DNA from: Hyphomicrobiales bacterium
Lineage (GTDB): Bacteria > Pseudomonadota > Alphaproteobacteria > Rhizobiales > Phreatobacteraceae
Direction of reading: 5' to 3'
Length of the DNA: 64,000 bases
Assembly: GCA_017304475.1 (NCBI GenBank)
Contig: JAFKKV010000016.1
Coordinates: forward strand, 124,001 to 188,000
Shown here: piece after piece, positions 1 through 64,000 of the stretch
Numbering within the stretch: position 1 is the stretch's first letter
How the letters are laid out: every line of letters begins with the position of its first letter
Made by a program: the position numbers and the translations under genes
Notes under the pieces: model-generated
What the model saw: only the letters and a program-made list of their open reading frames with translations
Told to the model about the DNA's origin: nothing
Databases searched by the model: none

Positions 1-2113
1 CCACCGCCGCCGCCGTCGTCGATGAGATATAGGCATCCTGATAGGCATAGCCGCCCGCCACCTGCCAGCGATCGGTCAGGTAGCCGTTGATGCCCAATTC
101 GAAACCCTTGGTCCGAGTGCTGCCGGTCTGGACGATCAGGCCCGGTGTGACCGGATCGGGAGCCGTGGTGTTCTTCCGGTCGAGCAGGTAGAGGGCCGCC
201 GTCAGCGAGAGGTTGCGCAGCAGCTCATATTTGATGCCGACCTCGTAATTGGTGAACTGCTCGGGCCTCAGCGTCTGGGTCGTGGCGGTCAGCGAGGTGA
301 ACTGGTCGCCCGATTGCGGCAGGTAGGAAATGCTGTAGCTCGCATAGAGCGACACCGGTTCGATCGGCTTGAAGACGAGGCCGAGACGGGGCGACAGCAG
401 GTCGTCGCGCCGCTCCAGCGTCTGGCCGTTCAGGTTGTTGAGATAGTTGATGTTGAACGAGTCGAAACGCAGGCCCGCGATAACCTGCAGCTGCTTGGTG
501 ATCTCGATCTGGTCCTGAACATAGGCGGCGGCATAACGCACGCTGGTCCGCCCATTGGCATCGGTGGCGCTCGGCCGGAAGGTGATCGGGTCGAAGGCGA
601 TGGGGAACGACGTCGGCACCAGGACCGTGGTCGAGACATTGTTGAAATAGCCGGTCATGCGAACGCTGGTGGTGTTCTGAATGCCGGTTTCCGCGCCGAC
701 CAGCAGCCGATGGTCCAGGGGGCCGGTGTTGAAGCGGAAGTTGACGTCGGTCTGGTTGATGAAGTTCTGCCGCTGGGTCTGGTTGTTGTAAGCGGAGATG
801 CTGACCTGGCTGCCGCCCGGGCTGACCACGCCCGGCACTTCGTTCTGGTAGAATTTGGCGTAATCGGCGAAACGCGTGTAGTTGCGGATCCGGATGCCGC
901 CCTCGGTCTCGTGCTCGACGATCGCGGTCGCGGCATGGACATTGGCGACCACCTGGTTGACCTGGGGATTGCCGAAAAAGGTGCCACGGGCGGTCGGAAA
1001 CGGAATGCCGTTATAGGAGGGAATGCCACGATCGGCTGTCCGGTCGTCGTGGAAATATTCGTAGCTGAGCTTGATCGTCGTCTGGTCGTTCGGCCTGAAG
1101 GCGATCTGCGGATTGATGCCGTAGCGGCGCATGTCGACGAAGTCGCGATAGCTGCCGGATTTCTCGAACATGGCGTTCATGCGCACCGCGACATTCTCGT
1201 TGACCGCATTGCCGACATCGAGCTGGACGCGGCCGTCGGAAAACATGCCGCCCATCACCGAGATCGTGGCGTGGCGCTGCCAATCCGCCTGGTTGAGCAC
1301 GCGGTTGACCACGCCGCCGCCGCCGCCGCGGCCGAAGATCATGGCATTGGGTCCCTTGAGGAACTCGACCCGGTCGATGTTGTAGAAGTCGCGGTAATAT
1401 TGCACGTCGTCGCGCACGCCGTCGGCGAAGAAATCCGCCGTGGTGGTCTGGCCGCGAATGACCAGGGCGTCGCGATTGCCTTCGCCATATTGCACGCCGA
1501 CGCCGGGGACATAGCGGGTCGCGTCGGCGATGCTCCTGGCCGCGGTGTCGTCGAGGAACTGGCGCGTCACCACCGAGACCGACTGCGGCACGTCGCGCAG
1601 CGGCGTATCGGTTTTGGTGGCCGTCGACGTCCTGGTCGCGAGGTAGCCGGTCACGCCGCCGCCAACGGCGGCGCCCTGGACCGTGATGGTGTCGAGCGCG
1701 ATCGCGCCATCGGCGCCGTCGCCCGCAGCCTGCATCTCGACCGGCGGCGCGGCAGCCACCAGCACCGCCGAACCTGCGCCGGTCATCCGCGCCGAAAGAC
1801 CGGAGCCTTGCGTCAACGACGCCAGGGCTTGGGCGGCGGTCATCTCGCCCCGCAGGGCGGGGGTGCGATGGGCTGCCGCCAGCCCGGGCGCAGAGACCGA
1901 GACGCCGGTGATCGCACTGAAATCCGCGAGCGCCTGCGACAGGGGTTTCGATGCCAGATCGAAACGGAATCGCGGCGCGTGGGCCCCCGCCTGACCCTCG
2001 CCCTGCGCGCCGATCGCGGCAGCGCCGGTGGCCGACAGCGCGACGGCGGTTGCGATGATGGTCGCCCAGCGGCGCGACGCGAGACTTTTTGCCGGCTTGT
2101 TTCTTGTGGGCAC
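1..2113 (-). CDS. TonB-dependent siderophore receptor with STN domain (3' end outside window)
   Basis: Outer membrane receptor for ferric siderophores, powered by TonB-ExbBD. About 704 codons are visible and the C-terminal barrel end lies beyond base 1. I chose the GTG at 2113 because it has an AGG about 9 nt upstream and no in-frame ATG precedes it. The protein shows a signal peptide (residues 1-38), an STN domain at about 48-120 (begins FDLASKPLSQALADFS), a short TonB-box-like segment (DTITVQG, 141-147) and a plug domain with DVPQSVSVVTRQ and the glycine-rich FGRGGGGGVVNRV. Barrel strands follow. An STN domain is typical of receptors that signal to an anti-sigma/sigma pair (FecA or FpvA type), but no FecIR genes are in view. 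Two motifs resembling Irr boxes lie upstream. Family assignment is firm; the ligand is unknown. Confidence 0.93.
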   Translation of the reverse strand, partial: MPTRNKPAKSLASRRWATIIATAVALSATGAAAIGAQGEGQAGAHAPRFRFDLASKPLSQALADFSAITGVSVSAPGLAAAHRTPALRGEMTAAQALASLTQGSGLSARMTGAGSAVLVAAAPPVEMQAAGDGADGAIALDTITVQGAAVGGGVTGYLATRTSTATKTDTPLRDVPQSVSVVTRQFLDDTAARSIADATRYVPGVGVQYGEGNRDALVIRGQTTTADFFADGVRDDVQYYRDFYNIDRVEFLKGPNAMIFGRGGGGGVVNRVLNQADWQRHATISVMGGMFSDGRVQLDVGNAVNENVAVRMNAMFEKSGSYRDFVDMRRYGINPQIAFRPNDQTTIKLSYEYFHDDRTADRGIPSYNGIPFPTARGTFFGNPQVNQVVANVHAATAIVEHETEGGIRIRNYTRFADYAKFYQNEVPGVVSPGGSQVSISAYNNQTQRQNFINQTDVNFRFNTGPLDHRLLVGAETGIQNTTSVRMTGYFNNVSTTVLVPTSFPIAFDPITFRPSATDANGRTSVRYAAAYVQDQIEITKQLQVIAGLRFDSFNINYLNNLNGQTLERRDDLLSPRLGLVFKPIEPVSLYASYSISYLPQSGDQFTSLTATTQTLRPEQFTNYEVGIKYELLRNLSLTAALYLLDRKNTTAPDPVTPGLIVQTGSTRTKGFELGINGYLTDRWQVAGGYAYQDAYISSTTAAAV

Positions 2114-2225
2114 GACGAGATCCTCAGCTGTTGCCAGCGCGGGAACCTCGGTCTCCCCTGGGCGACATCTCCGCACTGCGGAAGCGTTGAGGCCAATATG
2201 TTGTCGATCTTGGCAAGTCGTGTCT

Positions 2226-2242
2226 TTTAGAACGACTTTAAA
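2226..2242. promoter_or_regulatory. ICE/Irr-box-like iron control element upstream of the siderophore receptor
   Basis: The 17-mer TTTAGAACGACTTTAAA matches the rhizobial iron control element consensus TTTAGAA-YNR-TTCTAAA except at two positions in the right arm. It lies 113 bp upstream of the receptor start, in a locally AT-rich stretch of an otherwise GC-rich region. Irr is the alphaproteobacterial Fur-family regulator that binds this element. The match is seen in the sequence; Irr control is inferred. Confidence 0.5.
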
Positions 2243-2263
2243 TTAATTCCACAAAAGCTCTAC

Positions 2264-2280
2264 TTTAGAATATTTCGCAT
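2264..2280. promoter_or_regulatory. Second, degenerate ICE-like half-site
   Basis: A second exact left arm TTTAGAA is followed after 3 nt by TTCGCAT, which matches 4 of 7 bases of the right arm. It begins 38 bp after the start of the first site. Alone it would be weak; next to the first site it suggests a tandem arrangement upstream of the receptor. Confidence 0.3.
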
Positions 2281-2680
2281 CAACTTGCCCTGACCGGGAC
2301 CATGGCCGCCACCCCGCGCGGCCACGCCGTATGCTCTTGTTTCCACATTGCATTCTTGTTCTTTCCAACCCGACCCTACCGCGCGATGCGCGCCAGGATC
2401 GGCACCGACGATCGCGATCCCTCCAGAATCCCGCCAGGCTGGAATGATTCCGGAGAAAGTCGGAAGCCTTCTCACTGTGCTTCCACGGCATCATGTGTTT
2501 TTCCCGGCTTCAACTTCTGGTTCTGGTGCGCCCCTCACACCTGCCGGCCGACCGCCCCATCGCCCTTCGACTCGCCTGCCCAAAATAGCGCGACCAATGT
2601 CGAACCGGCCGCGCCTCGTTCGTCCTTGGCGGAGAGCACGCAGCGGCGATGTCGCCGCGCCACCGCCAGGGGAGCCCATC

Positions 2681-2797
2681 ATGACAATCTCCGATCGTTC
2701 CGGCCGCCCGCGGGAGGCGGCTGTCGGCCTCACCCGCGCCGGCCTCGCGGCCATCGCGCGACGCGGCGGGCTGCTTCCGACACGGGTGGCACGATGA
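2681..2797 (+). CDS. Possible 38-aa small ORF
   Basis: An ATG at 2681 is preceded by AGGGGAG at suitable distance and opens a 38-codon frame ending in TGA at 2797. The product is Arg/Ala-rich and basic, beginning MTISDRSGRPREAAVG. It has no signal peptide or membrane segment. The frame lies 119 bp upstream of the hydrolase on the same strand, so it could be a leader peptide or chance. I do not recognise it. Confidence 0.2.
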   Translation: MTISDRSGRPREAAVGLTRAGLAAIARRGGLLPTRVAR

Positions 2798-2916
2798 TCG
2801 GCTGGCTCCCACATCGGCGCCCGCAGCTGCCCGGCGCGCGCCGGCTTGCCGATCCTCCACCCCACATCCCCAGGGCTCACCTCCCGGCTCCCTTCGACGG
2901 GTTCAGGACCGCTCCC

Positions 2917-3846
2917 ATGTTGAGACGAACCTTCATCGCCAATGCCGCGGCCGCGGGACTGTCGCTCGGTACGCCGCGCCTTGGCCGCGCAGACGCGAGC
3001 GGGCCATGGCTGGCCGCCACCGAATGTCCGCAACCGGGCCCGTCTGCGCGGACCGGTCATGCCGCGGTCAACGGCCTGCGGCTCTATTACGAAATCCACG
3101 GGACCGGTGAGCCAATGATCCTGCTGCATGGCGGGCTCGGCACCATCGGCATGCTGTTCGGCCAGCTTCTGCCGCGCCTCGCCCGCAACCGGCAGGTGAT
3201 CGCCGTCGAACTTCAGGCCCACGGCCACACCGCCGATATCGACCGGCCGATGCGCTACGAAACGATGGCCGACGACATCGCCGCCCTGGTCCGCCAGTTC
3301 GGGCTGCGGACAGTGGATCTTTTCGGCTTTTCGCTGGGCGGCGGCGTCGCCCTGCAGACCGCGATCCGCCACCCCGCGCTGGTGCGCCGGCTGGTGGTCG
3401 CCTCGACCCCGTTCCGGCGCGACGGCTGGTCGGCCGAGGCGCTGGCCGGCATGGCCGGGCTGACGGCCGATAATGCAACCGCCATGGCCGGCAGCCTCGT
3501 GCACCAGTTCTATGCTGAGGTCGCGCCGAGACCCGAGGACTGGCCGGTGCTGGTCGCCAAGACGGGCGAGCTGCTGGCCAGGGACTATGACTGGTCGGAG
3601 GCGGTCGCCGCGATCAGAGCGCCGACGCTGATCCTGGCAGGCGATTCCGATCTCGTTCGCACCGAGCAGGCGGTCGCGATGTTTCGCCTGCTCGGCGGCG
3701 GCGCCGGCGGCGGAGTGGCGGGCTCGCCGGAGGCCCAGCTCGCCGTGCTGCCGGCCACCACCCATTTCAGCATGCTGACCCGCGCCGACCTGGTCGCCGG
3801 CATCGCCGAGCCGTTCCTCGACGCGCGGGTCGCCGAGATCCGCTGA
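2917..3846 (+). CDS. Exported alpha/beta hydrolase with Tat-like signal
   Basis: A 309-aa alpha/beta hydrolase-fold enzyme, probably an esterase or lactonase. The ATG at 2917 gives an N-terminus with a twin-arginine-like signal (LRRTFIAN followed by an Ala-rich core), so export to the periplasm is likely. The open frame extends further upstream without that signal. Catalytic features: oxyanion HGG at 71-73, nucleophile elbow GFSLGG with Ser139, acid Asp243 or Asp245 in AGDSD, and His283 in TTHFSML. It is convergent with the Na+/H+ antiporter gene; the two stop codons are 2 bp apart. A periplasmic esterase next to a siderophore receptor could hydrolyse a ferric siderophore, but this is only inference. 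Substrate unknown. Confidence 0.85.
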   Translation: MLRRTFIANAAAAGLSLGTPRLGRADASGPWLAATECPQPGPSARTGHAAVNGLRLYYEIHGTGEPMILLHGGLGTIGMLFGQLLPRLARNRQVIAVELQAHGHTADIDRPMRYETMADDIAALVRQFGLRTVDLFGFSLGGGVALQTAIRHPALVRRLVVASTPFRRDGWSAEALAGMAGLTADNATAMAGSLVHQFYAEVAPRPEDWPVLVAKTGELLARDYDWSEAVAAIRAPTLILAGDSDLVRTEQAVAMFRLLGGGAGGGVAGSPEAQLAVLPATTHFSMLTRADLVAGIAEPFLDARVAEIR

Positions 3847-3848
3847 CG

Positions 3849-5510
3849 TCAGCGTTCCGCCGAGCGCTCACTGCGCCGGGCGATCACCGCCTGCTCGAGA
3901 TCGATATCCTCGAGCACCTCGCGCAGGATCTCGTCGTCCAGCCGCTCGGCATCGCGTTCGGCGATCAGCGCCTGGCGCTGGCCGGCCAATACGGCACGCG
4001 CCATGCTCAGGACCTTGTCGCGCCGTTCCGCCATCCTGGCCAGGCTGCCGTCCGGCAGGTCGTCGTCATGGGCTTCGGCGGCCCGTCGCGCCCGCCGCAG
4101 CATCTGCGTGGCGACACGGATATCGACCTCCGGATTGTCCTGCTCGCGCAGGTCGGCCAGCACCTCGACGGTCGCCGCGTCGATCACCTTGCGAGCATGG
4201 GCCATTTGCGCCCGGACATAATCGGCCTCGCGCTCGTCACCGATATCGAGCTTGCGGATCAGCCAGGGCAGCGTCAGCCCCTGCAGCAGCAAGGTCGCGA
4301 TGGCGACCGTGAAGGCGACCGGCAGGATCGCTTCGCGGCCGGCCAGCGGCTGGCCCGCCGCGGTGAGCAGCGGCGTACCGGCCGCCGCGGCGAGCGTCAC
4401 GACGCCGCGCATGCCGGTCCAGGACAGGACGAGGTTCTCGCGCCAGCTCAACGGTTCGGCCAGGGAGCGTCTCATGCCGCGTGCTTTCTCCGCCCCGGCG
4501 CGACGCGCCGAGCGCCGGCGATAGCGTCGCCGGGCCAGTACCGCGGTGAGCATGACCCAGACGATGCGCACGGCCATCACCGCGGCCAACACGAGGCCGG
4601 CGGCGATGGCGAGCTTGGTCAGGTCGAAACCGCTGGCGCGCGCGTCCTCGATCACAAAGGGCAGCTGCAATCCCATATAGGCGAAGACGAAGGCTTCCAG
4701 CAGCTGGTCGACGACACGCCAGACCTCGCGCTCCTGGATACGGCCGGCAAAGGTCAGGTCGGTGGCGTTATGGCCGAGCGAGAAGCCGGCGAAGACCACT
4801 GCCATGACCCCGGATGCGTGCAGTTCCTCGGCCAGCGCATAGGCGGTGAAGGGCACCACGATGGCCAGCGCGGTGATCAGCGTCGGGTTGGCCAGGCGCC
4901 GCCGGATGGCATGCACAGTGAGGCCGAGCGCAATGCCGATGGCAGTGCCGACGCCGGCGGCGTAGAGGAAATAGAGCGTGACGTTGTCGATGACATTGTG
5001 CCGGCCGGTCGCCGCCGCGACGGCGACACTGAACAGGGTCAGGGCGGCCGCGTCGTTGATCAGGCTTTCGCCCTTGAGAATGGTCATCAGCCGGTTCGGC
5101 AGGCCGAGCTTGCGGCCGATGGAGACGGCGCTGACCGCATCCGGCGGCGCCACCACCGCGCCGAGAATGAAGGCCGCCGGCAGTGACAGCGCCGGCAGCG
5201 CCCAGCCGAGTACGAGGCCCGCGGCGATCGTCGTGACCACCACCAGCCCGACCCCGAGATTGAGGATCGAGCCGATCCGCTTGATGAAGCTGAAGAAGGA
5301 GAAATCCACCGCTGCTGAATAGAGCAGCGGCGGCAGGACCAGGCCGAGAATGACCTCCGGCTCGAGCTGGACACGCGGCAGGCCCGGGATGAAGGAAGCC
5401 GCGAGGCCGACGGCCGCGAGCAGCAGGGGCGCCTGAATGCCGCGCTTCTCGGCAAAGATCGTCAGCGCGATGGCGGCGATGATGACGATGAGGATATGCG
5501 AGGCGGCCAT
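3849..5510 (-). CDS. CPA1-family Na+/H+ antiporter
   Basis: A 553-aa inner membrane cation/proton antiporter of the CPA1 (NhaP/NHE) family. About 12 hydrophobic segments occupy residues 5-415. The conserved CPA1 motifs are present: PPDAVS with Asp124 and GESLINDA with the Asn152-Asp153 ion-binding pair. A charged cytoplasmic tail of about 130 residues follows, rich in Arg, Asp and Glu, which is usual for pH-regulated members. The gene lies 58 bp downstream of the TetR regulator on the same strand and may be co-transcribed with it. The family is clear; ion preference (Na+, Li+ or K+) cannot be read from the sequence. Confidence 0.92.
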   Translation of the reverse strand: MAASHILIVIIAAIALTIFAEKRGIQAPLLLAAVGLAASFIPGLPRVQLEPEVILGLVLPPLLYSAAVDFSFFSFIKRIGSILNLGVGLVVVTTIAAGLVLGWALPALSLPAAFILGAVVAPPDAVSAVSIGRKLGLPNRLMTILKGESLINDAAALTLFSVAVAAATGRHNVIDNVTLYFLYAAGVGTAIGIALGLTVHAIRRRLANPTLITALAIVVPFTAYALAEELHASGVMAVVFAGFSLGHNATDLTFAGRIQEREVWRVVDQLLEAFVFAYMGLQLPFVIEDARASGFDLTKLAIAAGLVLAAVMAVRIVWVMLTAVLARRRYRRRSARRAGAEKARGMRRSLAEPLSWRENLVLSWTGMRGVVTLAAAAGTPLLTAAGQPLAGREAILPVAFTVAIATLLLQGLTLPWLIRKLDIGDEREADYVRAQMAHARKVIDAATVEVLADLREQDNPEVDIRVATQMLRRARRAAEAHDDDLPDGSLARMAERRDKVLSMARAVLAGQRQALIAERDAERLDDEILREVLEDIDLEQAVIARRSERSAER

Positions 5511-5568
5511 GCGCTGAGGTTCCGTGGGTCAAGGCTTCTGCGGTGGCAAGGGCCGGCGCGGCGCATCC

Positions 5569-6252
5569 TCATGGTTTCGGCTGGGCCGCGGCGAGTGCCG
5601 CGATGCCGCCCAGCGAGAAACGAATGAGATGTTCGACCATGTCGTCCACGGCCCGCTCGTCGCGGTCGATGCCTGGGAACATCCGCGACACGACGACCCG
5701 GTCGCCGATGAGCAGCATGAGGAAGGGAGCCGCGATGCTGATACAGGCGCGCGCCACCGCCGGATGGTCCGGTGGCAGCCCGAGCATCTCGCTGATGAGC
5801 TCGGTCATCAACTGCTTCTTCGGCAGAAGCTCGCGCTCGCGCAGCACCTCGAACATGGCCGACGGCGCCAGGATCTCGCGGCTCAGCACGCGCAGGGCCC
5901 AGGACGATCCCTTAGGGCCCATGATCGCCTTGACCACCACGCCCAAGAGCCGACGCAGCTTGTCCTCCGGCCGGCCCTCGCCCTTGGTGATGGCGGCCAG
6001 CACGTCATAGGCGACCAGGCGCCGGTGAGCCTCCACCAGCACCTCGCCGTAAAGCCGGTCGATCCCGTGGTAATAATAATTCACCGCGGCCGAATTGGCC
6101 CCGGCACGCTCGGTGATTTCCTTGCCCGTCGCGCGGTCGAAGCCCTTCTCCGCGAAGACCTCCCCCGCCACTTCCAGGATCTGCAGGCGCGTCGCGGCCC
6201 CGTCGTCGCGGCGCCCACGCGGTCGCAGGTGAACTCTGGCGTCATCGGTCAT
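5569..6252 (-). CDS. TetR/AcrR regulator, CecR (YbiH)-like
   Basis: A 227-aa TetR-family repressor. The N-terminal helix-turn-helix spans about residues 18-62 (ILEVAGEVFAEKGFDRATGKEIT then NSAAVNYYYHG). The C-terminal ligand domain resembles the DUF1956 type found in E. coli CecR. I chose the ATG at 6252; the frame stays open upstream to 6324 but would run into the divergent promoter region. It is divergent from a complete ybhG-F-S-R-like operon, the gene set that CecR controls in E. coli, so it very likely represses that pump and itself through the 92-bp intergenic region. The CPA1 antiporter follows on the same strand. Confidence 0.9.
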   Translation of the reverse strand: MTDDARVHLRPRGRRDDGAATRLQILEVAGEVFAEKGFDRATGKEITERAGANSAAVNYYYHGIDRLYGEVLVEAHRRLVAYDVLAAITKGEGRPEDKLRRLLGVVVKAIMGPKGSSWALRVLSREILAPSAMFEVLRERELLPKKQLMTELISEMLGLPPDHPAVARACISIAAPFLMLLIGDRVVVSRMFPGIDRDERAVDDMVEHLIRFSLGGIAALAAAQPKP

Positions 6253-6283
6253 GGCGGCAGGATAAGGGCGTGATCCGGATAAA

Positions 6284-6306
6284 TCAAATCTATAATTGAA
6301 ATTTGA
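6284..6306. promoter_or_regulatory. Candidate TetR operator and divergent promoter region
   Basis: An inverted repeat TCAAAT-N11-ATTTGA lies between the divergent regulator and pump genes in a strikingly AT-rich patch. It overlaps a TATAAT at 6291-6296 on the plus strand. On the minus strand TTGTCA (6316-6311) and an AT-rich -10-like segment would drive the regulator. Spacing and location fit an operator serving both genes. Binding is inferred. Confidence 0.5.
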
Positions 6307-6343
6307 ATTTGACAAACTCGACACCCGGGATCAAGCTCCGAAC

Positions 6344-7375
6344 ATGAGCACGATCACACCAGCCCGTATCGCCATTCTGCTCGTTATCGCCGCCGCCGCG
6401 GGCGGCTCCTGGTGGTATGTCAAACGCCCGGCGGCCGCCGACGAATTCCGCCTCACCGGCAATGTCGACTTCCGGCAGGTCTCGCTGCCGTTCAACGGCA
6501 ATGACCGGATCAGGGAAATCCTGGTCGAAGAAGGCGCCACCGTCACGCGGGGCCAGGTCCTGGCCCGACTCGACCGCGATCGGCTGAAGGCGCAGGTCGA
6601 CCAGGCCCAGGCCATGGTCGCCGCCCAGCGCGCGGTGGTCGATCGGCTGCACAATGGCAGCCGTCCGGAAGAGGTCGCCCAGGCCAGGGCCAACCTCGCC
6701 TCCGCGCGGGCGGACGCGGTCAATGCCCGCGCCCAGCTGCAGCGCCGGCGGACGCTGGCCGACCGTGCCGCGGCGAGCCAGCAGGATCTCGACACCGCCG
6801 AGGCGACGGCGGCCGTCGCCGATGCCAAGGTGGAGGTCAACAACCGCGCCCTCGAGCTGGCCATCGCCGGCCCTCGGCGCGAGGACATCGCACAGGCGGA
6901 AGCCCAGCTGAACGGCAATATCGCCCAGCTCGCTCTGGTCCAGCGCCAGTTCGCCGATACCGAGCTCGTCTCGCCGATCGACGGCATCGTGCGCTCCAGG
7001 CTGATGGAACCGGGCGAGATGGCCTCGCCCACCCGGCCGGTCTTTTCGCTCGCGCAGATCCGGCCGAAATGGGTCCGGACCTATATTTCGGAGACCCGGC
7101 TCGGCCAGATCCGGCCGGGCCTGCGCGTCAGCGTCGTCTCCGACAGCTTCCCCGACCGCACGTTCGGCGGCTGGATCGGCTTCATTTCGCCGGTCGCCGA
7201 ATTCACTCCGAAGACCGTCCAGACCGAGGACCTGCGTACCAGCCTGGTCTATGAGGTCCGGGCCTTCGTCGAGGATCCCGACGACCAGTTGCGCCTGGGC
7301 ATGCCCGCAACGGTTCGGCTGGCGCCGGCCGCCGAAGCCACCGGCAGCGCCGCGGCACCGGCGCGCCAGCCATGA
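6344..7375 (+). CDS. ybhG: HlyD-family membrane fusion protein (YbhG-like)
   Basis: The 343-aa periplasmic adaptor of a tripartite-type efflux system, anchored by one N-terminal helix (residues 5-24). A biotinyl-lipoyl half-domain (GNVDFRQVSLPFNG and VEEGATVTRGQVLARLD) leads into an Ala/Gln/Arg-rich coiled-coil hairpin at about 85-205. The second lipoyl half (SPIDGIVRSRLMEPGE) and a beta-barrel domain follow. The ATG at 6344 gives the usual cytoplasmic start; an earlier in-frame ATG at 6296 lies inside the operator. The stop overlaps the next gene by 4 nt (ATGA), so translation is probably coupled. It corresponds to YbhG by domain order and gene neighbours. Confidence 0.92.
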   Translation: MSTITPARIAILLVIAAAAGGSWWYVKRPAAADEFRLTGNVDFRQVSLPFNGNDRIREILVEEGATVTRGQVLARLDRDRLKAQVDQAQAMVAAQRAVVDRLHNGSRPEEVAQARANLASARADAVNARAQLQRRRTLADRAAASQQDLDTAEATAAVADAKVEVNNRALELAIAGPRREDIAQAEAQLNGNIAQLALVQRQFADTELVSPIDGIVRSRLMEPGEMASPTRPVFSLAQIRPKWVRTYISETRLGQIRPGLRVSVVSDSFPDRTFGGWIGFISPVAEFTPKTVQTEDLRTSLVYEVRAFVEDPDDQLRLGMPATVRLAPAAEATGSAAAPARQP

Positions 7376-9156
7376 CCGCCCAGGCCGCCGGCGCCCTGCC
7401 CTTCCCGGTCGCCGCGCGCGGCATCGCCAAGACGTTCCGGCGCGACACCGGCGAGATCGTCAAGGCGCTGGACGGCATTTCGTTCGAAGCCAGGGCCGGC
7501 AGCCTGACCGCGCTGGTCGGCCCGGACGGCGCCGGCAAGACGACATTGCTGCGCCTTACCGCCGGGCTGATGAAGGCCGAGGCCGGGACGCTCTCGGTGC
7601 TCGGCATCGACGTCGCCGCCGATCCCCAGGCCGTGCAGGACCGCATTGGCTACATGCCGCAGAAATTCGGCCTCTACGAAGACCTGACGGTGCAGGAAAA
7701 CCTCGATCTCTATGCCGACCTGCACGGGGTGACGGCGGCCGAACGCCAGGCGATCTATCCCCGGCTGATGGAGATGACCGCACTCGGCCGGTTCACCACG
7801 CGGCCGGCCGGCAAATTGTCCGGCGGCATGAAGCAGAAGCTCGGCCTCGCCTGCACATTGGTGCGCGCCCCCGCGCTGCTGCTGCTCGACGAGCCGACGG
7901 TCGGTGTCGACCCCCTGTCGCGCCGCGAACTCTGGGAGATCGTCACCCGGCTGGTGCGCGAGGATGGGCTGACCGTCATCGTCAGCACCTCCTATCTCGA
8001 CGAGGCCGAATTCTGCGACCATGCCGTGGTCATGCATGCCGGCCAGGTGCTGGCCCAGGGCAAGCCGGCCGAGATCACCGCGAGGGCCGAAGGGGCGACC
8101 TTCCTGGCGAGCGCCCCTGCCGGCATGACCGCCCGCTCGCTGCAGGCCCGGCTGTTCGTCCAGCCCGGTATCGTCGACGCGGTGCCCGAGGCCGGCCGGG
8201 TGCGCGTGGTCCGCGCCGCCGCCGACCATCCGGCTCCTCTCGCGATAGAAGGGGGGGCTCTTACGCTCGAGCCGGTTCCGGCGCGTTTCGAGGACGGCTT
8301 CATGCAGCTGTTCCGCGCCGCCGCGGAGGCGAGCGCGTCGCGCCATGCCATGACGATCGGGGGACGGCGCGCGGCCGGCGACGGCCCGGCCGTGGAGGTC
8401 CACGACCTCACCCGCCGCTTCGGCGATTTCATTGCCGTCGACAAGGTCAGTTTCAGTGTGGCGCGGGGCGAAATCTACGGCCTGCTAGGACCGAACGGCG
8501 CGGGCAAGAGCACCACGTTCCGCATGCTGTGCGGCCTCCTGGCGGCATCCGGCGGCACCTTGCGCGTCGCCGGCCAGGACCTGCGCGGCGCGCGCGCCGA
8601 GGCGCGCCGCAAGCTCGGTTATGTCGCGCAGAAATTCTCGCTCTACGGCGATCTCAGCGTCGACGAAAACCTCGATTTCTTCGCCAGCGCCTATGGTCTG
8701 CGCGGCAGCCGGAAGGCCGGACGGATCGCCTGGGCCAAGGAACAGTTCGAGCTGGCCGATTTCTCCCGCCTGCCGAGCGGCCAGTTGCCCGGCGGCTTCA
8801 AGCAGCGCCTGGCCATGGCCGCCGCGCTGCTGCACGAACCGGAAATCCTGTTCCTGGACGAGGCCACCAGCGGCGCCGATCCGCTCGCCCGGCGCGAATT
8901 CTGGGGCCGGATCACGGCCCTGTCCGAACAGGGCGTGACCGTCATCGTCACCACCCATTTCATGGAAGAGGCGGAATATTGCGACCGCGTCATCATCATG
9001 GATGCGGGCGAGGCGCTGGCTGAGGGCACCCCTGCCGAGATCCGTGCACGTGCTGCACCCCGCGAAGGCCGTGAAGCGACCATGGAGGATGCCTTCATCG
9101 CCATTGTCGAGGCGGCGCGCGCCGGGCGCGAGCCCGCTGCCAGGAGGGCGGCATGA
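7372..9156 (+). CDS. ybhF: ABC transporter ATPase with two nucleotide-binding domains (YbhF-like)
   Basis: A 594-aa cytoplasmic ATPase with two tandem ABC domains that energises the YbhS/YbhR permeases. NBD1: Walker A GPDGAGKTT (50-58), signature LSGGMKQ (149-155), Walker B LLLLDEP. NBD2: Walker A GPNGAGKST (373-381), signature LPGGFKQ, Walker B ILFLDEA. In NBD1 the switch (H-loop) histidine is replaced by Ser207 (VSTSYLDEAE), whereas NBD2 keeps it (VTTHFMEEAE), so the two sites are probably not equivalent. A linker of about 100 residues joins the domains. It overlaps ybhG by 4 nt and ybhS by 4 nt. Confidence 0.93.
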   Translation: MTAQAAGALPFPVAARGIAKTFRRDTGEIVKALDGISFEARAGSLTALVGPDGAGKTTLLRLTAGLMKAEAGTLSVLGIDVAADPQAVQDRIGYMPQKFGLYEDLTVQENLDLYADLHGVTAAERQAIYPRLMEMTALGRFTTRPAGKLSGGMKQKLGLACTLVRAPALLLLDEPTVGVDPLSRRELWEIVTRLVREDGLTVIVSTSYLDEAEFCDHAVVMHAGQVLAQGKPAEITARAEGATFLASAPAGMTARSLQARLFVQPGIVDAVPEAGRVRVVRAAADHPAPLAIEGGALTLEPVPARFEDGFMQLFRAAAEASASRHAMTIGGRRAAGDGPAVEVHDLTRRFGDFIAVDKVSFSVARGEIYGLLGPNGAGKSTTFRMLCGLLAASGGTLRVAGQDLRGARAEARRKLGYVAQKFSLYGDLSVDENLDFFASAYGLRGSRKAGRIAWAKEQFELADFSRLPSGQLPGGFKQRLAMAAALLHEPEILFLDEATSGADPLARREFWGRITALSEQGVTVIVTTHFMEEAEYCDRVIIMDAGEALAEGTPAEIRARAAPREGREATMEDAFIAIVEAARAGREPAARRAA

Positions 9157-10286
9157 CCATCCCGCTCAAACCGGCGGCGCTCGGCCGGATGATGGCGCTG
9201 ATCCGCAAGGAGACCTATCAGGTGTTCCGCGACCCGAGCAGCATCGCCATCGGCATCATCATGCCCATGCTCCTGCTGGTGCTGTTCGGCTACGGCCTGT
9301 CCTTCGACGTGAAGAACCTGCCGGTGGCGATCGTCACCGAGGAAAGCTCGGCGGAGGCCAGCGGCGCCGCCTCGGGCTTCCGGCTGTCGGACTATTTCAA
9401 TGCGGTGCCGGTCAAGACCATGGCGGAGGCCGAACGGCTGATGCTGACGCGCACCGTCAACGCCATCGTGCGCATTCCGCCGGACTTCGCCCGCAACGCG
9501 GCCCTCGGCCAGGCCGAGATCCAGGTCCTGGTGCATGGCACCGACGCCAATACCGCGCGCATCGCGCTCGCCTATGCGCAAGGCGCGGTGGCGAGCTGGC
9601 AGGCGCGCGAGAGTGCCCGCGGCAATCCGCAGGCCGGAGCATCGATCGCCATCGAACCGCGCATCTGGTTCAACGAGGCCAATAACAGCAGCTATTTCCT
9701 GGTACCCGGCCTGATCGTGCTGGTGATGACGCTGATCGGCGCGCTGATGACCGCTCTTGTGGTGGCGCGCGAATGGGAACGCGGCACCTTCGAAGCGCTG
9801 TTCGTCACGCCGGTCCGGCCCATCGAAATCCTGATCGGCAAGACGGTGCCCTATTTCGTGCTCGGCATGCTGGGGCTGGCGCTCTGCGTCGCCGGCGCCA
9901 GGATGTTGTTCGGCGTGCCGCTGCGCGGCTCGCTCTTGATCCTGGTCGCCGTCTCCACGCTCTACCTGCTGGTGGCGCTCGGCATCGGGCTGTTGATCTC
10001 GTCGCTGACCAAGAACCAGTTCGTGGCGAGCCAGATCACCATGGTGGCGACCTTCCTGCCCGCCATGATGCTGTCGGGCTTCCTGTTCGACATTGCGAGC
10101 ATGCCCTGGGCGATCCAGGTGATCACCCATGTCTTCCCCGCCCGCTATTTCGTCAGCCTGTTGCAGACCTTGTTCCTGGCCGGCGACATCTGGAGCGTCA
10201 TCTGGCCCAATGCCGCGGTGCTCGCCGCCATGGCCACCTTGCTGATGGCGCTGTCGGTGCGCGCGACCCGCAAAGAGCTCGGGTGA
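9153..10286 (+). CDS. ybhS: ABC-2 type permease (YbhS-like)
   Basis: A 377-aa inner membrane permease with one N-terminal helix (VLFGYGLSFDV region), a periplasmic domain of about 150 residues and five further helices from about residue 185 onward, the standard ABC-2 layout. The conserved VAREWERGTFEALFVTPVRPIEILIGKT loop region sits between helices 2 and 3. It starts by ATGA overlap with ybhF and ends 4 bp before ybhR. It should pair with YbhR as a heterodimeric channel. In E. coli the homologous pump affects cefoperazone, chloramphenicol and Na+/Li+ tolerance; the substrate here is not known. Confidence 0.92.
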   Translation: MTIPLKPAALGRMMALIRKETYQVFRDPSSIAIGIIMPMLLLVLFGYGLSFDVKNLPVAIVTEESSAEASGAASGFRLSDYFNAVPVKTMAEAERLMLTRTVNAIVRIPPDFARNAALGQAEIQVLVHGTDANTARIALAYAQGAVASWQARESARGNPQAGASIAIEPRIWFNEANNSSYFLVPGLIVLVMTLIGALMTALVVAREWERGTFEALFVTPVRPIEILIGKTVPYFVLGMLGLALCVAGARMLFGVPLRGSLLILVAVSTLYLLVALGIGLLISSLTKNQFVASQITMVATFLPAMMLSGFLFDIASMPWAIQVITHVFPARYFVSLLQTLFLAGDIWSVIWPNAAVLAAMATLLMALSVRATRKELG

Positions 10287-10290
10287 TGCC

Positions 10291-11409
10291 ATGATCGACA
10301 CGCTGTTCCGCATCATCGCGCTGTTCCGCAAGGAACTGCTGGCCATGCTCAAGGATCCGAAAAGCCGGATCGTGCTGATCGTGCCGCCGATCATGCAATG
10401 CCTGATCTTCGGTTATGCCGCGACCTATGACCTGAACAACGTGCCCTATGCGCTGGTCGATCTTGATCGCAGCGCCACGTCGCAGGCTTTCGCCGCCCGG
10501 CTCGACGGCTCCGGCGTGTTCGTCCGGGTGGCCACGCTGACCCGGCCGGGCGATGCCGCACCGCTGGTCGACGACCGCCGGGCGCTGGTCGTGGTGACCA
10601 TCGGGCAGACCTTCGAGAAACAGCTCGAGGCCGGCCTCGCGGCGCCCCTGCAGGTGATCGTCGACGGACGCAATTCCAACACCGCCGGCACCGCGCAGGG
10701 TTATGTCGGCGCCATCGCCGCGAGCTTCGCCGAGGACTGGCGCGCCGCCCGTGGCCTGCCCGGACCGCCGGTCAAGGTGTCGACCAGGGCCTGGTTCAAT
10801 CCGGCGCTCGAGACGCGCTGGAACATGATCCCGTCGATGATCGGCATGATCACCATGATGATGACCATGATGCTCACCGCCATGTCGGTGGCGCGCGAGC
10901 GGGAGGCCGGAACCTTCGACCAGTTGCTGGTGACGCCGTTCCGGCCGAGCGAGATCATGATCGGCAAGGCCGTGCCGGCCATGCTGGTCGGGCTCAGCCA
11001 GTCGACCACCATCCTGCTGGTCGCCCAATTGTGGTTCCAGATCCCGTTCGCCGGCTCCTATCTCATGCTCTATTGCGGCTTGCTGCTGTTCCTGGCGGCG
11101 GCCGTCGGCATAGGCCTGTTCGTTTCTTCCATCGCCGCCAACATGCAGCAGGCGATGATCATGTCGTTTGTGCTGATCATGCCGTTCATGCTGCTGTCGG
11201 GGCTGACCGCGCCAGTCGGCAACATGCCGCAGGCGCTGCAATATTTCACCCTCATCAACCCGCTGCGCTACGCCATCAGCATCACCCACCAAGTCTATCT
11301 GGAGGGTGCGGGGCTGCGGCAGCTCGCCCCGGAAATGCTGGCGCTCGGCGCCATTGCCTGCGTCACCATGCCGATATCCGCCTGGATGTTCAGAAACCGC
11401 CTCGGCTGA
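10291..11409 (+). CDS. ybhR: ABC-2 type permease (YbhR-like)
   Basis: The 372-aa second ABC-2 permease of the pump, paralogous to the preceding gene. It has the same layout: helix at about 23-45, a periplasmic domain, then five C-terminal helices, with VAREREAGTFDQLLVTPF as the cytoplasmic loop motif. It begins 4 bp after the ybhS stop and is the last gene of the operon, followed by 514 bp without a gene. A methionine-rich stretch at about 188-199 is part of a membrane helix and is not a metal site on present evidence. Confidence 0.92.
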   Translation: MIDTLFRIIALFRKELLAMLKDPKSRIVLIVPPIMQCLIFGYAATYDLNNVPYALVDLDRSATSQAFAARLDGSGVFVRVATLTRPGDAAPLVDDRRALVVVTIGQTFEKQLEAGLAAPLQVIVDGRNSNTAGTAQGYVGAIAASFAEDWRAARGLPGPPVKVSTRAWFNPALETRWNMIPSMIGMITMMMTMMLTAMSVAREREAGTFDQLLVTPFRPSEIMIGKAVPAMLVGLSQSTTILLVAQLWFQIPFAGSYLMLYCGLLLFLAAAVGIGLFVSSIAANMQQAMIMSFVLIMPFMLLSGLTAPVGNMPQALQYFTLINPLRYAISITHQVYLEGAGLRQLAPEMLALGAIACVTMPISAWMFRNRLG

Positions 11410-11582
11410 CGACAGGGCTTCGAGATCTCCCGACCGATCCGCCTCGGCGCGGGAGAAAGATCGGGTGGTGCGGTTGCAACCGCATCCCCCGGTCGTCATG
11501 CCGGGACAGAGGGCAACGGGGCAGGCCTTCGTGATCCCCGGGCGCCGAGATCGGCTCGCCGGAACGAAAGGCACCGCTGACT

Positions 11583-11746
11583 CAACCCTCTCCCAGAGGG
11601 AGAGGGTGGCGCCGTCAGGCGCCGGGTGAGGGGCGTAAGCTCCCCGGACTGATACCGGCGCGCGAGCAGGTTCCGCCCTATCCGGAAATGGACGACCCCT
11701 CACCCGGCAGCTGCCGCTGCCACCCTCTCCCTCTGGGAGAGGGTTG
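11583..11746. repeat. Composite palindromic repeat, copy 1
   Basis: Two inverted REP-like units flank a spacer of about 66 bp. Each unit has a 9-bp stem CCCTCTCCC/GGGAGAGGG closed by 3 nt, then a second 6-bp stem. In the left unit the second stem is GGCGCC-gtca-GGCGCC; in the right unit it is GGCAGC-tgcc-GCTGCC. The whole element begins CAACCC and ends GGGTTG. Two further copies lie at 42595-42758 and 47744-47908 with nearly identical length. This copy sits between the end of the efflux operon and the GFA promoter. Confidence 0.9.
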
Positions 11747-11828
11747 ATTTCGTTCCGCTTTTCACTCGACCTTCCTGCGGCCCGGCACTCCATCTCCTTG
11801 CCAAGCGCGTTGGACATGGACCCTGCGA

Positions 11829-11875
11829 TTGACAGGCCGTCAGAACCCATTCTACACTTAACCCAACGGTTAAGT
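11829..11875 (+). promoter_or_regulatory. Sigma-70-like promoter with perfect operator palindrome for GFA/GST genes
   Basis: A consensus -35 TTGACA (11829-11834) is followed 18 bp later by TACACT (11853-11858). Overlapping the -10 is a perfect 8-bp inverted repeat with 4-bp spacer, ACTTAACCcaacGGTTAAGT (11856-11875). A repressor bound there would block the promoter. The downstream gene starts at 11924. No adjacent regulator gene is present, so the cognate protein is elsewhere. Arms of this TTAACC/GGTTAA type are seen with winged-helix repressors such as ArsR, but the family is a guess. Confidence 0.65.
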
Positions 11876-11923
11876 TTTCATCTAACAACCACCGGCTCCA
11901 CCCCATCCAGAAGGAACGAGCGC

Positions 11924-12373
11924 ATGAAAAGGCTTCGCCACGGCAGCTGCCACTGCGGCGCGGTGCGTTTCGAGTGTACGGTCGATCTCGCGCCGGCCGG
12001 CCAGCGCTCCGAGCCGGAATTGCCGGGCGTCTGGTGGACCTCGACCTTCCGTTGCGACTGCACCTTCTGCCTGAAGACCCGCTACTGGAAAGCCTTCGTG
12101 CAGGAGGCCGATTTCCGGCTGGTCGCCGGCGCCGATGTGCTGTCCGACTACCTGTTCGGCGGACGGGAAATCCATCATCATTTCTGCAGCCGCTGCGGCG
12201 TCCACCCCTTCGCCGGTTCCACGATGGAGCTGCTGGGCGGCGCATTCTATGCCATCAATATCGGCTGCCTGGACGATGTGACGTTCAAGGAACTGGCGGA
12301 GACGCCGATCACCTATGAAAACGGCCGCGAAGACAAGTGGAGCGTTCCACCGGCAGAGACCCGCTATCTCTAG
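11924..12373 (+). CDS. GFA (glutathione-dependent formaldehyde-activating) family protein
   Basis: A 149-aa zinc protein of the GFA/CENP-V fold. Zinc-ligand clusters are visible: SCHCGAV near residue 8, CDCTFC at about 44-49, and CSRCGVHPF at about 88-96. ATG 11924 has a good Shine-Dalgarno AAGGAA 7 nt upstream. Family members bind glutathione, formaldehyde or related thiols, and many have no proven activity. A glutathione transferase gene follows 15 bp downstream, which supports a shared glutathione-linked detoxification role. The length is typical of the family. Confidence 0.88.
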   Translation: MKRLRHGSCHCGAVRFECTVDLAPAGQRSEPELPGVWWTSTFRCDCTFCLKTRYWKAFVQEADFRLVAGADVLSDYLFGGREIHHHFCSRCGVHPFAGSTMELLGGAFYAINIGCLDDVTFKELAETPITYENGREDKWSVPPAETRYL

Positions 12374-12388
12374 GCAAGGGAGCCCGCG

Positions 12389-13015
12389 ATGAAACTCTAT
12401 TATTTCGACACGCTGAACCCGCGAAAGGCCTGTGTGGCGGCGCGCTATCTCAAGTCGCCAGTCGACTTCGTCCATGTCGATCTCAGCAAGGGCGAGAACC
12501 GCAAGCCGGATTTCCTGGCCATCAATCCCAATGGCAAGGTGCCGGCCCTGACCGATGGCGACCGGAGCCTGTGGGAGGCGGATGCCATCATGTGCTATCT
12601 CGCCGACAAGGCCGGCTCGGACATCTGGCCCCGCGACGCCAGGCAGTTCGACGTCGTCCGCTGGTTGAGCTGGAACGCCCAGCATTTCACCCGCCATGCC
12701 GGGGTTCTCTATTTCGAACATGTCATCAAGCCACGCTTCGGCCTGGGCGAGGCGAACCGTCCGGCGATCGATGAAGCCACCGGCCATCTGCGCCGGTTCG
12801 CGGCCGTGCTGAACGATCACCTGTCGACCCGGGACTGGTTGGTCGGTGACGGCCTGACGGTCGCCGATTTCGCCACGGCGGTCACTTTGCCCGATGCCGA
12901 CAAGGCACAGATCCCGCTCGTCGACTTTCCCGCCATCGGCCGCTGGCACGACCGGCTGAACCAGCTGGAAGCGTGGCGCGAGCCGTTCCCGGTGCGTGCG
13001 GAGGTCGCGGGCTGA
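12389..13015 (+). CDS. Glutathione S-transferase family protein
   Basis: A 208-aa cytoplasmic GST. The N-terminal thioredoxin-fold domain (residues 1-80) begins MKLYYFDTLNPRKACVAARYL, with NPNGKVPAL carrying the cis-proline and EADAIMCYL binding the glutathione gamma-glutamyl group. The all-helical C-terminal domain includes WLVGDGLTVADFATAV, the usual N-capping box. The potential catalytic residue is Ser/Thr/Asn around position 8-10; Tyr4 and Tyr5 are less likely. It is co-transcribed with the GFA gene. Substrate unknown. Confidence 0.9.
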   Translation: MKLYYFDTLNPRKACVAARYLKSPVDFVHVDLSKGENRKPDFLAINPNGKVPALTDGDRSLWEADAIMCYLADKAGSDIWPRDARQFDVVRWLSWNAQHFTRHAGVLYFEHVIKPRFGLGEANRPAIDEATGHLRRFAAVLNDHLSTRDWLVGDGLTVADFATAVTLPDADKAQIPLVDFPAIGRWHDRLNQLEAWREPFPVRAEVAG

Positions 13016-13084
13016 GCAATCGCAACAGGCGTCGGGACAGCCGAAGCCGCGGCGCGACGATCACAAGTCGCGCATCTGAACCTC

Positions 13085-13390
13085 TACGTCACCCCCAAGG
13101 CAAAGCAATTGCTTTGCCGGAGGCCAAGGCGAAGCCGAGGGAAAGGGGGTCCAGGAGTTGCAGAGCAATGTCCTTGCTGCGGCGAAATTAGCAAACCGGC
13201 GTCACCAGGGGGCAATTTCAAGCTCTGAAAGCGCGGCCTGTCGCCCCCTGGATCCCCTTCCCCTCGCTACGCTCGGCCGGGGATGACGTAGAGCCTATTC
13301 CGATAGTCGGCAGCTGCGCCCGAGGAGATCGTACGTCACCCCAGGCAAAGCAATTGCTTTGTCGGGGCCGAGCGCAGCGAGAGCTTCTGC
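13085..13390. repeat. Cluster of short dispersed repeats with a 20-bp palindrome
   Basis: The 407-bp gap 13016-13422 holds no gene. It has two copies of a repeat that begins ACGTCACCCC and includes the perfect palindrome GGCAAAGCAATTGCTTTGCC at 13099-13118. The copy at 13344-13363 has one mismatch. Between them, at about 13240-13290, a related segment lies inverted (ending in GGGGATGACGTAGAG). Each is followed by a tail resembling gccgagcgnagcgag. These resemble the small intergenic repeats common in Rhizobiales genomes. The second copy lies 59 bp from the stop of the ABC ATPase gene and may act as a transcript end. Confidence 0.7.
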
Positions 13391-13422
13391 CTGCGGATAG
13401 CGCAGCCCGCCAACCGGCCCCA

Positions 13423-14493
13423 TCAATCCTGCAGCACCACGGCGTGCTCCTCGCTCCAGTCGAGCCAGACCTCGTCGCCCGAGAGCCGGCTCGACGCGAT
13501 CGGGTCGACCAGCACATTGAGTTGGCGGCCCGCGCCGACCTCGATCTTCAAGGCCGTGTGATTGCCCTTGAAGATCCGCTGGGAAATCCGCCCGGCCAGT
13601 TGCTCGGCGCCGTCGCGGCGCTTGGGCGAGCAACCGATCGATTCCGGCCTGAGCGCCACCTGGACCCTGTCGCCGGTCTTGGGACGGGCGCCATTGGCCG
13701 CGGCCCGGACCGGCGTGCCCTGCCATTGCAACCGCACCATCTCGTCATCGGCGCCGTCGACGATGCAGTCGAGCAGATTAGTCTCGCCGATGAAGGTCGC
13801 GACGAAACGGCTGCGCGGCCGACCATAAAGCGTGTGCGGATCGCCGATCTGCTCGATCCGCCCCTTGTTCATCACCACGATCTGGTCGGACATGGTGATC
13901 GCTTCCTCCTGGTCGTGGGTGACGAACAGAAAGGTCTTGCCGGTCTTCTCCTGGATCGCCTTCAGCTCGATCTGCATCTGCTGGCGCAGCTTGGCGTCGA
14001 GCGCGCTGAGCGGCTCGTCGAGCAGCAGCACCTGCGGGTCCGGCGCCAGCGCCCGCATCAAGGCCACCCGCTGGCGCTGTCCGCCGGAGAGCTGCGCCGG
14101 CAGGCGATCGGCGTAGCTTTCCAGCTGCACCAGCGCCAGGAGCTCCTCGACCCGGCGATGAATGACGTCGCTCTTCTTGCCCTGCATCTCCAGGCCGAAG
14201 GCGATGTTCCGGGCGATCGTCATATGCGGGAACAGCGCATAGTCCTGGAACACGATGTTCACGTCGCGCCGGTTCGGCGGCAGATGCGTCACGTCCCGGC
14301 CGGCCAGCAGGATGCGGCCGGAATTGGGCGTCTCGAAGCCGCCCAGCATGCGCAAGGTGGTCGACTTGCCGCAACCGGACGGCCCCAGCAGCGTGACGAA
14401 CTTGCCGGGTTCGATGGTGAGATCCAGCCGGTCGACCGCGACATGCGGGCCGTAGCTGCGGGTGACGTTTTCGAAACGAACCACCGGTTCCAT
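13423..14493 (-). CDS. ABC transporter ATP-binding protein, polyamine type (PotA-like)
   Basis: The 356-aa ATPase of a polyamine/opine/2-aminoethylphosphonate-type importer. ABC domain: Walker A GPSGCGKST, Q-loop in FQDYALFPHM, signature LSGGQRQR, Walker B LLLDEPLSALD, switch His in FVTHDQEEA. A C-terminal TOBE domain covers about residues 245-356 (VALRPESIGC, FKGNHTALKIEV). The ATG at 14493 overlaps the TGA of the upstream permease by one base (TGATG). It is the last gene of a four-gene transporter set downstream of kbl-tdh. The family often carries putrescine or spermidine, but the neighbours argue for a different, amino-acid-like substrate. Confidence 0.92.
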   Translation of the reverse strand: MEPVVRFENVTRSYGPHVAVDRLDLTIEPGKFVTLLGPSGCGKSTTLRMLGGFETPNSGRILLAGRDVTHLPPNRRDVNIVFQDYALFPHMTIARNIAFGLEMQGKKSDVIHRRVEELLALVQLESYADRLPAQLSGGQRQRVALMRALAPDPQVLLLDEPLSALDAKLRQQMQIELKAIQEKTGKTFLFVTHDQEEAITMSDQIVVMNKGRIEQIGDPHTLYGRPRSRFVATFIGETNLLDCIVDGADDEMVRLQWQGTPVRAAANGARPKTGDRVQVALRPESIGCSPKRRDGAEQLAGRISQRIFKGNHTALKIEVGAGRQLNVLVDPIASSRLSGDEVWLDWSEEHAVVLQD

Positions 14494-15314
14494 CAGCGTG
14501 TCCTTGCACGGCGGGTGAGATATTCGGCGTAGAGACCGACCGCTGCCGTCACCAGCAGGATCAATGTCGCCATGGCGTTGATTTCGGGTGACATGCCGCC
14601 CTGGATCTTGGCGAAGATCAGCATGGGCAGCGTCGCCTGATAGCCGCCCAGGAAGAAGGTCCGCACGAAATCGTCGATGCTCAGAAGCGCGCAGAAGATC
14701 ATGCCGCCGACGATTGCCGGCATCAGGAACGGCAAGGTCACGCGGAAGAAGGCGACGACATTGTCGGCGCCGAGATCGCGCGCCGCGTCGACCAGGCTGC
14801 GCGGCATGGCGCGGAGCCTCGTCAGCACCATCACGACGACGAAGGGCACGGCGTGGATGGTGTGGCCGAGAATGATCGCGGCCGTGCCGGTCTGCAGGTC
14901 GATGGTGCGCACGAAGATGCGCAGCGAAATGGCGGAGATCATGCCCGGCACCACCGCCGGCAGGCAGGCGAGCGCGAAGATCACCGTGCGCATCCAGATG
15001 CCCTCGGCCTCGATCAGAAGCGCGATCCAGACACCGATAATGGTCGCGGCCAGTGTCGATGCCACCGCGATCAGCACCGAATAGCCGAAGGCGGCGAGAA
15101 ACTGCTTGTCCTGGATGACCTGGCCGTACCAGCCGAGCGTCCAGCTGTTGATCGGGAACGAAATGAAGTTCGCGTCCTTGAAGCTCATCAGCATCATGAC
15201 CGTCAGGGGCGCGAACAGGTAGAGCACGAAGGCCCAATAGGCGGCGCCGAGCGCCGTGCTGCCGGCATTGGAGAACAGGCCGCTCCTGGCCAGAAAACCG
15301 CTGTTGCGCATCAT
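14493..15314 (-). CDS. ABC transporter permease, polyamine type (PotC-like)
   Basis: A 273-aa inner membrane permease with six predicted helices. The cytoplasmic EAA loop reads DAARDLGADNVVAFFRVTLP (about residues 186-205), which contacts the ATPase. The N-terminus reads MMRNSGFLARSG. Its start overlaps the upstream permease stop by 4 nt and its stop overlaps the ATPase start, so the three genes are tightly coupled. It pairs with the following PotB-like permease as the translocation channel. Confidence 0.91.
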   Translation of the reverse strand: MMRNSGFLARSGLFSNAGSTALGAAYWAFVLYLFAPLTVMMLMSFKDANFISFPINSWTLGWYGQVIQDKQFLAAFGYSVLIAVASTLAATIIGVWIALLIEAEGIWMRTVIFALACLPAVVPGMISAISLRIFVRTIDLQTGTAAIILGHTIHAVPFVVVMVLTRLRAMPRSLVDAARDLGADNVVAFFRVTLPFLMPAIVGGMIFCALLSIDDFVRTFFLGGYQATLPMLIFAKIQGGMSPEINAMATLILLVTAAVGLYAEYLTRRARTR

Positions 15315-16291
15315 GCCTCCTTGGCGGCGCGACCGCCGACGACCCGCATGAAAGACCCCGCGGTCACGAGCGCCGCGACCAGCATGAGAGAGGCGAAGGC
15401 CGCCCCGGTCGGCCAGCGGTTGCTGGCGCCCTGGAAGAAGCTCGCAATGGTTTCCGGGAACAGCGCCGTGCCCGCGCCGCCGAGCAGCATGGGGGCTGCG
15501 AACACACCCGTGCAGGTCAGAAAGACCAGGCTGCAGCCGGACACGATGCCGTCCTTCGACAGCGGCAGCACGATGCGGCGAAAGCGCGTGAACGGCCCGG
15601 CGCCGAGATCGGCGGCCGCGTCGAGCAGATGGCTCGGGATCTTCTCGATGGCCGAATAGAGCGGCAGCAGCATATAGAGGCAGACGAGGTAGACGACGCC
15701 GAAGCCGAGCGAGAAATAGCCGTAGAGCAGCGGGATCGGCCGGTCGATCAGGCCGAGGTCGCGCAGCACCATGTTGATCGGGCCGCGATTGGCCAGAAGC
15801 ATGATCACCGAGAAGGTGCGGATGATCTCGCCGGCCCAGAACGGCACGAGCAGCAGCAGCAGGGCCTTGGTCCGGCGCGCCGGCCTGACCACCTTGGCGA
15901 TGTAGAAGGCCGCGGGATAGACGATGACGAGCGTCGCCGCGGTCGCCAGCGCGGCGAAGACCAGGCTGCGCACGAAGGGAACGAAATAGACCGGGGACAC
16001 GAAGAACACCGCGTAATTGTCGAGCGTATAGGCGGCTTCGGCACCTTCGGCGATCGGATATTGCGCCAGGAAGCTGATCCTGAACACCTGCACCAGCGGC
16101 CCGACATTGCAGCCGATGATCCAGATCAGCGGCACGGCCGACAGCAGGAACAGCCGCCCTGCCCGCCGGTCGACCAGCGCGCCCAATGTCGCGCGGTAGA
16201 GGCGCGAGCGCATCAGCGCCGCGGCGATACTGCCATAGCGTGGCGCCCGCGCGGGCGCCGCGCGCGGCGGCGTCAAAATATCTTCGGCCAT
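15311..16291 (-). CDS. ABC transporter permease, polyamine type (PotB-like)
   Basis: A 326-aa inner membrane permease, longer than the usual 280-300 residues because of an N-terminal cytoplasmic extension of about 45 residues (MAEDILTPPRAAPARAPRYG) before the first helix. The EAA loop is DAAADLGAGPFTRFRRIVLP. It lies 67 bp downstream of the substrate-binding protein gene and overlaps the PotC-like gene by 4 nt. Confidence 0.91.
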   Translation of the reverse strand: MAEDILTPPRAAPARAPRYGSIAAALMRSRLYRATLGALVDRRAGRLFLLSAVPLIWIIGCNVGPLVQVFRISFLAQYPIAEGAEAAYTLDNYAVFFVSPVYFVPFVRSLVFAALATAATLVIVYPAAFYIAKVVRPARRTKALLLLLVPFWAGEIIRTFSVIMLLANRGPINMVLRDLGLIDRPIPLLYGYFSLGFGVVYLVCLYMLLPLYSAIEKIPSHLLDAAADLGAGPFTRFRRIVLPLSKDGIVSGCSLVFLTCTGVFAAPMLLGGAGTALFPETIASFFQGASNRWPTGAAFASLMLVAALVTAGSFMRVVGGRAAKEA

Positions 16292-16358
16292 GATTTCCTC
16301 TCCGATCGGGCCTCCGGCCGGGCGCGCATGGCGGCCGGGCCGATGGCCGCGATCCCCC

Positions 16359-17456
16359 TCAGGCGGCCTTGATCTCGGCGGTCGCCCGGTCGACCATCAG
16401 GTTCTTCATGTCGCGGTTCTGCGAGGAGAAGAACACGATGCGCTCGACCTGGTCCTGCGGCAGTGCCAGCGCCCGGCGCTCGCGTTCGCTGAGCAGGCTG
16501 TCGACGCCGGCGAAGGTCGAGTTGAAGCCTGATTGCCGGCTCATGGCGGCGCCGACCTCGAGCGAGCCGAGGGCGGCATCGAGGAACTTGTAGGCGTTCT
16601 CTGCGTTCGGCGCGCCATTGACCACGTTCAGCGTATAGACGAAGCCGTAAGTGCCCTCCTTGGGCACGGACAGCCGGATCGGATGACCGTCCATGATGAG
16701 CTTGGCGGCCGGACCCGACCAGGCCTGCGCCATGTAGACGTCCTCGTTGACCAGCATTTGCTGCACTTCCGATCCCGCATCGTAATATTTGCGGACCATG
16801 GTCTTGTTCTTGATCAGGAAATCGCGCGCTTCGTTGGTCGCCTTCTGCGCCTCCTCGGGCTTGCCGATATAGGCGGTGAAGTCGCCGTCATGACCGAGAT
16901 AGCGCATGGTGATCGAGAGGAAGTCACCGACCATATAGGAGGTGAACCCCTTATATTTGGGCTCGAACATGACCGCCCAGCTCTCGGCGTCTTTCACATA
17001 TTCGGTGTTGCGCGCCAGGCCCTCGAAGCCGGCAAGGATCGGCAGGCCCCAGATATTGCCGTTGACCCGCATCCAGGGCGCGTCCTGATAGGCGGTGTTG
17101 AGCTTCTTCCAGTTGGTGATGCGGCCGGTATCGAGGGGGCTGAGCAGCTTGGCGTCGACGAACTGGCCGAAACGGTGCCCTGCCACCGTGACGATGTCGC
17201 TGGAGGGCCTGGAGGCCTCGGCGGTGAGCAGGTTGTACTGCTTGGCCTGGTCGTCGGTCAGGCGGATGCGCACCTCGATCCCGGTGTCGCGCTGGAATTT
17301 CTCGACGAAATCCTTCGGCAGGAACTTGTCATAGGTCGTGATGTTGAGCACGCCGGCCGCCGCGGCCGGCCGGATGATCGCCGGCAAGGCCAGGGCGCCC
17401 GCGCCGGCGCCGAAAAGCTTGAGCGCGGATCTGCGGGTCGTCTTCGGGTTCCTCAT
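16359..17456 (-). CDS. Periplasmic substrate-binding protein, polyamine type (PotD-like)
   Basis: A 365-aa solute-binding protein for the adjacent importer. ATG 17456, preceded by an AAGGAG-like sequence, gives a twin-arginine signal (TTRRSALKLFGAGAGALALP, cleavage near AAAAG), so Tat export is likely. The mature region begins ITTYDKFLPKDFVEKFQRDTG, typical of the spermidine/putrescine-binding cluster of family 1 solute-binding proteins. The order SBP, PotB, PotC, PotA is complete. It lies 146 bp downstream of tdh on the same strand. The ligand cannot be read from the sequence; a threonine-, glycine- or opine-like compound is suggested by its neighbours. Confidence 0.9.
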   Translation of the reverse strand: MRNPKTTRRSALKLFGAGAGALALPAIIRPAAAAGVLNITTYDKFLPKDFVEKFQRDTGIEVRIRLTDDQAKQYNLLTAEASRPSSDIVTVAGHRFGQFVDAKLLSPLDTGRITNWKKLNTAYQDAPWMRVNGNIWGLPILAGFEGLARNTEYVKDAESWAVMFEPKYKGFTSYMVGDFLSITMRYLGHDGDFTAYIGKPEEAQKATNEARDFLIKNKTMVRKYYDAGSEVQQMLVNEDVYMAQAWSGPAAKLIMDGHPIRLSVPKEGTYGFVYTLNVVNGAPNAENAYKFLDAALGSLEVGAAMSRQSGFNSTFAGVDSLLSERERRALALPQDQVERIVFFSSQNRDMKNLMVDRATAEIKAA

Positions 17457-17602
17457 AGTCCCCACTCCTTCATTGTTATCGTTGATCGCCGCGGCGCAGC
17501 GCCCGGGCGAGGCCTGCCGCCGCGGATTGCGGGCCGGCGGATCCAAGTCGACATGAACTCACGGTTGCGCCGAATGATATATTCGCGCACCCCTGTCGTC
17601 GC

Positions 17603-18631
17603 TCAGCCCCGCCAATCCAGTATTATCTTGCCGCATTCGCCACGCCTCATGATCTCGAAGCCTTGGTTGAAGTCCTCGATTCCGAGACGATGGGTAATAA
17701 TCTTTCGCACCGCGAGTCCGCTCTGCAACATAGCGAGCATCTTGTGCCACGTCTCGAACATTTCGCGCCCATAAATGCCCTTCACCGTGATCATCTTGAA
17801 CACGAGCTTGGTCCAGTCCACCGTGAAGGGCTTGGCCGGAATGCCCAGCATGGCGATCTTGCCGCCCATGACGAGATGCTCGACCATCTGCTCGAAGGCC
17901 GCCGGGGCGCCGCTCATTTCCAGGCCGACGTCGAAGCCCTCGCGCATGCCGAGCCTCGCCCTCACCGCGCCGAGATCCTCCTTGGAGACATCGACCGGGA
18001 CGACATCGGCCACCGTCGCGGCGAGCGCCAGGCGCGTCGGATTGATGTCGGTGATGACGACGTGCCGCGCTCCGGCATGCCGCGCAACCGCCGCGCTCAT
18101 GATGCCGATCGGCCCCGCGCCCGTGATCAGCACGTCCTCGCCGACCAGGTCGAAGGACAAGGCGGCGTGCACGGCGTTGCCCAGCGGATCCAGGATGGCG
18201 CCGAGCTCGTCGTCGATATCGTCGGGCAAAGGCACGATGTTGAAGGCCGGCACCCTGACATATTCGGCGAAGGCGCCCTGCAGGTTGACGCCGATCCCCT
18301 GGGTCTCCGGATCGAGATGAAAGCGGCCGCCGCGCGCGGCACGGCTGGTCTTGCCGATCACATGGCCTTCGCCCGAGACGCGCTGGCCGACCGAAAGGCC
18401 GCGCACGGCCGCTCCGGTCTCGACGATCGTGCCCGCATATTCATGGCCGACAACCATGGGCACGGGAATGGTGCGCCGGGCCCATTCGTCCCAGGCATAG
18501 ATGTGAATGTCGGTGCCGCAAATGCCTGTCTTGTTGACACGCACCAGCACGTCCTCGGGCCCGACGGTGGGGATCGGCTCGTCGCCGAGCCACAATCCGG
18601 GAGCGGCCTTCGCCTTGACGAGAGCTTTCAT
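17603..18631 (-). CDS. tdh: L-threonine 3-dehydrogenase family enzyme lacking the structural zinc site
   Basis: A 342-aa zinc-type medium-chain dehydrogenase, colinear with E. coli Tdh, which oxidises L-threonine to 2-amino-3-oxobutyrate with NAD+. Catalytic zinc residues are kept: Cys38 (GICGTD), His63-Glu64 (GHEYAG). The Rossmann motif GAGPIGIM and the Tdh-specific [12 protein letters not shown] and [11 protein letters not shown] are present. All four structural zinc cysteines of E. coli Tdh (93, 96, 99, 107) are replaced by Gly, Ser, Ala and Asp. ATG 18631 aligns with the E. coli start; a GTG at 18646 is an alternative. It lies 27 bp after kbl, as in classical kbl-tdh operons. The true substrate may be a related 3-hydroxy amino acid. 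Confidence 0.87.
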
Positions 18632-18658
18632 GGGGTCACTTCGCACCGGTTGCGGGGT

Positions 18659-19855
18659 TCAGATGAGGCCGAGCGTCTTGCCGGCATCCTTGAAGGCGTC
18701 GATCGCCAGGTCGACATCGGCCTCGCTCAGCGCCGCCGACATCTGGGTGCGGATGCGGGCACGCCCCTGGGGCACGACGGGGAAGAAGAAGCCGGCGACA
18801 TAGACCCCACGCGCGTCGAGCGCGCGCGCCATCGCCTGGGCGCGGCCGGCATCATGCAGCATGACCGGGATGATCGGGCTTTGGCCCGGCAGAAGCTCGA
18901 AGCCGGCCTGCCCCAGCGCCGCGCGGAAGCGCGATGCGTGGGATCCAAGCGTCTTCCGCCGCTCGTCCGCAGCTTCGGCGATCTCGATGGCGCGCAGCGA
19001 GCCAGCGGCCACGGCCGGTGCCAGGCTGTTGGAAAAGAGATAGGGACGAGCCCGCTGGCGCAGGAGATCGACGACCGGCTGGGCCGCCGCGACGAACCCG
19101 CCCATGGCGCCGCCCAGCGTCTTGCCGAGCGTGCCGGAGATGATGCCGACGCGGTCGCCCGCCCCGGTCAGGGTCGGCGTGCCGCGGCCCTGGGCGCCGA
19201 GATGGCCGGTCGCGTGGCAATCGTCGACCATGACGACGGCGCCATGGCGTTCGGCGAGCCCGCATATGCCGGGGAGATCGGCGACGTAGCCGTCCATGGA
19301 AAAGACGCCGTCGGTGACCACCAGCTTGAAGCGCGCACCATCGGCATCGGCCTGTTTCAGACAGTCCTCGAGCGCGTTCAGGTCGCCATTGCCATAACGA
19401 TAGCGCCTGGCCTTGCTCAGGCGAATTCCGTCGATGATCGAGGCATGATTGAGTCCGTCGGAGATGACGGCGTCTTCCGGCCCCAGCAGCGCTTCGAAGA
19501 CACCGCCATTGGCATCGAAACAGGCGGCGAACAGAATGGCGTCGTCCTTGCCGAGATAGCGCGCGATCGTCTGTTCGAGCGCGCGATGCAGGGTCTGCGC
19601 GCCGCAGATGAAACGCACCGAGGCAAGGCCGAAGCCGAACTGGTCGAGCGCCGCCTTGGCGGCGGCAACGATATCGGGATGGTCGGCGAGGCCGAGGTAA
19701 TTGTTGGAGCAGAGATTGACGAGCCGGCGCGTGCCGGCGCCGTCCACGACATCGATGCGGCCGCCTTGCGGGCCGGCGATCAGCCGCTCGCGCTTGGTGA
19801 GATCGTTCGCCTCGATCTCGGCCAAGGTCCGCTTCAGGTGGTCGTAGAACTCCAC
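18659..19855 (-). CDS. kbl: 2-amino-3-ketobutyrate CoA ligase (glycine C-acetyltransferase)
   Basis: A 398-aa PLP enzyme of the alpha-oxoamine synthase family. It cleaves 2-amino-3-oxobutyrate with CoA to glycine and acetyl-CoA, directly after Tdh. PLP-lysine Lys245 lies in SGTLGKTLGG, the Asp-x-x-His motif is DDCHATGHLG, and the N-terminal NLCSNNYLGLADHP is diagnostic of Kbl. The length equals E. coli Kbl (398). It follows the XRE regulator gene with a 61-bp gap that carries a promoter and nested inverted repeats. Kbl and Tdh channel the unstable intermediate in known systems. Confidence 0.95.
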   Translation of the reverse strand: MEFYDHLKRTLAEIEANDLTKRERLIAGPQGGRIDVVDGAGTRRLVNLCSNNYLGLADHPDIVAAAKAALDQFGFGLASVRFICGAQTLHRALEQTIARYLGKDDAILFAACFDANGGVFEALLGPEDAVISDGLNHASIIDGIRLSKARRYRYGNGDLNALEDCLKQADADGARFKLVVTDGVFSMDGYVADLPGICGLAERHGAVVMVDDCHATGHLGAQGRGTPTLTGAGDRVGIISGTLGKTLGGAMGGFVAAAQPVVDLLRQRARPYLFSNSLAPAVAAGSLRAIEIAEAADERRKTLGSHASRFRAALGQAGFELLPGQSPIIPVMLHDAGRAQAMARALDARGVYVAGFFFPVVPQGRARIRTQMSAALSEADVDLAIDAFKDAGKTLGLI

Positions 19856-19875
19856 CGCGTTTCCCCGCTTTTGTG

Positions 19876-19920
19876 ATTTCCGCTATACAGGACAATTCCT
19901 GCATAACGGAAATCTGTCAA
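19876..19920 (-). promoter_or_regulatory. kbl promoter with nested inverted repeats
   Basis: A TTGACA -35 element (19920-19915 on the minus strand) overlaps the stop codon of the XRE regulator gene. Downstream lies a perfect 7-bp inverted repeat ATTTCCG-N24-CGGAAAT (19876-19913), with CAGGA-caat-TCCTG nested at its centre. A related CAGGAAT sequence occurs just upstream of the regulator gene itself. This is the likely operator through which the XRE-cupin protein controls kbl-tdh and the importer. Binding is inferred. Confidence 0.5.
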
Positions 19921-20507
19921 GCAGTTTCGCTGCGCGACGAACGATACAGCAAAATCATCAGGCCCCGGGCCACCTGGCCCGAGCGGTTGACGATCCGATG
20001 CGGCACATCGGCCGGATAGCGCGCCGTATCGCCGGCCTGGAGAATGCGCGTCGAATGGCCGCTCGTCACCTCGAAGCCGTCGGTGAAGGCGGTGAAATGC
20101 TCGAAGGCGCCAGGCATATGCGGCGCGCTTTCGAGGACCCCTGATGGCGCGATCTCGACGTCGTACCACTCCATTTCGCCGGCCAGCCGCGGCGGACTGA
20201 GGATTCGCAGGCGGCAAGCCCCGTCGCCGCTCCGGATCTCCGGAATATGGCTGGCGGCAACCAATTCGATCGCGTCGTCGTCCGGCGCATTCGCCTCGCC
20301 GCCCAGGAGATCGGCGAATTCGATCTTGAGGGCCCGGGTCAGGCTCCACAACACGGCAAAGGTCGGATTGGCCTGGCCACGCTCGATCTGCGAGAGCATC
20401 GACTTGGAGACGCCGGATGTGGCGGCGAGCTGCTGGAGCGTCAATCCACGCCCCTTGCGCTGGCGCTGCAGCACCGGACCGATCTGAGGCGTGTTGATAT
20501 CTTCCAT
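19917..20507 (-). CDS. XRE-family regulator with C-terminal cupin domain
   Basis: A 196-aa transcription factor. The XRE helix-turn-helix occupies residues 10-66 (LQRQRKGRGLTLQQLAATSG then KSMLSQIERGQANPTFAVLW). A small-molecule-binding cupin fold occupies about 95-190 (ESAPHMPGAFEHFTAFTDG then AGDTARYPADVPHRIVN). I chose ATG 20507, which begins MEDINTPQIG. The frame is open further upstream, but that extension is not cupin/XRE-like. This family (PuuR, SutR-like) usually senses an amino acid or amine that its target genes degrade. It is first in line with kbl, tdh and the importer and divergent from the opine dehydrogenase gene, so it probably controls both. Confidence 0.9.
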   Translation of the reverse strand: MEDINTPQIGPVLQRQRKGRGLTLQQLAATSGVSKSMLSQIERGQANPTFAVLWSLTRALKIEFADLLGGEANAPDDDAIELVAASHIPEIRSGDGACRLRILSPPRLAGEMEWYDVEIAPSGVLESAPHMPGAFEHFTAFTDGFEVTSGHSTRILQAGDTARYPADVPHRIVNRSGQVARGLMILLYRSSRSETA

Positions 20508-20606
20508 TTTACCGGATATCGCCCTATTCCTGGAAACTGGAAAACTCGATGCGAGTCTGCCAACCGTGCTTCTGTCCAGACTATCGAACCCAATTCCCGA
20601 TCGCAA

Positions 20607-20663
20607 TTCCGGAAAGTGGCTCAAAACCCCCATTTTCGGGCGATTCCGGTCGAAAGCCCCCAT
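20607..20663. promoter_or_regulatory. Palindrome and phased direct repeats between XRE and opine dehydrogenase genes
   Basis: The 261-bp divergent region holds a perfect palindrome TTCCGGAA (20607-20614). It also has two copies of an 11-mer, AAAACCCCCAT at 20623-20633 and AAAGCCCCCAT at 20653-20663, exactly 30 bp apart. That spacing places both on the same face of the helix. They lie about 105-160 bp upstream of the opine dehydrogenase start, a position suited to an activator or repressor. Confidence 0.4.
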
Positions 20664-20768
20664 CTCGCGCGCCATCCAGTAAAATGGAATTTGCGCAAGA
20701 GGGGGGTCAAAGATCTGGTGTCGCCACCGCCGGCCCACCTAAAACAACAGTGACATGAGGAGACATCG

Positions 20769-21848
20769 ATGCGGGTAAGCATTCTGGGCGCGGGCGCGAT
20801 CGCCTATGGCGCGGCCGCCTATCTGGCGCAGGCCGGACACGACCCCATGCTGTGGTCGCCTTCGGGCAAGAGCACCGCTGAACTTGCGGCCGGCGCGCCG
20901 CTGGTCGCCGTCAATGCGATCGAAGGCACTTTCCCCGTGCGGGTCGCCAAGGACTGCGCCGATGCCGTGGCCAATGCCGACGTGGTGATGATCGCCCTGC
21001 CCGGCTACGGCCACAAGCTGGCGCTCGACCAGGCGGCGCCGCACCTGCGCGAAGGCCAGACGGTGATCGTCAGTTCGCATGCCTCGTTCGGCGCGCTTTA
21101 TCTGTCGAAGCTTCTGGCCGCGCGCGGCGTCAGCGTGCCGATCGTCGTCTGGGGCACGACGGTGACGACCGGCCGGCTGCGCAGCCCGGCCCAAGTGGCG
21201 GTGGCGACGGTGCGCCAGAAGGTCGATGTCGCGACCTTGCCGGAAACCGCCATCGACGCGGGACACGCCCTCTGCACGACCCTGTTCGGCGACCGCTTCG
21301 TCAAGCGCGACGGGCTTCTCGCCATTGCGCTGAGCAATCTCAACCCGCAGAACCACCTGGGCATCGCGCTGTGCAACCTCACCCGCATGGAGCGTGGCGA
21401 GCAATGGGGCCAGGGCGAGAACATCACGCCGGCGGTCGGCCGGCTGATCGAGGCGCTCGACGACGAACGCCTGGCCATTGCCGCGACCTTCGGTCTGTCG
21501 GTCCGTACCGTGAAGGAGCATTTCTCGCTGTCCTTCCACGTGCCGATGGGCACCGTGTCGGAAATGAACCAGGAAATGCACCGGCAGGGCCGCGGCGGTT
21601 TCGGACCGGCGACGCTCGACACCCGTTATGTGCTGGAGGATGTGCCCTTCGGGCTGGTGCCAACAGCCCTGCTCGGCCGCCTCAGCGGCCGGCCGGCCGC
21701 CTTGCACGAGGCCGGCATCGCCATGTTCTCGGCGGCCTATGGGCGCGACCTGAACGCGGATAACGACCTGCTGCCGGAGCTCGGCCTGGAGACGATGCCG
21801 CTCAACGAGATGAAGCGCCTGCTGCGCACCGGCTTCTTGCCGTCGTGA
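20769..21848 (+). CDS. NAD/NADP-dependent opine (octopine/nopaline) dehydrogenase family protein
   Basis: A 359-aa cytoplasmic oxidoreductase. The N-terminal Rossmann domain begins VSILGAGAIAYGAAAYLAQAG (GxGxxA/G). The octopine dehydrogenase C-terminal domain contains NLNPQNHLGIALCNLTRMER, where His is the expected catalytic residue. Enzymes of this fold join or split an amino acid and an alpha-keto acid through a secondary amine (opines), and some members act on other 2-hydroxy or amino acids. GAGGAG lies 7 nt upstream of the ATG. It is divergent from the XRE-kbl-tdh-ABC gene set and probably belongs to the same pathway. A strong hairpin follows the gene. Confidence 0.88.
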   Translation: MRVSILGAGAIAYGAAAYLAQAGHDPMLWSPSGKSTAELAAGAPLVAVNAIEGTFPVRVAKDCADAVANADVVMIALPGYGHKLALDQAAPHLREGQTVIVSSHASFGALYLSKLLAARGVSVPIVVWGTTVTTGRLRSPAQVAVATVRQKVDVATLPETAIDAGHALCTTLFGDRFVKRDGLLAIALSNLNPQNHLGIALCNLTRMERGEQWGQGENITPAVGRLIEALDDERLAIAATFGLSVRTVKEHFSLSFHVPMGTVSEMNQEMHRQGRGGFGPATLDTRYVLEDVPFGLVPTALLGRLSGRPAALHEAGIAMFSAAYGRDLNADNDLLPELGLETMPLNEMKRLLRTGFLPS

Positions 21849-21915
21849 CCGCCTGAGGCCCAGCGTCGCGCGCGGGCGATGGCCCGCGCCGGCTGAAGGG
21901 CTGACGAAACAGCGT

Positions 21916-21951
21916 AAGGCGGAGAGCGATGTCGATCATCGCCTCCGCCTT
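21916..21951 (+). terminator. Intrinsic-terminator-like hairpin after the opine dehydrogenase gene
   Basis: A long stem AAGGCGGAG...CTCCGCCTT (9 bp) continues after one bulged A as GCGATG-tcgat-CATCGC (6 bp), followed by TTTC. It starts 68 bp after the stop codon. The stem is very stable; the U-tract is short, so it may end transcription or only protect the message. The rest of the 328-bp gap to the DedA gene shows nothing recognisable. Confidence 0.55.
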
Positions 21952-22176
21952 TCAGCGGACTGCCTCGGCCCGCTTGGTCCACTCGTGTCGGGTGGGGCAC
22001 ATCCCGACGGCCACGGCCTTGCCGGCCGCCGTCTCACGCCAGCTTGCCGGATCACAAGATGCAAGCGATGCTCCAACATGGAATGCTGACCGCCTTCGGC
22101 GCTGCCCCATGGTCCGGCCCACCGACAAGCGAAGCATGCGGGCAGCTTGCTTCAGCACAGGACCTTGCAGGCTTGC

Positions 22177-22824
22177 ATGATGGACATGCTGTCGCCCGGA
22201 TCGCTTCAGGACCTGTTCCAGGCCTATGGCCTCTGGGTTCTCTTCGCGGTGGTGATGCTTGAGAGCATGGGCGTGCCGATGCCGGGAGAAACCGCCTTGC
22301 TGACAGCCGCCGTCTATGCCGGCTCGACGCATCGCATCGGCATTCTCTCCGTAATCATGGTCGCCGCCATGGCCGCCATCGTCGGCGATAACTTCGGCTA
22401 TCTCGTCGGCCGGTCGATCGGACTTCGCCTGATCGTGCGCTACGGCCGTTATGTCCGTCTCGACGAGGCGCGGCTCAAGGTCGGCCAGTATCTGTTCCTG
22501 CGCCACGGCGGAAAGATCGTCTTTTTCGGCCGCTTCGTCGCCTTTCTGCGCGCCTTCGCCGCCCTCCTCGCCGGGGCCAACCGCATGCCCTGGCCGCATT
22601 TTCTGCTGATGAACGCGCTCGGCGGCATCACCTGGGCCACGTTGTTCGGCGGCGCGGCCTATTTCTTCGGCGAAAAGATCAAGCTGGTCGCGGGCCCGGC
22701 AGGTCTTGTCATCCTGGTCTGCGCGATCGGCCTGGTCGTGGCCGGCATCGTCTTCCTGCGCCGCCATGAAAAGGAACTCGAGGAGCGGGCCAACGCTGCC
22801 CTCGCGGCCGATCCGCGGGCCTGA
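22177..22824 (+). CDS. DedA family membrane protein
   Basis: A 215-aa inner membrane protein of the DedA (SNARE-associated/VTT) superfamily, implicated in undecaprenyl-phosphate or phospholipid flipping and envelope homeostasis. Family motifs: E-x-x-G-x-P-x-P-G-E (ESMGVPMPGET, about 28-38), GDNFGYLVGR (about 71-80) and FFGRFVAFLRAFAALLAGANRM (R and A/G-rich, about 117-138). Four to five hydrophobic segments are predicted and the C-terminus is charged. I chose ATG 22177; a second ATG follows immediately. The gene stands alone between opine dehydrogenase and dinB. Confidence 0.9.
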   Translation: MMDMLSPGSLQDLFQAYGLWVLFAVVMLESMGVPMPGETALLTAAVYAGSTHRIGILSVIMVAAMAAIVGDNFGYLVGRSIGLRLIVRYGRYVRLDEARLKVGQYLFLRHGGKIVFFGRFVAFLRAFAALLAGANRMPWPHFLLMNALGGITWATLFGGAAYFFGEKIKLVAGPAGLVILVCAIGLVVAGIVFLRRHEKELEERANAALAADPRA

Positions 22825-22901
22825 CCTGACGGCGCCGTCGCGGAGGCCGTGCCGGAGTGCAGCGACGCGACCCGCCCGCACCGTCCTGGTAGAATGGAGC
22901 C

Positions 22902-23996
22902 ATGGAGTCGCTCGAGCCCACCACGGAAAGACAGCGGAAGATCATCCATATCGACATGGATGCCTTTTATGCCTCCGTGGAGCAGCGCGACAATCCGGAG
23001 CTCAGGGGCAAGCCGGTGGCGGTCGGCGGCGCACGCGAGCGCGGCGTGGTGGCCGCCGCCAGCTACGAGGCCCGCAAATTCGGCATCCACTCGGCCATGC
23101 CGTCGGTCACCGCCCGACGCAAATGCGCCGAGCTGATCTTCGTCAAGCCGCGCTTCGAGGTCTATCGTGAGATATCCCAGCAGATCCGCGCGATCTTCGC
23201 CGACTACACGCCACTGATCGAGCCGCTGTCGCTCGACGAGGCCTATCTCGACGTCACCGACAATCTCCAGGGCTTGCCGACGGCAACCGCGGTGGCCGAG
23301 GAGATCCGCGCCCGGATCCGGGCCGAAACCCAGCTGACCGCATCGGCCGGCGTGTCCTACAACAAGTTCCTCGCCAAGCTCGCCTCCGACCAGCGCAAGC
23401 CCGACGGCATTTTCGTCATCACCCCGAAAATGGGCCCGGCCTTTGTCGAGACGCTGCCGGTCGGCAAGTTCCACGGCATCGGCCCGGCAACCTCGGCCAA
23501 GATGAACCGCCTGGGCATTCACACCGGCCTCGACCTGAAGGCTCAGACGCTGGCCTTCCTGCAGCAGCATTTCGGCAAGTCCGGCCCCTATTACTATTCG
23601 ATCTCGCGCGGCATCGACGAGCGCCCGGTGCGCCCCGACCGGGTGCGCAAATCGGTCGGGGGCGAAAACACCTTCTTCGAGAACCTGCACGACAAGCCGG
23701 CCATGCACGAGGCGCTCGCGGCCATCATCGACAAGGTCTGGCGCCATTGCGACAAGGCCAATGTCCGCGGCCGGACCGTCACCTTGAAGCTGCGCTACCA
23801 GGATTTCGAGCAGCTCACCCGCAGCCGGTCGCTGTCCCATCCGATCGGCAGCCAGGACGAGCTGGAACGCGTCAGTTTCGAGCTGCTCGACGCGCTTTTC
23901 CCCATGAGCAAAGGCGTTCGCCTGCTCGGCGTCACGCTGTCCTCGCTCGACGGGGACGCCCCGCAGGCCGACGGCCAGATGCAGCTCGGGCTGTAG
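22902..23996 (+). CDS. dinB: DNA polymerase IV (Y-family translesion polymerase)
   Basis: A 364-aa error-prone polymerase. Palm motifs with metal-binding acids: HIDMDAFYASVE (first Asp) and SLDEAYLDVTD (Asp-Glu pair). Little-finger domain motifs from about residue 240: RKSVGGENTFFENL and GRTVTLKLRYQDFEQLTRS. The C-terminus ends DGQMQLGL, matching the beta-clamp-binding motif QxxLxL seen in DinB. There is no alphaproteobacterial LexA box (GTTC-N7-GTTC) in the 77 bp upstream, so SOS control is not evident. Length is normal for the family. Confidence 0.96.
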   Translation: MESLEPTTERQRKIIHIDMDAFYASVEQRDNPELRGKPVAVGGARERGVVAAASYEARKFGIHSAMPSVTARRKCAELIFVKPRFEVYREISQQIRAIFADYTPLIEPLSLDEAYLDVTDNLQGLPTATAVAEEIRARIRAETQLTASAGVSYNKFLAKLASDQRKPDGIFVITPKMGPAFVETLPVGKFHGIGPATSAKMNRLGIHTGLDLKAQTLAFLQQHFGKSGPYYYSISRGIDERPVRPDRVRKSVGGENTFFENLHDKPAMHEALAAIIDKVWRHCDKANVRGRTVTLKLRYQDFEQLTRSRSLSHPIGSQDELERVSFELLDALFPMSKGVRLLGVTLSSLDGDAPQADGQMQLGL

Positions 23997-24260
23997 GCGC
24001 CGGGACGGCCTCGGCGGGCCGCCGCGGGCGCCTCACCGATCGGCGATCGCAACCGCCGATTGCGGGGTTACCCCGAGACGATCCTCGGAATCACCTGATA
24101 CCGACCCGCCGCCTCCGGCTCTAATCCCAATGGAACAACGCATCGGACACCTGATGCGTCCCAGGCGCGCCTTCGGCGCTGTCCTGGCGCCTCCGCCGGC
24201 GCGGGAGGCCGTGGTGTCCGTCGTCCATCGGTCAGGACTTTTCACGGCAGGAGCCCTCTC

Positions 24261-25631
24261 ATGAGCCACAAGTCTCCCTTCGACCAGCTCTATGATCAAT
24301 TCAATCAGGAGGTGCCCGAGGATCACTTCCCGCAGGCCGGCATGACGGCTTTCGCAGCCAAGGCGACCGTCAACAGCGAAGCCTGGATGGACGCCCGCCC
24401 GGAGATGAACCTGTCGTCCTTCGTAACGACCTTCACCGAGCCGGAGGCGCTGGAGATCGGCCGCAACAATTTCCTCAAGAACTATATCGACCACGACATG
24501 TATCCCCAGCTCTTCGCCATGGAAGGGCGCATGGTCAAATGGCTGCACCAGCTGTGGAACGGCCCGAAAGACGCCGAGCCCTACGGCACCGCGACCGTAG
24601 GCTCCTCGGAAGCCTGCATGCTGGCGGGCCTGGCGCATAAATGGAACTGGCGGCAGGCGCGCGAGGCCGCGGGCAAGGATGCCAGCAAGCCAAACATGGT
24701 CACCGGCGGCAATGTCCAGATCGTCTGGAAGAAGTTCCTGCGCTATTTCGACGTCGAGCCGCGCATCGCCCCGCTCAAGCCCGGCAATTACCGCCTGACC
24801 ACCGAGCACCTGGACCGCCTCGTCGATGAGAACACCATCGCCATCGTGGCGATCGCCGGCCAGACCTTCACCGGCGAGGACGACGACATCCAGGAGATCC
24901 ACGACTGGCTCGACGCCCACGAGAAGAAGACCGGCCGCAGCATCCCCATGCATATCGACGGGGCGTCGGGCGGCTTCGTCAACCCGTTCCTCTATCCCGA
25001 CTATGTCTGGGATTTCCGCCTGCCGCGGGTCCAGTCGATCAATGCATCGGGGCACAAGTTCGGCCTGGTGCCTCCCGGACTCGGCTGGGTGATCTTCCGC
25101 GAGCGCAAGATCTTCAACGAGGACTTGGTCTTCTACGTGAATTATCTCGGCGGCGAGATGCCGACGGCGACCTTGAACTTCAGCCGCAACGCCGCGCAGA
25201 TCGCCTATCAATATTACGCCTTCCTGAGGCTCGGCTTCGAGGGCTATCGCGAGATCATGAAGCGCACCGTGGAAAATTCGGAGTTCCTGCGCCAGCGTCT
25301 CGTCGACAGCGGCTATTTCGAGATCATGAACAAGACCCAACGCATTCCCGTGGTGGCGGTGACGCTGAAGGGCAAGCACCGGTTCAACGAATTCGATGTC
25401 TCGGCCAAGGTGCGCGAGCGCGGCTGGGTGCTGTCGGCCTATTCCATGCCGCCCGATGCGCAATCGGTGGTCAGCCTGCGTGTCGTCGTTCGCCCGCATC
25501 TCAACCACAACGTCATCAACGGCCTGGCCGACGACATCATCAATGCCTGCAAATGGCTGGACGAGCATGGCGGCACGGCCGCGGCACCGACGCTGCACAG
25601 CTCCCACAAGGTGTCGCCGAGCAAGTGCTGA
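24261..25631 (+). CDS. gadB: Glutamate decarboxylase
   Basis: A 456-aa PLP enzyme converting L-glutamate to GABA and CO2, consuming a cytoplasmic proton. PLP-binding Lys266 lies in NASGHKFGLVPPGLGW, and HIDGASGGFV carries the Asp that holds the pyridine nitrogen. TVGSSEACMLAGLA is the phosphate-side motif. Compared with E. coli GadB the first 10 or so residues, which form the low-pH membrane-targeting helix bundle, are shorter. The C-terminus ends KVSPSKC rather than with the autoinhibitory histidine of GadB. It is followed 87 bp later by two AspT-family exchangers, so it probably works with them as an acid-resistance or GABA-export cycle. Confidence 0.95.
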   Translation: MSHKSPFDQLYDQFNQEVPEDHFPQAGMTAFAAKATVNSEAWMDARPEMNLSSFVTTFTEPEALEIGRNNFLKNYIDHDMYPQLFAMEGRMVKWLHQLWNGPKDAEPYGTATVGSSEACMLAGLAHKWNWRQAREAAGKDASKPNMVTGGNVQIVWKKFLRYFDVEPRIAPLKPGNYRLTTEHLDRLVDENTIAIVAIAGQTFTGEDDDIQEIHDWLDAHEKKTGRSIPMHIDGASGGFVNPFLYPDYVWDFRLPRVQSINASGHKFGLVPPGLGWVIFRERKIFNEDLVFYVNYLGGEMPTATLNFSRNAAQIAYQYYAFLRLGFEGYREIMKRTVENSEFLRQRLVDSGYFEIMNKTQRIPVVAVTLKGKHRFNEFDVSAKVRERGWVLSAYSMPPDAQSVVSLRVVVRPHLNHNVINGLADDIINACKWLDEHGGTAAAPTLHSSHKVSPSKC

Positions 25632-25718
25632 GACGCGCCGCGGCGCCTTGGCGGTCGCGGCCTTCGCAGGCTCGCGCCGCCGGGACGAATGAGGAGACCT
25701 GGCAAGGAGCACGCCGGA

Positions 25719-27419
25719 ATGACCTGGCTGATGCAATTTCTCGGCAATAACCCCTTCATCCTGCTGTTCCTGGTGGTCGGCCTCGCGGTCTGGATGGGCG
25801 GCTGGACGATCAAGGGCTATGGCCTGGGGACCGTCGCCGCCGCCATCATCGTCGGCTGCGGCTTTGCCATTCTCGGCTCGGTCTTCGGTGTCCGCTTCCA
25901 CCTCGACGACTTCACCAAGAGCCTATTCTATTACCTCTTCATGTATGGCGTCGGCCTGCGGGTCGGGCCGTCCTTCGTCAACGGACTGAAGGGCGACGGG
26001 CTGAAATTCGCCGGGCTCGCCGTGCTGTGCTCCTGTCTCGGCCTCGCCATAACGGTCCTCGGCGTGCGCCTGCTCGGCCTGCCGGTCGGCTCGGCCGGCG
26101 GCATCCTGGCCGGCGCCATGACCATGTCGGCGGCCATCGGCTCGGCCGAACAGGCCGTGACGTCAGGCGCCGTGGCCTTGGCCGCCGGTACCACCGCCGA
26201 ACAGGTCTCCGGCATGATCGCCCTGTCCTACGGCATCACCTATATCTGGGGCACGGTCGGCATCATCCTGATCTGCAAATATCTGCCGCGCTGGTGGGGT
26301 GTCGACGCCAAGGCGGCGGCCAAACGTTATGAGGCCGAGCACGGCGTGCCGAATGTCGACGACGCGGGGCTGAGCGGCTACCAGCCGTTCGGCTGGCGCG
26401 CCTATCGCGTCGAAAGCAACGAGACCGCCGGCAAGACCATCGCGGAATTCCGCAAGGCCTATCCGGAATATCAGATCGACAATGTCGCGCGCGGCAAGGA
26501 TCTGATCGGCGCCAGCCCGGATCTCGTGCTGCAGAGGGGCGATGTCGTGGCGCTCGGCGGCGGCCTCGGCCCGCTGACCGACCATATGGGCATTATCGGG
26601 CCCGAAGTGCCTCATACACACGTGCTCAACATTCCGCTCGACCAGGCGGAAATCGTCGTGACCAGCAAGGAGGCGATCGGCCGCAAGCTCAGGGAATACC
26701 GCCAGACCCCGATTGCCGGCCAGGTGCAGCTCACCCGCATCGAACGCGGCGGCGTGCCGATCCCGATCGGCCTCGACACCGAGCTGCAGCGCTTCGACGT
26801 CCTGTTCCTCAGCGGCCTGAAATCGGCGGTCGACAAGGCCGGCCAGATGGTCGGCCGGGTCGCCCGGCACAGCACATCCACCGATCTGCTCACGCTCTCC
26901 TTCGGCATGATCCTCGGCTTTCTCATCGGCCTGATCGAGGTCCCGGCCTTCGGCGCCGCCGTCGGCCTCGGCAATGCCGGCGGCCTGCTGGTCTCCGGCA
27001 TCATCGTCTCGTCGATCGTGTCGCGCCTGCGCTTCTTCGGCAATACGCCGAACGCCGCGCGCAACATCCTGGAGGACATGGGCCTGATCGTCTTCGTCGC
27101 GATCGTCGGGGTGAATGCCGGTGCCGACCTTCTGTCGCAACTGACCGGCGCCATCGCGCTGAAGATCTTCATCGTCGGTTTCCTGGCCTGCTCGGTGCCG
27201 CCCTTCGTGGTCTGGGCCATCGGCTTCCACATCTTCAGGATGAACCCGGCTCTGCTGATGGGCGGGGTGGCCGGGGCGCGCAGCCATTCCGGACCGGCGC
27301 GGGAGGCTGCCAAGGAGATCGACAGCAACGTGCCGTGGATCGCCTTTCCCGTCGGCTACGCGGTCTCGGGCGTGCTGCTCACCGTGTTCGGTTACGTCGC
27401 GATGGTGCTGGCGCATTGA
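25719..27419 (+). CDS. AspT-family amino acid exchanger (AAEx), copy 1
   Basis: A 566-aa inner membrane exchanger of the aspartate:alanine antiporter family. Two membrane halves (about 10-180 and 385-566) flank a cytoplasmic region with two TrkA-C/RCK-like segments (about 205-370). Paired YidE/YbjL-type duplication motifs are present (MTMSAAIGSAEQAV in half 1, GVAGARSHSGPA in half 2). ATG 25719 follows AAGGAG at 25702-25707. In Tetragenococcus, AspT exchanges aspartate for alanine made by a decarboxylase; by analogy this protein would swap glutamate for GABA made by the adjacent GadB. No GadC (APC family) gene is nearby. Confidence 0.88.
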   Translation: MTWLMQFLGNNPFILLFLVVGLAVWMGGWTIKGYGLGTVAAAIIVGCGFAILGSVFGVRFHLDDFTKSLFYYLFMYGVGLRVGPSFVNGLKGDGLKFAGLAVLCSCLGLAITVLGVRLLGLPVGSAGGILAGAMTMSAAIGSAEQAVTSGAVALAAGTTAEQVSGMIALSYGITYIWGTVGIILICKYLPRWWGVDAKAAAKRYEAEHGVPNVDDAGLSGYQPFGWRAYRVESNETAGKTIAEFRKAYPEYQIDNVARGKDLIGASPDLVLQRGDVVALGGGLGPLTDHMGIIGPEVPHTHVLNIPLDQAEIVVTSKEAIGRKLREYRQTPIAGQVQLTRIERGGVPIPIGLDTELQRFDVLFLSGLKSAVDKAGQMVGRVARHSTSTDLLTLSFGMILGFLIGLIEVPAFGAAVGLGNAGGLLVSGIIVSSIVSRLRFFGNTPNAARNILEDMGLIVFVAIVGVNAGADLLSQLTGAIALKIFIVGFLACSVPPFVVWAIGFHIFRMNPALLMGGVAGARSHSGPAREAAKEIDSNVPWIAFPVGYAVSGVLLTVFGYVAMVLAH

Positions 27420-27473
27420 GTGCCGGCACCCCTGCTCTTTCCATTGAGGACACCGTGCCAACGAGGACTTGCC

Positions 27474-29159
27474 ATGCTCGAGCCGCTGCGGGCCGTGATC
27501 GCCTCGCCCGAGGCCATGCTGTTCCTGACCATCGTGCTCGGCGTCCTGTTCGGCCGGCAGAAGCTCGGCGGCTTCGCCTTTGGCAGCGCCGCCGGCACCT
27601 TGCTGGCTGGAACGCTGCTCGGCGCATTGTTCGGCGCGGCCGTGCCCGACCTGTCACCGACGCTCAAATCCGTCGCCTTCCTGTTCTTCGTCTTTGCCGT
27701 CGGTTTCCAGAGCGGCCCGCAATTCTTCGCCTCGCTCGGCCGCAAGACCTTGCCGCTCGCCATCGTCACCCTCGTCGTGGCGGCCGCCGGCCTCGCCAGC
27801 ACCATCCTGGTGGTCCGCCTGTTCGGCCTGGACCAGGGCACCGCCATCGGGCTCGCCGCCGGCGCGCTGACCCAGACGGCCATGCTGGGCACGGCCTATG
27901 GCGCGCTCGAAGGCCTCGGCCTTTCGCCCGCCGCACTCGCCAGGATCCAGGGCCAGGCGGCGGTCGTCTTCGCCCTCAGCTATGTCTTCGGCACGATCGG
28001 CGTCATCCTGTTCTGCACGCAGATCGCACCGCGCCTGATCGGCGTCGACCTCGAGACCGCGGCGCGCGCGCTGGATGCCGGCACCGCCGAGGCGGCCGCC
28101 CCACAGGGACAATTGCTCGACTTCCGGACGCTGGTCGCACGCGCTTTCCGCGTCGGCCCGGCTGATGCCATGACGGTGAAAGACCTCGACGCCGCGCTCG
28201 GCCCACTGGCCGCGGTCGCCCGCATCCGCCGGGGCAACGCCGAGCTCGGGCCAGCGGCGGAGCTCGTGCTGCGGCGCGGCGACATCATCGCCATCCAAGG
28301 CTACCGGCCGGCCATGGTGGCGGCCGCCGCCAGGATCGGCGCGGAAGTCGCCGCGGACGAATTGGTCACCGATCTCCTGGGACCGGGCACCGATGTGGTC
28401 ATCGCACCGCGCTTTGCCGGGCAGACGCTGCACGAAGCGGTCCAGGAGCTGGGCGCCGCCGGACATGGCCTGTTCCTGCGCCGCATCCGGCGCCAGGCCC
28501 ATGACATTCCCGCCACCGCGGCGACCGTATTGATGCCCGGCGACGTGCTGACCCTGACCGGTCCGGCGGAACGGCTGGCCGAGGCGCTGCCGCTGGTCGG
28601 AACCGCGATCGATCCGGGCAACCGGGCGGATATCGCCTTTCTGGCCGCCGGCCTGCTCGCCGGCGTGCTGATCGGGCTCGTGTCGCTGACCTTGCGGAAC
28701 ATACCGATTACGCTCTCGGCCGGCGGCGGCGCGCTGATCGCCGGCCTGGTGTTCGGCTGGTGGCATGCGCGCAGGCCGGCCGACGCCCATGTGCCACCCG
28801 ACGCCACCCAGATCATGTGGGATTTCGGCCTTGCCTCCTTCTGCGCGCTGGTCGGCCTGACCGCCGGGCCGCAGGCCGCGCCGGCGCTGGCTGCCGCCGG
28901 CCCGACCATCCTTGTCGCCGGCATCATCGTGACCCTGCTGCCCCAGCTCGTCGGCCTCTATGTCGGCCACTCTCTCCTGCACATTCACCCGGTCCTGCTC
29001 GTCGGGGCGCTTGCCGGCGCCCAGACCCAGGACGCCGCCATGCTGGCCGCCTGCGATCTCGCCGAGAGCCCGGCACCAACCCTTGGCTTCACCGTGCCCT
29101 ATGCCATCGGCAATATCGTGCTCACGGTGCTTGGCCCGGCCGTCGTCGCCTTCACGTGA
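27474..29159 (+). CDS. AspT-family amino acid exchanger (AAEx), copy 2
   Basis: A 561-aa paralog of the preceding exchanger with the same fold: membrane half 1 (about 5-175), two TrkA-C-like segments (about 205-370), membrane half 2 (about 380-561). The equivalent motifs read ALTQTAMLGTAYGAL and GALAGAQTQDAAM, quite different from copy 1, so the two have diverged in substrate or role. ATG 27474 has GAGG about 9 nt upstream. The gap to copy 1 is 54 bp. They may form a heterodimer, or one may import glutamate and the other export GABA. Confidence 0.87.
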   Translation: MLEPLRAVIASPEAMLFLTIVLGVLFGRQKLGGFAFGSAAGTLLAGTLLGALFGAAVPDLSPTLKSVAFLFFVFAVGFQSGPQFFASLGRKTLPLAIVTLVVAAAGLASTILVVRLFGLDQGTAIGLAAGALTQTAMLGTAYGALEGLGLSPAALARIQGQAAVVFALSYVFGTIGVILFCTQIAPRLIGVDLETAARALDAGTAEAAAPQGQLLDFRTLVARAFRVGPADAMTVKDLDAALGPLAAVARIRRGNAELGPAAELVLRRGDIIAIQGYRPAMVAAAARIGAEVAADELVTDLLGPGTDVVIAPRFAGQTLHEAVQELGAAGHGLFLRRIRRQAHDIPATAATVLMPGDVLTLTGPAERLAEALPLVGTAIDPGNRADIAFLAAGLLAGVLIGLVSLTLRNIPITLSAGGGALIAGLVFGWWHARRPADAHVPPDATQIMWDFGLASFCALVGLTAGPQAAPALAAAGPTILVAGIIVTLLPQLVGLYVGHSLLHIHPVLLVGALAGAQTQDAAMLAACDLAESPAPTLGFTVPYAIGNIVLTVLGPAVVAFT

Positions 29160-29183
29160 GGCCCCGCCTCGCCGGGCTGTCGG

Positions 29184-31208
29184 TCAGCGTGATCCGCAGC
29201 AGGAACCGCCGGCCGGACCCGGCAGGTCGCGGCCGTCGACGCTGTGGCCGTTGCGCTCGGGCGGCAGGTCCATGGCTGGATTGCCCGCGAAAAAGCCGTT
29301 CGGTTTCAGCGTGAAGCCGGCATATTCGACCGGCATGATCGGGAAGTCCTCGGGCTTGCAGACATGGGTGTGGCCGAAGGAGTGCCAGAGGACGATGTCC
29401 TCGTTGGCGATGGCGCGGTTCTGCTTGACGTAGTGTGGCAGGCCGTCGCCACCGGCATGGTTGTTGGGATAGTCGCCGCTCGCATATTTCTCGCGCGCGT
29501 CATAACGCGTGACCCAGACATGCTTGGTGGCAAAGCCGCCGCGCGTGCGGACGAAACTGCCCTCCTGCGCCAGCATCAAGGGGCTCGGCATGACCACGAG
29601 CTTGTAGCCGGGCGCATTGCCGACGCTGTTGCGCACATTGGGATTGGTGATCTTCCAATAGCGGCCGGTCCGGCCGTCGGCCTCGCGCGCCGCGTCCCGT
29701 TCGCGGGCGAGCAGCCGGCTCGTCGTGTCGAAGACATTGCCATGCGGGTTGTCGGTGCCCCAGGGGCGCGGCACGAATTCATGCTCGGTGACGGAATTGC
29801 CGTCGCCATCGACTATCATGTGCAGGCGCACATTGAAGAAGTGCTGGTGGGTCGGGCCGCCGAGCTCTTCGGTCACCATGCCGCCCCAGGGATAGGTCTT
29901 GCCGGGCGCCACCGCCGCAGTCTGGACGATGCCGGTGAGCTTCGCCTCGAGCTGGATCGTGCCGTCCTGGTAGAGGTACCAGTAGAAGCCGTAATCGTAA
30001 TTCCCCACCGTGGCGAAGAACGAAATGACCAGCCGGCGCGAGCGCCGGACCTCGAACAGGCCGTTGCGAAACTCGTAGTGTTTCCAGATGATTCCATAGT
30101 CTTCCTCATGCATGCACACGGCATTTTTCATGACGAAGGGCTGGCCGAGATCATCGGCCGCGGGAATGTCGAAATAGTGGATATGGCCGAGGCAGTCGCA
30201 GCCGAGTTCCAGCGCATTCGCGAGCTTGCCGAGGCCATATTCGCCAGCGTCGAAAGCGCTCTTCCAATAGTGGTTGGCGGTCGGGTCGGCATAGGGCACG
30301 ACCATTTCGGTGACGCTGGCGCGATAGACGACCGGCCGCTCGCGCTCACCGTCCTTGTAGCCGATGCGGTGCAGCACCAGCCCCTCGCGCGGCGTGAAGC
30401 CGATCCGGAAGCTCCAGTTCTGCCAGTCGACCTTCCAGCCGTCGACCTTGAAGCTCGGCCCGTCCGGCTGGGTGATGTGGAGCGGCTTCAGGTCGGTGCG
30501 CGTCTCACTCCAGCTGTCGCGATCGTAATTGTGCTTCGTCTTGGGCACCCGCACGGCTTCGGCCTCGTCGACCAGGTCGACGACCCGCTTGGCGATCAGG
30601 TCGACCACCGCGACGACACCCTCGATCGGGTGGGCATAGCCATTGTCCTTGAGCTCGGAGCGATAATAGCTCACGGCGCGCACGAGCCGCCGGCCGCGCT
30701 CGAAGTCGCGGCCGAAATAGCCGGACGAGAAGGGATCGATCTGGGCGAGCGCCATGTCGGCATCGCTCAGGCCGCGCCGGCGCATGGCCGCCTGCCAGCC
30801 CGTATCCGCCTTGACGATCTGCTCGCAGAGGGAGAACTCCTCGACCATGACCGGCGGCTGGCCGTAAGGCTCCTCTCCGTTAGGGATCGTGTGCTCGGAC
30901 GCGATCTCGCCGCGCCCGAGATCGACGATGACCTCCCGCGACACGCCGGTCGTCGTGTTGACCAGCACCAGGAAGGCTTGGCGCGCCGGCCGCGGGGCGC
31001 TTTCTGGACTGCCGTCGAAGGTGAGGACCTCGGCTTTCGCCGGCTCCTCGAGGCGGGCGATGGCGAAACGTTCGTGACGATCGAGCGCCATTCGCTCCCG
31101 GGCAATGGCGCAGGCGGTGGCAAGTTCCTCGCCGGTCAGGGGATCGAGCGGGTGTCCGGCATGGAGCGCGGCCGGGGCGGACGAAGTTTGCAGGATCGAT
31201 ACCGTCAT
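29184..31208 (-). CDS. Copper-containing primary amine oxidase
   Basis: A 674-aa copper/topaquinone amine oxidase that oxidises primary amines to aldehydes with release of NH3 and H2O2. The topaquinone precursor is Tyr404 in VGNYDYGFYW, the catalytic base Asp320 in SAFDAGEYGLG. Copper ligands are the histidines of HQHFF (454, 456) and the later HSFGHTHV. N2/N3-like domains precede the core and no signal peptide is visible, resembling the cytoplasmic Arthrobacter enzymes. ATG 31208 has GGAA 5 nt upstream; ATG 31223 is an alternative. It ends in SCCGSR. It lies 136 bp downstream of two GMC genes on the same strand and probably uses the amine brought in by the nearby ABC importer. Confidence 0.94.
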   Translation of the reverse strand: MTVSILQTSSAPAALHAGHPLDPLTGEELATACAIARERMALDRHERFAIARLEEPAKAEVLTFDGSPESAPRPARQAFLVLVNTTTGVSREVIVDLGRGEIASEHTIPNGEEPYGQPPVMVEEFSLCEQIVKADTGWQAAMRRRGLSDADMALAQIDPFSSGYFGRDFERGRRLVRAVSYYRSELKDNGYAHPIEGVVAVVDLIAKRVVDLVDEAEAVRVPKTKHNYDRDSWSETRTDLKPLHITQPDGPSFKVDGWKVDWQNWSFRIGFTPREGLVLHRIGYKDGERERPVVYRASVTEMVVPYADPTANHYWKSAFDAGEYGLGKLANALELGCDCLGHIHYFDIPAADDLGQPFVMKNAVCMHEEDYGIIWKHYEFRNGLFEVRRSRRLVISFFATVGNYDYGFYWYLYQDGTIQLEAKLTGIVQTAAVAPGKTYPWGGMVTEELGGPTHQHFFNVRLHMIVDGDGNSVTEHEFVPRPWGTDNPHGNVFDTTSRLLARERDAAREADGRTGRYWKITNPNVRNSVGNAPGYKLVVMPSPLMLAQEGSFVRTRGGFATKHVWVTRYDAREKYASGDYPNNHAGGDGLPHYVKQNRAIANEDIVLWHSFGHTHVCKPEDFPIMPVEYAGFTLKPNGFFAGNPAMDLPPERNGHSVDGRDLPGPAGGSCCGSR

Positions 31209-31344
31209 GAGGGTTCCGGCCATGTCTGTCTTGGCGGGAATGATCGCCGGTTACCTCGGCGCGGCAATCAACCGATCGGTGGAGGCGCTCGCGGCTTCGG
31301 CCGGAGCGACACGGCCACCATCCGATCACCGCCTTGGGACGGGA

Positions 31345-32919
31345 TCATCTGGCAAGGTTTGCCCAATCATTCACGAGCCTTTCGGCCGCGCGCAAGGCCA
31401 GGGCATTGACGGTGAAGGTCGGATTGACCGCGCCCTCGGTCGGAAACAGTCCCGGCCCTGCGATCCAAAGGTTCGGCAGGTCGTGCGTCTGGCCATATCC
31501 ATTGGTGACCGAGGTCGCGGCGGCCTTGCCCATGATCGTGCCGCCATGAAAATGGATGCCGCCCGGATCCGGATTGAACCAGGCGGACCTGGCACCCGCC
31601 GCAGTCATGATGCGCAGGCCCTCCTCGTTCACATGACGCCAGAGCTTCAGCGCGTCCTCGTCATAGGAATGGACGACTTTGGCAAGCGGCACGCCGAACT
31701 CGTCCTTCTGGTCGGCCAGCACAATCCGGTTGCCGGCATTCGGCAGCGCCTCGCTCAAGCCCAGCATGCGCGTCAGCCCGCGCGCGGCCTGTCTCATGTG
31801 AGCATGCAGATCCTCGCCGAACAGCGCGCCGCGCGCATTGACGAAGCCGAGGATGTCGTTCGGCTTCTGCGCGAAACCCACCTGCCACATGGTGCTGCCG
31901 AACAGGCCCGGACGGGCGTCCTTGGCGTAGCCATCCTGCGACATCAGCAGACCGCCGGTAATGCCCATGTGGTTTTCGACATTCTCGTCGAAAATGCCCC
32001 AGACGCCCGCGCCGGTATGGGTCATGGCATAGCGGCCGAGCAGCCCGCTGGAATTGGCGAGCCCGTCGCGATGGCGGTCCGTCGCGGAGTTCAGCAGAAT
32101 GCGCGGGTTCTGCACGACGAAAGCGGCGAGCACGACCACCTCGGCCAGTTGAACCACCTTTTGCCGGTCCTCGCCGTAATATTCGACGCCCACCGCGCGA
32201 TTGCCCGTGGCGTCCGTCAAGACCCGCGTGACATAGCTCGACGGACGGATTTCGGCTCCAGCCTTGACCGCGTCAGGCAAATAGACGGCCTGCGCATTGC
32301 CGACCGCGCCGATCGGGCAGCCGGCATGGCACCAGCCGTCATAGATGCAGGCGGCGCGGTTCTTGTAAGGCGCGCTGAGGATGGCCGAAGGCAGAGGCGC
32401 GACGCGCATGCCGAGTTTGCGCATGCCCTCGGCGACGACGTCGGCATGGCGGAACGATTTCAGCGGCGGCAGCGGATAGGGCGCGCCGGGCGGCCGCCAG
32501 ACCTCGGCGGCCGCGTCTCCGGAAATGCCGATATCCGCCTGGACCCGATCGTAATAGGGGCGCAGGTCGTCATAACCGATCGGCCAGTCGAGACCGCGGT
32601 CGTGACGCGATCTCATCTCGAAATCGGCCGGATGCAGTCGCGGCCAATTGGCGAAGTGATGCGTGGTCGAGCCGCCGACCGCCCAGCCGGCGTTGAAATT
32701 GTTGCCGTAGCGATTGCGCCCCTCGGCCAGAACCGGCGCGCCGCCCCATTTCAGGCGGCGGCCCCAGATCTGCGAGCTGATCCAGTCGGTCTCGTCGCGT
32801 TTCGGCCCGTGCTCGAGAACGACGACCCTCTTGCCGGCCCGGGCCAGCGTCGCCGCGAAGACCGAGCCCGCCGCGCCGCTGCCGACGATCACGACGTCGA
32901 CCTTTTCAGGATTGGCCAT
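31345..32919 (-). CDS. GMC-family FAD dehydrogenase with Cys-X5-Cys-X3-Cys motif, copy 1
   Basis: A 524-aa flavoprotein of the glucose-methanol-choline family, similar to the catalytic subunit of gluconate/fructose/glucose FAD dehydrogenases. The FAD motif is VIVGSGAAGSVFA (10-22). Cys191, Cys197 and Cys201 form CIYDGWCHAGC, the same spacing as the 3Fe-4S cluster cysteines of bacterial FAD-glucose dehydrogenase. The active-site end reads FHGGTIMG then GAVNPTFTVNALALR, with Asn in the final catalytic position. It has no signal peptide of its own; partners of this type are exported with a Tat-bearing small subunit, here the gene at 34556. No cytochrome c subunit is adjacent. The gap to copy 2 is 57 bp. 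Confidence 0.88.
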   Translation of the reverse strand: MANPEKVDVVIVGSGAAGSVFAATLARAGKRVVVLEHGPKRDETDWISSQIWGRRLKWGGAPVLAEGRNRYGNNFNAGWAVGGSTTHHFANWPRLHPADFEMRSRHDRGLDWPIGYDDLRPYYDRVQADIGISGDAAAEVWRPPGAPYPLPPLKSFRHADVVAEGMRKLGMRVAPLPSAILSAPYKNRAACIYDGWCHAGCPIGAVGNAQAVYLPDAVKAGAEIRPSSYVTRVLTDATGNRAVGVEYYGEDRQKVVQLAEVVVLAAFVVQNPRILLNSATDRHRDGLANSSGLLGRYAMTHTGAGVWGIFDENVENHMGITGGLLMSQDGYAKDARPGLFGSTMWQVGFAQKPNDILGFVNARGALFGEDLHAHMRQAARGLTRMLGLSEALPNAGNRIVLADQKDEFGVPLAKVVHSYDEDALKLWRHVNEEGLRIMTAAGARSAWFNPDPGGIHFHGGTIMGKAAATSVTNGYGQTHDLPNLWIAGPGLFPTEGAVNPTFTVNALALRAAERLVNDWANLAR

Positions 32920-32976
32920 GTCACGTTTCCCCGATGGATTTGCCGCGCGTTTGCGCCGGCCGGATCAAGACCGCGC

Positions 32977-34551
32977 TCAGCGCGCGATCGCGCCCCAGTG
33001 CCGCGTCAGATGGTCGGCGGTCCGTTGCGCCAGCGCGTGGACGGTGAAGGTCGGGTGCACGGCGCCCTCGGTCGGAAACAGGCCCGCTCCGGTGAGGAAC
33101 AGGTTCGGCACGTCGTGGGTCTGGCCATAACTGTCGGTCACGGATGCGCTGGGGTCGCTCCCCATGACGGTGCCACCCGCCAAGTGGGCGATATTCGGCG
33201 CCGGTCCCGCCCAGACCTCCGAGGCCCGCGTCGTCTTCAGGGCCCGCACGCCTTCGTCCCGGGCATATTGGAACAGCCGGATGCTGTTTCCGTCCAGGCC
33301 GTGCACGACGCGCGCCAGCGGGAAACCGAACTGGTCCTTGCGATCGGCGAGCAGGACGCGGTTTTCCGCCCGCGGCACCTCCTCGCCCACCGCCTGTACC
33401 TTGCCGAGACCGCGCGCCGCCTTCTTCATGAAGTCTTGCAGCGGCTGGCCGAACAGGGCTCCCCGCGCATTGGCGAAGCCAAGGATGTCGTTCGGCTTCT
33501 GGGCGATGCCGATGGTCCAGGTATAGCTGCCGAAGGCTTCGGCGCGGCCGTCTTTGGCATAGCCGTCCTGGGACATGAGCAGCGCCGCCGACAGGCCCAT
33601 ATGGTTCTCGACATCCTCGTCGAACATGGCCCAGACATTGGCGCCGGTATGGGTCATGACGTAGTGACCGAGCCGGCCGCTGGAATTGCCGAGGCCGGCC
33701 TTGTGCTTGTCGGTCGCCGAATTGAACAGGATGCGCGGGTTCTCGACAGCGAAGGCGGCGAGGATCACGACATCGGCGTGTTGCTCCCTGCGCTCCCTGT
33801 CGCGCGTGTAATATTCGATGCCGGTCGCGCGCTCCTGCCTGGCATCCATCAGCACCCGCGTCACCGTGCTGAACGGGCGGATTTCGGCGCCGGCCTTGAT
33901 CGCCCGCGGCATATAGGTCACCTGCGGATTGACCAATGCGCCGATCGGACAGCCGGCCTCGCACCAGCCGTCATAGATGCAGGCCGCCCGGTCGCCGCGC
34001 GCCACCGTGTTGATCGCCACCGGCATGGGCGCGGTCCGGATGCCGATATTGCGGAAGCCCTCCGCCATCAGCTCGGCATGTTTGAAGGTTTTGGTCGGCG
34101 GCATGGGGTAGGGTTCGCCGGCCGGTCGCCAGACCTCGGCCGCCGCGTCTCCGGCGATGCCGACCTCGCTCTGGATCCGGTCGTAATAGGGGCGCAGGTC
34201 GTCGTAGCCGATCGGCCAGTCGAGGCCGCGGCCGAAGAGCGACCGCATGCGGAAGTCCTGCGGGTGCAGCCGGGGCCAGTTGCCGAACTGGTGGAGCGCC
34301 GCGCCGCCGACGCCCCAGCCGGCATTGTAGTTGTAGCCGACCGGATGGCTGCCCTCGAGCACCATGGGCGCACCGCCCCATTTGAGCCGGCGGGCCCAGA
34401 TCTGCGAGCTGACGAGGTCGGTCAGCTCGAAGGGCGGCCCCTGCTCCAGGATGACCACTTTCTTGCCGGCCTCGCCGAGCCTTGCCGCGATGAGCATGGC
34501 GGTCGGGCCGCCGCCGACGATGACCGCATCGACCTTCTCGTTGCCGGCCAT
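32977..34551 (-). CDS. GMC-family FAD dehydrogenase with Cys-X5-Cys-X3-Cys motif, copy 2
   Basis: A 524-aa paralog of the next gene, identical in length and with the same Cys191/197/201 motif (CIYDGWCEAGC). It differs at two key places. The FAD motif reads VIVGGGPTAMLIA, with Ala in place of the third Gly, and the catalytic end reads GAVHPTFTVHALAQR, with His where copy 1 has Asn. The two enzymes therefore probably act on different substrates or at different rates. It starts 4 bp after the stop of the subunit-3 gene, so translation is likely coupled. Export as a complex with that Tat substrate is inferred. Confidence 0.88.
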   Translation of the reverse strand: MAGNEKVDAVIVGGGPTAMLIAARLGEAGKKVVILEQGPPFELTDLVSSQIWARRLKWGGAPMVLEGSHPVGYNYNAGWGVGGAALHQFGNWPRLHPQDFRMRSLFGRGLDWPIGYDDLRPYYDRIQSEVGIAGDAAAEVWRPAGEPYPMPPTKTFKHAELMAEGFRNIGIRTAPMPVAINTVARGDRAACIYDGWCEAGCPIGALVNPQVTYMPRAIKAGAEIRPFSTVTRVLMDARQERATGIEYYTRDRERREQHADVVILAAFAVENPRILFNSATDKHKAGLGNSSGRLGHYVMTHTGANVWAMFDEDVENHMGLSAALLMSQDGYAKDGRAEAFGSYTWTIGIAQKPNDILGFANARGALFGQPLQDFMKKAARGLGKVQAVGEEVPRAENRVLLADRKDQFGFPLARVVHGLDGNSIRLFQYARDEGVRALKTTRASEVWAGPAPNIAHLAGGTVMGSDPSASVTDSYGQTHDVPNLFLTGAGLFPTEGAVHPTFTVHALAQRTADHLTRHWGAIAR

Positions 34552-34555
34552 GGCG

Positions 34556-35113
34556 TCACCATGTCTCGACGGGCGGAATATGCGGCATGTAGGGGATGCT
34601 CAAGGCCTCGAACCCCTTTTCCGTGCCGTAGACGACGTCGACCGCGTCGTTGCGCGTCACGTAGTAGAAGAAGGGTGAGCCGGGTCCGCTCCAGCCATCC
34701 GGCGGCCGCTGGCGCATCTGATCGACGAAGGCGTGTCGCTGTTCGGGCGTCAGAGCCGCGAATTTCGCGCCGTGCGCCTTGAGCGAGGCCTCATCGAGCC
34801 CCTTCAGCCCGGCGCGATAGAAATTGACATAGGGCGGCGCGACATTGACCAGCCGGGCGATGAGCAGGGCCTCGCCCGGCGGCACGCCCAGCTGGTGATC
34901 GACGAAATGGACGATGCCGGCCTCCCGAGCGCCGGGCAGCAGCGTCTCGCCCAGCGCCTCCAGCGCATCGCGCTCGTCCGACGTGAGCACCTTGAGCGGA
35001 ACCGCCTCGGCCCATGCCTGCCTGGGCGAAAGCGCGACGTCGACACCGTCGACCGTGAACACCAGGGCGCTCAGCGCCACGCCCTTCAAGACCACACGAC
35101 GGCTGGCAGCCAT
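34556..35113 (-). CDS. Gluconate 2-dehydrogenase subunit 3 family protein (Tat signal)
   Basis: A 185-aa small subunit of membrane-associated FAD dehydrogenases. ATG 35113 follows a strong GGAGG and gives a twin-arginine signal, SRRVVLKGVALSALVFTVDG. The mature part contains LTSDERDALEALGETLLPGAREAG and the C-terminal PFFYYVTRNDAVDVVYGTEKGFE, typical of the family. It acts as the chaperone and export escort of the GMC catalytic subunit. Here one small subunit precedes two GMC genes. The longer upstream frame reaches 35296 but would lose the signal at the N-terminus. Confidence 0.88.
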   Translation of the reverse strand: MAASRRVVLKGVALSALVFTVDGVDVALSPRQAWAEAVPLKVLTSDERDALEALGETLLPGAREAGIVHFVDHQLGVPPGEALLIARLVNVAPPYVNFYRAGLKGLDEASLKAHGAKFAALTPEQRHAFVDQMRQRPPDGWSGPGSPFFYYVTRNDAVDVVYGTEKGFEALSIPYMPHIPPVETW

Positions 35114-35146
35114 GGCGCCCCTCCAAAATGTCTCATGTGATATTTC

Positions 35147-35160
35147 ATAAGAAATCTTAT
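35147..35160. promoter_or_regulatory. AT-rich palindrome upstream of the GMC/amine oxidase genes
   Basis: ATAAGA-aa-TCTTAT is a perfect 6-bp inverted repeat in an AT-rich island 34 bp upstream of the subunit-3 start. It lies within the 289-bp gap between the LuxR gene and the operon. It is placed where a -10 region or operator would be. A role for the adjacent LuxR-type protein is a guess. Confidence 0.4.
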
Positions 35161-35402
35161 ATGGAGTTTTTCCAATGTAAATGCGGTTTCGAATTTCGGA
35201 TGCATGAATTGGCGGCGCCGAGCGCCTCATGTCTGGGCGATTGCCCGGATCGAGATCAGCCTCTCGGCTGCCGCCGCGCGCACGTGCCGACAGCACTCAG
35301 GCAGATCGAGGCAGCGTCAAAGGAAAGGCGATCCCGCAAGCACAGGCGCTCGGCGACGTGACCGGCAGGACAGGGGTCGGAAGGAGGCGGCTCTTGCGCC
35401 TT

Positions 35403-36089
35403 TCAGTCGATGGCGGAGAGGCGCGCCACCAGACCGGCGCGCGTCTCGACGCCGGTCTTCTCGAAAATATGGATCAGGTGGGTCTTCACCGTGGCAAGGC
35501 CGATGCCGAGGCCCATGGCGATGTCGGAATTGGTCCGGCCGCAGCACAGGAGATGGGCGACTTCGGCTTCGCGCGGCGTGAGATGGAACAGGCTGCGCGC
35601 CTTGCGGCCGGGCACGACCCTGGCCGGTGCAAAGACGAAGGGAAGGTTGAACTCGATATAGCGCTGCAGGTCGCGCGCCAGGCGATCATAATCCGGCGGC
35701 GGACCGCTATCCGACGACGTCCACATGATGCTGATGCCGGCGGTGATGCGGCCATCATGACGGAAGACCATCTCGGCGGTGTCGACCGTATCGAAGCGGC
35801 CGATGAAATCGCGATATTCGTCGAAATCGTCGACCGTCACGCCGCCGGCGGCCTCCTCCAGCCAGAGCACCGGCTCGGGCCTGACCGAGAGATGGCGCAT
35901 ATGCAGCGGGTCCTTGGCATGCATCCCGCGCAAATAGAGCCGATGGAGTTCGGCCGGCACCTGCCGGCAGACGAAATTATAGAGGTTGCACTCGTCGTCG
36001 ACAGAATAGAAGGCAAGCCGGCTCGAGCCGACCGAGCGCCCGACGAGCCGCAGCGTTTCCTGAATGAACTCTTGCTGCCGGTCGGACAT
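35403..36089 (-). CDS. LuxR-family transcriptional regulator
   Basis: A 228-aa DNA-binding regulator. The C-terminal GerE-type helix-turn-helix covers about residues 165-228 (HLTPREAEVAHLLCCGRTNSDIA then LATVKTHLIHIFEKTGVETR). The N-terminal 155 residues form a sensor domain with LAFYSVDDECNLYNF, which I do not match to a receiver domain or clearly to an autoinducer domain. It lies 289 bp upstream of the subunit-3/GMC/amine oxidase genes on the same strand and is divergent from the ABC importer, so it is the natural regulator for both. The ligand is unknown; an amine or sugar acid is possible. Confidence 0.88.
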   Translation of the reverse strand: MSDRQQEFIQETLRLVGRSVGSSRLAFYSVDDECNLYNFVCRQVPAELHRLYLRGMHAKDPLHMRHLSVRPEPVLWLEEAAGGVTVDDFDEYRDFIGRFDTVDTAEMVFRHDGRITAGISIMWTSSDSGPPPDYDRLARDLQRYIEFNLPFVFAPARVVPGRKARSLFHLTPREAEVAHLLCCGRTNSDIAMGLGIGLATVKTHLIHIFEKTGVETRAGLVARLSAID

Positions 36090-36444
36090 CGAAGGGATCA
36101 GCGCCTGGTTCAGATCAGCGAACTATAGGCCAAGGGCGTGAGCCGGCCAATGCGCGGCGAGGCGGCAGGGAGCGCCCTCCCTCGCATGGGCGAGGAGAGT
36201 TCAGCGCCGAAGCTCCGGCCCAGCACATGGGGGCCTGCCCGCAGCACCTGAACGATCACGGCCGCGAGGAAATGCAACTAGGGCCGCGTGCTCCCAAGTA
36301 AAGGCGTCGTCCTGCAATCATGCCATGCGCCCTGCCCCGCCATTCGCGCATGGACGGCGGCGCCAAGCTGATGCCTAATCGCTGCGCAAACGTTTGCTGG
36401 CGTGACTGCGTTCGATTGCTTCGTCTGCGGGGAGAGCCTGGGCA
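36090..36444. other. Divergent intergenic region between LuxR gene and ABC operon
   Basis: This 355-bp region has no supportable protein gene. It contains a perfect 12-bp LacI-type palindrome near the ABC operon (listed separately) and several short GC-rich inverted repeats (for example GGCAGGGAGCGCCCTCCCTC around 36164-36184). I see no riboswitch. Confidence 0.5.
36386..36397. promoter_or_regulatory. LacI/PurR-type operator palindrome upstream of ABC importer
   Basis: GCAAACGTTTGC is a perfect 12-bp palindrome with the central CpG typical of LacI-family operators; the PurR site core is the same sequence. It ends 47 bp before the first permease start, where a repressor would block the promoter. 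No LacI-family gene is in the window, so the regulator is encoded elsewhere. Confidence 0.6.
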
Positions 36445-37224
36445 ATGGGGCAGACCAACCGCGCGCTGAAGGCATTGACCTTCGCGGCCCCTCTCCTGTT
36501 CCTTCTGCTGGTCTGGGCGGCGGTCATACCGCTGTTCGACGTATCGCCTCAGGTCTTTCCGGATATCGTCTCGGTGGCCCAGGCCGGCCTCGACGGCATC
36601 CGCGACGGCTCGCTGATCCAGCATGTCGGCGCCAGCCTCCTCAGGGTCGTTCTCGGCACGGCTCTCGCCATCCTGGTCGGCGTGCCGCTCGGCATCGCCA
36701 TGGGGGTGAGCCAGGGCGTGTCGAACTTTCTGACGCCTCTGCTGCGGTTCTTTTCGGTGCTCGCCGGCATTGCCTGGATCCCGATCGCCACGCTGTGGTT
36801 CGGCTACGGCTTCGGCGCGATCGTCTTCGTCATCTTCAACGCGGTGTTCTTCGTCGTCGCCTACAACACCTTGCTCGGCGTCTCGACCATTCCGATGCCG
36901 CTGCGCCATGCCGCCGCCTCGCTCGGCGCGCGGCCGCTGGCCATGCTCACCGATGTGCTGCTGCCCGGCGCGCTGCCCAATATCGTCACCGGCATCCGCA
37001 CCGGCCTCGGCTTTGCCTGGCGCGGCCTGATCGCGGCGGAAATGATCGCGACCAATGTCGGCCTCGGCTACATGCTGTTCGTCGCCCGCGACTTCTACCG
37101 GACCGAAGTCATCGTCTTGGGCATGATCGTCATCGGGCTGATCTGGCTCGCCATCGACCGGCTGCTGCTGGTCCCGCTCGAGCGCGCCACGATCGAGCGC
37201 TGGGGCATGGTGCGCCCGGTATGA
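36445..37224 (+). CDS. ABC transporter permease, nitrate/sulfonate/taurine type, subunit 1
   Basis: A 259-aa inner membrane permease of the SsuC/TauC family with six predicted helices. The EAA loop reads HAAASLGARPLAMLTDVLLP (about residues 153-172), followed by GALPNIVTGIRTGLGFAWRG. The start has GGGGAG upstream. It overlaps the second permease by 4 nt (ATGA). Most SsuC-type importers use a homodimer; here two different permeases are encoded, implying a heterodimer. Confidence 0.92.
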   Translation: MGQTNRALKALTFAAPLLFLLLVWAAVIPLFDVSPQVFPDIVSVAQAGLDGIRDGSLIQHVGASLLRVVLGTALAILVGVPLGIAMGVSQGVSNFLTPLLRFFSVLAGIAWIPIATLWFGYGFGAIVFVIFNAVFFVVAYNTLLGVSTIPMPLRHAAASLGARPLAMLTDVLLPGALPNIVTGIRTGLGFAWRGLIAAEMIATNVGLGYMLFVARDFYRTEVIVLGMIVIGLIWLAIDRLLLVPLERATIERWGMVRPV

Positions 37225-38027
37225 CCACCTTGCTCAAGATCTACGGCGCCTATGTCCGCACCACCGCTCGCTTTCCGGTGCTGCACAGCATCATCCCCTT
37301 CGTGCCGCTGGTCGCGCTCTGGGCCGTCGTCGCCGAGGCCGGCCTGTTTCCGCGCGCCTTCTTTCCCGGTCCCCTCGACGTTGTCAGCTCGTTCGGCGAC
37401 CTCATCTACAAGGGCATCCTGCCCGACTATCTCGCCGACAGCGTCGGCCGGCTGCTGGTCGGGGCGGCCGCCGGCATGGCCATCGGCATTCCCCTGGGCC
37501 TGCTGATCGGGCTCAATGCACGCGCCCACGCCCTGCTCTCGCCAATCCTCCTGTTCTTCCAGGCGATCGGCGACATCGCCTGGCTGCCGATCCTGATCAT
37601 CTGGTTCGGTTTCGGCTTCACCACCATGACCTTCGTCATCGTCTATACCGTGCTGTTCCCGGTGGTGCTCAGCACGGTGCTCGGTGTGCGCTCGGTGAAG
37701 CAGGACCTGACCCGCGCGGCCCAATGCCTGGGCGCCTCGCCGCACCGCATCCTCTGGGAGGTGGTGCTGCCCGGCGCGCTGCCGAACATCGTCACCGGCC
37801 TGCGCAACGGCCTCGGCTATGGCTGGCGCGCGCTGATCGCCGCGGAAATGATCGTCGGCACCAGCGGCATCGGCTTTCTCATGTTCGACGCCCGGCGCGC
37901 CGGCTCGGTGGTCGAGATCGTGCTCGGCATGATCGTGCTCGGCATCCTCTGGTACATTGTCGACGCCTGGGTGCTGGCACCCATCGAACGGGCCACGGGA
38001 CAAAGATGGGGGCTCGTGACGCGATGA
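37221..38027 (+). CDS. ABC transporter permease, nitrate/sulfonate/taurine type, subunit 2
   Basis: A 268-aa paralog of the preceding permease, six helices, with the EAA loop RAAQCLGASPHRILWEVVLP and then GALPNIVTGLRNGLGYGWRA. It overlaps permease 1 by 4 nt and ends 10 bp before the ATPase gene. It forms the second half of the translocation channel. Substrates of this superfamily include sulfonates, taurine, nitrate, pyrimidine precursors and phthalate; which one applies here is unknown. Confidence 0.92.
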   Translation: MTTLLKIYGAYVRTTARFPVLHSIIPFVPLVALWAVVAEAGLFPRAFFPGPLDVVSSFGDLIYKGILPDYLADSVGRLLVGAAAGMAIGIPLGLLIGLNARAHALLSPILLFFQAIGDIAWLPILIIWFGFGFTTMTFVIVYTVLFPVVLSTVLGVRSVKQDLTRAAQCLGASPHRILWEVVLPGALPNIVTGLRNGLGYGWRALIAAEMIVGTSGIGFLMFDARRAGSVVEIVLGMIVLGILWYIVDAWVLAPIERATGQRWGLVTR

Positions 38028-38037
38028 TGCGCAGCCG

Positions 38038-38796
38038 ATGAAGACGCTCAGCCTGAAATCCCTGTCGAAGACCTATTTCGATGCCTATGCCGGTGTCCAC
38101 GTCACCGCCGTGCACGATGTCAGCCTCGATATCGCCGAGGGCGAATTCGTCGCCATCGTCGGCCCGTCCGGCTGCGGCAAGTCGACCATTCTCAACATGA
38201 TCGCCGGCTTCATCCCGGTCTCCGGCGGCGAGATCCTGGTCGGTGGTCGGCCAGTCAAGGGGCCGGGTCCTGATCGCGGCGTGGTGTTCCAGTCGTTTGC
38301 GCTGTTTCCCTGGAAGACCGTGCTGGACAATGTCGGCTTCGGACCGAAAATGCGCGGCGTCCCGAAACCCGAACGGGACGCCATCGCACGCGAATATCTG
38401 GCGCTCGCCGGACTGAGCGAGGCCGCCGGCCGCTATCCGAACGAGCTCTCCGGCGGCATGCAGCAGCGTGTCGGCGTGGTCCGCGCGCTCGCCAACCGGC
38501 CCGACGTGCTGCTGATGGACGAGCCTTTCGCCAGCGTCGACGCGCAGACGCGCATGACGTTGCAGGAGGAACTGACCCGCATCTGGCAGGAGCGGCGGCC
38601 GACCGTGCTGTTCATCACCCATGATGTCGCCGAGGCGGTCTTCCTGGCGAGCCGGGTCGTGGTGCTGTCCAAGGGCCGGGTCAAGGAACAGGTCGAGGTG
38701 CCGTTGCCGCGCCCGCGCGTCTGGGACGAGCTCGTGCAGGACGACCGGTTCAAGGACCTGTCGGCCCGGGTGCTCAGCCTGGTGAGGTCGGCGTGA
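38038..38796 (+). CDS. ABC transporter ATP-binding protein, nitrate/sulfonate/taurine type
   Basis: A 252-aa ATPase of the SsuB/TauB family. Walker A GPSGCGKST (about 43-51), Q-loop VVFQSFALFPWKTV, signature LSGGMQQRVGV, Walker B VLLMDEPFASVD, switch His in FITHDVAEAVFLA. There is no TOBE domain, as usual for this group. The stop overlaps the start of the small membrane protein gene. Confidence 0.93.
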   Translation: MKTLSLKSLSKTYFDAYAGVHVTAVHDVSLDIAEGEFVAIVGPSGCGKSTILNMIAGFIPVSGGEILVGGRPVKGPGPDRGVVFQSFALFPWKTVLDNVGFGPKMRGVPKPERDAIAREYLALAGLSEAAGRYPNELSGGMQQRVGVVRALANRPDVLLMDEPFASVDAQTRMTLQEELTRIWQERRPTVLFITHDVAEAVFLASRVVVLSKGRVKEQVEVPLPRPRVWDELVQDDRFKDLSARVLSLVRSA

Positions 38797-39125
38797 CCAT
38801 GCTGCGCGCCGCGCTGGCCTCGACCAAGATCCGCATCCTTGCCGGGCTACTGGTCCTCTGGCTCGCCTGGCAGGCCTGGCTGGTCATCGCCGCACCGGCC
38901 AAGATCGCCGAAGGCTTTCCCGAAAGACTTCGGGTCAACGCCTTGATCACTCTGCCGTTTCCGCCCGAGCGCTTCCACATCCTGTTGTTCCAGCGCCATG
39001 GCCGCGTGTCCGGCGCGGAGGGCAATACCGTCGAACTGAGAGGCATCGCAAAAAGCGATCTCACCGCCATAGCCCGGCTCTACTGGGTCAGGCGGATAGA
39101 GCCACTGAGGGAGGGAGCATCATGA
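38793..39125 (+). CDS. Small single-pass membrane protein inside the ABC operon
   Basis: A 110-aa protein with one N-terminal transmembrane helix (ILAGLLVLWLAWQAWLVIAA, about 15-34) and a soluble domain of about 75 residues outside it. GTG 38793 overlaps the ATPase stop; ATG 38799 is the alternative. Its own stop overlaps the start of the substrate-binding protein gene, so it is translationally coupled on both sides. I do not recognise a family. Its place between ATPase and binding protein suggests a transporter accessory or assembly factor. Confidence 0.75.
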   Translation: MTMLRAALASTKIRILAGLLVLWLAWQAWLVIAAPAKIAEGFPERLRVNALITLPFPPERFHILLFQRHGRVSGAEGNTVELRGIAKSDLTAIARLYWVRRIEPLREGAS

Positions 39126-40192
39126 TCACGCGCAGAACCATCGTTGCCGGCACGCTGATCGCCGCGCCGGGCCTGATGCCCTATCGGGCGCAGGCGCAGA
39201 CCATGACCAAGCTCAAGGCCGGCATGGTCACCGGCATCGACCAGATCGGACTGCCGATCGCACTCGAACGCGGCTTCTTCGAAAAGGCCGGCCTGGACGT
39301 CACAATCGCCCGCCCCTATGCCACCGGCGTCGACGCCTTGAACGCGCTGCAGGCGGGCGAAAGCGAGATCGTCCAGGTCGGCGTCCCCATGATCGGAGCG
39401 GTGCTGCGCGGCATGGACCTGGTGGCGCTCGGCAATTACAGCGGCAATGCCACGAGGCGCGGCTCGGACGCCACCATGGCGCTGATCGCGCGTGCCGACA
39501 GTGGCATCGACAAGGCCAATCTCGCGAGCCTCAAGGGCAAGAAGATCGCCGCCTCCTTCGGCACGATCAACCATCTCTACATCCTGGCGCTCTTGGAAAA
39601 GGCCGGGCTTACGCCAACGGACGTGACGCTGGTCAATACCCCGCCGCCCGACATGACGGTGGCGCTGCTCGCCCGCGGCATCGATGCCTTCTCGGGCTGG
39701 GATCCCTGGCCAATCGTCGCCTTGAAGGACGTGCCCGGCGCCTATGAGGTGGTGCGCGGTGGCAATGTCATTTCCTATGTCGGCTTCAATGTCGCCCTCA
39801 GACCCTGGATCGAGCGGAACGGCCCGGCGATCGAGAAATTCCTGGCCGCCGTATCCGAGGCCGACCAGTGGATGCGCAAGAACTCCAAGGCCGCGGCGCA
39901 GGTCGCCACCCGCTGGATCCCCGGCCTGAAGGCGGATGTCGCGGAAGCGGCGATGGAATTCAACATCCAGCAGGCCGACCGCAGGCTTTCGGCCAATAAT
40001 TACCGGGCGCTGTGGAGCGCGGTCGACCGGCTGCACCGCCTCGGCTTCGTGCGCGGCACCTTCGACGTCAACAAACACGTCGAGCCGCGCCACATGCTGA
40101 AGGTGATGGCCGAGCAGCCGGCCCTGTTCAACGATCTGCCGGCCATTCCCGCCGATGTGGCGATCGGACCGGGCTTCGTCTTCACGCCATGA
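39122..40192 (+). CDS. Periplasmic substrate-binding protein, NMT1/SsuA type
   Basis: A 356-aa solute-binding protein of the nitrate/sulfonate/taurine group. The N-terminus has a twin-arginine-like signal (TRRTIVAGTLIAAPGLMP, cleavage after AQA). The mature part begins KLKAGMVTGIDQIGLPIALERGFFEKAGLDV, typical of the NMT1/THI5-like fold, with NALQAGESEIVQVGVP and SLKGKKIAASFGTINHLYIL lining the site. It completes a permease-permease-ATPase-accessory-SBP operon. The neighbouring amine oxidase suggests an amine or aminosulfonate ligand, which is only inference. Confidence 0.9.
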   Translation: MITRRTIVAGTLIAAPGLMPYRAQAQTMTKLKAGMVTGIDQIGLPIALERGFFEKAGLDVTIARPYATGVDALNALQAGESEIVQVGVPMIGAVLRGMDLVALGNYSGNATRRGSDATMALIARADSGIDKANLASLKGKKIAASFGTINHLYILALLEKAGLTPTDVTLVNTPPPDMTVALLARGIDAFSGWDPWPIVALKDVPGAYEVVRGGNVISYVGFNVALRPWIERNGPAIEKFLAAVSEADQWMRKNSKAAAQVATRWIPGLKADVAEAAMEFNIQQADRRLSANNYRALWSAVDRLHRLGFVRGTFDVNKHVEPRHMLKVMAEQPALFNDLPAIPADVAIGPGFVFTP

Positions 40193-40277
40193 GCGCGCAT
40201 GCGTCGTTCCGTGCGCCGCCTGGCCACGGAACGACGCCAGCCGTGATCGGCGAAGGGCGGTGCCGGCGCGGCCGCCG

Positions 40278-40616
40278 TCAGCGGCTGCTCCAGAGCCCGA
40301 TCAGGCGGGCGAGGATCGGGCGCGTCAGCTGGTTGTCGGTGCCGGCGACCGCGATGATCGCGATGCCGCGTTGCGGCAGGCAATAGATCGCGGCCAGTTC
40401 ATTGCCGCTGGTCATGCCGAAAACCGAAGCCGGCGCGTCCGGCATCGCCTGCAACCCGGCCTGGCTGATCGCCGTCCGGCCGGACGCCCGGCATTCGTCG
40501 AGTGTCGCGCCCGACCGCAAGGGCACCTCGTTCATGCTGAGCCCGGTCGCCTGGACCGGTGCCGTCGAAAGCGCGACGAGAGCCCCGAGGCTCAGAACCA
40601 TGGACAGCTTATGCAC
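40278..40616 (-). CDS. Small secreted hypothetical protein (112 aa)
   Basis: The GTG at 40616 is supported by GGGAGG 6 nt upstream and gives a clear Sec signal peptide (HKLSMVLSLGALVALSTAPVQA). The mature part of about 88 residues is acidic to neutral with two cysteines (Cys in LDECRAS and AIYCLPQ) that could form a disulfide. The C-terminus reads DNQLTRPILARLIGLWSSR. Family not recognised. It stands alone between the ABC operon and another small protein gene on the same strand. Confidence 0.65.
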   Translation of the reverse strand: MHKLSMVLSLGALVALSTAPVQATGLSMNEVPLRSGATLDECRASGRTAISQAGLQAMPDAPASVFGMTSGNELAAIYCLPQRGIAIIAVAGTDNQLTRPILARLIGLWSSR

Positions 40617-40804
40617 GGGCGTCCTCCCGATCCGGTCGTCGGATCGGCACCCCGTCCTTGCGACAGGCCGCGGCCCGATCTCAGGCTCCCGGCGGCAAGG
40701 CGCGAGAGACAGGGCGAGCATGCCCTGCGACAAAGCGAATGCAAGGCCTCGCGCACCCCAATGGGACAAAACCGAAGGTCGCCCCCCGCCGCCGGCCGTA
40801 TGGC

Positions 40805-41005
40805 TCAGGTCGGTGTCTGCGCCGTCGCGACCCGGAAACAGGACGCTGTGATCGCGCGCAGATTGTCGTCGACCTTGTATTTCTCGAGGCGGTTTTTCTC
40901 TTCGGCCTCGCAAGCCTGGATCGATGCCATGGGATCGACCGTATGGACATATTGTCCATCGGCGAACATCAAAAACATGAACAAAAAGACTTGCCCTGTT
41001 GCCAT
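40805..41005 (-). CDS. Small exported or membrane-anchored hypothetical protein (66 aa)
   Basis: ATG 41005 follows GAAGGG and gives a short hydrophobic N-terminus (GQVFLFMFLMFADG), then DPMASIQACEAEEKNRLEKY and a tail with a second Cys (ITASCFRVATAQTPT). The open frame continues upstream to 41086, so a longer product is possible. The two cysteines of the mature part suggest a disulfide. I do not recognise the family with confidence. Confidence 0.5.
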   Translation of the reverse strand: MATGQVFLFMFLMFADGQYVHTVDPMASIQACEAEEKNRLEKYKVDDNLRAITASCFRVATAQTPT

Positions 41006-41126
41006 TGCCACGCCCTTCGTCATCACGCCGGCCATTCTTTTACAGCATGCGCGCGCCACGGTTAACGATCTCGACGCAATATCCATGCCGTGGCTGTGGA
41101 CATCCCGGGCGAATACTTGCTTCCGG

Positions 41127-41855
41127 TTAGACCAGACGTCTCGCCTTCAACCAGAGGAAGAGCGGCAAGCGCATCCAGCGGGCCATCGTTTCATCGCCAG
41201 GCACGGCCGTGGGCAGCGGCTCCCGCAGCCTCGTAATGGCGAGCCCCGCTCCTTCCAGGGCCTCGGCATAACTTTCGAGCGGCTGCGACCAGCCGGCAAA
41301 ATCCATGGTCAGGCCGTCGCGCTCCTCGGCGCCTTCGAACCGCTCCCGGCCGAAATAGGAGCCCTCCAGCACGAAGGGCGCGTCCGGCCCGGCCCCTGAG
41401 AACCGACCGCGGTCACGGAACGGATGGACCAGCGAGATCATGACCTCGCCGCCGGGCGCCAGCACCCGTGCCATCTCGGCGCAAGCGGCAGGCACATTGG
41501 CGACATCCATCAGGACGTTATAGGCGACAACCAGATCGAAACTGCCGTCCTCGAACGGCAAGGCCTCGGCGGGCGCCACGGCGTAGCGATCGGCCGACCC
41601 GGCGGCCGCCGCCGCATCGACCAGTTCGGCGACCGGATCGGTGGCGGTGACGTGATGGCCGAGTTCCTTGAGCGCGCGCGACACCCGCCCCTCGCCGCAG
41701 CCGACTTCCAGGGCCAGCTTGTCGCCCCGGCCGATAAAAGCCAGCAGCGTGTCGCGATAGGCCCAGAAGGCGTCATGGCCGGGCTTGCGCGCCCAGGCGG
41801 TCCATTGCGCGGCGACCCGCGCCCAGTGCGCCTGGTCCGGTGGCGTCTCGGTCAT
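41127..41855 (-). CDS. Class I SAM-dependent methyltransferase
   Basis: A 242-aa methyltransferase of the Methyltransf_11 type. SAM motif I is ALEVGCGEGRVSRAL (about 48-62), motif II VTATDP, post-motif acidic DGSFDLVVAYNVLMDV, and a motif-III-like VLAPGGEVMISLVHPF. The last part suggests a small-molecule substrate. It is divergent from an HxlR regulator gene across 162 bp. Substrate unknown. Confidence 0.9.
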   Translation of the reverse strand: MTETPPDQAHWARVAAQWTAWARKPGHDAFWAYRDTLLAFIGRGDKLALEVGCGEGRVSRALKELGHHVTATDPVAELVDAAAAAGSADRYAVAPAEALPFEDGSFDLVVAYNVLMDVANVPAACAEMARVLAPGGEVMISLVHPFRDRGRFSGAGPDAPFVLEGSYFGRERFEGAEERDGLTMDFAGWSQPLESYAEALEGAGLAITRLREPLPTAVPGDETMARWMRLPLFLWLKARRLV

Positions 41856-41990
41856 GTCGATTCATCCTTGCCGTCGATCGGCGCATGTCTTAGCCCGCCC
41901 ACTGTCCGGCAACCATATCGCCGCGCCCGGCAGGCCACCGCGGTCCCTGCGGCCGATCGCTGGTTGCCTCGCTCGCGCACCAGTGCGATA

Positions 41991-42006
41991 TTGCAACCGG
42001 TTTGAA
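41991..42006. promoter_or_regulatory. Imperfect palindrome before the HxlR gene
   Basis: TTGCAACC|GGTTTGAA (6 of 8 paired positions) ends 11 bp before the HxlR start and abuts the Shine-Dalgarno AAAAGG. The arms resemble the TTGCAA half-sites common for HxlR-family proteins, so autoregulation is plausible. Confidence 0.4.
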
Positions 42007-42017
42007 AAGGCACCGCC

Positions 42018-42539
42018 GTGAGAACGATGGATGATGCACACCGGTCGGGATGCCCGATCAACCTGTCCCTGGAGATCTTCGGCGACAAATGGAGCCTGCT
42101 GATCATTCGCGACGTGATCTTCGGCAATCGTCGGCACTTCCGCGAATTGATGCGCTCGGAAGAAGGCATTTCCTCCAATATCCTGGCCGACCGGCTCAAG
42201 ATGCTGGTCGAGTTGGGCATGCTGACCAAGGCCGATGACCCCAGCCACAAGCAGAAGGCGCTCTACAGCCTCACCGAAATGGCGATCAGCGTCTTGCCGA
42301 TCCTGGCTCATCTCGCGGCCTGGGGGCGTCGCTGGCTGCCGGTGAGCGATGAGCTCAGCATCCGCGCGCAATTGCTCGAGGAAGGCGGACCCGCGCTTTG
42401 GGAGCAGTTCATGGCCGAGCTGCGCCAGGAGCACCTCGGCATTGCCGTGGCGCAGCCAGGGCCGGTCCCGGTCCGGGAGACGATGCAGGCAGCCTATCTC
42501 GCGGTGGTCGCGCGCAACAGGCCGATGCAGCCGGCGTGA
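42018..42539 (+). CDS. HxlR-family winged-helix regulator
   Basis: A 173-aa regulator. The HxlR domain covers about residues 12-105: CPINLSLEIFGDKWSLLIIRDVIFGNRRHF, then LADRLKMLVELGMLT and YSLTEMAISVLPILAHLAAWG. The leading Cys12 in the GCPINL motif is the usual redox-sensing position. GTG 42018 has AAAAGG 7 nt upstream; ATG 42027 is an alternative. The C-terminal 65 residues are an extension of unknown function. It is divergent from the methyltransferase gene. Confidence 0.9.
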   Translation: MRTMDDAHRSGCPINLSLEIFGDKWSLLIIRDVIFGNRRHFRELMRSEEGISSNILADRLKMLVELGMLTKADDPSHKQKALYSLTEMAISVLPILAHLAAWGRRWLPVSDELSIRAQLLEEGGPALWEQFMAELRQEHLGIAVAQPGPVPVRETMQAAYLAVVARNRPMQPA

Positions 42540-42594
42540 TCGGGCACTCCCCGGTGTTTGCTCGCACCACGACACCGGAAAAGCGCAGTTGAAT

Positions 42595-42758
42595 CAACCC
42601 TCTCCCAAAGGGAGAGGGTGGCAGCGTCAGCTGCCGGGTGAGGGGCGTGAGCTCACAGCACTGATGCAACGCTCGTCGCGCATGCCACCTTATCTGGAGA
42701 TGGACAACCCCTCACCCGGCGCCTGACGGCGCCACCCTCTCCCTTTGGGAGAGGGTTG
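42595..42758. repeat. Composite palindromic repeat, copy 2
   Basis: Same architecture as the copy at 11583 (two REP-like units facing each other, about 66-bp spacer, 164 bp). Here the variant stems are swapped: left unit GGCAGC-gtca-GCTGCC, right unit GGCGCC-tgac-GGCGCC. It fills most of the gap between the convergent HxlR and LysR genes and may act as a bidirectional transcript end. Confidence 0.9.
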
Positions 42759-42829
42759 ATTCGACAGCGCTTTTAGCAATAAGCGCGGTGCTTTACGCGT
42801 TTTCGCGCATTCGTCTTTCCCGACTGGTA

Positions 42830-43723
42830 TCAACCCCGCTCGAAGGCCGCCCAAACCTCCTCCGCCGCATGGCCCAGCCGCGCGACGGGACGAAACAGGC
42901 GGATTTCGATGGGGATCGCCAGATCCGGCTCGCCCGCTTCCACCAGGAGCCCGGCGGCGATGTCGTCTTCGGCCAGGGTTCGCGGCAGCCATGCCACGCC
43001 GTCTCCAGCGCGCGCCATCGAGAGCAGCGTTGCCGCGAGATGCGACGTGAAGATGGTCTCCAGCGCAAAGGACCGATCGCTCGCCGCCAACCACGCCGCG
43101 ACGATGCGGCCCAGGCCGGATTGCCCGCTATAGCCGAGATATTTGACCGCCGCGCCGCCATTAAGCGACCAGCGCGCGGTCCCGTCCGGTCCCGGCGCGC
43201 TGAACGGAACCAGGCTGTCGGCGCCGACCACGATGCTCCTGAACCGGCCCGCCTGGAGCCGGCCGCCCATGTTCGGATGATGGTGGCAAAGTAGAAACGG
43301 CGTGTCGCCGCGCAGCATCATCTGCTCGCAAGCCTGCATGCTGTCGGAGATCAGGTTGAGATTGCCGAGCGCCAGGACCCTGTCATTGCCGCGAACCCAT
43401 TTCGGGAAAAACGTGAAGGAGAGCGCGTGGGTCGCGGCGATCGACAGAGGACCCGCGCCCCGGCCGGACACCTCGAGCGTGTCACGGCGCAACTGATGCA
43501 GGGCGCGCGTCAGGATCTCCGCCTGGCTGTGAAAATGCTCACCTGCCGGGGTCAGCGCGACGTTGTGGGTCGTGCGGGTGAACAGGGCCGCACCCGCCCA
43601 GTCCTCGAGCGCGCGGATCCTGCGGCTGAAGGCCGGCTGGGTCACATGACGGGCCTCCGCCGCCCTGGAAAAATTCAGGGTCTCGGCGAGAGCCAGATAA
43701 TCCTCGAGCCAGATCAATTCCAT
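42830..43723 (-). CDS. LysR-family transcriptional regulator
   Basis: A 297-aa regulator. The N-terminal winged helix (MELIWLEDYLALAETLNFSRAAEARHVTQPAFSRRIRALE, residues 1-40, described here by its key parts LNFSRAA and QPAFSRRI) is followed by a PBP2-type effector domain from about residue 90. ATG 43723 is preferred to the TTG at 43735. It is divergent from the D-tartrate dehydratase gene over 216 bp, the classical arrangement for a LysR protein activating a catabolic gene in response to its substrate, here probably D-tartrate. Confidence 0.91.
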   Translation of the reverse strand: MELIWLEDYLALAETLNFSRAAEARHVTQPAFSRRIRALEDWAGAALFTRTTHNVALTPAGEHFHSQAEILTRALHQLRRDTLEVSGRGAGPLSIAATHALSFTFFPKWVRGNDRVLALGNLNLISDSMQACEQMMLRGDTPFLLCHHHPNMGGRLQAGRFRSIVVGADSLVPFSAPGPDGTARWSLNGGAAVKYLGYSGQSGLGRIVAAWLAASDRSFALETIFTSHLAATLLSMARAGDGVAWLPRTLAEDDIAAGLLVEAGEPDLAIPIEIRLFRPVARLGHAAEEVWAAFERG

Positions 43724-43729
43724 CGGTAA

Positions 43730-43769
43730 TGCCAAACCGACATAAGCAATCCCTCAAATAGCATTGGCA
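43730..43769. promoter_or_regulatory. Inverted repeat between LysR gene and tarD
   Basis: TGCCAA-N28-TTGGCA lies 7 to 46 bp upstream of the LysR start. Its location fits autoregulation by a LysR protein, whose sites are typically interrupted dyads. The spacing is long and the arms short, so this is tentative. Confidence 0.3.
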
Positions 43770-43939
43770 CCCGGCGGGTTCCAGTTCTACCAATCACTCC
43801 CGAAGCGCAACGGAACATCGCCGATCGAAGCCAATAGCGCCTCGGTCAACCAGGATGTCCTCGCTGCGGATTATCGCCGCGCCATCGCGCTCGGCATAAC
43901 CAAGCCAAGCTTGAACGAACCACCGGGAAGGACAATGCC

Positions 43940-45103
43940 ATGCGTATCGTCGACGTCGTCGAGATCACCAAGCCGATCGCATCGCCGATCCGCAACGCCT
44001 ATATCGACTTCTCCAAGATGACGGCGAGCCTCGTCGCCGTGGTGACCGATGTGGTGCGCGACGGCCGCCGCGTCGTCGGCTACGGTTTCAATTCGAACGG
44101 CCGCTACGGCCAGGGCGGCCTGATCCGCGAGCGCTTCCGCAACCGTATCCTCGAGGCCGCCCCGCAGAGCCTGCTCGATGACGACGGCAGCAATCTCGAT
44201 CCGCAGCGCGTCTGGGCGGCGATGATGGCGAACGAGAAGCCCGGCGGCCACGGCGAGCGTTCGGTCGCGGTCGGCACGCTCGACATGGCGGTCTGGGACG
44301 CGGTCGCCAAGATCGCCGGCAAGCCGCTGTTCCGGTTGCTCGCCGAAAAGAAGGGCCGCGAGGCCGATCCTCGCGTCTTCGTTTATGCCGCCGGCGGCTA
44401 TTATTATCCGGGCAAGGACAATTCGGCGCTGCAGGCCGAGATGCGCGGCTATCTCGGCCGCGGCTATACCGTGGTCAAGATGAAGATCGGCGGCGCCTCG
44501 ATCGACGAGGATCGCGGGCGGATCGAGGCCGTGCTGAAGGAGATCGGATCGCAGGCGCGGCTCGCCGTCGACGCCAATGGACGCTTCGACCTGGAGACGG
44601 CCATCGCCTATGCCAAGATGCTGCGGGACTATCCGCTGTTCTGGTACGAGGAAGCCGGCGATCCGCTCGATTACGCGCTGCAGGCGGCGCTTTCGGAATT
44701 CTATCCGGGCCCGATGGCGACGGGAGAGAACCTGTTCTCGCACCAGGACGCGCGCAACCTCATCCGCTATGGCGGCATGCGGCCGGACCGCGACTGGCTG
44801 CAGTTCGATTGCGCCCTGTCATATGGCCTCGTCGAATATCTCAGGACGCTGGATGTGCTCGCCCAGCACGGCTGGTCGCCGGCGCGCTGCATTCCCCATG
44901 GCGGCCACCAGATGTCGCTGAACATCGCGGCCGGCCTCGGCTTGGGCGGCAATGAGAGCTACCCCGACCTGTTCCAGCCCTATGGCGGCTTCCCCGACTC
45001 GGTGCGTGTCGAGGACGGCCATATCGTCATGCCCGACCTGCCGGGCATCGGCTTCGAGGGCAAGTCCGACCTGATCAAGGTCATGCGCGAGCTGGCCGAA
45101 TAG
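43940..45103 (+). CDS. tarD: D-tartrate dehydratase (enolase superfamily, TarD-type)
   Basis: A 387-aa Mg2+-dependent dehydratase converting D-tartrate to oxaloacetate. The sequence matches, as I remember it, the characterised Bradyrhizobium enzyme nearly colinearly with a two-residue offset. The expected active site is intact: Lys182 in VVKMKIGG, metal ligands Asp211 (VDANGRF), Glu237 (WYEEAGDP) and Glu263 (ATGENLFS), and His320 in IPHGGHQMS. The capping domain carries VGYGFNSNGRYGQGGLIRER. It is divergent from a LysR regulator. No tartrate transporter is adjacent, although a Ugp-like importer lies downstream on the other strand. Confidence 0.9.
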   Translation: MRIVDVVEITKPIASPIRNAYIDFSKMTASLVAVVTDVVRDGRRVVGYGFNSNGRYGQGGLIRERFRNRILEAAPQSLLDDDGSNLDPQRVWAAMMANEKPGGHGERSVAVGTLDMAVWDAVAKIAGKPLFRLLAEKKGREADPRVFVYAAGGYYYPGKDNSALQAEMRGYLGRGYTVVKMKIGGASIDEDRGRIEAVLKEIGSQARLAVDANGRFDLETAIAYAKMLRDYPLFWYEEAGDPLDYALQAALSEFYPGPMATGENLFSHQDARNLIRYGGMRPDRDWLQFDCALSYGLVEYLRTLDVLAQHGWSPARCIPHGGHQMSLNIAAGLGLGGNESYPDLFQPYGGFPDSVRVEDGHIVMPDLPGIGFEGKSDLIKVMRELAE

Positions 45104-45153
45104 GGAGCGGCTCACCGGGGCCTGCTCCGAGCGGCCCCCGCCCCTTTGCCGCA

Positions 45154-45990
45154 TCAGAACGTCACCACGACCGGCTGATGGTCCGACGCCTTGGTGGCGA
45201 GATCGTAGTCGATCGAGGTCAGCCGCGCGGCGACGTCGCCGGTGGCGAAAACGAAGTCGCAGCAATGGGCGGCGCCATAGGTCTGGTCGTAGAGGCAGAA
45301 GGACGGCGGATGCGGCTCGCCGGCATGTTTCGCCGCCCAGAGATCGACCAGAGCCGGCGTGCCGTCCTCGAAGGTGGCTTCCAGCCGCGCCTTCGAGGGA
45401 TCCGACGGCTTCATGTTGAAATCACCGCAGAGGATGGCCGAGGCCGTCACCGGCTGCGGCGCGAAAGGCGCGATACCGCCTTCGAGCGGCGGGCGGTTGA
45501 CCCGCGCGGCGGCCTGCCGATGGGCGGCGCGCACGCTTTCCACCTGGGCCGCGCGCAGCACGGTGTGAGAATATTCGAGATGGGTGGTCATCACCCGCAC
45601 CGGGCCGAACGGCGCCTCGATCATGGCGTCGATCATCAGGCGTGGCATGGATCGGGCCTCCGCCGCCTCCCAGGCGAGCGAGTGCCGGAACACCTGGCCG
45701 ACCGGCAGGCGCGACAGTAGTGCATTGCCGAAGCGGCGGCGCCCGCCCCGTCCGTCGGGTACGTCCACCGCCGGGCCTTCGATCAGGGTGAAGCCCGGCA
45801 GGAGCCCTGCCAGCACGCCGAACTGGTTCTCGCCCGCACTGCCTTCGAGCTCAGGAAAGTTGTCGGCCACCTCCTGCAGGCAGAGCACGTCGAAATCGGC
45901 GAGCTCGCGGGCATGGTCGACGATGCGCCGCAAGCTGAAGACGCCATCGATGCCGAGGCCCCATTGGATGTTCCAGGTGATCAGTTTCAT
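45154..45990 (-). CDS. Endonuclease/exonuclease/phosphatase family hydrolase
   Basis: A 278-aa metal-dependent phosphodiesterase of the EEP fold. Motifs in order: LITWNIQWG (Asn metal ligand), DVLCLQEVADN (Glu), THLEYSH, LCGDFNMKPSD (Asp-Asn) and the terminal KASDHQPVVVTF (Asp-His). No signal peptide is present, so it is cytoplasmic. It starts 10 bp after the stop of the Ugp-like permease gene and is the last gene of that operon. This suggests it hydrolyses an imported phosphodiester, in place of UgpQ in classical ugp operons. Confidence 0.88.
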   Translation of the reverse strand: MKLITWNIQWGLGIDGVFSLRRIVDHARELADFDVLCLQEVADNFPELEGSAGENQFGVLAGLLPGFTLIEGPAVDVPDGRGGRRRFGNALLSRLPVGQVFRHSLAWEAAEARSMPRLMIDAMIEAPFGPVRVMTTHLEYSHTVLRAAQVESVRAAHRQAAARVNRPPLEGGIAPFAPQPVTASAILCGDFNMKPSDPSKARLEATFEDGTPALVDLWAAKHAGEPHPPSFCLYDQTYGAAHCCDFVFATGDVAARLTSIDYDLATKASDHQPVVVTF

Positions 45991-46000
45991 CGCGCGGCCT

Positions 46001-46828
46001 TCATTTGATGCCGGCCCGCATGAAGCTCTGCACGAACTGGCGCTGGAACAGGAGGAAGCCGATCAGCAGCGGCGCCGCGGTCAGCAAGGTCGCCGCGCAG
46101 ATGATCGACCAGTCGACGCCCTGGTCGGTGGAGGAGAACACCTGCAGGCCGACCGTCAACGGGCGGGCCTCGACCGAATTGGTGACGATCAGTGGCCAGA
46201 GGAAATTGTTCCAGTGATAGCTGACCGAGACCAGGCCATAGGCGACATAGACCGGCCGGCCGAGCGGCACATAGACCCGCCAGAGCACCTGCAGCGGCGT
46301 TGCCCCCTCGACGCGCGCCGCATCGTCGAGTTCCTTCGGCACGATCTTGAAGGTCTGGCGCAGCAGGAAGATGCCGAAGGCCGAGGCCATATAGGGCAAG
46401 CCGATGGCGGGGATCGAATCCAGGATGCCGATGCGGCTCATGGTCCGGTAATTCTCGACGATCAGCACGTCGGGCATGATCATCAGCTGGGCCAGGACCA
46501 GGGCGAAGACCACCGTCTGGCCGGGAAACTCGTAGCGGGCGAAGGCGAAGGCGGCGAGCGTGCAGAGCACCAGCTGGCAGGCCAGGATCACCGTCACCAG
46601 CACGAAGGTGTTGAGGAAATAGCGGGCGAAAGGTGCCGCCTCCCAGGCGCGCGCGAAATTCTGCAGGGTGAGCGGTGCGAACAGCTCGAACCGGGTGGAG
46701 AATTCCGGCGGGTGAAAGGCGGTCCACACCGCATAGGCGAGCGGCGCGATCCACAACGTGGCGAGCAGCCAGGCGCCGGCGGTCTCCAGGACGCGGGCGG
46801 TGCCGCGCGGGGCGTAGACGTCGCTCAT
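46001..46828 (-). CDS. ABC transporter permease, UgpE/MalG type
   Basis: A 275-aa inner membrane permease of the carbohydrate CUT1 group with six helices. The EAA loop is DAARVEGATPLQVLWRVYVP, then LGRPVYVAYGLVSVSYHWNNFLWPL with the conserved NxFxWPL found in UgpE. ATG 46828 lies 13 bp after the UgpA-type stop. It pairs with the UgpA-type protein. Confidence 0.9.
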   Translation of the reverse strand: MSDVYAPRGTARVLETAGAWLLATLWIAPLAYAVWTAFHPPEFSTRFELFAPLTLQNFARAWEAAPFARYFLNTFVLVTVILACQLVLCTLAAFAFARYEFPGQTVVFALVLAQLMIMPDVLIVENYRTMSRIGILDSIPAIGLPYMASAFGIFLLRQTFKIVPKELDDAARVEGATPLQVLWRVYVPLGRPVYVAYGLVSVSYHWNNFLWPLIVTNSVEARPLTVGLQVFSSTDQGVDWSIICAATLLTAAPLLIGFLLFQRQFVQSFMRAGIK

Positions 46829-46841
46829 GAGCAGGACTGAC

Positions 46842-47723
46842 TCATCTGTAGTGGATCCGCCGTTCGAGCAGGCCATATTGGATGAGCGCGATGAGCCCGA
46901 GCAGCGCCAGCAGCACCACGGTGAGCGCCGCCGCATAACCGGTGTCCCAGAAGCTGAAACCGACCTGGTAGATGTAATAGAGCAAGAGCGCGGTGGCGTT
47001 GTCGGGCCCACCGCGGGTCATGACGAAGATATGGTCGATGGTGCGGAAGGCGCCGATGACCGCATTGACCAGCACGAACAGCGTGGTCGGCATCAGCAAC
47101 GGGAACTGGATGCGCCGGAAATAGGTCCAGCGCGACGCGCCCTCCAGCGCCGCCGCCTCGGCGAGGCTCGGCGACACCGTCTGCAGGGCGGCGAGATAGA
47201 AGATCATGAAGAAGCCGGCCTCCTTCCAGACCGCCACCACGGTGACCGCGAACAATGCGGTGTCCTTGGAGCCGAGCCAGTTGGGCGAGACGATGCCGAA
47301 GACGCCGAGCACCTGGGCCAGCAGGCCATATTGCGGCGTGTAGAAGAACAGCCAGATATTGGCGACGGCGATCATCGGCAGCACGGTGGGCGTGAAGAAG
47401 GCCATGCGGGCCAGGGTCCGGCCGGCGATCTTGTCATTGACCCAGATCGCCATCAGCAGCGCCAGCGCTATCGACACGGGGATGGTGCCGAGCGCGAACC
47501 AGAGATTGTTCCACATGGCCTGCCAGAACACCGGATCGGTCAGCATCTGCTCGAAATTGTCCAGGCCGGCGAAACGTGAGGGCCGCCGCGGCCGGGGGGT
47601 CGAATAGAAGCTCTCGATGACGGTGGCGACAGCGGGCCAATGGGTGAAGAGCGCCAGCAGCGCGAGCGAGGGCCCGAGCATCAGCCAGGCATGGATCCAG
47701 GTGCGGTTGGAGGAGGAGGTCAT
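46842..47723 (-). CDS. ABC transporter permease, UgpA/MalF type
   Basis: A 293-aa inner membrane permease, close in length to UgpA (295), with six helices and the EAA loop EAAALEGASRWTYFRRIQFP. Other UgpA-like parts: PRPRRPSRFAGLDNFEQMLTD and TRGGPDNATALLLYYIYQ. No Shine-Dalgarno is visible before ATG 47723; a palindromic repeat begins only 20 bp upstream and may have replaced the original leader. It is separated from the binding protein gene by that repeat. Confidence 0.9.
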   Translation of the reverse strand: MTSSSNRTWIHAWLMLGPSLALLALFTHWPAVATVIESFYSTPRPRRPSRFAGLDNFEQMLTDPVFWQAMWNNLWFALGTIPVSIALALLMAIWVNDKIAGRTLARMAFFTPTVLPMIAVANIWLFFYTPQYGLLAQVLGVFGIVSPNWLGSKDTALFAVTVVAVWKEAGFFMIFYLAALQTVSPSLAEAAALEGASRWTYFRRIQFPLLMPTTLFVLVNAVIGAFRTIDHIFVMTRGGPDNATALLLYYIYQVGFSFWDTGYAAALTVVLLALLGLIALIQYGLLERRIHYR

Positions 47724-47743
47724 GGGGTGGGCACGAGGTGAAC

Positions 47744-47908
47744 CAACCCTCTCCCAAAGGGAGAGGGTGGCGCCGTCAGGCGCCGGGTGAGGGGCGTAGG
47801 CTTCCAGAACTGAAGCAATGGTGCGTCGCGCATGCCGCCCCATTCGGTGAGGGACGTCCCCTCACCCGGCAGCTGACGCTGCCACCCTCTCCCTCTGGGA
47901 GAGGGTTG
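47744..47908. repeat. Composite palindromic repeat, copy 3, inside the ugp-like operon
   Basis: This 165-bp copy has the same design as those at 11583 and 42595, with left stem GGCGCC-gtca-GGCGCC and right stem GGCAGC-tgac-GCTGCC. It lies between the binding protein gene (stop at 47929) and the first permease gene. That matches the place of REP/BIME elements between malE and malF in E. coli, where they raise binding-protein expression over permease by stabilising the upstream message. Confidence 0.9.
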
Positions 47909-47928
47909 ATTGGCGCCTGCCCCGCCCC

Positions 47929-49227
47929 TCACCGATAAGCCCTGAGGATCCGCTCAGCCTCGGCCTGCGCATCCTTCATCGCCGCTTCCGGCGTCTTGGT
48001 GCCGGTGAGGGCTGCCTGCAGGCCGTCGTTCAGCGCCTTGGTGACGCGCTGGTTCTCGTGGGTGGAAAGTTCGGCCACCGCGAATTCCAGCTGGTCGCGC
48101 GCCACCGCCGCAGCCGGGAAACCGGCGACATAGGCCTTCATCTCGGGCGTATCCCAGCTGTCCTTGCGGGTGGCGACATAACCGGTGTCGATGCCCCATT
48201 TGGCGGCGCGCTCGGGCGTGGTGATCCACTGGATGAACTTGAAGGCGGCTTCCTGCTCGGCCTTGGAGACCTTCTTGGACAGATAGAAATTGCCGCCGCC
48301 AGTCGGGCTGCCGCGCCGCTTGCCAGCCGGCAGCATGCCGACGCCGAACGGGAACTTGGCATTGGCGCGCACGCTGGTGAGGTTGCCCGTGGTGGTCCAC
48401 ATCATCGCGCATTTGCGCTCGAAGAAGTCGCGCGGAGTCGTGCCCCATTCGACCACGCCGGGCGGGTGAACCTTATGCTTGCGCGACAGGTCGACCCAAT
48501 ATTGCAGCGCCTCGACGACTTCAGGCGCGTCATAGGCGGTGCGATTGCCGGCGCTGTTCATCAGGATCGCGCCAGCCTGGGTGGTCAATCCCTGGAACAG
48601 CCAATAGGGAAAGCCCGAGGCCGGGATCTGCAGGCCCCATTGGGTGGTGTTGGCGCCGTCGCGCTTGGTCAGCTTCTCGGCGAAGGCGACCTGCTCGGCC
48701 CAGGTCGCCGGCGGCTTTTCCGGATCGAGCCCGGCCTCCTTGAAGGCCTCCTTGTTCCAGTAGAGCACCACGGTGGAGCGCTGGAACGGGATGCCCCAGG
48801 TCTTGCCCTCGGTCTGGCTGTTTTCCATGAAGCCGGGGAAGAAGCTCTTCAGCCACGCTTTGTCGGCATCGGTGCGGATGAAATCATCGAAGGGCACGAT
48901 GGCCTCTTCGTCGGTCAGCGTGAACATGTCGGTGGAGAGCAGCACCGAGGTCACCGGCGGCGTGCCGCTCTTATGCGCCGTCAGCGCCTTGACGATGGTC
49001 TCCTGATAGGTGCCCGAATAGATCGGCTTCAGCGTGATCGACGGGTTTTCCTTCTCGAAATCGGCGGCGTAGCTGTCGATCAGCTTGGTGATCGGGCCGC
49101 CGACCGCGACAGGATAGAAAAACGACACTTCGGTGCGCGCCTGCGCCAAAGCCGGTGCCGCGACGGTGGCGGCAGCCATGGTGGCGGCGCCAGTCAGGAC
49201 GGCGCGGCGGTCGATGGATCGGGTCAT
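47929..49227 (-). CDS. Periplasmic substrate-binding protein, UgpB type
   Basis: A 432-aa solute-binding protein of family 1 (CUT1). The N-terminus has a twin-arginine-like signal (DRRAVLTGAATMAAATVAAP, cleavage after ALAQA). The mature protein begins EVSFFYPVAVGGPITKLIDSYAADFEKENP, resembling UgpB, and GGGNFYLSKKVSKAEQEAAFKF is the domain-2 hinge region. Together with UgpA-, UgpE- and UgpC-type proteins and a phosphodiesterase, the likely ligand is glycerol-3-phosphate or a glycerophosphodiester. The sugar or phosphodiester identity is inferred from context. Confidence 0.88.
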   Translation of the reverse strand: MTRSIDRRAVLTGAATMAAATVAAPALAQARTEVSFFYPVAVGGPITKLIDSYAADFEKENPSITLKPIYSGTYQETIVKALTAHKSGTPPVTSVLLSTDMFTLTDEEAIVPFDDFIRTDADKAWLKSFFPGFMENSQTEGKTWGIPFQRSTVVLYWNKEAFKEAGLDPEKPPATWAEQVAFAEKLTKRDGANTTQWGLQIPASGFPYWLFQGLTTQAGAILMNSAGNRTAYDAPEVVEALQYWVDLSRKHKVHPPGVVEWGTTPRDFFERKCAMMWTTTGNLTSVRANAKFPFGVGMLPAGKRRGSPTGGGNFYLSKKVSKAEQEAAFKFIQWITTPERAAKWGIDTGYVATRKDSWDTPEMKAYVAGFPAAAVARDQLEFAVAELSTHENQRVTKALNDGLQAALTGTKTPEAAMKDAQAEAERILRAYR

Positions 49228-49284
49228 GGTCGGTCCTCCCGTGATTTTGTTTGCCGGCGAGCTTATCGGGTTTTTCGCCCGAGG

Positions 49285-50313
<1,029 letters not shown>

Positions 50314-50469
50314 GGCATCCTCGGGAATCTTGGCGTCAGGGACGCCGGACGGTAGAGCATTTTCTGGCGGCTTGGGTACCGGATGGCGCAAAGAAAATGC
50401 GTTCGCCCGCAGCTATTTCGGATCGGCGCCGCCGTCGCCCGCCTCCGGGCGCCATGCCCCCTCGCCGGC

Positions 50470-50976
50470 TCAGGCCGCGGCCATGGCGCGGAACTGCAGG
50501 CAGAGCGCAACCGTCAAGGCCGCCGCACCGGCGAGGCCCGCGAGCGTCCGCACGTGGTTCCAGAAGGTCCAGTCGGTCAGGTAGCGGGTCCAGTAGGCCG
50601 CCGCCTCGGTGCCATCGGGCGGCAAAGCCTCCAGGGCGTTGTTCATCGGCACATTGAAGACCATGGTCGCCACGAAGGTGCCGAGGCCATAGAACAAGCA
50701 GCCGAGGATGAGCCAGGCCGCCCCGGGTTCGGACCAACGCAGCAGCGCGACGACAGCCAGCAGCGCCGTGACGACTGCCGTTCCCACGAAGACGCCGAGA
50801 AAGACCGGGTTGATCACCACGATATTGATCGACCGCATGGCGGCCAGGCCCGCTTGCGGCGGGATACGGCCGAGCGCCTGCATGATGAAGGACGAAAAAC
50901 CGAAAAAGGTGCCGGCGATCAGGCCGCTGCCGAGCGCGGCGGCCAAGGTGAGCGTGAAGACGATACGATCGATCAT
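50470..50976 (-). CDS. DUF1772 (anthrone oxygenase-like) membrane protein
   Basis: A 168-aa membrane protein with four hydrophobic segments: about 6-28, 50-72, 80-102 and 140-160. The pattern GTFFGFSSFIMQAL and INPVFLGVF is typical of the DUF1772 family, which includes fungal anthrone oxygenases. ATG 50976 has GGAGA 6 nt upstream; ATG 50982 overlaps that Shine-Dalgarno. It lies 66 bp downstream of the NmrA-like gene on the same strand. Pairing of these two families is common in proteobacteria and suggests a small redox operon of unknown substrate. Confidence 0.82.
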   Translation of the reverse strand: MIDRIVFTLTLAAALGSGLIAGTFFGFSSFIMQALGRIPPQAGLAAMRSINIVVINPVFLGVFVGTAVVTALLAVVALLRWSEPGAAWLILGCLFYGLGTFVATMVFNVPMNNALEALPPDGTEAAAYWTRYLTDWTFWNHVRTLAGLAGAAALTVALCLQFRAMAAA

Positions 50977-51042
50977 GGCCATTCTCCATGTCCAAGGGAA
51001 TGTATGGGCCGGACGGCAAGAAAAGGATCGAGGCGGCGATGT

Positions 51043-51891
51043 TCAGGCGTCCCAAACGCCGCTGGCTGCGGTCTCGCGCGCGTAATCGCCAAAACGGCGC
51101 GGCGGCCGGCCGAGCGCCTGTAGGACCCCGTCGGCCAGACGGGCATTGCGGCCGTCGAGGACCGTCGAAAACAGATAACCGACGAGCCAGACGATGTCGG
51201 CCGGCAGGTTCTGGGCGGCGACCGCGGCGACATAGTCTTCGACGGGCACCTGAACATGACGGATCTCCCGGCCGACCGCCGCGGCAATGATGGCGGTGGC
51301 CTCGGCGAAGGTCAGGAGGTCCGGACCGGTCAATTCGTAGAGCCGCCCGACATGGCCGGGTTCGGTGAATGCCGCCACCGCGGCATCGGCGATGTCGTCG
51401 GCATCGACAAAGGGTTCCGCGACATTGCTCGCCGGCAGCACCATTTCCCCGGCCAACACGCCGTCGATAAAGGCGCCCTCGCTGAAATTCTGGTTGAACC
51501 AACTCGCGCGCAGGATGGTCCACTCGGCGCCGGAAGCCTGCAGCGCGGCCTCGCAGAGTTGCGCCTCCTCCTCGCCCCGCCCGGACAACAACACCAGACG
51601 GCGCACGCCGCTTGCCACTGCGCGACCGATAAAGGTCTCGATCGTCGCCACGGCGCCGGGCACGGCGAGGTCGGGAGAGTAGGCGATATAGGCCGCCGAC
51701 GCCCCGTCGAGCGCCGCCGCCCAGGTCGTCTGGTCGGTCCAGTCGAAGGCCGGAATCGCCGAGCGCGCGCCGATGCGCACCGGCAAGCCGCGGGCTTCGA
51801 GCCCCGCGGCGACCCGCCGGCCGGTCTTGCCGGTGCCGCCCAGAACCAGGATGGGCATGATCGTCTTGTCGGCGCTCAGGTTGTTCATCAT
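51043..51891 (-). CDS. NmrA-like NAD(P)-binding protein
   Basis: A 282-aa atypical short-chain dehydrogenase of the NmrA/QOR2 group. The NAD(P)-binding motif is ILVLGGTGKTGRRVAAGL (residues 14-31), with LLSGRGEEEAQLCE and ASWFNQNFSEG following the family pattern. There is no classical YxxxK pair, as expected of NmrA-like proteins, which often act as redox sensors or quinone reductases. Shine-Dalgarno AGGGGG precedes the tandem ATGATG; a start at the internal ATG of MPILVLGG is possible. It is expressed from a promoter carrying a clear operator palindrome. Confidence 0.88.
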   Translation of the reverse strand: MMNNLSADKTIMPILVLGGTGKTGRRVAAGLEARGLPVRIGARSAIPAFDWTDQTTWAAALDGASAAYIAYSPDLAVPGAVATIETFIGRAVASGVRRLVLLSGRGEEEAQLCEAALQASGAEWTILRASWFNQNFSEGAFIDGVLAGEMVLPASNVAEPFVDADDIADAAVAAFTEPGHVGRLYELTGPDLLTFAEATAIIAAAVGREIRHVQVPVEDYVAAVAAQNLPADIVWLVGYLFSTVLDGRNARLADGVLQALGRPPRRFGDYARETAASGVWDA

Positions 51892-51916
51892 CGGCCCCCT
51901 TTAACATGACAATTGC

Positions 51917-51957
51917 TCACATTTATATGTGATAAATCCTCATATTTTGAGAGTCAA
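51917..51957 (-). promoter_or_regulatory. Promoter and operator palindrome of the NmrA/DUF1772 pair
   Basis: On the minus strand TTGACT (51957-51952) and TATCAC (51934-51929) are 17 bp apart. A perfect 6-bp inverted repeat TCACAT-ttat-ATGTGA (51917-51932) overlaps the -10. This fits a MarR-, HxlR- or TetR-type repressor. The HxlR gene at 42018 and TetR gene at 53875 are the nearest candidates, without direct evidence. Confidence 0.55.
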
Positions 51958-52097
51958 GAGCCGTCGAAAGCGCCTGGCAATGCGCCGGATGGCGTAGAAC
52001 GACCGTGCCCGAGGTCAATCCTGGGTTGCCCGTATCGCCACTGACGGTGCGGGCCCGCCTTGCTACCCAGGGCCGTGATCCCCCTGGAGTGCATCGC

Positions 52098-53762
52098 GTG
52101 AAACGATATCTGCTCACCGCCTTATGGCTGGTGGCCATCGGCGCGGCACTCGCCCCGTGCGGTATGCAGGCCGCCGAGACGGGCCTGGCCGAGGTCCGGC
52201 TCGCCCCGCCGGCCGACTGGACCGGGCCCTATGCCGGCCTGCATCTCGGCGGCACGGTCAGCCAGAGCAGGAGCGCCGTCGACGGCTTCCCGGCTGGTTC
52301 CTGGAGCCTCTGGGACCCTGCGCTACCGGCCGGCTACCACGCGCGTGCCGGAGGCTTCATCGGCGGCGGCCAGGTCGGCGCCAATGTCCAATTCGGGTCG
52401 CTGGTCTTCGGCCTGGAATCCGATCTCTCCTTCTCGACATTGGACAGCGGCGCCGGAGCCAGCGGCAGAATCCTGAACGGCCAGGCCTATCGGTCCGCCT
52501 ATCGCCAGAAGCTCGACTGGTTCGGCACGCTAAGGGCGCGGCTCGGCATCACGACGACCGACCGCCTCATGGTCTATCTGACGGGCGGCGTCGCCTATGG
52601 CCAGGTCGCGGCTTCGTCCAGCCTGGCGCTCCCGACGGTCGCCTATGAAGGATCCGACGACACTCTGCGGGTCGGCTGGGCCGCCGGCGCCGGCATCGAA
52701 TATGCGCTCAGCCAGGCTCTCTCGGCCCGGCTCGAATATCTCCACTACACGCTCGGCGCGACCACGGTGGTCGGCCTCCGGGCCGACCCGGCGCCGTTCC
52801 AGAGCCAGACGCAGCTCGGTCTCGCCGGCCATATCGTCCGGGCCGGCCTGAATTATCGCTTCGGCGGGCCGGCGGCAGCCGCCGGCGCGGCCGGGCTGTC
52901 ATCCGATTTCGCCGTCGAGACCGGCCTGCGCACCTGGTACAGCACCGGCAGCTCGCGCAGCGACTGGCATATATATGACCGCTCCGACCTCGGCTCGCGG
53001 CTCGCCTATGGCGGGCTGGCCGGACTTGCCGCGGAAACCTTTTTCCGCATCGACCACACGCCCAGCGGCTGGTTCGTCAAAGGCTTTGCCGGCATCGGCA
53101 AGCTCGGCAGCGGCCAGCTCAAGGATGAGGATTTCCCGCCGTTCCAGGACCCCTATTCGGCGACGCTGAGCGATCAACGCAACGGTCATATCGGCTATTT
53201 CAGCGCCGATATCGGCTATATCTTCCTGCGCGGCGCCCATTATCGGCTCGGCGGCTTCGTCGGCTATCACTATTACGCCGAGCGGACCAATGGCATGGGC
53301 TGCGTCTCCATCGCGCTCGACTGGTGCACGCCGCCCCATGATCTCGGCCGTGCCGTCCAGATGATCTCGCAGCGCAGCCAATGGCATTCGCTCAGGCTCG
53401 GCCTGACCGGCGACGTCATGCTCTCCGATCGCCTGAAGCTGACCGCCGAGGCCGCCTGGCTCGCCCAGACCACGCTCAGCGCCACCGACAGCCACTGGCT
53501 GCGCATCAATCAGATCGACTTTACCGGCCCGACCCCGCAGGACGGCACCGGCCATTCCGGCGTCCAGCTCGAGGCCGTCCTCAGCTATCAGGTGACGCCG
53601 GCCTTCAGCCTCGGTATCGGCGCCCGCTATTGGCGCATGGCCACGACGGGCCAACTGCGCTTCGAGCGAAGCACGCCCGCTTCCGATCCCGGCCTCTCCC
53701 AACCGCTCGATTCCATGACCGAACGTTACGGCGGCTTCGTGCAGGCCGCGATGCGATTCTAA
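52098..53762 (+). CDS. Outer membrane protein with two tandem beta-barrels
   Basis: A 554-aa outer membrane protein. GTG 52098 follows TGGAG and gives a Sec signal (residues 1-25, VKRYLLTALWLVAIGAAL). Residues 41-255 form a complete Omp31/Omp25-like barrel: WTGPYAGLHLGG, RLGITTTDRLMVYLTGGVAYG, EYALSQALSARLEYLHYTLG and the terminal GLNYRFGG. After an Ala/Gly linker (256-268), residues 269-554 form a second barrel (FAVETGLRTWYSTG, TFFRIDHTPSGWFVKGFAGIGKL, SFSLGIGARYWRM-like strands) that ends in the outer-membrane insertion signature AMRF. The second part resembles an uncharacterised family seen in Bradyrhizobium relatives. Each half alone is long enough for a pore. Confidence 0.82.
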   Translation: MKRYLLTALWLVAIGAALAPCGMQAAETGLAEVRLAPPADWTGPYAGLHLGGTVSQSRSAVDGFPAGSWSLWDPALPAGYHARAGGFIGGGQVGANVQFGSLVFGLESDLSFSTLDSGAGASGRILNGQAYRSAYRQKLDWFGTLRARLGITTTDRLMVYLTGGVAYGQVAASSSLALPTVAYEGSDDTLRVGWAAGAGIEYALSQALSARLEYLHYTLGATTVVGLRADPAPFQSQTQLGLAGHIVRAGLNYRFGGPAAAAGAAGLSSDFAVETGLRTWYSTGSSRSDWHIYDRSDLGSRLAYGGLAGLAAETFFRIDHTPSGWFVKGFAGIGKLGSGQLKDEDFPPFQDPYSATLSDQRNGHIGYFSADIGYIFLRGAHYRLGGFVGYHYYAERTNGMGCVSIALDWCTPPHDLGRAVQMISQRSQWHSLRLGLTGDVMLSDRLKLTAEAAWLAQTTLSATDSHWLRINQIDFTGPTPQDGTGHSGVQLEAVLSYQVTPAFSLGIGARYWRMATTGQLRFERSTPASDPGLSQPLDSMTERYGGFVQAAMRF

Positions 53763-53874
53763 TACCGGTCCTGGAAGCCGGGCCTCGCGCGGGCTTGCGA
53801 GAACTCCCCTTTACGGACGTGACGACCCCTCATATTCATGAGGGAGAGCCAAACCGCAGGGATCAGGGACCGCC

Positions 53875-54507
53875 ATGGCCGACGCCGCCTCCCTCGCCTC
53901 GGCCGAGACCTCGCCGCTAAGGCGCCAGCCGAGCCAGAACCGCAGCCGCGAACGGGTTGAGCGCATGCTCGCGGTCGCGACCGAGCTGATCGCCGCCCAG
54001 GGCAGCGACGCCATGCGCATGGGCGAGGTGGCCGAAAAGGCCGGCGTGTCGATCGGCTCGCTCTACCAGTATTTTCCGGACAAGGCGGCGATCATCCGGA
54101 CGCTGGCCGAACGTTTCAACATGCAGGAACAGGCCTGCATCAAGGCCGAGCTCGACAAGGTCGAGGATGCCGCCGGCCTCCGCGCGGCGCTGATCTGCCT
54201 CATCGACACCTATTATGCGCTGTTCCTGGCCGAGCCGGTCATGCGCGACATCTGGTCGGGCACCCAGGCCGACAAGACGCTGCGCGACATGGATCTCGCC
54301 CAGACCCGCATCCTCGGCGCGATGCTTGCCGATGCGCTCGCCCGCCTCACCCCCGGGGCCGACCGCGCCGGGCTCGATATCGCGGCCTTCCTGGCCATGC
54401 ATCTGGCCGGCTCCACCGTCAGGCTCGCCATCGGCATGCAACGCGCCGAGGGCGATACGCTGGTCGAGGCGCTGAAGCACATGATGCTGAGGGAATTGCT
54501 GCCCTAG
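53875..54507 (+). CDS. TetR-family transcriptional regulator
   Basis: A 210-aa repressor-type protein. The helix-turn-helix covers residues 25-72: ERVERMLAVATELIAAQGSD, then MGEVAEKAGVSIGSLYQYFPDKAAII. The all-helical ligand domain follows, with no recognisable ligand motif. It sits 112 bp downstream of the double-barrel protein gene on the same strand and is convergent with the SnoaL-like gene; the stops are 6 bp apart. Its target is not evident. Confidence 0.9.
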   Translation: MADAASLASAETSPLRRQPSQNRSRERVERMLAVATELIAAQGSDAMRMGEVAEKAGVSIGSLYQYFPDKAAIIRTLAERFNMQEQACIKAELDKVEDAAGLRAALICLIDTYYALFLAEPVMRDIWSGTQADKTLRDMDLAQTRILGAMLADALARLTPGADRAGLDIAAFLAMHLAGSTVRLAIGMQRAEGDTLVEALKHMMLRELLP

Positions 54508-54513
54508 CGCCCC

Positions 54514-54981
54514 TCAGCCGAGATGCCGCCGCATGGCCGGCGTCTTCGCGAGCTCCGCGCCTTCGCGGGCCAGGATCTTGCTGACCCGCTCGGGCGGAAA
54601 GCCGAGCGCCACGAAGGTCGGGCCGACATTGGCGACTTCCCGGTATTCAGTGATCAGGCCGTCGCGCAGCTTCATGCGGGCGACACCCTCGAAACCCACC
54701 CGTCTGCCCTCGGCTTCGGGCAGCGTCGAGACATAGCTGAAGGTGTAATAGGCATAGAGCCGAAGGCCGTCCGAGACCGGATCGTGCAGGTCCCAGCGAA
54801 AATCGCGCGCGGTGCGGTGGAACCAGTCGTCGATCAGTTCGGCGATCCGGGCCCTGCCCTCGAAGGCGCCGTAGAACAGGTCGTGATAGACGGCATCCTC
54901 GGCGAACAGGCGGGCGAAGCGCTCGCCGTCGCTCGCCTCGACCGCATCGCAAAACTCCTTCAGCATCACCGTCACATCCAT
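54514..54981 (-). CDS. SnoaL/NTF2-like protein
   Basis: A 155-aa cone-shaped NTF2-fold protein, beginning LKEFCDAVEASDGERFARLFAEDAVYHD, with GRARIAELIDDWFHRTARDF and the later GVARMKLRDGLITEYREVAN. GGAGGG lies before ATG 54981. Family members are polyketide cyclases, isomerases or simple ligand binders. It ends next to the convergent TetR gene. No partner enzyme is evident. Confidence 0.85.
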   Translation of the reverse strand: MDVTVMLKEFCDAVEASDGERFARLFAEDAVYHDLFYGAFEGRARIAELIDDWFHRTARDFRWDLHDPVSDGLRLYAYYTFSYVSTLPEAEGRRVGFEGVARMKLRDGLITEYREVANVGPTFVALGFPPERVSKILAREGAELAKTPAMRRHLG

Positions 54982-55049
54982 GGCGCGTCCCTCCAGGTTT
55001 GGCTTTTCCGCATCAGAACCCGCATCGCCGTGGCGGTCCACCCGGCCGT

Positions 55050-55745
55050 TCAGGTCAGGTCCGGCAGGCGATGCGTCGTGCGCCATTCGTGGAGCAATTC
55101 GCGTCGCGGCCGCGGCATGCGCAGGTCGGTGACGGCGACCTTTTCCATCCGCGTGATCCTGAACAGGCGGTAGTCCTGGCGCAGCGTGCACCAGGCGACC
55201 AGGATCTGGCCGTCGTCGCGATAGCCGAGCGCCGCGGGATGGACCGTCCGCTCGGTCAGATTGCCGACATAGTCGCGATAGACGAGCGCCACCTGCAGCT
55301 CGTCGCGCACCGCCCGGCGCAGGGCCGCAAGCCTTTTGTCGGTAACGCCGGAGGCGTTGTTCGGCACCGCGAACAGGCCGACCGCCTCCATGTCGCCGCG
55401 CCGTTCCGCCGGCAGGACGGCGCCGATCTTGGCGCTGGCGTCGCGGGCGGCCAGCGCCATCTCGGCATCCGGCCCATGGATCAGCATGCGCAACCCCAGC
55501 ACCAAGGCCTCGATCTCGCTCTCGGAAAACATCAGCGGCGGCATGAAATAGTCGGCCCGCAGCTGGAAACCGACCCCGGCCTCGCCGTCGATCGCGGCAC
55601 CGAGTGATTTCAGGGTCTCGATGTCGCGATAGAGCGAGCGCAGTGCGATGCCCATTTCGTCGGCCAGCACCTGGCCGGTCACCGGCCGGCGACGGCGACG
55701 CAAGGCCTGCATGAGCATGAGAAGACGTTCCGAGCGCTTGGACAT
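55050..55745 (-). CDS. YafY-type regulator (HTH-11 plus WYL domain)
   Basis: A 231-aa regulator. Residues 1-60 form an HTH domain (SKRSERLLMLMQALRRRRRP then LADEMGIALRSLYRDIETLK). The WYL domain lies at about 135-200 with ALVYRDYVGNLTERTVHPAALGYRDDGQILVAW; the W of the WYL triad is present in VAWCTL. It is divergent from a DJ-1-like gene across 87 bp that contain TGACA repeats, so it probably controls that gene and itself. Confidence 0.9.
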   Translation of the reverse strand: MSKRSERLLMLMQALRRRRRPVTGQVLADEMGIALRSLYRDIETLKSLGAAIDGEAGVGFQLRADYFMPPLMFSESEIEALVLGLRMLIHGPDAEMALAARDASAKIGAVLPAERRGDMEAVGLFAVPNNASGVTDKRLAALRRAVRDELQVALVYRDYVGNLTERTVHPAALGYRDDGQILVAWCTLRQDYRLFRITRMEKVAVTDLRMPRPRRELLHEWRTTHRLPDLT

Positions 55746-55832
55746 GGGCAGCCCAGGAGGCTCCTGACATTTTTTGACACAGACAGGCCATAGCCTTCGG
55801 TCACCCTCATCTTCTGACAAGAGACGCCGGCC

Positions 55833-56405
55833 ATGACAACCATCGTCACCATCCTGACCGACAGCTTCGCCGACTGGGAAACCGCGCCGCTCAACGCCGC
55901 GGCCCGCAGCTTTTACGGCGCGCGCACGGTCTTCGCCTCGCCTGATGGCAAGGCCGTCGTCTCGATGGCAGGCCTGACCGTGCAGCCCGACGCGGCGGTC
56001 GAAACACTCGACTGCGACGGGCTCGACGCCCTGGTGGTCTGCGGCGGCATGCTCTGGCAGACCGAGCATGCCCCCGACATCTCGGCCGTGCTCCGGCAGG
56101 CGCGCGCCAAGGGCAAGCTCGTCGCCGGCATTTGCGACGGCACCTTGCAACTCGCCAAGGCGGGACTGCTCGACACCGTCGCCCATACCAGCAACGGCGC
56201 CGGCTATCTCGATGCCACGGGTTATGCCGGCAAGGCGCGCTATCGCGACGTGCCCTTCGCCGTCTGCGACGACAGGGTCGTTACCGCGCCCGGCACGGCG
56301 CCGGTGACCTTCATGGCCGAGGTGATGCGCGCCATCGGCCTCGGCAACGACGAGCTCGAGTCCTATATCGCCATGCACGCGGCGGAACATCGCAAGGCGG
56401 CGTGA
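55833..56405 (+). CDS. DJ-1/PfpI family protein
   Basis: A 190-aa class I glutamine amidotransferase-like protein. The nucleophile elbow Cys lies in AGICDGTLQLAKAGLL (about residue 98) and Glu in NAAARSFYGA/DWETAP near residue 16. ALVVCGGMLWQ is the oxyanion strand. Homologs are glyoxalases, deglycases, chaperones or regulators. It is followed 2 bp later by a TfoX-like gene, so the two form an operon, with the divergent WYL regulator controlling it. Confidence 0.88.
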   Translation: MTTIVTILTDSFADWETAPLNAAARSFYGARTVFASPDGKAVVSMAGLTVQPDAAVETLDCDGLDALVVCGGMLWQTEHAPDISAVLRQARAKGKLVAGICDGTLQLAKAGLLDTVAHTSNGAGYLDATGYAGKARYRDVPFAVCDDRVVTAPGTAPVTFMAEVMRAIGLGNDELESYIAMHAAEHRKAA

Positions 56406-56407
56406 CC

Positions 56408-56773
56408 ATGGTGGCCAGCGACAGCTTCGCCGAATTCCTGCGCGATGCGCTCGCACCGCTCGGCCGGGTCGGCCTGCGGCGCATGTTCGGCAAGACCGGC
56501 GTGTTCTGCGACGGGGTCATGCTCGGCATGGTGACGGAGAACATGCTCTATTTCCGGGTCGACGATCTGAACCGGGCGACGTTCAAGGAGGCAGAAGTCT
56601 TTCCGCCGCTCAACTACGCGAAGCAGGGATCGACGATAGACCTCGCCTTCTGGCGCGTGCCGGAACGGCTGTTCGACGAGCCCGACGAATTCCTCACCTG
56701 GGCGCGCGCCGCGCTGGCCGCGGCACACCGGGTCGCGGCGAAGCGGCAACAGGCGATGCCAGGGCGCGACTGA
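56408..56773 (+). CDS. TfoX N-terminal domain family protein
   Basis: A 121-aa stand-alone TfoX_N domain: FAEFLRDALAPLGRVGLRRMFGKTGVFCDGVMLGMV, then YFRVDDLNRATFKEA and LNYAKQGSTIDLAFWRVPERL. It lacks the C-terminal TfoX half of the competence regulator, and such short versions are widespread with unknown function. ATG 56408 lies 2 bp after the DJ-1-like stop. The C-terminal stretch is basic. Confidence 0.87.
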   Translation: MVASDSFAEFLRDALAPLGRVGLRRMFGKTGVFCDGVMLGMVTENMLYFRVDDLNRATFKEAEVFPPLNYAKQGSTIDLAFWRVPERLFDEPDEFLTWARAALAAAHRVAAKRQQAMPGRD

Positions 56774-56782
56774 GCCGGCGTC

Positions 56783-57754
56783 CTAGCTTGCGAGAATGGC
56801 CTCAACGATCTCCTGGACGTCGAGCGCCTCGGCAAGGGTCGCGAGGTGATGGGGCTCGCCCTGGGCCAGCCGCACGACACCTTCGAGCTGGCGCTTCAAC
56901 GCGAGCGGCCGGGCCTGGGCATTCGGAAGCGCATCGGCGGCGCGTTGCCAGGTGCCGTCGGGCCGGCGCCGCTCGGCGATCGACCAGTCGCATAGCCGGA
57001 CCGCCCCTTTGTCACCCTCCAGCATCCAGATATTGTGATCGTCCTTGGTGGTCGCGCCGACCGAACCGGCAAGCTCGACCGGCACGTCGCCGGCGAACAG
57101 GCGTGCGCCGATCCGGCGTTCCGATTTGCCCGGCTCGGGAAATGCGACGGAGGCCTCCAGTCCGTGCAACGGCCCGACCAGGCGGCGCGACAGGAACAGG
57201 AAATGCGAGACGACCTCGCGGGTGAAGCCGCCCTGGGCCGGCTTGTCCAGCCAGCCCGCAGCATCGGCCTGCCAGGAGCGCGGCCAGGTGGCGAAAGCCA
57301 CCTCGATCGCGACTCGCGACACCGTGCCGATCTCACCCGCCGCGATCCAGGATTTCAGCGTGGCCACCGCCGGCGACGAGGCGAAGGGGAAATTGACCGC
57401 GCCCTTCGAACCAGCCTCGGCGACGAAGGCCCGGGCATCGGCGACATCGACCGCCAAGGGCTTTTCGCCGAACACGGTCTTGCCGGCGGCAAGCGCGGCA
57501 CGGGCATGGCCGAGATGGGATGCCGGCGGCGAGGCGACATAGACGCAGTCGCTGGCAGCAATGACGGAAGCCGCGTCGACCAGGCGCGGAACCGCCGGCA
57601 GCACCGCCGCGATATGCGCCATGGCCGCGGGCGCCGGATCCCAGATGCCGCTGACACGGAGCGTGTCGGGCGCCTGCTCGAGAATGGCGCGTAACAGCCG
57701 CTCCCCCATGATGCCTGCGCCAATGATCCCGATCGAAACCCTCATGTCGGCCAT
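56783..57754 (-). CDS. Gfo/Idh/MocA family oxidoreductase
   Basis: A 323-aa NAD(P)-dependent oxidoreductase. Rossmann motif IGIIGAGIMGERLL at about 7-20. The EKP motif is FGEKPLAVDVADARAF (about 94-109), and the C-terminal alpha/beta domain includes GGFTREVVSHFLFLSRRL with a likely catalytic His. Substrates of the family are sugars, inositols or biliverdin-like compounds. ATG 57754 or 57745 is possible. It stands alone, convergent with the TfoX-like gene. Confidence 0.9.
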   Translation of the reverse strand: MADMRVSIGIIGAGIMGERLLRAILEQAPDTLRVSGIWDPAPAAMAHIAAVLPAVPRLVDAASVIAASDCVYVASPPASHLGHARAALAAGKTVFGEKPLAVDVADARAFVAEAGSKGAVNFPFASSPAVATLKSWIAAGEIGTVSRVAIEVAFATWPRSWQADAAGWLDKPAQGGFTREVVSHFLFLSRRLVGPLHGLEASVAFPEPGKSERRIGARLFAGDVPVELAGSVGATTKDDHNIWMLEGDKGAVRLCDWSIAERRRPDGTWQRAADALPNAQARPLALKRQLEGVVRLAQGEPHHLATLAEALDVQEIVEAILAS

Positions 57755-57932
57755 CTCAGTGACATCCGCTCATTGTCATGTGCTGTCGTGGGTCGGGGAT
57801 CGCAGGATCCTCCTGACCGTTCTGGCGGAAGTGTTAGTGGAGTAGCGGGCCAGACGCCAGCGCCCGGGACACCGGCCCCGGCCGGCCGCGATGTCCGCGG
57901 CACCGCCGCCGGGCGTCGGCCTCGAGCACGGC

Positions 57933-58907
57933 TCAGAAAAACCGCGAGAACAGCACGACCAGCGCGGCATAGAAGGCGACCACCAACGCCGTTCCGGCGA
58001 TGTCTCCGTTGCGCGTGCGGCCCCCCGATGGCTGGAGCCACCACGAGAACCGTCCGCTGACCCATGGCACCAGCGAGTTGAGCAGGAGGATGCTCACCAC
58101 ATTGCCGATGAACAGGGCGGCCGCAAAGGGCCAGCCCAGGCGTTGCGACAGGACCGGCGTCTGAACGAACGTGCCGAACAGGAACACCACGGGATAGAGC
58201 ATGAGCAGAACCAGCATGTTCTGCTTCCACGGCGCCGGCGGTTTGCCCGCCGGCGAGGCGAACCACTGGTCGAAGCCGGTCCGGGCGATGCGGGTATGGA
58301 ATTCCTCGGTAAAGGGTGCTGCGTCCTCGAGGAGTTTGTGGCGCTCCGGTGAATCCAGCCAGGCTTGCAGGTTGGCCTCGCTGTCGAAGCGCACGATGGC
58401 CAGCCAATGGTCCTGCACACCCGGCAGCGGCGGCTCGAAACGATAGCCCTGGAAACCCGGAGCCTTCGCCTGGGCACCGGCGATGCGCTGTTCCCAGGCG
58501 CGATAGGCGGCTTCCGTGCCTGGCTTGATCCGCGTCGCGATGACGGCGGACACCGGCGCCGGCAGCACGCCCGATCCGCCGTCGGGCACGATATGGACGT
58601 CGTCCCGGCCGATCAGCATGGCCTGGGCGCCGGCCACCCGTTCCAGTCTCTCCTTCGAGTTGAGCCACGCCGTCGCCGCGGCGGTATGGGTGAAGCGTTG
58701 CAGGATGACCCAGTCGAGCTGCGCCGGAGGGCTCGGCGGCATCACCGTCTGCTGAACGAAGCCGGGGAAGCCGGCGATCGTCGCGCTCGTGCCCTTCTGC
58801 CATTGGGCGAAGGCATCCTCGTCGCCGGCATGCACCCGCGTCTGGGTCACGATGGTGACGCCACGGTCCGCCGACGGCGCCGAGCTTTCCATTGCTCCCG
58901 CGGTCAT
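57933..58907 (-). CDS. Membrane protein with two antibiotic biosynthesis monooxygenase (ABM) domains
   Basis: A 324-aa protein. Two ferredoxin-like ABM domains lie at about 15-110 (TIVTQTRVHAGDEDAFAQWQ) and 118-210 (SAVIATRIKPGTEAAYRAWE), each with the GFPGF/GFQGYRF and LQRF/IVRFDSEANLQAW patterns. Three C-terminal helices follow (229-247, 259-281, 303-321). Two ABM repeats linked to membrane helices resemble a family often found with transport or redox genes. ATG 58907 overlaps the TGA of the Mo-enzyme gene by 4 nt, so it is translated with it. It may scavenge or relay a product of that enzyme. Confidence 0.82.
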   Translation of the reverse strand: MTAGAMESSAPSADRGVTIVTQTRVHAGDEDAFAQWQKGTSATIAGFPGFVQQTVMPPSPPAQLDWVILQRFTHTAAATAWLNSKERLERVAGAQAMLIGRDDVHIVPDGGSGVLPAPVSAVIATRIKPGTEAAYRAWEQRIAGAQAKAPGFQGYRFEPPLPGVQDHWLAIVRFDSEANLQAWLDSPERHKLLEDAAPFTEEFHTRIARTGFDQWFASPAGKPPAPWKQNMLVLLMLYPVVFLFGTFVQTPVLSQRLGWPFAAALFIGNVVSILLLNSLVPWVSGRFSWWLQPSGGRTRNGDIAGTALVVAFYAALVVLFSRFF

Positions 58908-61603
58908 GATTGCGGCGACAGTTTCGAGAAGATGCGGTCCGGCGTGAACGGCAAGTGGGCGAAACGCACGCCGGTCGCGTCGAGCAGGGCATTGGAGATG
59001 GCGGGCGCCACCGGATTGATGGCGCATTCGCCTTGCGCCTTGGCGCCGAGCGGGCCGATCGTGTCATAGGTATCGGCGAAGAAGATCTCGTTGTGGGGCA
59101 GATCGGCGAAGGCCGGGATGCGGTAATTGCGCAAGGCCGGATTGCGGATCTTGCCGTTGGCGTCATGCATCATGTTCTCCGTCAGCGCCCAGCCGAAGCC
59201 CATGCCAACAGCCCCGTCGATCTGGCCCCGGCACTGCATGGGATTGATCAGCCGCCCGATATCGGCGGCATGAACGCTGTGCAGGATGCGGATCTCGCCG
59301 GTGATGCGATGAACCGCGAGCCGGATGCCCTGGACGTTGAAGGCAATGGTGCGCGGCGAGAGATAGGCCTTGCGCTTGGCCTCGAAACGGTGGCCGGCGG
59401 CACTGCCGGCGGCATGCAGAGCGACCAGCGGGATGCGCTGGGCGCCGTTGACGACGCTGTCGCTCTCCAGACGCCAGGCCGAGGCTTCGGTGGCCGTGTG
59501 GCGCGCCGCGAAGGCCAGGATATTGTCGCGCAAGGCCAGGGCCGTGAGTTCCACGGCCTTGCCCGCCACCACCGTGCCGGTGCTGGCGAAGGTGCCGCTG
59601 TCATAGGGAGTGAGATCGGTATCGGCATTGATGATGGCGATCTGGTCGGCGCGCGAGCCGAGAACCCCGGCGGCGATCTGCCGGTGCGAGGTCACCGAGC
59701 CGTTGCCCATCTCGGTCGAGCCGACAGCGAGATGGTAGCCGCCGGTGGCCAGCAGGCTCATCACGCCGCCGCCCCGGTGTTCGGTCGGCGGGCCCGATTC
59801 CAGCACCGCAAGCGCCACGCCGGAGCCTTCCGCCCACTCATCCCCCGCGGGCGCCGGCAAGCCGCCGCCGGCAGCCAGGGCCTTCTCGACATGGTCGAGG
59901 CATTGGTCGAGGCCGTAGCTGCCGAAAGACACATCGGTCGGATCGCTCCAGACGGACTCGATCCAGTCGTCGGGACCGAGCATATTCTTGCGGCGGACGA
60001 CGAAGGGATCCACGCCGATCTTGCGCGCGAGATCGTCGATGGCGCATTCGATCGCGAAGGTGCTCTGCGACGAGCCATAGCCGCGAAAGCCGCCGCCCGG
60101 CACGACATTGGTATAGACGGCGTAGCCGTCGGCCTTCTTGTTGGCGCAGCGATAGGCGGAGATCGGACTGGCGAGGGAGGCCGCCAGTGTCTCGCTGCCA
60201 TGGCCGCCATAGGCGCCGGTATTGGAGACGACCTCGACCTCGATGGCCGTCAGGCCGCCGTCCTTGGTGGCGCCGAGCTTGACCCGCGTGGTCATCTGAT
60301 GGCGCGTGGTGGCGCCGATGAACTGCTCCTCGCGGGTGAGCTCCCATTTGACCGGGCGGCCGGTCTTCAGCGTGGCGAGCACGCAGAGGTCCTCCGACAC
60401 CATCTCTTGCTTACCGCCGAAGCCACCCCCGACACGCTCGGTGAAGATGTGGACGTTGCGCGACGGCAGACCGAACAGATAGCTGATCTTCTGCTGCACG
60501 ATGAAGGGCGCTTGCGAACTGGTGCGGACATGCACGCGGCCCCCGTCGTCGCGCCAGGCGATCGAGCCGTGGGTCTCCAGATGGACGTGCTGCACACGGG
60601 AGGTCGAATAGGTCATCTCGTGGACGATGTCGGCCGCAGCGAAACCATCGGCGACGCTGCCGACCTCGCCTTTGATCTCGCAGAAGATATTGCCCTTCGC
60701 CTCGCCGCCCTTCTGATGCAGGAGCGGTGCCTCCGGGGCCATGGCCGCGACCGGATCGAACACCGCGGGCAACGGTTCGTACCGGACCTGCAGCGCCCGG
60801 CAGCCGGCCTCCGCCGCGGCTTCGGTCTCGGCGACCACCGCCGCGACGCGCTGGCCGACGAAACGCACGACATTGTCGAGAATATAGGTGTCGTCGGGAT
60901 CGACCAGATGATCTTCGTGGGTCGCCGTGCTGTAGAGCCGACGCGGCACGTCCTCCCAGGTGAAGACCTCGACGACGCCGGGCACGGCCAGCGCCTGATC
61001 GCGCTGGATGTCGAGGATGCGGGCATGGGCATGGGGCGAGCGCAGCACCTTCAGGTGCAGCAGGCGATCGACCGCCACGTCCATCGTATAGCACGCATGG
61101 CCGGTGACGATGCCTTCGCTGAAGGGATTGGCGAGGCTGGCGCCGCAGGCTCTGCCCGCCGCGTCCGGCTCGGCGGAAGCGACCCCATGGATCGCCTCGC
61201 CGATGCTGCGATAGCCGGTACATCGGCAGAGATTGCCCTTCAGGGCCCGCGGCAGGTCGTCGAGTTGCTCCTCGTCGAGTGCCGCCGCCGTCATGATCAT
61301 GCCGGCGGCGCAGAAGCCGCACTGGAAGGCCTGGGCATCCAGGAAGGCCTGCTGCATCGGATGCAGCCCACCGGCGGGTGCCAGCCCCTGGATGGTGGTC
61401 ACCTGCCGGCCAGCGGCACGGAAGGCCGGCATCAGGCAGGAATGAACCGGCGTGCCGTCGAGCCACACCGTGCAGGCGCCGCAATCGCCGGCGTCGCAGC
61501 CCTTCTTGACGCCGAACACGCCGCTCTCGCGCAGGAAGGTCCGCAGGCATTGGCCCGGCCGGGGTTCGGCCGCAAATTCCCTCGCATCGACGGTGAAGTT
61601 CAT
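58904..61603 (-). CDS. Fused 2Fe-2S / molybdopterin subunit of a xanthine-oxidase-family hydroxylase
   Basis: An 899-aa enzyme of the molybdenum hydroxylase family. Residues 1-150 carry two 2Fe-2S clusters: Cys36, 41, 44, 56 (plant-type) and Cys95, 98, 126, 128. Residues 170-899 form the Mo-molybdopterin domain, with GGGFGGKQEM, VPGGGFRGYGSSQSTFAIE and the catalytic Glu859 in GAKAQGEC. The usual separate small and large subunits are fused, as in aldehyde oxidoreductase Mop, but the FAD part remains a separate gene just upstream (4-nt overlap). Natural acceptor and substrate (purine, aldehyde or N-heterocycle) are not determined. Confidence 0.93.
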   Translation of the reverse strand: MNFTVDAREFAAEPRPGQCLRTFLRESGVFGVKKGCDAGDCGACTVWLDGTPVHSCLMPAFRAAGRQVTTIQGLAPAGGLHPMQQAFLDAQAFQCGFCAAGMIMTAAALDEEQLDDLPRALKGNLCRCTGYRSIGEAIHGVASAEPDAAGRACGASLANPFSEGIVTGHACYTMDVAVDRLLHLKVLRSPHAHARILDIQRDQALAVPGVVEVFTWEDVPRRLYSTATHEDHLVDPDDTYILDNVVRFVGQRVAAVVAETEAAAEAGCRALQVRYEPLPAVFDPVAAMAPEAPLLHQKGGEAKGNIFCEIKGEVGSVADGFAAADIVHEMTYSTSRVQHVHLETHGSIAWRDDGGRVHVRTSSQAPFIVQQKISYLFGLPSRNVHIFTERVGGGFGGKQEMVSEDLCVLATLKTGRPVKWELTREEQFIGATTRHQMTTRVKLGATKDGGLTAIEVEVVSNTGAYGGHGSETLAASLASPISAYRCANKKADGYAVYTNVVPGGGFRGYGSSQSTFAIECAIDDLARKIGVDPFVVRRKNMLGPDDWIESVWSDPTDVSFGSYGLDQCLDHVEKALAAGGGLPAPAGDEWAEGSGVALAVLESGPPTEHRGGGVMSLLATGGYHLAVGSTEMGNGSVTSHRQIAAGVLGSRADQIAIINADTDLTPYDSGTFASTGTVVAGKAVELTALALRDNILAFAARHTATEASAWRLESDSVVNGAQRIPLVALHAAGSAAGHRFEAKRKAYLSPRTIAFNVQGIRLAVHRITGEIRILHSVHAADIGRLINPMQCRGQIDGAVGMGFGWALTENMMHDANGKIRNPALRNYRIPAFADLPHNEIFFADTYDTIGPLGAKAQGECAINPVAPAISNALLDATGVRFAHLPFTPDRIFSKLSPQS

Positions 61604-62451
61604 GCCTGTCCTCCCGGCGTGGTCGGCTTGGCCGGTTCGGCCAGTTCGGCGCGGATCTGATCGGCGAAATGATAGGTCAGGTGCCGCTTGTAGGCGGGTG
61701 TGCCATGGACATCGTCGAAATAGCCGTCCTTCGGAATGCGGTCGTCGATGGCCTGGCGCAGCGCCGCGGCGCTCGGTGCCCGGTCGAAGCGCAATTGCAC
61801 CGGCCGCGGCACGGCGCCGGTGATGGTCAGCAGCAGGTCGCCGGCCTTGTCGTCGCGGGTGCCGATGACGAGCGCGGCCGAACGCCCCAGGCGGGTGAGC
61901 GAGGCGCGGCGGAAGGCAAAGCGCTTCGTCAGCGCCGAGGCGGGAAGATGAATGGCGCGCAGCAGCTCGCCGGGCGCCAGCACATTGACGTTGTCGGCGG
62001 TGACGAAATCGATCGCCGGCACCTGGCGCGGCACGCCATCGCGCGGCCAGAGCGTATAGACGCCTTCCAGCGCCACCGTCAGCGAGATCATCGCGCCGGC
62101 TGGCAGCGACATGCAGATATTGCCGCCGACGGTCGCCTCGTTGGCGATCTTGAACGACATCAGCAAGGCGTGGCTGCATTCGACGAACAGCGGCGCGGCG
62201 GTCCATTCCGGTGGCCCGGCGAAGCGTTCGAGTTCGCGGATGCGACAGGTCGCGGCGATGTCGAGGCCGGCAGCCGAGGCTTCGAGCGACCGCCAGCCCA
62301 GCGCCTCGAGATCGACCAGCGTATCGACCGCCACCTGCGGTTCAGAAAACAGCCAGGTGCCGCCGCCGAGCCAGGCATGTCCCGGGCGCCAGCCGGTGAC
62401 GTCCTCGATCGCACGGGGACGCTTGACCTCTTTGATCGTGTTCAGATCCAT
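61600..62451 (-). CDS. FAD-binding subunit of the molybdenum hydroxylase
   Basis: A 283-aa FAD_binding_5 family subunit that passes electrons from the 2Fe-2S clusters to the acceptor. FAD motif LGGGTWLFSEPQ (about 28-39), NEATVGGNICMSLPAGAMI (about 105-123; TVGGN is the flavin pyrophosphate loop) and a CO_deh_flav_C-type end. ATG 62451 has AAGGG nearby. Its stop overlaps the fused subunit start by 4 nt. No XdhC-type maturation gene is in the window. Confidence 0.92.
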   Translation of the reverse strand: MDLNTIKEVKRPRAIEDVTGWRPGHAWLGGGTWLFSEPQVAVDTLVDLEALGWRSLEASAAGLDIAATCRIRELERFAGPPEWTAAPLFVECSHALLMSFKIANEATVGGNICMSLPAGAMISLTVALEGVYTLWPRDGVPRQVPAIDFVTADNVNVLAPGELLRAIHLPASALTKRFAFRRASLTRLGRSAALVIGTRDDKAGDLLLTITGAVPRPVQLRFDRAPSAAALRQAIDDRIPKDGYFDDVHGTPAYKRHLTYHFADQIRAELAEPAKPTTPGGQA

Positions 62452-62578
62452 GACGACCCTTTCGAGTGAGGCGCGATGGCGCCGGTCCAGGCGACCTGTC
62501 CGCCTGAGGCGGGCAGGCATGGATGCGACGAAGGGGCTTGGCGCTCCCGGCCGGCATGCGCGCCGGGAGCCGCAGCGC

Positions 62579-63688
62579 TCACGGCAACTGGCTGAGCGAA
62601 CCGGCGCCGGGGCCGGGCGTGATAAGAGCCGGCCATTGGTTCGAGCCGAACGGCACCAGCGGCGGCAGGAACGGCGCCATGCCCCGCTTGCCAGCCTCGG
62701 CGACGATGGCGTCGCGGGCATTGCCACCCATCAGCTCGTAGTCCATGACCGCGCTGTTGCCGAAGAACAGCGCGCCGACGGTGCGGTCGCCGATGATCCG
62801 GGTCAGCGATTGCAGCATGTCCTCGGGCGTCGTGGTGAAGGACACCGTCTCGATCAGAATGAGCCGGGAGTTGATCGCCTGGGGACCGAAGAATTGCGCG
62901 AGCACGCTGAACAGGATGTTGTTCTGGCGCGCCACGTAGATCGTATTGCTGGCGCCATAGGCCTTGTCCCAATCGGCGCCGAGCAGCGTCTTCCACTCGG
63001 CCACCACGCCCATCCAATGGGCGACCTGGGTCTCGGCCGCCCAGGCGATGATCTTCTTGAGGTTGGGGCCCTGCTTGCGCGTGAACTCGTTGACCGCCGC
63101 AAAGGTGATCACGCCCTTGGCGAAGCAATCGTCGATGAAGGCGATGTTGTTGGTCAGGATCTCGCGATTGGTGCCGCGCCAATCGTCCGGCATGCCGGTC
63201 TGGTCGAGCCCGTCGAGGGCCGACTGGAGCTGAGCGCGAAACGCCGCCATCGGCCCGCGCCAGGACTGATCGGCCGGCTTGTCGATATGCGGCCCGGCGG
63301 TGACGGGCAGGACCATCGTGGCGTGGCCGACCGACTTCAGTAATTGATAGACGACGGGAACGGATGGGGCTTCGAGCGGCGGCTGGCCGGGCCGGTACAG
63401 GATGAGGCGGCCGCCTGCGCCCGAGAACAGGGCCAGGATGACCGGGTGCTGGGCGAGGATGTTCCGGCGGAACACCCGGGAGGCGCCATCGTAGAGACCG
63501 AACATCGCCTGGTTGAGGGCCAGAACGTTCTGCCGGGCGGTATCGGCCGGCCCTGGGCGCTCGCCACCCACCACGATGTTCATGTAGGGCGGCAGCTCGG
63601 CCGCGGCCAATCGTGAAACTGATCCGCCAAGGGCGACCATCGACAACGTTGCGCAGCCAAAGCGCAGCCAGAACCGGCCGTTTTTCAA
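62579..63688 (-). CDS. Secreted hypothetical protein (369 aa)
   Basis: The N-terminus is a Sec signal (KNGRFWLRFGCATLSMVALG, cleavage near AAAEL), so the product is periplasmic or secreted. The mature part of about 340 residues has no motif I recognise. It contains two regularly spaced tryptophan/aromatic segments (QSWRGPMAAFRAQL, WAAETQVAHWMGVVAEW) and near the end a Gly/Pro-rich tail. It lies 127 bp upstream of the Mo-hydroxylase genes on the same strand, so it may be part of the same operon. I do not assign a function. Confidence 0.7.
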   Translation of the reverse strand: MKNGRFWLRFGCATLSMVALGGSVSRLAAAELPPYMNIVVGGERPGPADTARQNVLALNQAMFGLYDGASRVFRRNILAQHPVILALFSGAGGRLILYRPGQPPLEAPSVPVVYQLLKSVGHATMVLPVTAGPHIDKPADQSWRGPMAAFRAQLQSALDGLDQTGMPDDWRGTNREILTNNIAFIDDCFAKGVITFAAVNEFTRKQGPNLKKIIAWAAETQVAHWMGVVAEWKTLLGADWDKAYGASNTIYVARQNNILFSVLAQFFGPQAINSRLILIETVSFTTTPEDMLQSLTRIIGDRTVGALFFGNSAVMDYELMGGNARDAIVAEAGKRGMAPFLPPLVPFGSNQWPALITPGPGAGSLSQLP

Positions 63689-64000
63689 AGCACCCCCCGT
63701 TTCACCATCGCCATCTTCGATTCGACTGGATGAGTTGTATCATAAAACTTGCACTTCCTTTGGGTAGTATGGAATATTTCTAAAAAAGAATGAAGCTGAA
63801 GACATATTATGACCAGCATCGCATCGACCGGACCATAGACTTCACCAAGTTGGTGGTTCCACGTCGGTACGCCGGGCCTCGGCGACGCGCCGCCGGCGCC
63901 ATGCCGGAATTGTTATTCCATCGCGCACGACGGCCGGTTTCGTGTTCGATCGGCGGCCGGTAACCTGCCTCATGGACGCGCGGCCGGCGGGCATCTCGCG
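63689..64000. other. Terminal intergenic region, partly AT-rich
   Basis: The first 130 bp (63710-63840) are AT-rich compared with the surroundings and probably hold the promoter of the secreted protein gene (minus strand). From 63972 an ATG opens a short plus-strand frame that runs out of the window; there is too little to judge. No tRNA or repeat was seen. Confidence 0.4.

Follow-up and report, generated by a model that had tools for sequence, protein, structure and literature searches.

Flavin-dependent sugar dehydrogenases of the type represented by Burkholderia cepacia FAD-glucose dehydrogenase (BcGDH; PDB 6a2u/8grj) and Gluconobacter fructose dehydrogenase (FDH; 7w2j, 8jej) pass electrons through a 3Fe-4S cluster to a haem subunit, hence their use in glucose sensors. 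The locus described here shares with these enzymes a GMC fold (TM-scores of 0.87-0.89), three Fe-S cysteines, a histidine that contacts FAD, a Tat-type small subunit, and a catalytic subunit that lacks its own signal and for which export is predicted. It differs in having no triheme cytochrome, no cysteines for an intersubunit disulfide, and a small subunit of family PF13618 instead of PF12318; the GMC gene is also duplicated, and one copy, GMC1, has a His/His catalytic pair and a GxGxxA motif. The gluconate 2-dehydrogenase complex (PF13618 subunit, GMC and triheme cytochrome) has the same small-subunit family and the same order of small subunit followed by GMC. The window's genome encodes a complete set of this kind on its contig C70 (L135), but the present locus lacks the cytochrome gene and its GMC proteins fall in another branch (27% identity) with a different cysteine pattern. 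The copper amine oxidase (CuAO) of the locus matches Arthrobacter globiformis phenylethylamine oxidase (AGAO) over its full length, including the NYDY motif, the copper-binding histidines and the absence of a signal peptide; its gene differs in adjoining luxR and GMC genes. An uncharacterized locus in Bradyrhizobium manausense SZCCT0344 (L003) encodes a small subunit, GMC1 and GMC2 in the same order (70%, 74% and 81% identity, respectively) together with the operator-like element also seen in the window. There, genes for a GntR regulator, cupin/Ldh_2/RidA/FAA_hydrolase proteins and a transporter adjoin the GMC genes, and no CuAO is present.

The window, meaning the whole 64-kb stretch of DNA that was analysed, contains the following features (window positions).

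29184..31223, minus strand: copper/topaquinone primary amine oxidase (CuAO), 679 aa, AGAO-like; Pfam Cu_amine_oxid, 9e-160
31345..32919, minus strand: GMC2, 524 aa, with the Cys triad, GxGxxG and a His/Asn pair as in BcGDH; Pfam GMC N and C domains
32977..34551, minus strand: GMC1, 524 aa, with Cys191/197/201, GxGxxA and the catalytic pair His456/His499; Pfam GMC N and C domains
34556..35113, minus strand: small subunit, PF13618 (gluconate 2-dehydrogenase subunit 3), 185 aa; Pfam Gluconate_2-dh3, 6e-17
35133..35147, minus strand: operator-like site TGAAATATCACATGA, an exact match to the element common to L003 and contig C11
35403..36089, minus strand: LuxR-type regulator, 228 aa; Pfam GerE, 5e-11
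36445..40192, plus strand: divergent NMT1/SsuA-type ABC transporter, with two permeases, an ATPase, a small protein and a binding protein

The small subunit and GMC1 genes are separated by 4 nt, GMC1 and GMC2 by 57 nt, and GMC2 and CuAO by 121 nt. The small subunit was assigned an ATG start preceded by a GGAGG-like site, and its open reading frame could begin as far upstream as 35296. A search of the region for terminator-like sites was negative, also in the gap between GMC2 and CuAO. A first-pass annotation had described one small subunit, two GMC proteins of equal length and then a CuAO; all of these are present on the minus strand, with families confirmed by Pfam. It did not mention the LuxR gene contained in the same range, the missing third glycine of GxGxxG and the histidine at the catalytic asparagine position in GMC1, or the Pfam family of the small subunit, which differs from that of cytochrome-linked relatives. 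On the other side of the CuAO gene, positions 24261-29159 (plus strand) hold a glutamate decarboxylase gene (521.8 bits, cut-off 380.4) and, behind it, a tandem pair of AspT-type antiporter genes whose products, of 576 and 579 aa, each score under the family cut-off; this region is a glutamate decarboxylase system with a doubled exchanger.

Cys191, Cys197 and Cys201 of the GMC proteins align column for column with Cys212, Cys218 and Cys222 of BcGDH, which are the ligands of its 3Fe-4S cluster (PMC6719666). The cluster spacing that had been noted for both proteins holds at the level of individual residues, and the triad is invariant in 45 aligned GMC proteins, many of them from other phyla. Both GMC proteins carry these residues, and a 3Fe-4S cluster is predicted to occupy them. 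The closest solved structures by sequence were the alpha subunit of the Burkholderia glucose dehydrogenase (1.8e-54) and FDH, and it was to these that the GMC1 model (mean pLDDT 93.7) gave the TM-scores quoted above; pyranose oxidases and a C-glycoside oxidase were the next-best folds. His87 aligns with BcGDH His105, for which density continuous with FAD has been reported (PMC6719666). A disulfide links Cys213 of BcGDH alpha to Cys152 of the small subunit gamma (PMC6719666); the Cys213 position is Ile here and the small subunit contains no cysteine, so this intersubunit bond has no counterpart. The GMC proteins start directly at the FAD domain, with no signal of their own. They are probably exported flavoproteins of a sugar-dehydrogenase-like kind, and the alignments and the structural model support the assignment of GMC and Tat small subunit as a putative periplasmic Fe-S flavodehydrogenase.

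GMC1 and GMC2 are 61% identical, and the tree places their duplication before the split of the window genome and the L003 genome. The two copies are not equivalent, a feature not recorded before: GMC2 retains the His/Asn pair of BcGDH, whereas GMC1 has His/His together with GxGxxA, and both changes are also present in the Bradyrhizobium orthologue of GMC1. Across the clade to which these proteins belong, Asn, Ser and His all occur at the second catalytic position; Ser (a His/Ser pair) was seen in some members, at L006, L014, L149 and L150. Purifying selection seems to act on both copies, with dN/dS values of about 0.15 and 0.12, estimated with dS near saturation.

This clade comprises 22 rows of the tree (support 100/99), and its sister group under midpoint rooting contains BcGDH, triheme-linked forms and haloarchaeal forms. 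The clade is rare in sampled genomes: when about 390 genomes were drawn from each of the order, the class and the phylum, the thresholds used picked up a member in just one other genome. In clade loci, a PF13618 small subunit with an RR motif usually directly precedes the GMC gene, the exceptions without an adjacent small subunit being L149, L150 and one of the two L006 copies. The RR (Tat-like) motif is invariant in 16 small subunits. Two cytochrome-linked small subunits were tested and both belong to PF12318; the use of PF13618 here in its place is a new observation. A relationship of the small subunit to BcGDH gamma was considered and was not retained, as neither a PDB profile match nor a Foldseek/VIA match was obtained, although this is a weak test in that an isolated subunit may model poorly.

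Every predicted gene of the 64-kb window lacks a CxxCH motif, in agreement with the earlier statement that no cytochrome c subunit is nearby, and the same is the norm across clade loci. No ORF with two or more CxxCH motifs was found within 6 kb in 21 clade loci, many of which lie on short contigs where neighbouring genes may be missed; at L006 a diheme protein lies somewhat beyond this range. Of the BcGDH/G3DH-like loci from the same scan, 11 of 11 are directly preceded by a triheme cytochrome gene (at L078 by ORF scan). Given this difference, the absence of a cytochrome is a trait of the clade and not peculiar to the window locus. Two candidates for a cytochrome supplied in trans were rejected: the triheme gene on C70 belongs to a set with its own GMC, and that on C24 follows a 941-aa Tat protein, which is not a GMC. 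No orphan cytochrome partner was identified in the window's genome. On C75 of this genome, a GMC of the wider cysteine-triad group (L136, 3798-5896) likewise has no cytochrome, and a 147-aa gene behind it may encode a small subunit. The tandem of two GMC genes was found in two genomes only, that of the window and that of Bradyrhizobium (L003), with L010 cut by a contig end; plasmids carried single GMC genes only, and viral contigs carried nothing. One plasmid of 36 kb from Deinococcus psychrotolerans (NZ_CP034189.1; L148, 1-2137) has a small subunit-GMC pair of the clade with restriction-modification genes next to it, which points to horizontal spread. Searches of the literature collection for cytochrome-less PF13618-GMC enzymes or for a LuxR-CuAO pair returned nothing relevant.

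The CuAO is, as judged from its sequence, a complete AGAO-like enzyme of the PRK11504 subfamily, with a full-length match of 949 bits (cut-off 651), a phmmer E-value of 1.5e-167 to AGAO, the NYDY cofactor motif, HQH and the third histidine. Inspection by eye showed no hydrophobic N-terminal signal, which bears out the earlier reading that it lacks a signal peptide. CuAO genes were present in 11 of 12 genomes of the genus, with 69-75% identity for the copies outside the window; their usual place is between smc and the ATP-synthase Fo genes. The GMC genes were absent from all the other genus genomes. The window CuAO groups with a copy from another family (SH-aLRT 95), outside the other copies of the genus. 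Homologues of the window LuxR were found in four other genomes of 397 in the order, and a CuAO gene adjoins in three of them (G019, G246 and G087, not G386); the two genes are divergent in G019 and G246 and codirectional in the window and G087. The G087 locus (L133, contig C1, 1-10134) encodes a LuxR 57% identical to that of the window, then a CuAO, the components of an SBP_bac_8-type ABC transporter and another CuAO; it may represent a more complete version of a LuxR-CuAO cluster for amine oxidation.

The operator-like element ties the GMC genes to other loci. In the window, an exact copy occupies the stretch 20-34 nt ahead of the small-subunit start codon, immediately following a promoter-like TTTACA-16-TAAGAT. 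At L003, a GntR/FCD gene is divergent from the small-subunit gene, and the DNA between the two contains the element TGAAATATCNNRTGA, which belongs to a palindrome around AATA. The element also occurs there 42 nt upstream of the cupin/Ldh_2/RidA/FAA_hydrolase operon and upstream of an operon for an NMT1-type binding protein, TctC and an amidohydrolase. Four matches were counted in L003 against 0.49 expected, a number reached in none of 100 shuffles, with two of the four being overlapping halves of one palindrome. In the window's genome there were 10 matches against one for the reversed control. Contig C11 of this genome carries a GntR orthologue of 74% identity, beside NAD-biosynthesis genes, and the counterpart of the cupin/Ldh_2/RidA operon, which the element precedes by about 45 nt. 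Exact matches on C7 and C10 lie inside unrelated genes and were set aside as probable chance. Because the element is common to these loci and C11 also carries the GntR gene and the cupin/Ldh_2/RidA operon, the GMC block looks like a branch of a GntR-controlled catabolic route, a pattern that suggests catabolism of a sugar- or hydroxy-acid-like compound. The amidohydrolase and FAA hydrolase of L003 presumably belong to the same two superfamilies as the lactonase and diketo-acid hydrolase of L-fucose/L-rhamnose routes, and from this match a sugar- or hydroxy-acid-like substrate of the GMC proteins is guessed, at scores well below the NCBIfam cut-offs. A lactonase and a diketo-acid hydrolase are included in the non-phosphorylating routes for these sugars (PMC11199699). 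Downstream of the twin GMC genes, L003 also encodes, in tandem, two proteins that resemble the large subunit of N,N-dimethylformamidase (16747-21459, minus strand); the one tested has DMFA2_C and a lectin-like domain.

These observations bear on how the genes of the window belong together. The first-pass annotation had proposed a single pathway in which the GMC proteins oxidize the hydroxyl of an amino alcohol or amino sugar outside the cell, the divergent ABC system imports the product, and the CuAO then oxidizes the amine. In favour of such a pathway, the genes adjoin on one strand, separated by short gaps that lack a terminator, and an NMT1-type binding protein is also encoded near the twin GMC genes of L003. 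Conserved GMC-CuAO synteny, the check proposed for it, was nevertheless absent: CuAO was found at none of 20 related GMC loci, while CuAO genes occur genus-wide without GMC genes and the element and GntR tie the GMC genes to the cupin/Ldh_2/RidA operon. No conserved link between the GMC genes and the divergent transporter was found, the L003 ABC transporter not being orthologous. CuAOs oxidize R-CH2-NH2, but a 2-amino sugar bears its amine on a secondary carbon, which makes such a sugar a chemically awkward substrate. The joint pathway is accordingly regarded as very improbable; what stands of the earlier interpretation is the GMC protein and Tat small subunit as an Fe-S dehydrogenase, supported by the Cys triad, the RR motif and the fold. 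An unlikely but somewhat less distant alternative is that the CuAO was captured: in this strain its gene would be co-transcribed with the GMC genes under the GntR-controlled promoter, and the enzyme would now act with the GMC proteins without having been part of the original pathway. The lack of a terminator-like site, the 121-nt gap and the grouping of the CuAO outside the other genus copies fit this. Against it, co-transcription is a conjecture from gene layout, luxR is still upstream, and 121 nt leaves room for a promoter.

Other alternatives concern the GMC proteins themselves. Oxygen-using oxidases related to pyranose oxidases, with cysteines that no longer hold a cluster, would agree with the absence of a cytochrome in the clade, the next-best folds and the His/His pair of GMC1, as known from glucose oxidase. 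Invariance of the triad across 45 divergent members would be unexpected for a relic, and the Tat small subunit has been kept, such that we give this little credence. It is also conceivable, if quite unlikely, that one small subunit exports a heterodimer of GMC1 and GMC2, with GMC1 (His/His, altered FAD motif, selected in two genera) as a specialized partner, GMC2 as the main catalytic half, and two 3Fe-4S clusters passing electrons to a quinone or other acceptor without a cytochrome subunit.

The preferred reading, with a probability of roughly 0.58, is that two independent modules lie side by side, a cytochrome-less Fe-S flavodehydrogenase (module A) and amine oxidation (module B). It is based on the protein families, the ligand residues, the RR motif, the cytochrome-less and CuAO-less neighbourhoods of relatives, the LuxR-CuAO association and the common operator-like site. 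Module A would consist of the small subunit, GMC1 and GMC2, with the Tat signal of the small subunit carrying one or both folded, signal-less GMC proteins to the periplasm by hitch-hiking export. There, a sugar- or polyol-like substrate would donate hydride from one of its hydroxyls to FAD, and electrons would pass via the 3Fe-4S cluster to an acceptor encoded elsewhere, such as a quinone or a general periplasmic cytochrome. The GntR/FCD regulator on another contig would control both module A and the cupin/Ldh_2/RidA operon. Module B would be the cytoplasmic CuAO, probably under LuxR, with module A having been placed between luxR and the CuAO gene; on the simplest view, a LuxR-CuAO unit existed earlier and the small subunit-GMC-GMC block was inserted between its genes. 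The position of the CuAO next to the GMC genes is thus most likely mere neighbourhood. Several points count against two modules. GMC2 and CuAO may be co-transcribed, given the 121-nt gap with no terminator; only two twin loci are known; the LuxR-CuAO orientation differs in G019 and G246; the element matches include the overlapping ones in L003 and those within unrelated genes on C7 and C10; and many contigs are so short that adjoining genes may have escaped notice.

Further work on the clade, on the asymmetric twin and on the GntR regulon would be worthwhile. A clade of this kind, with the cluster ligands and Tat small subunit retained but no cytochrome, would reveal which other acceptor the cluster can serve, and its enzymes might be smaller. 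For the partner and the substrate, the asymmetric pair and the predicted regulon of GntR offer direct handles.
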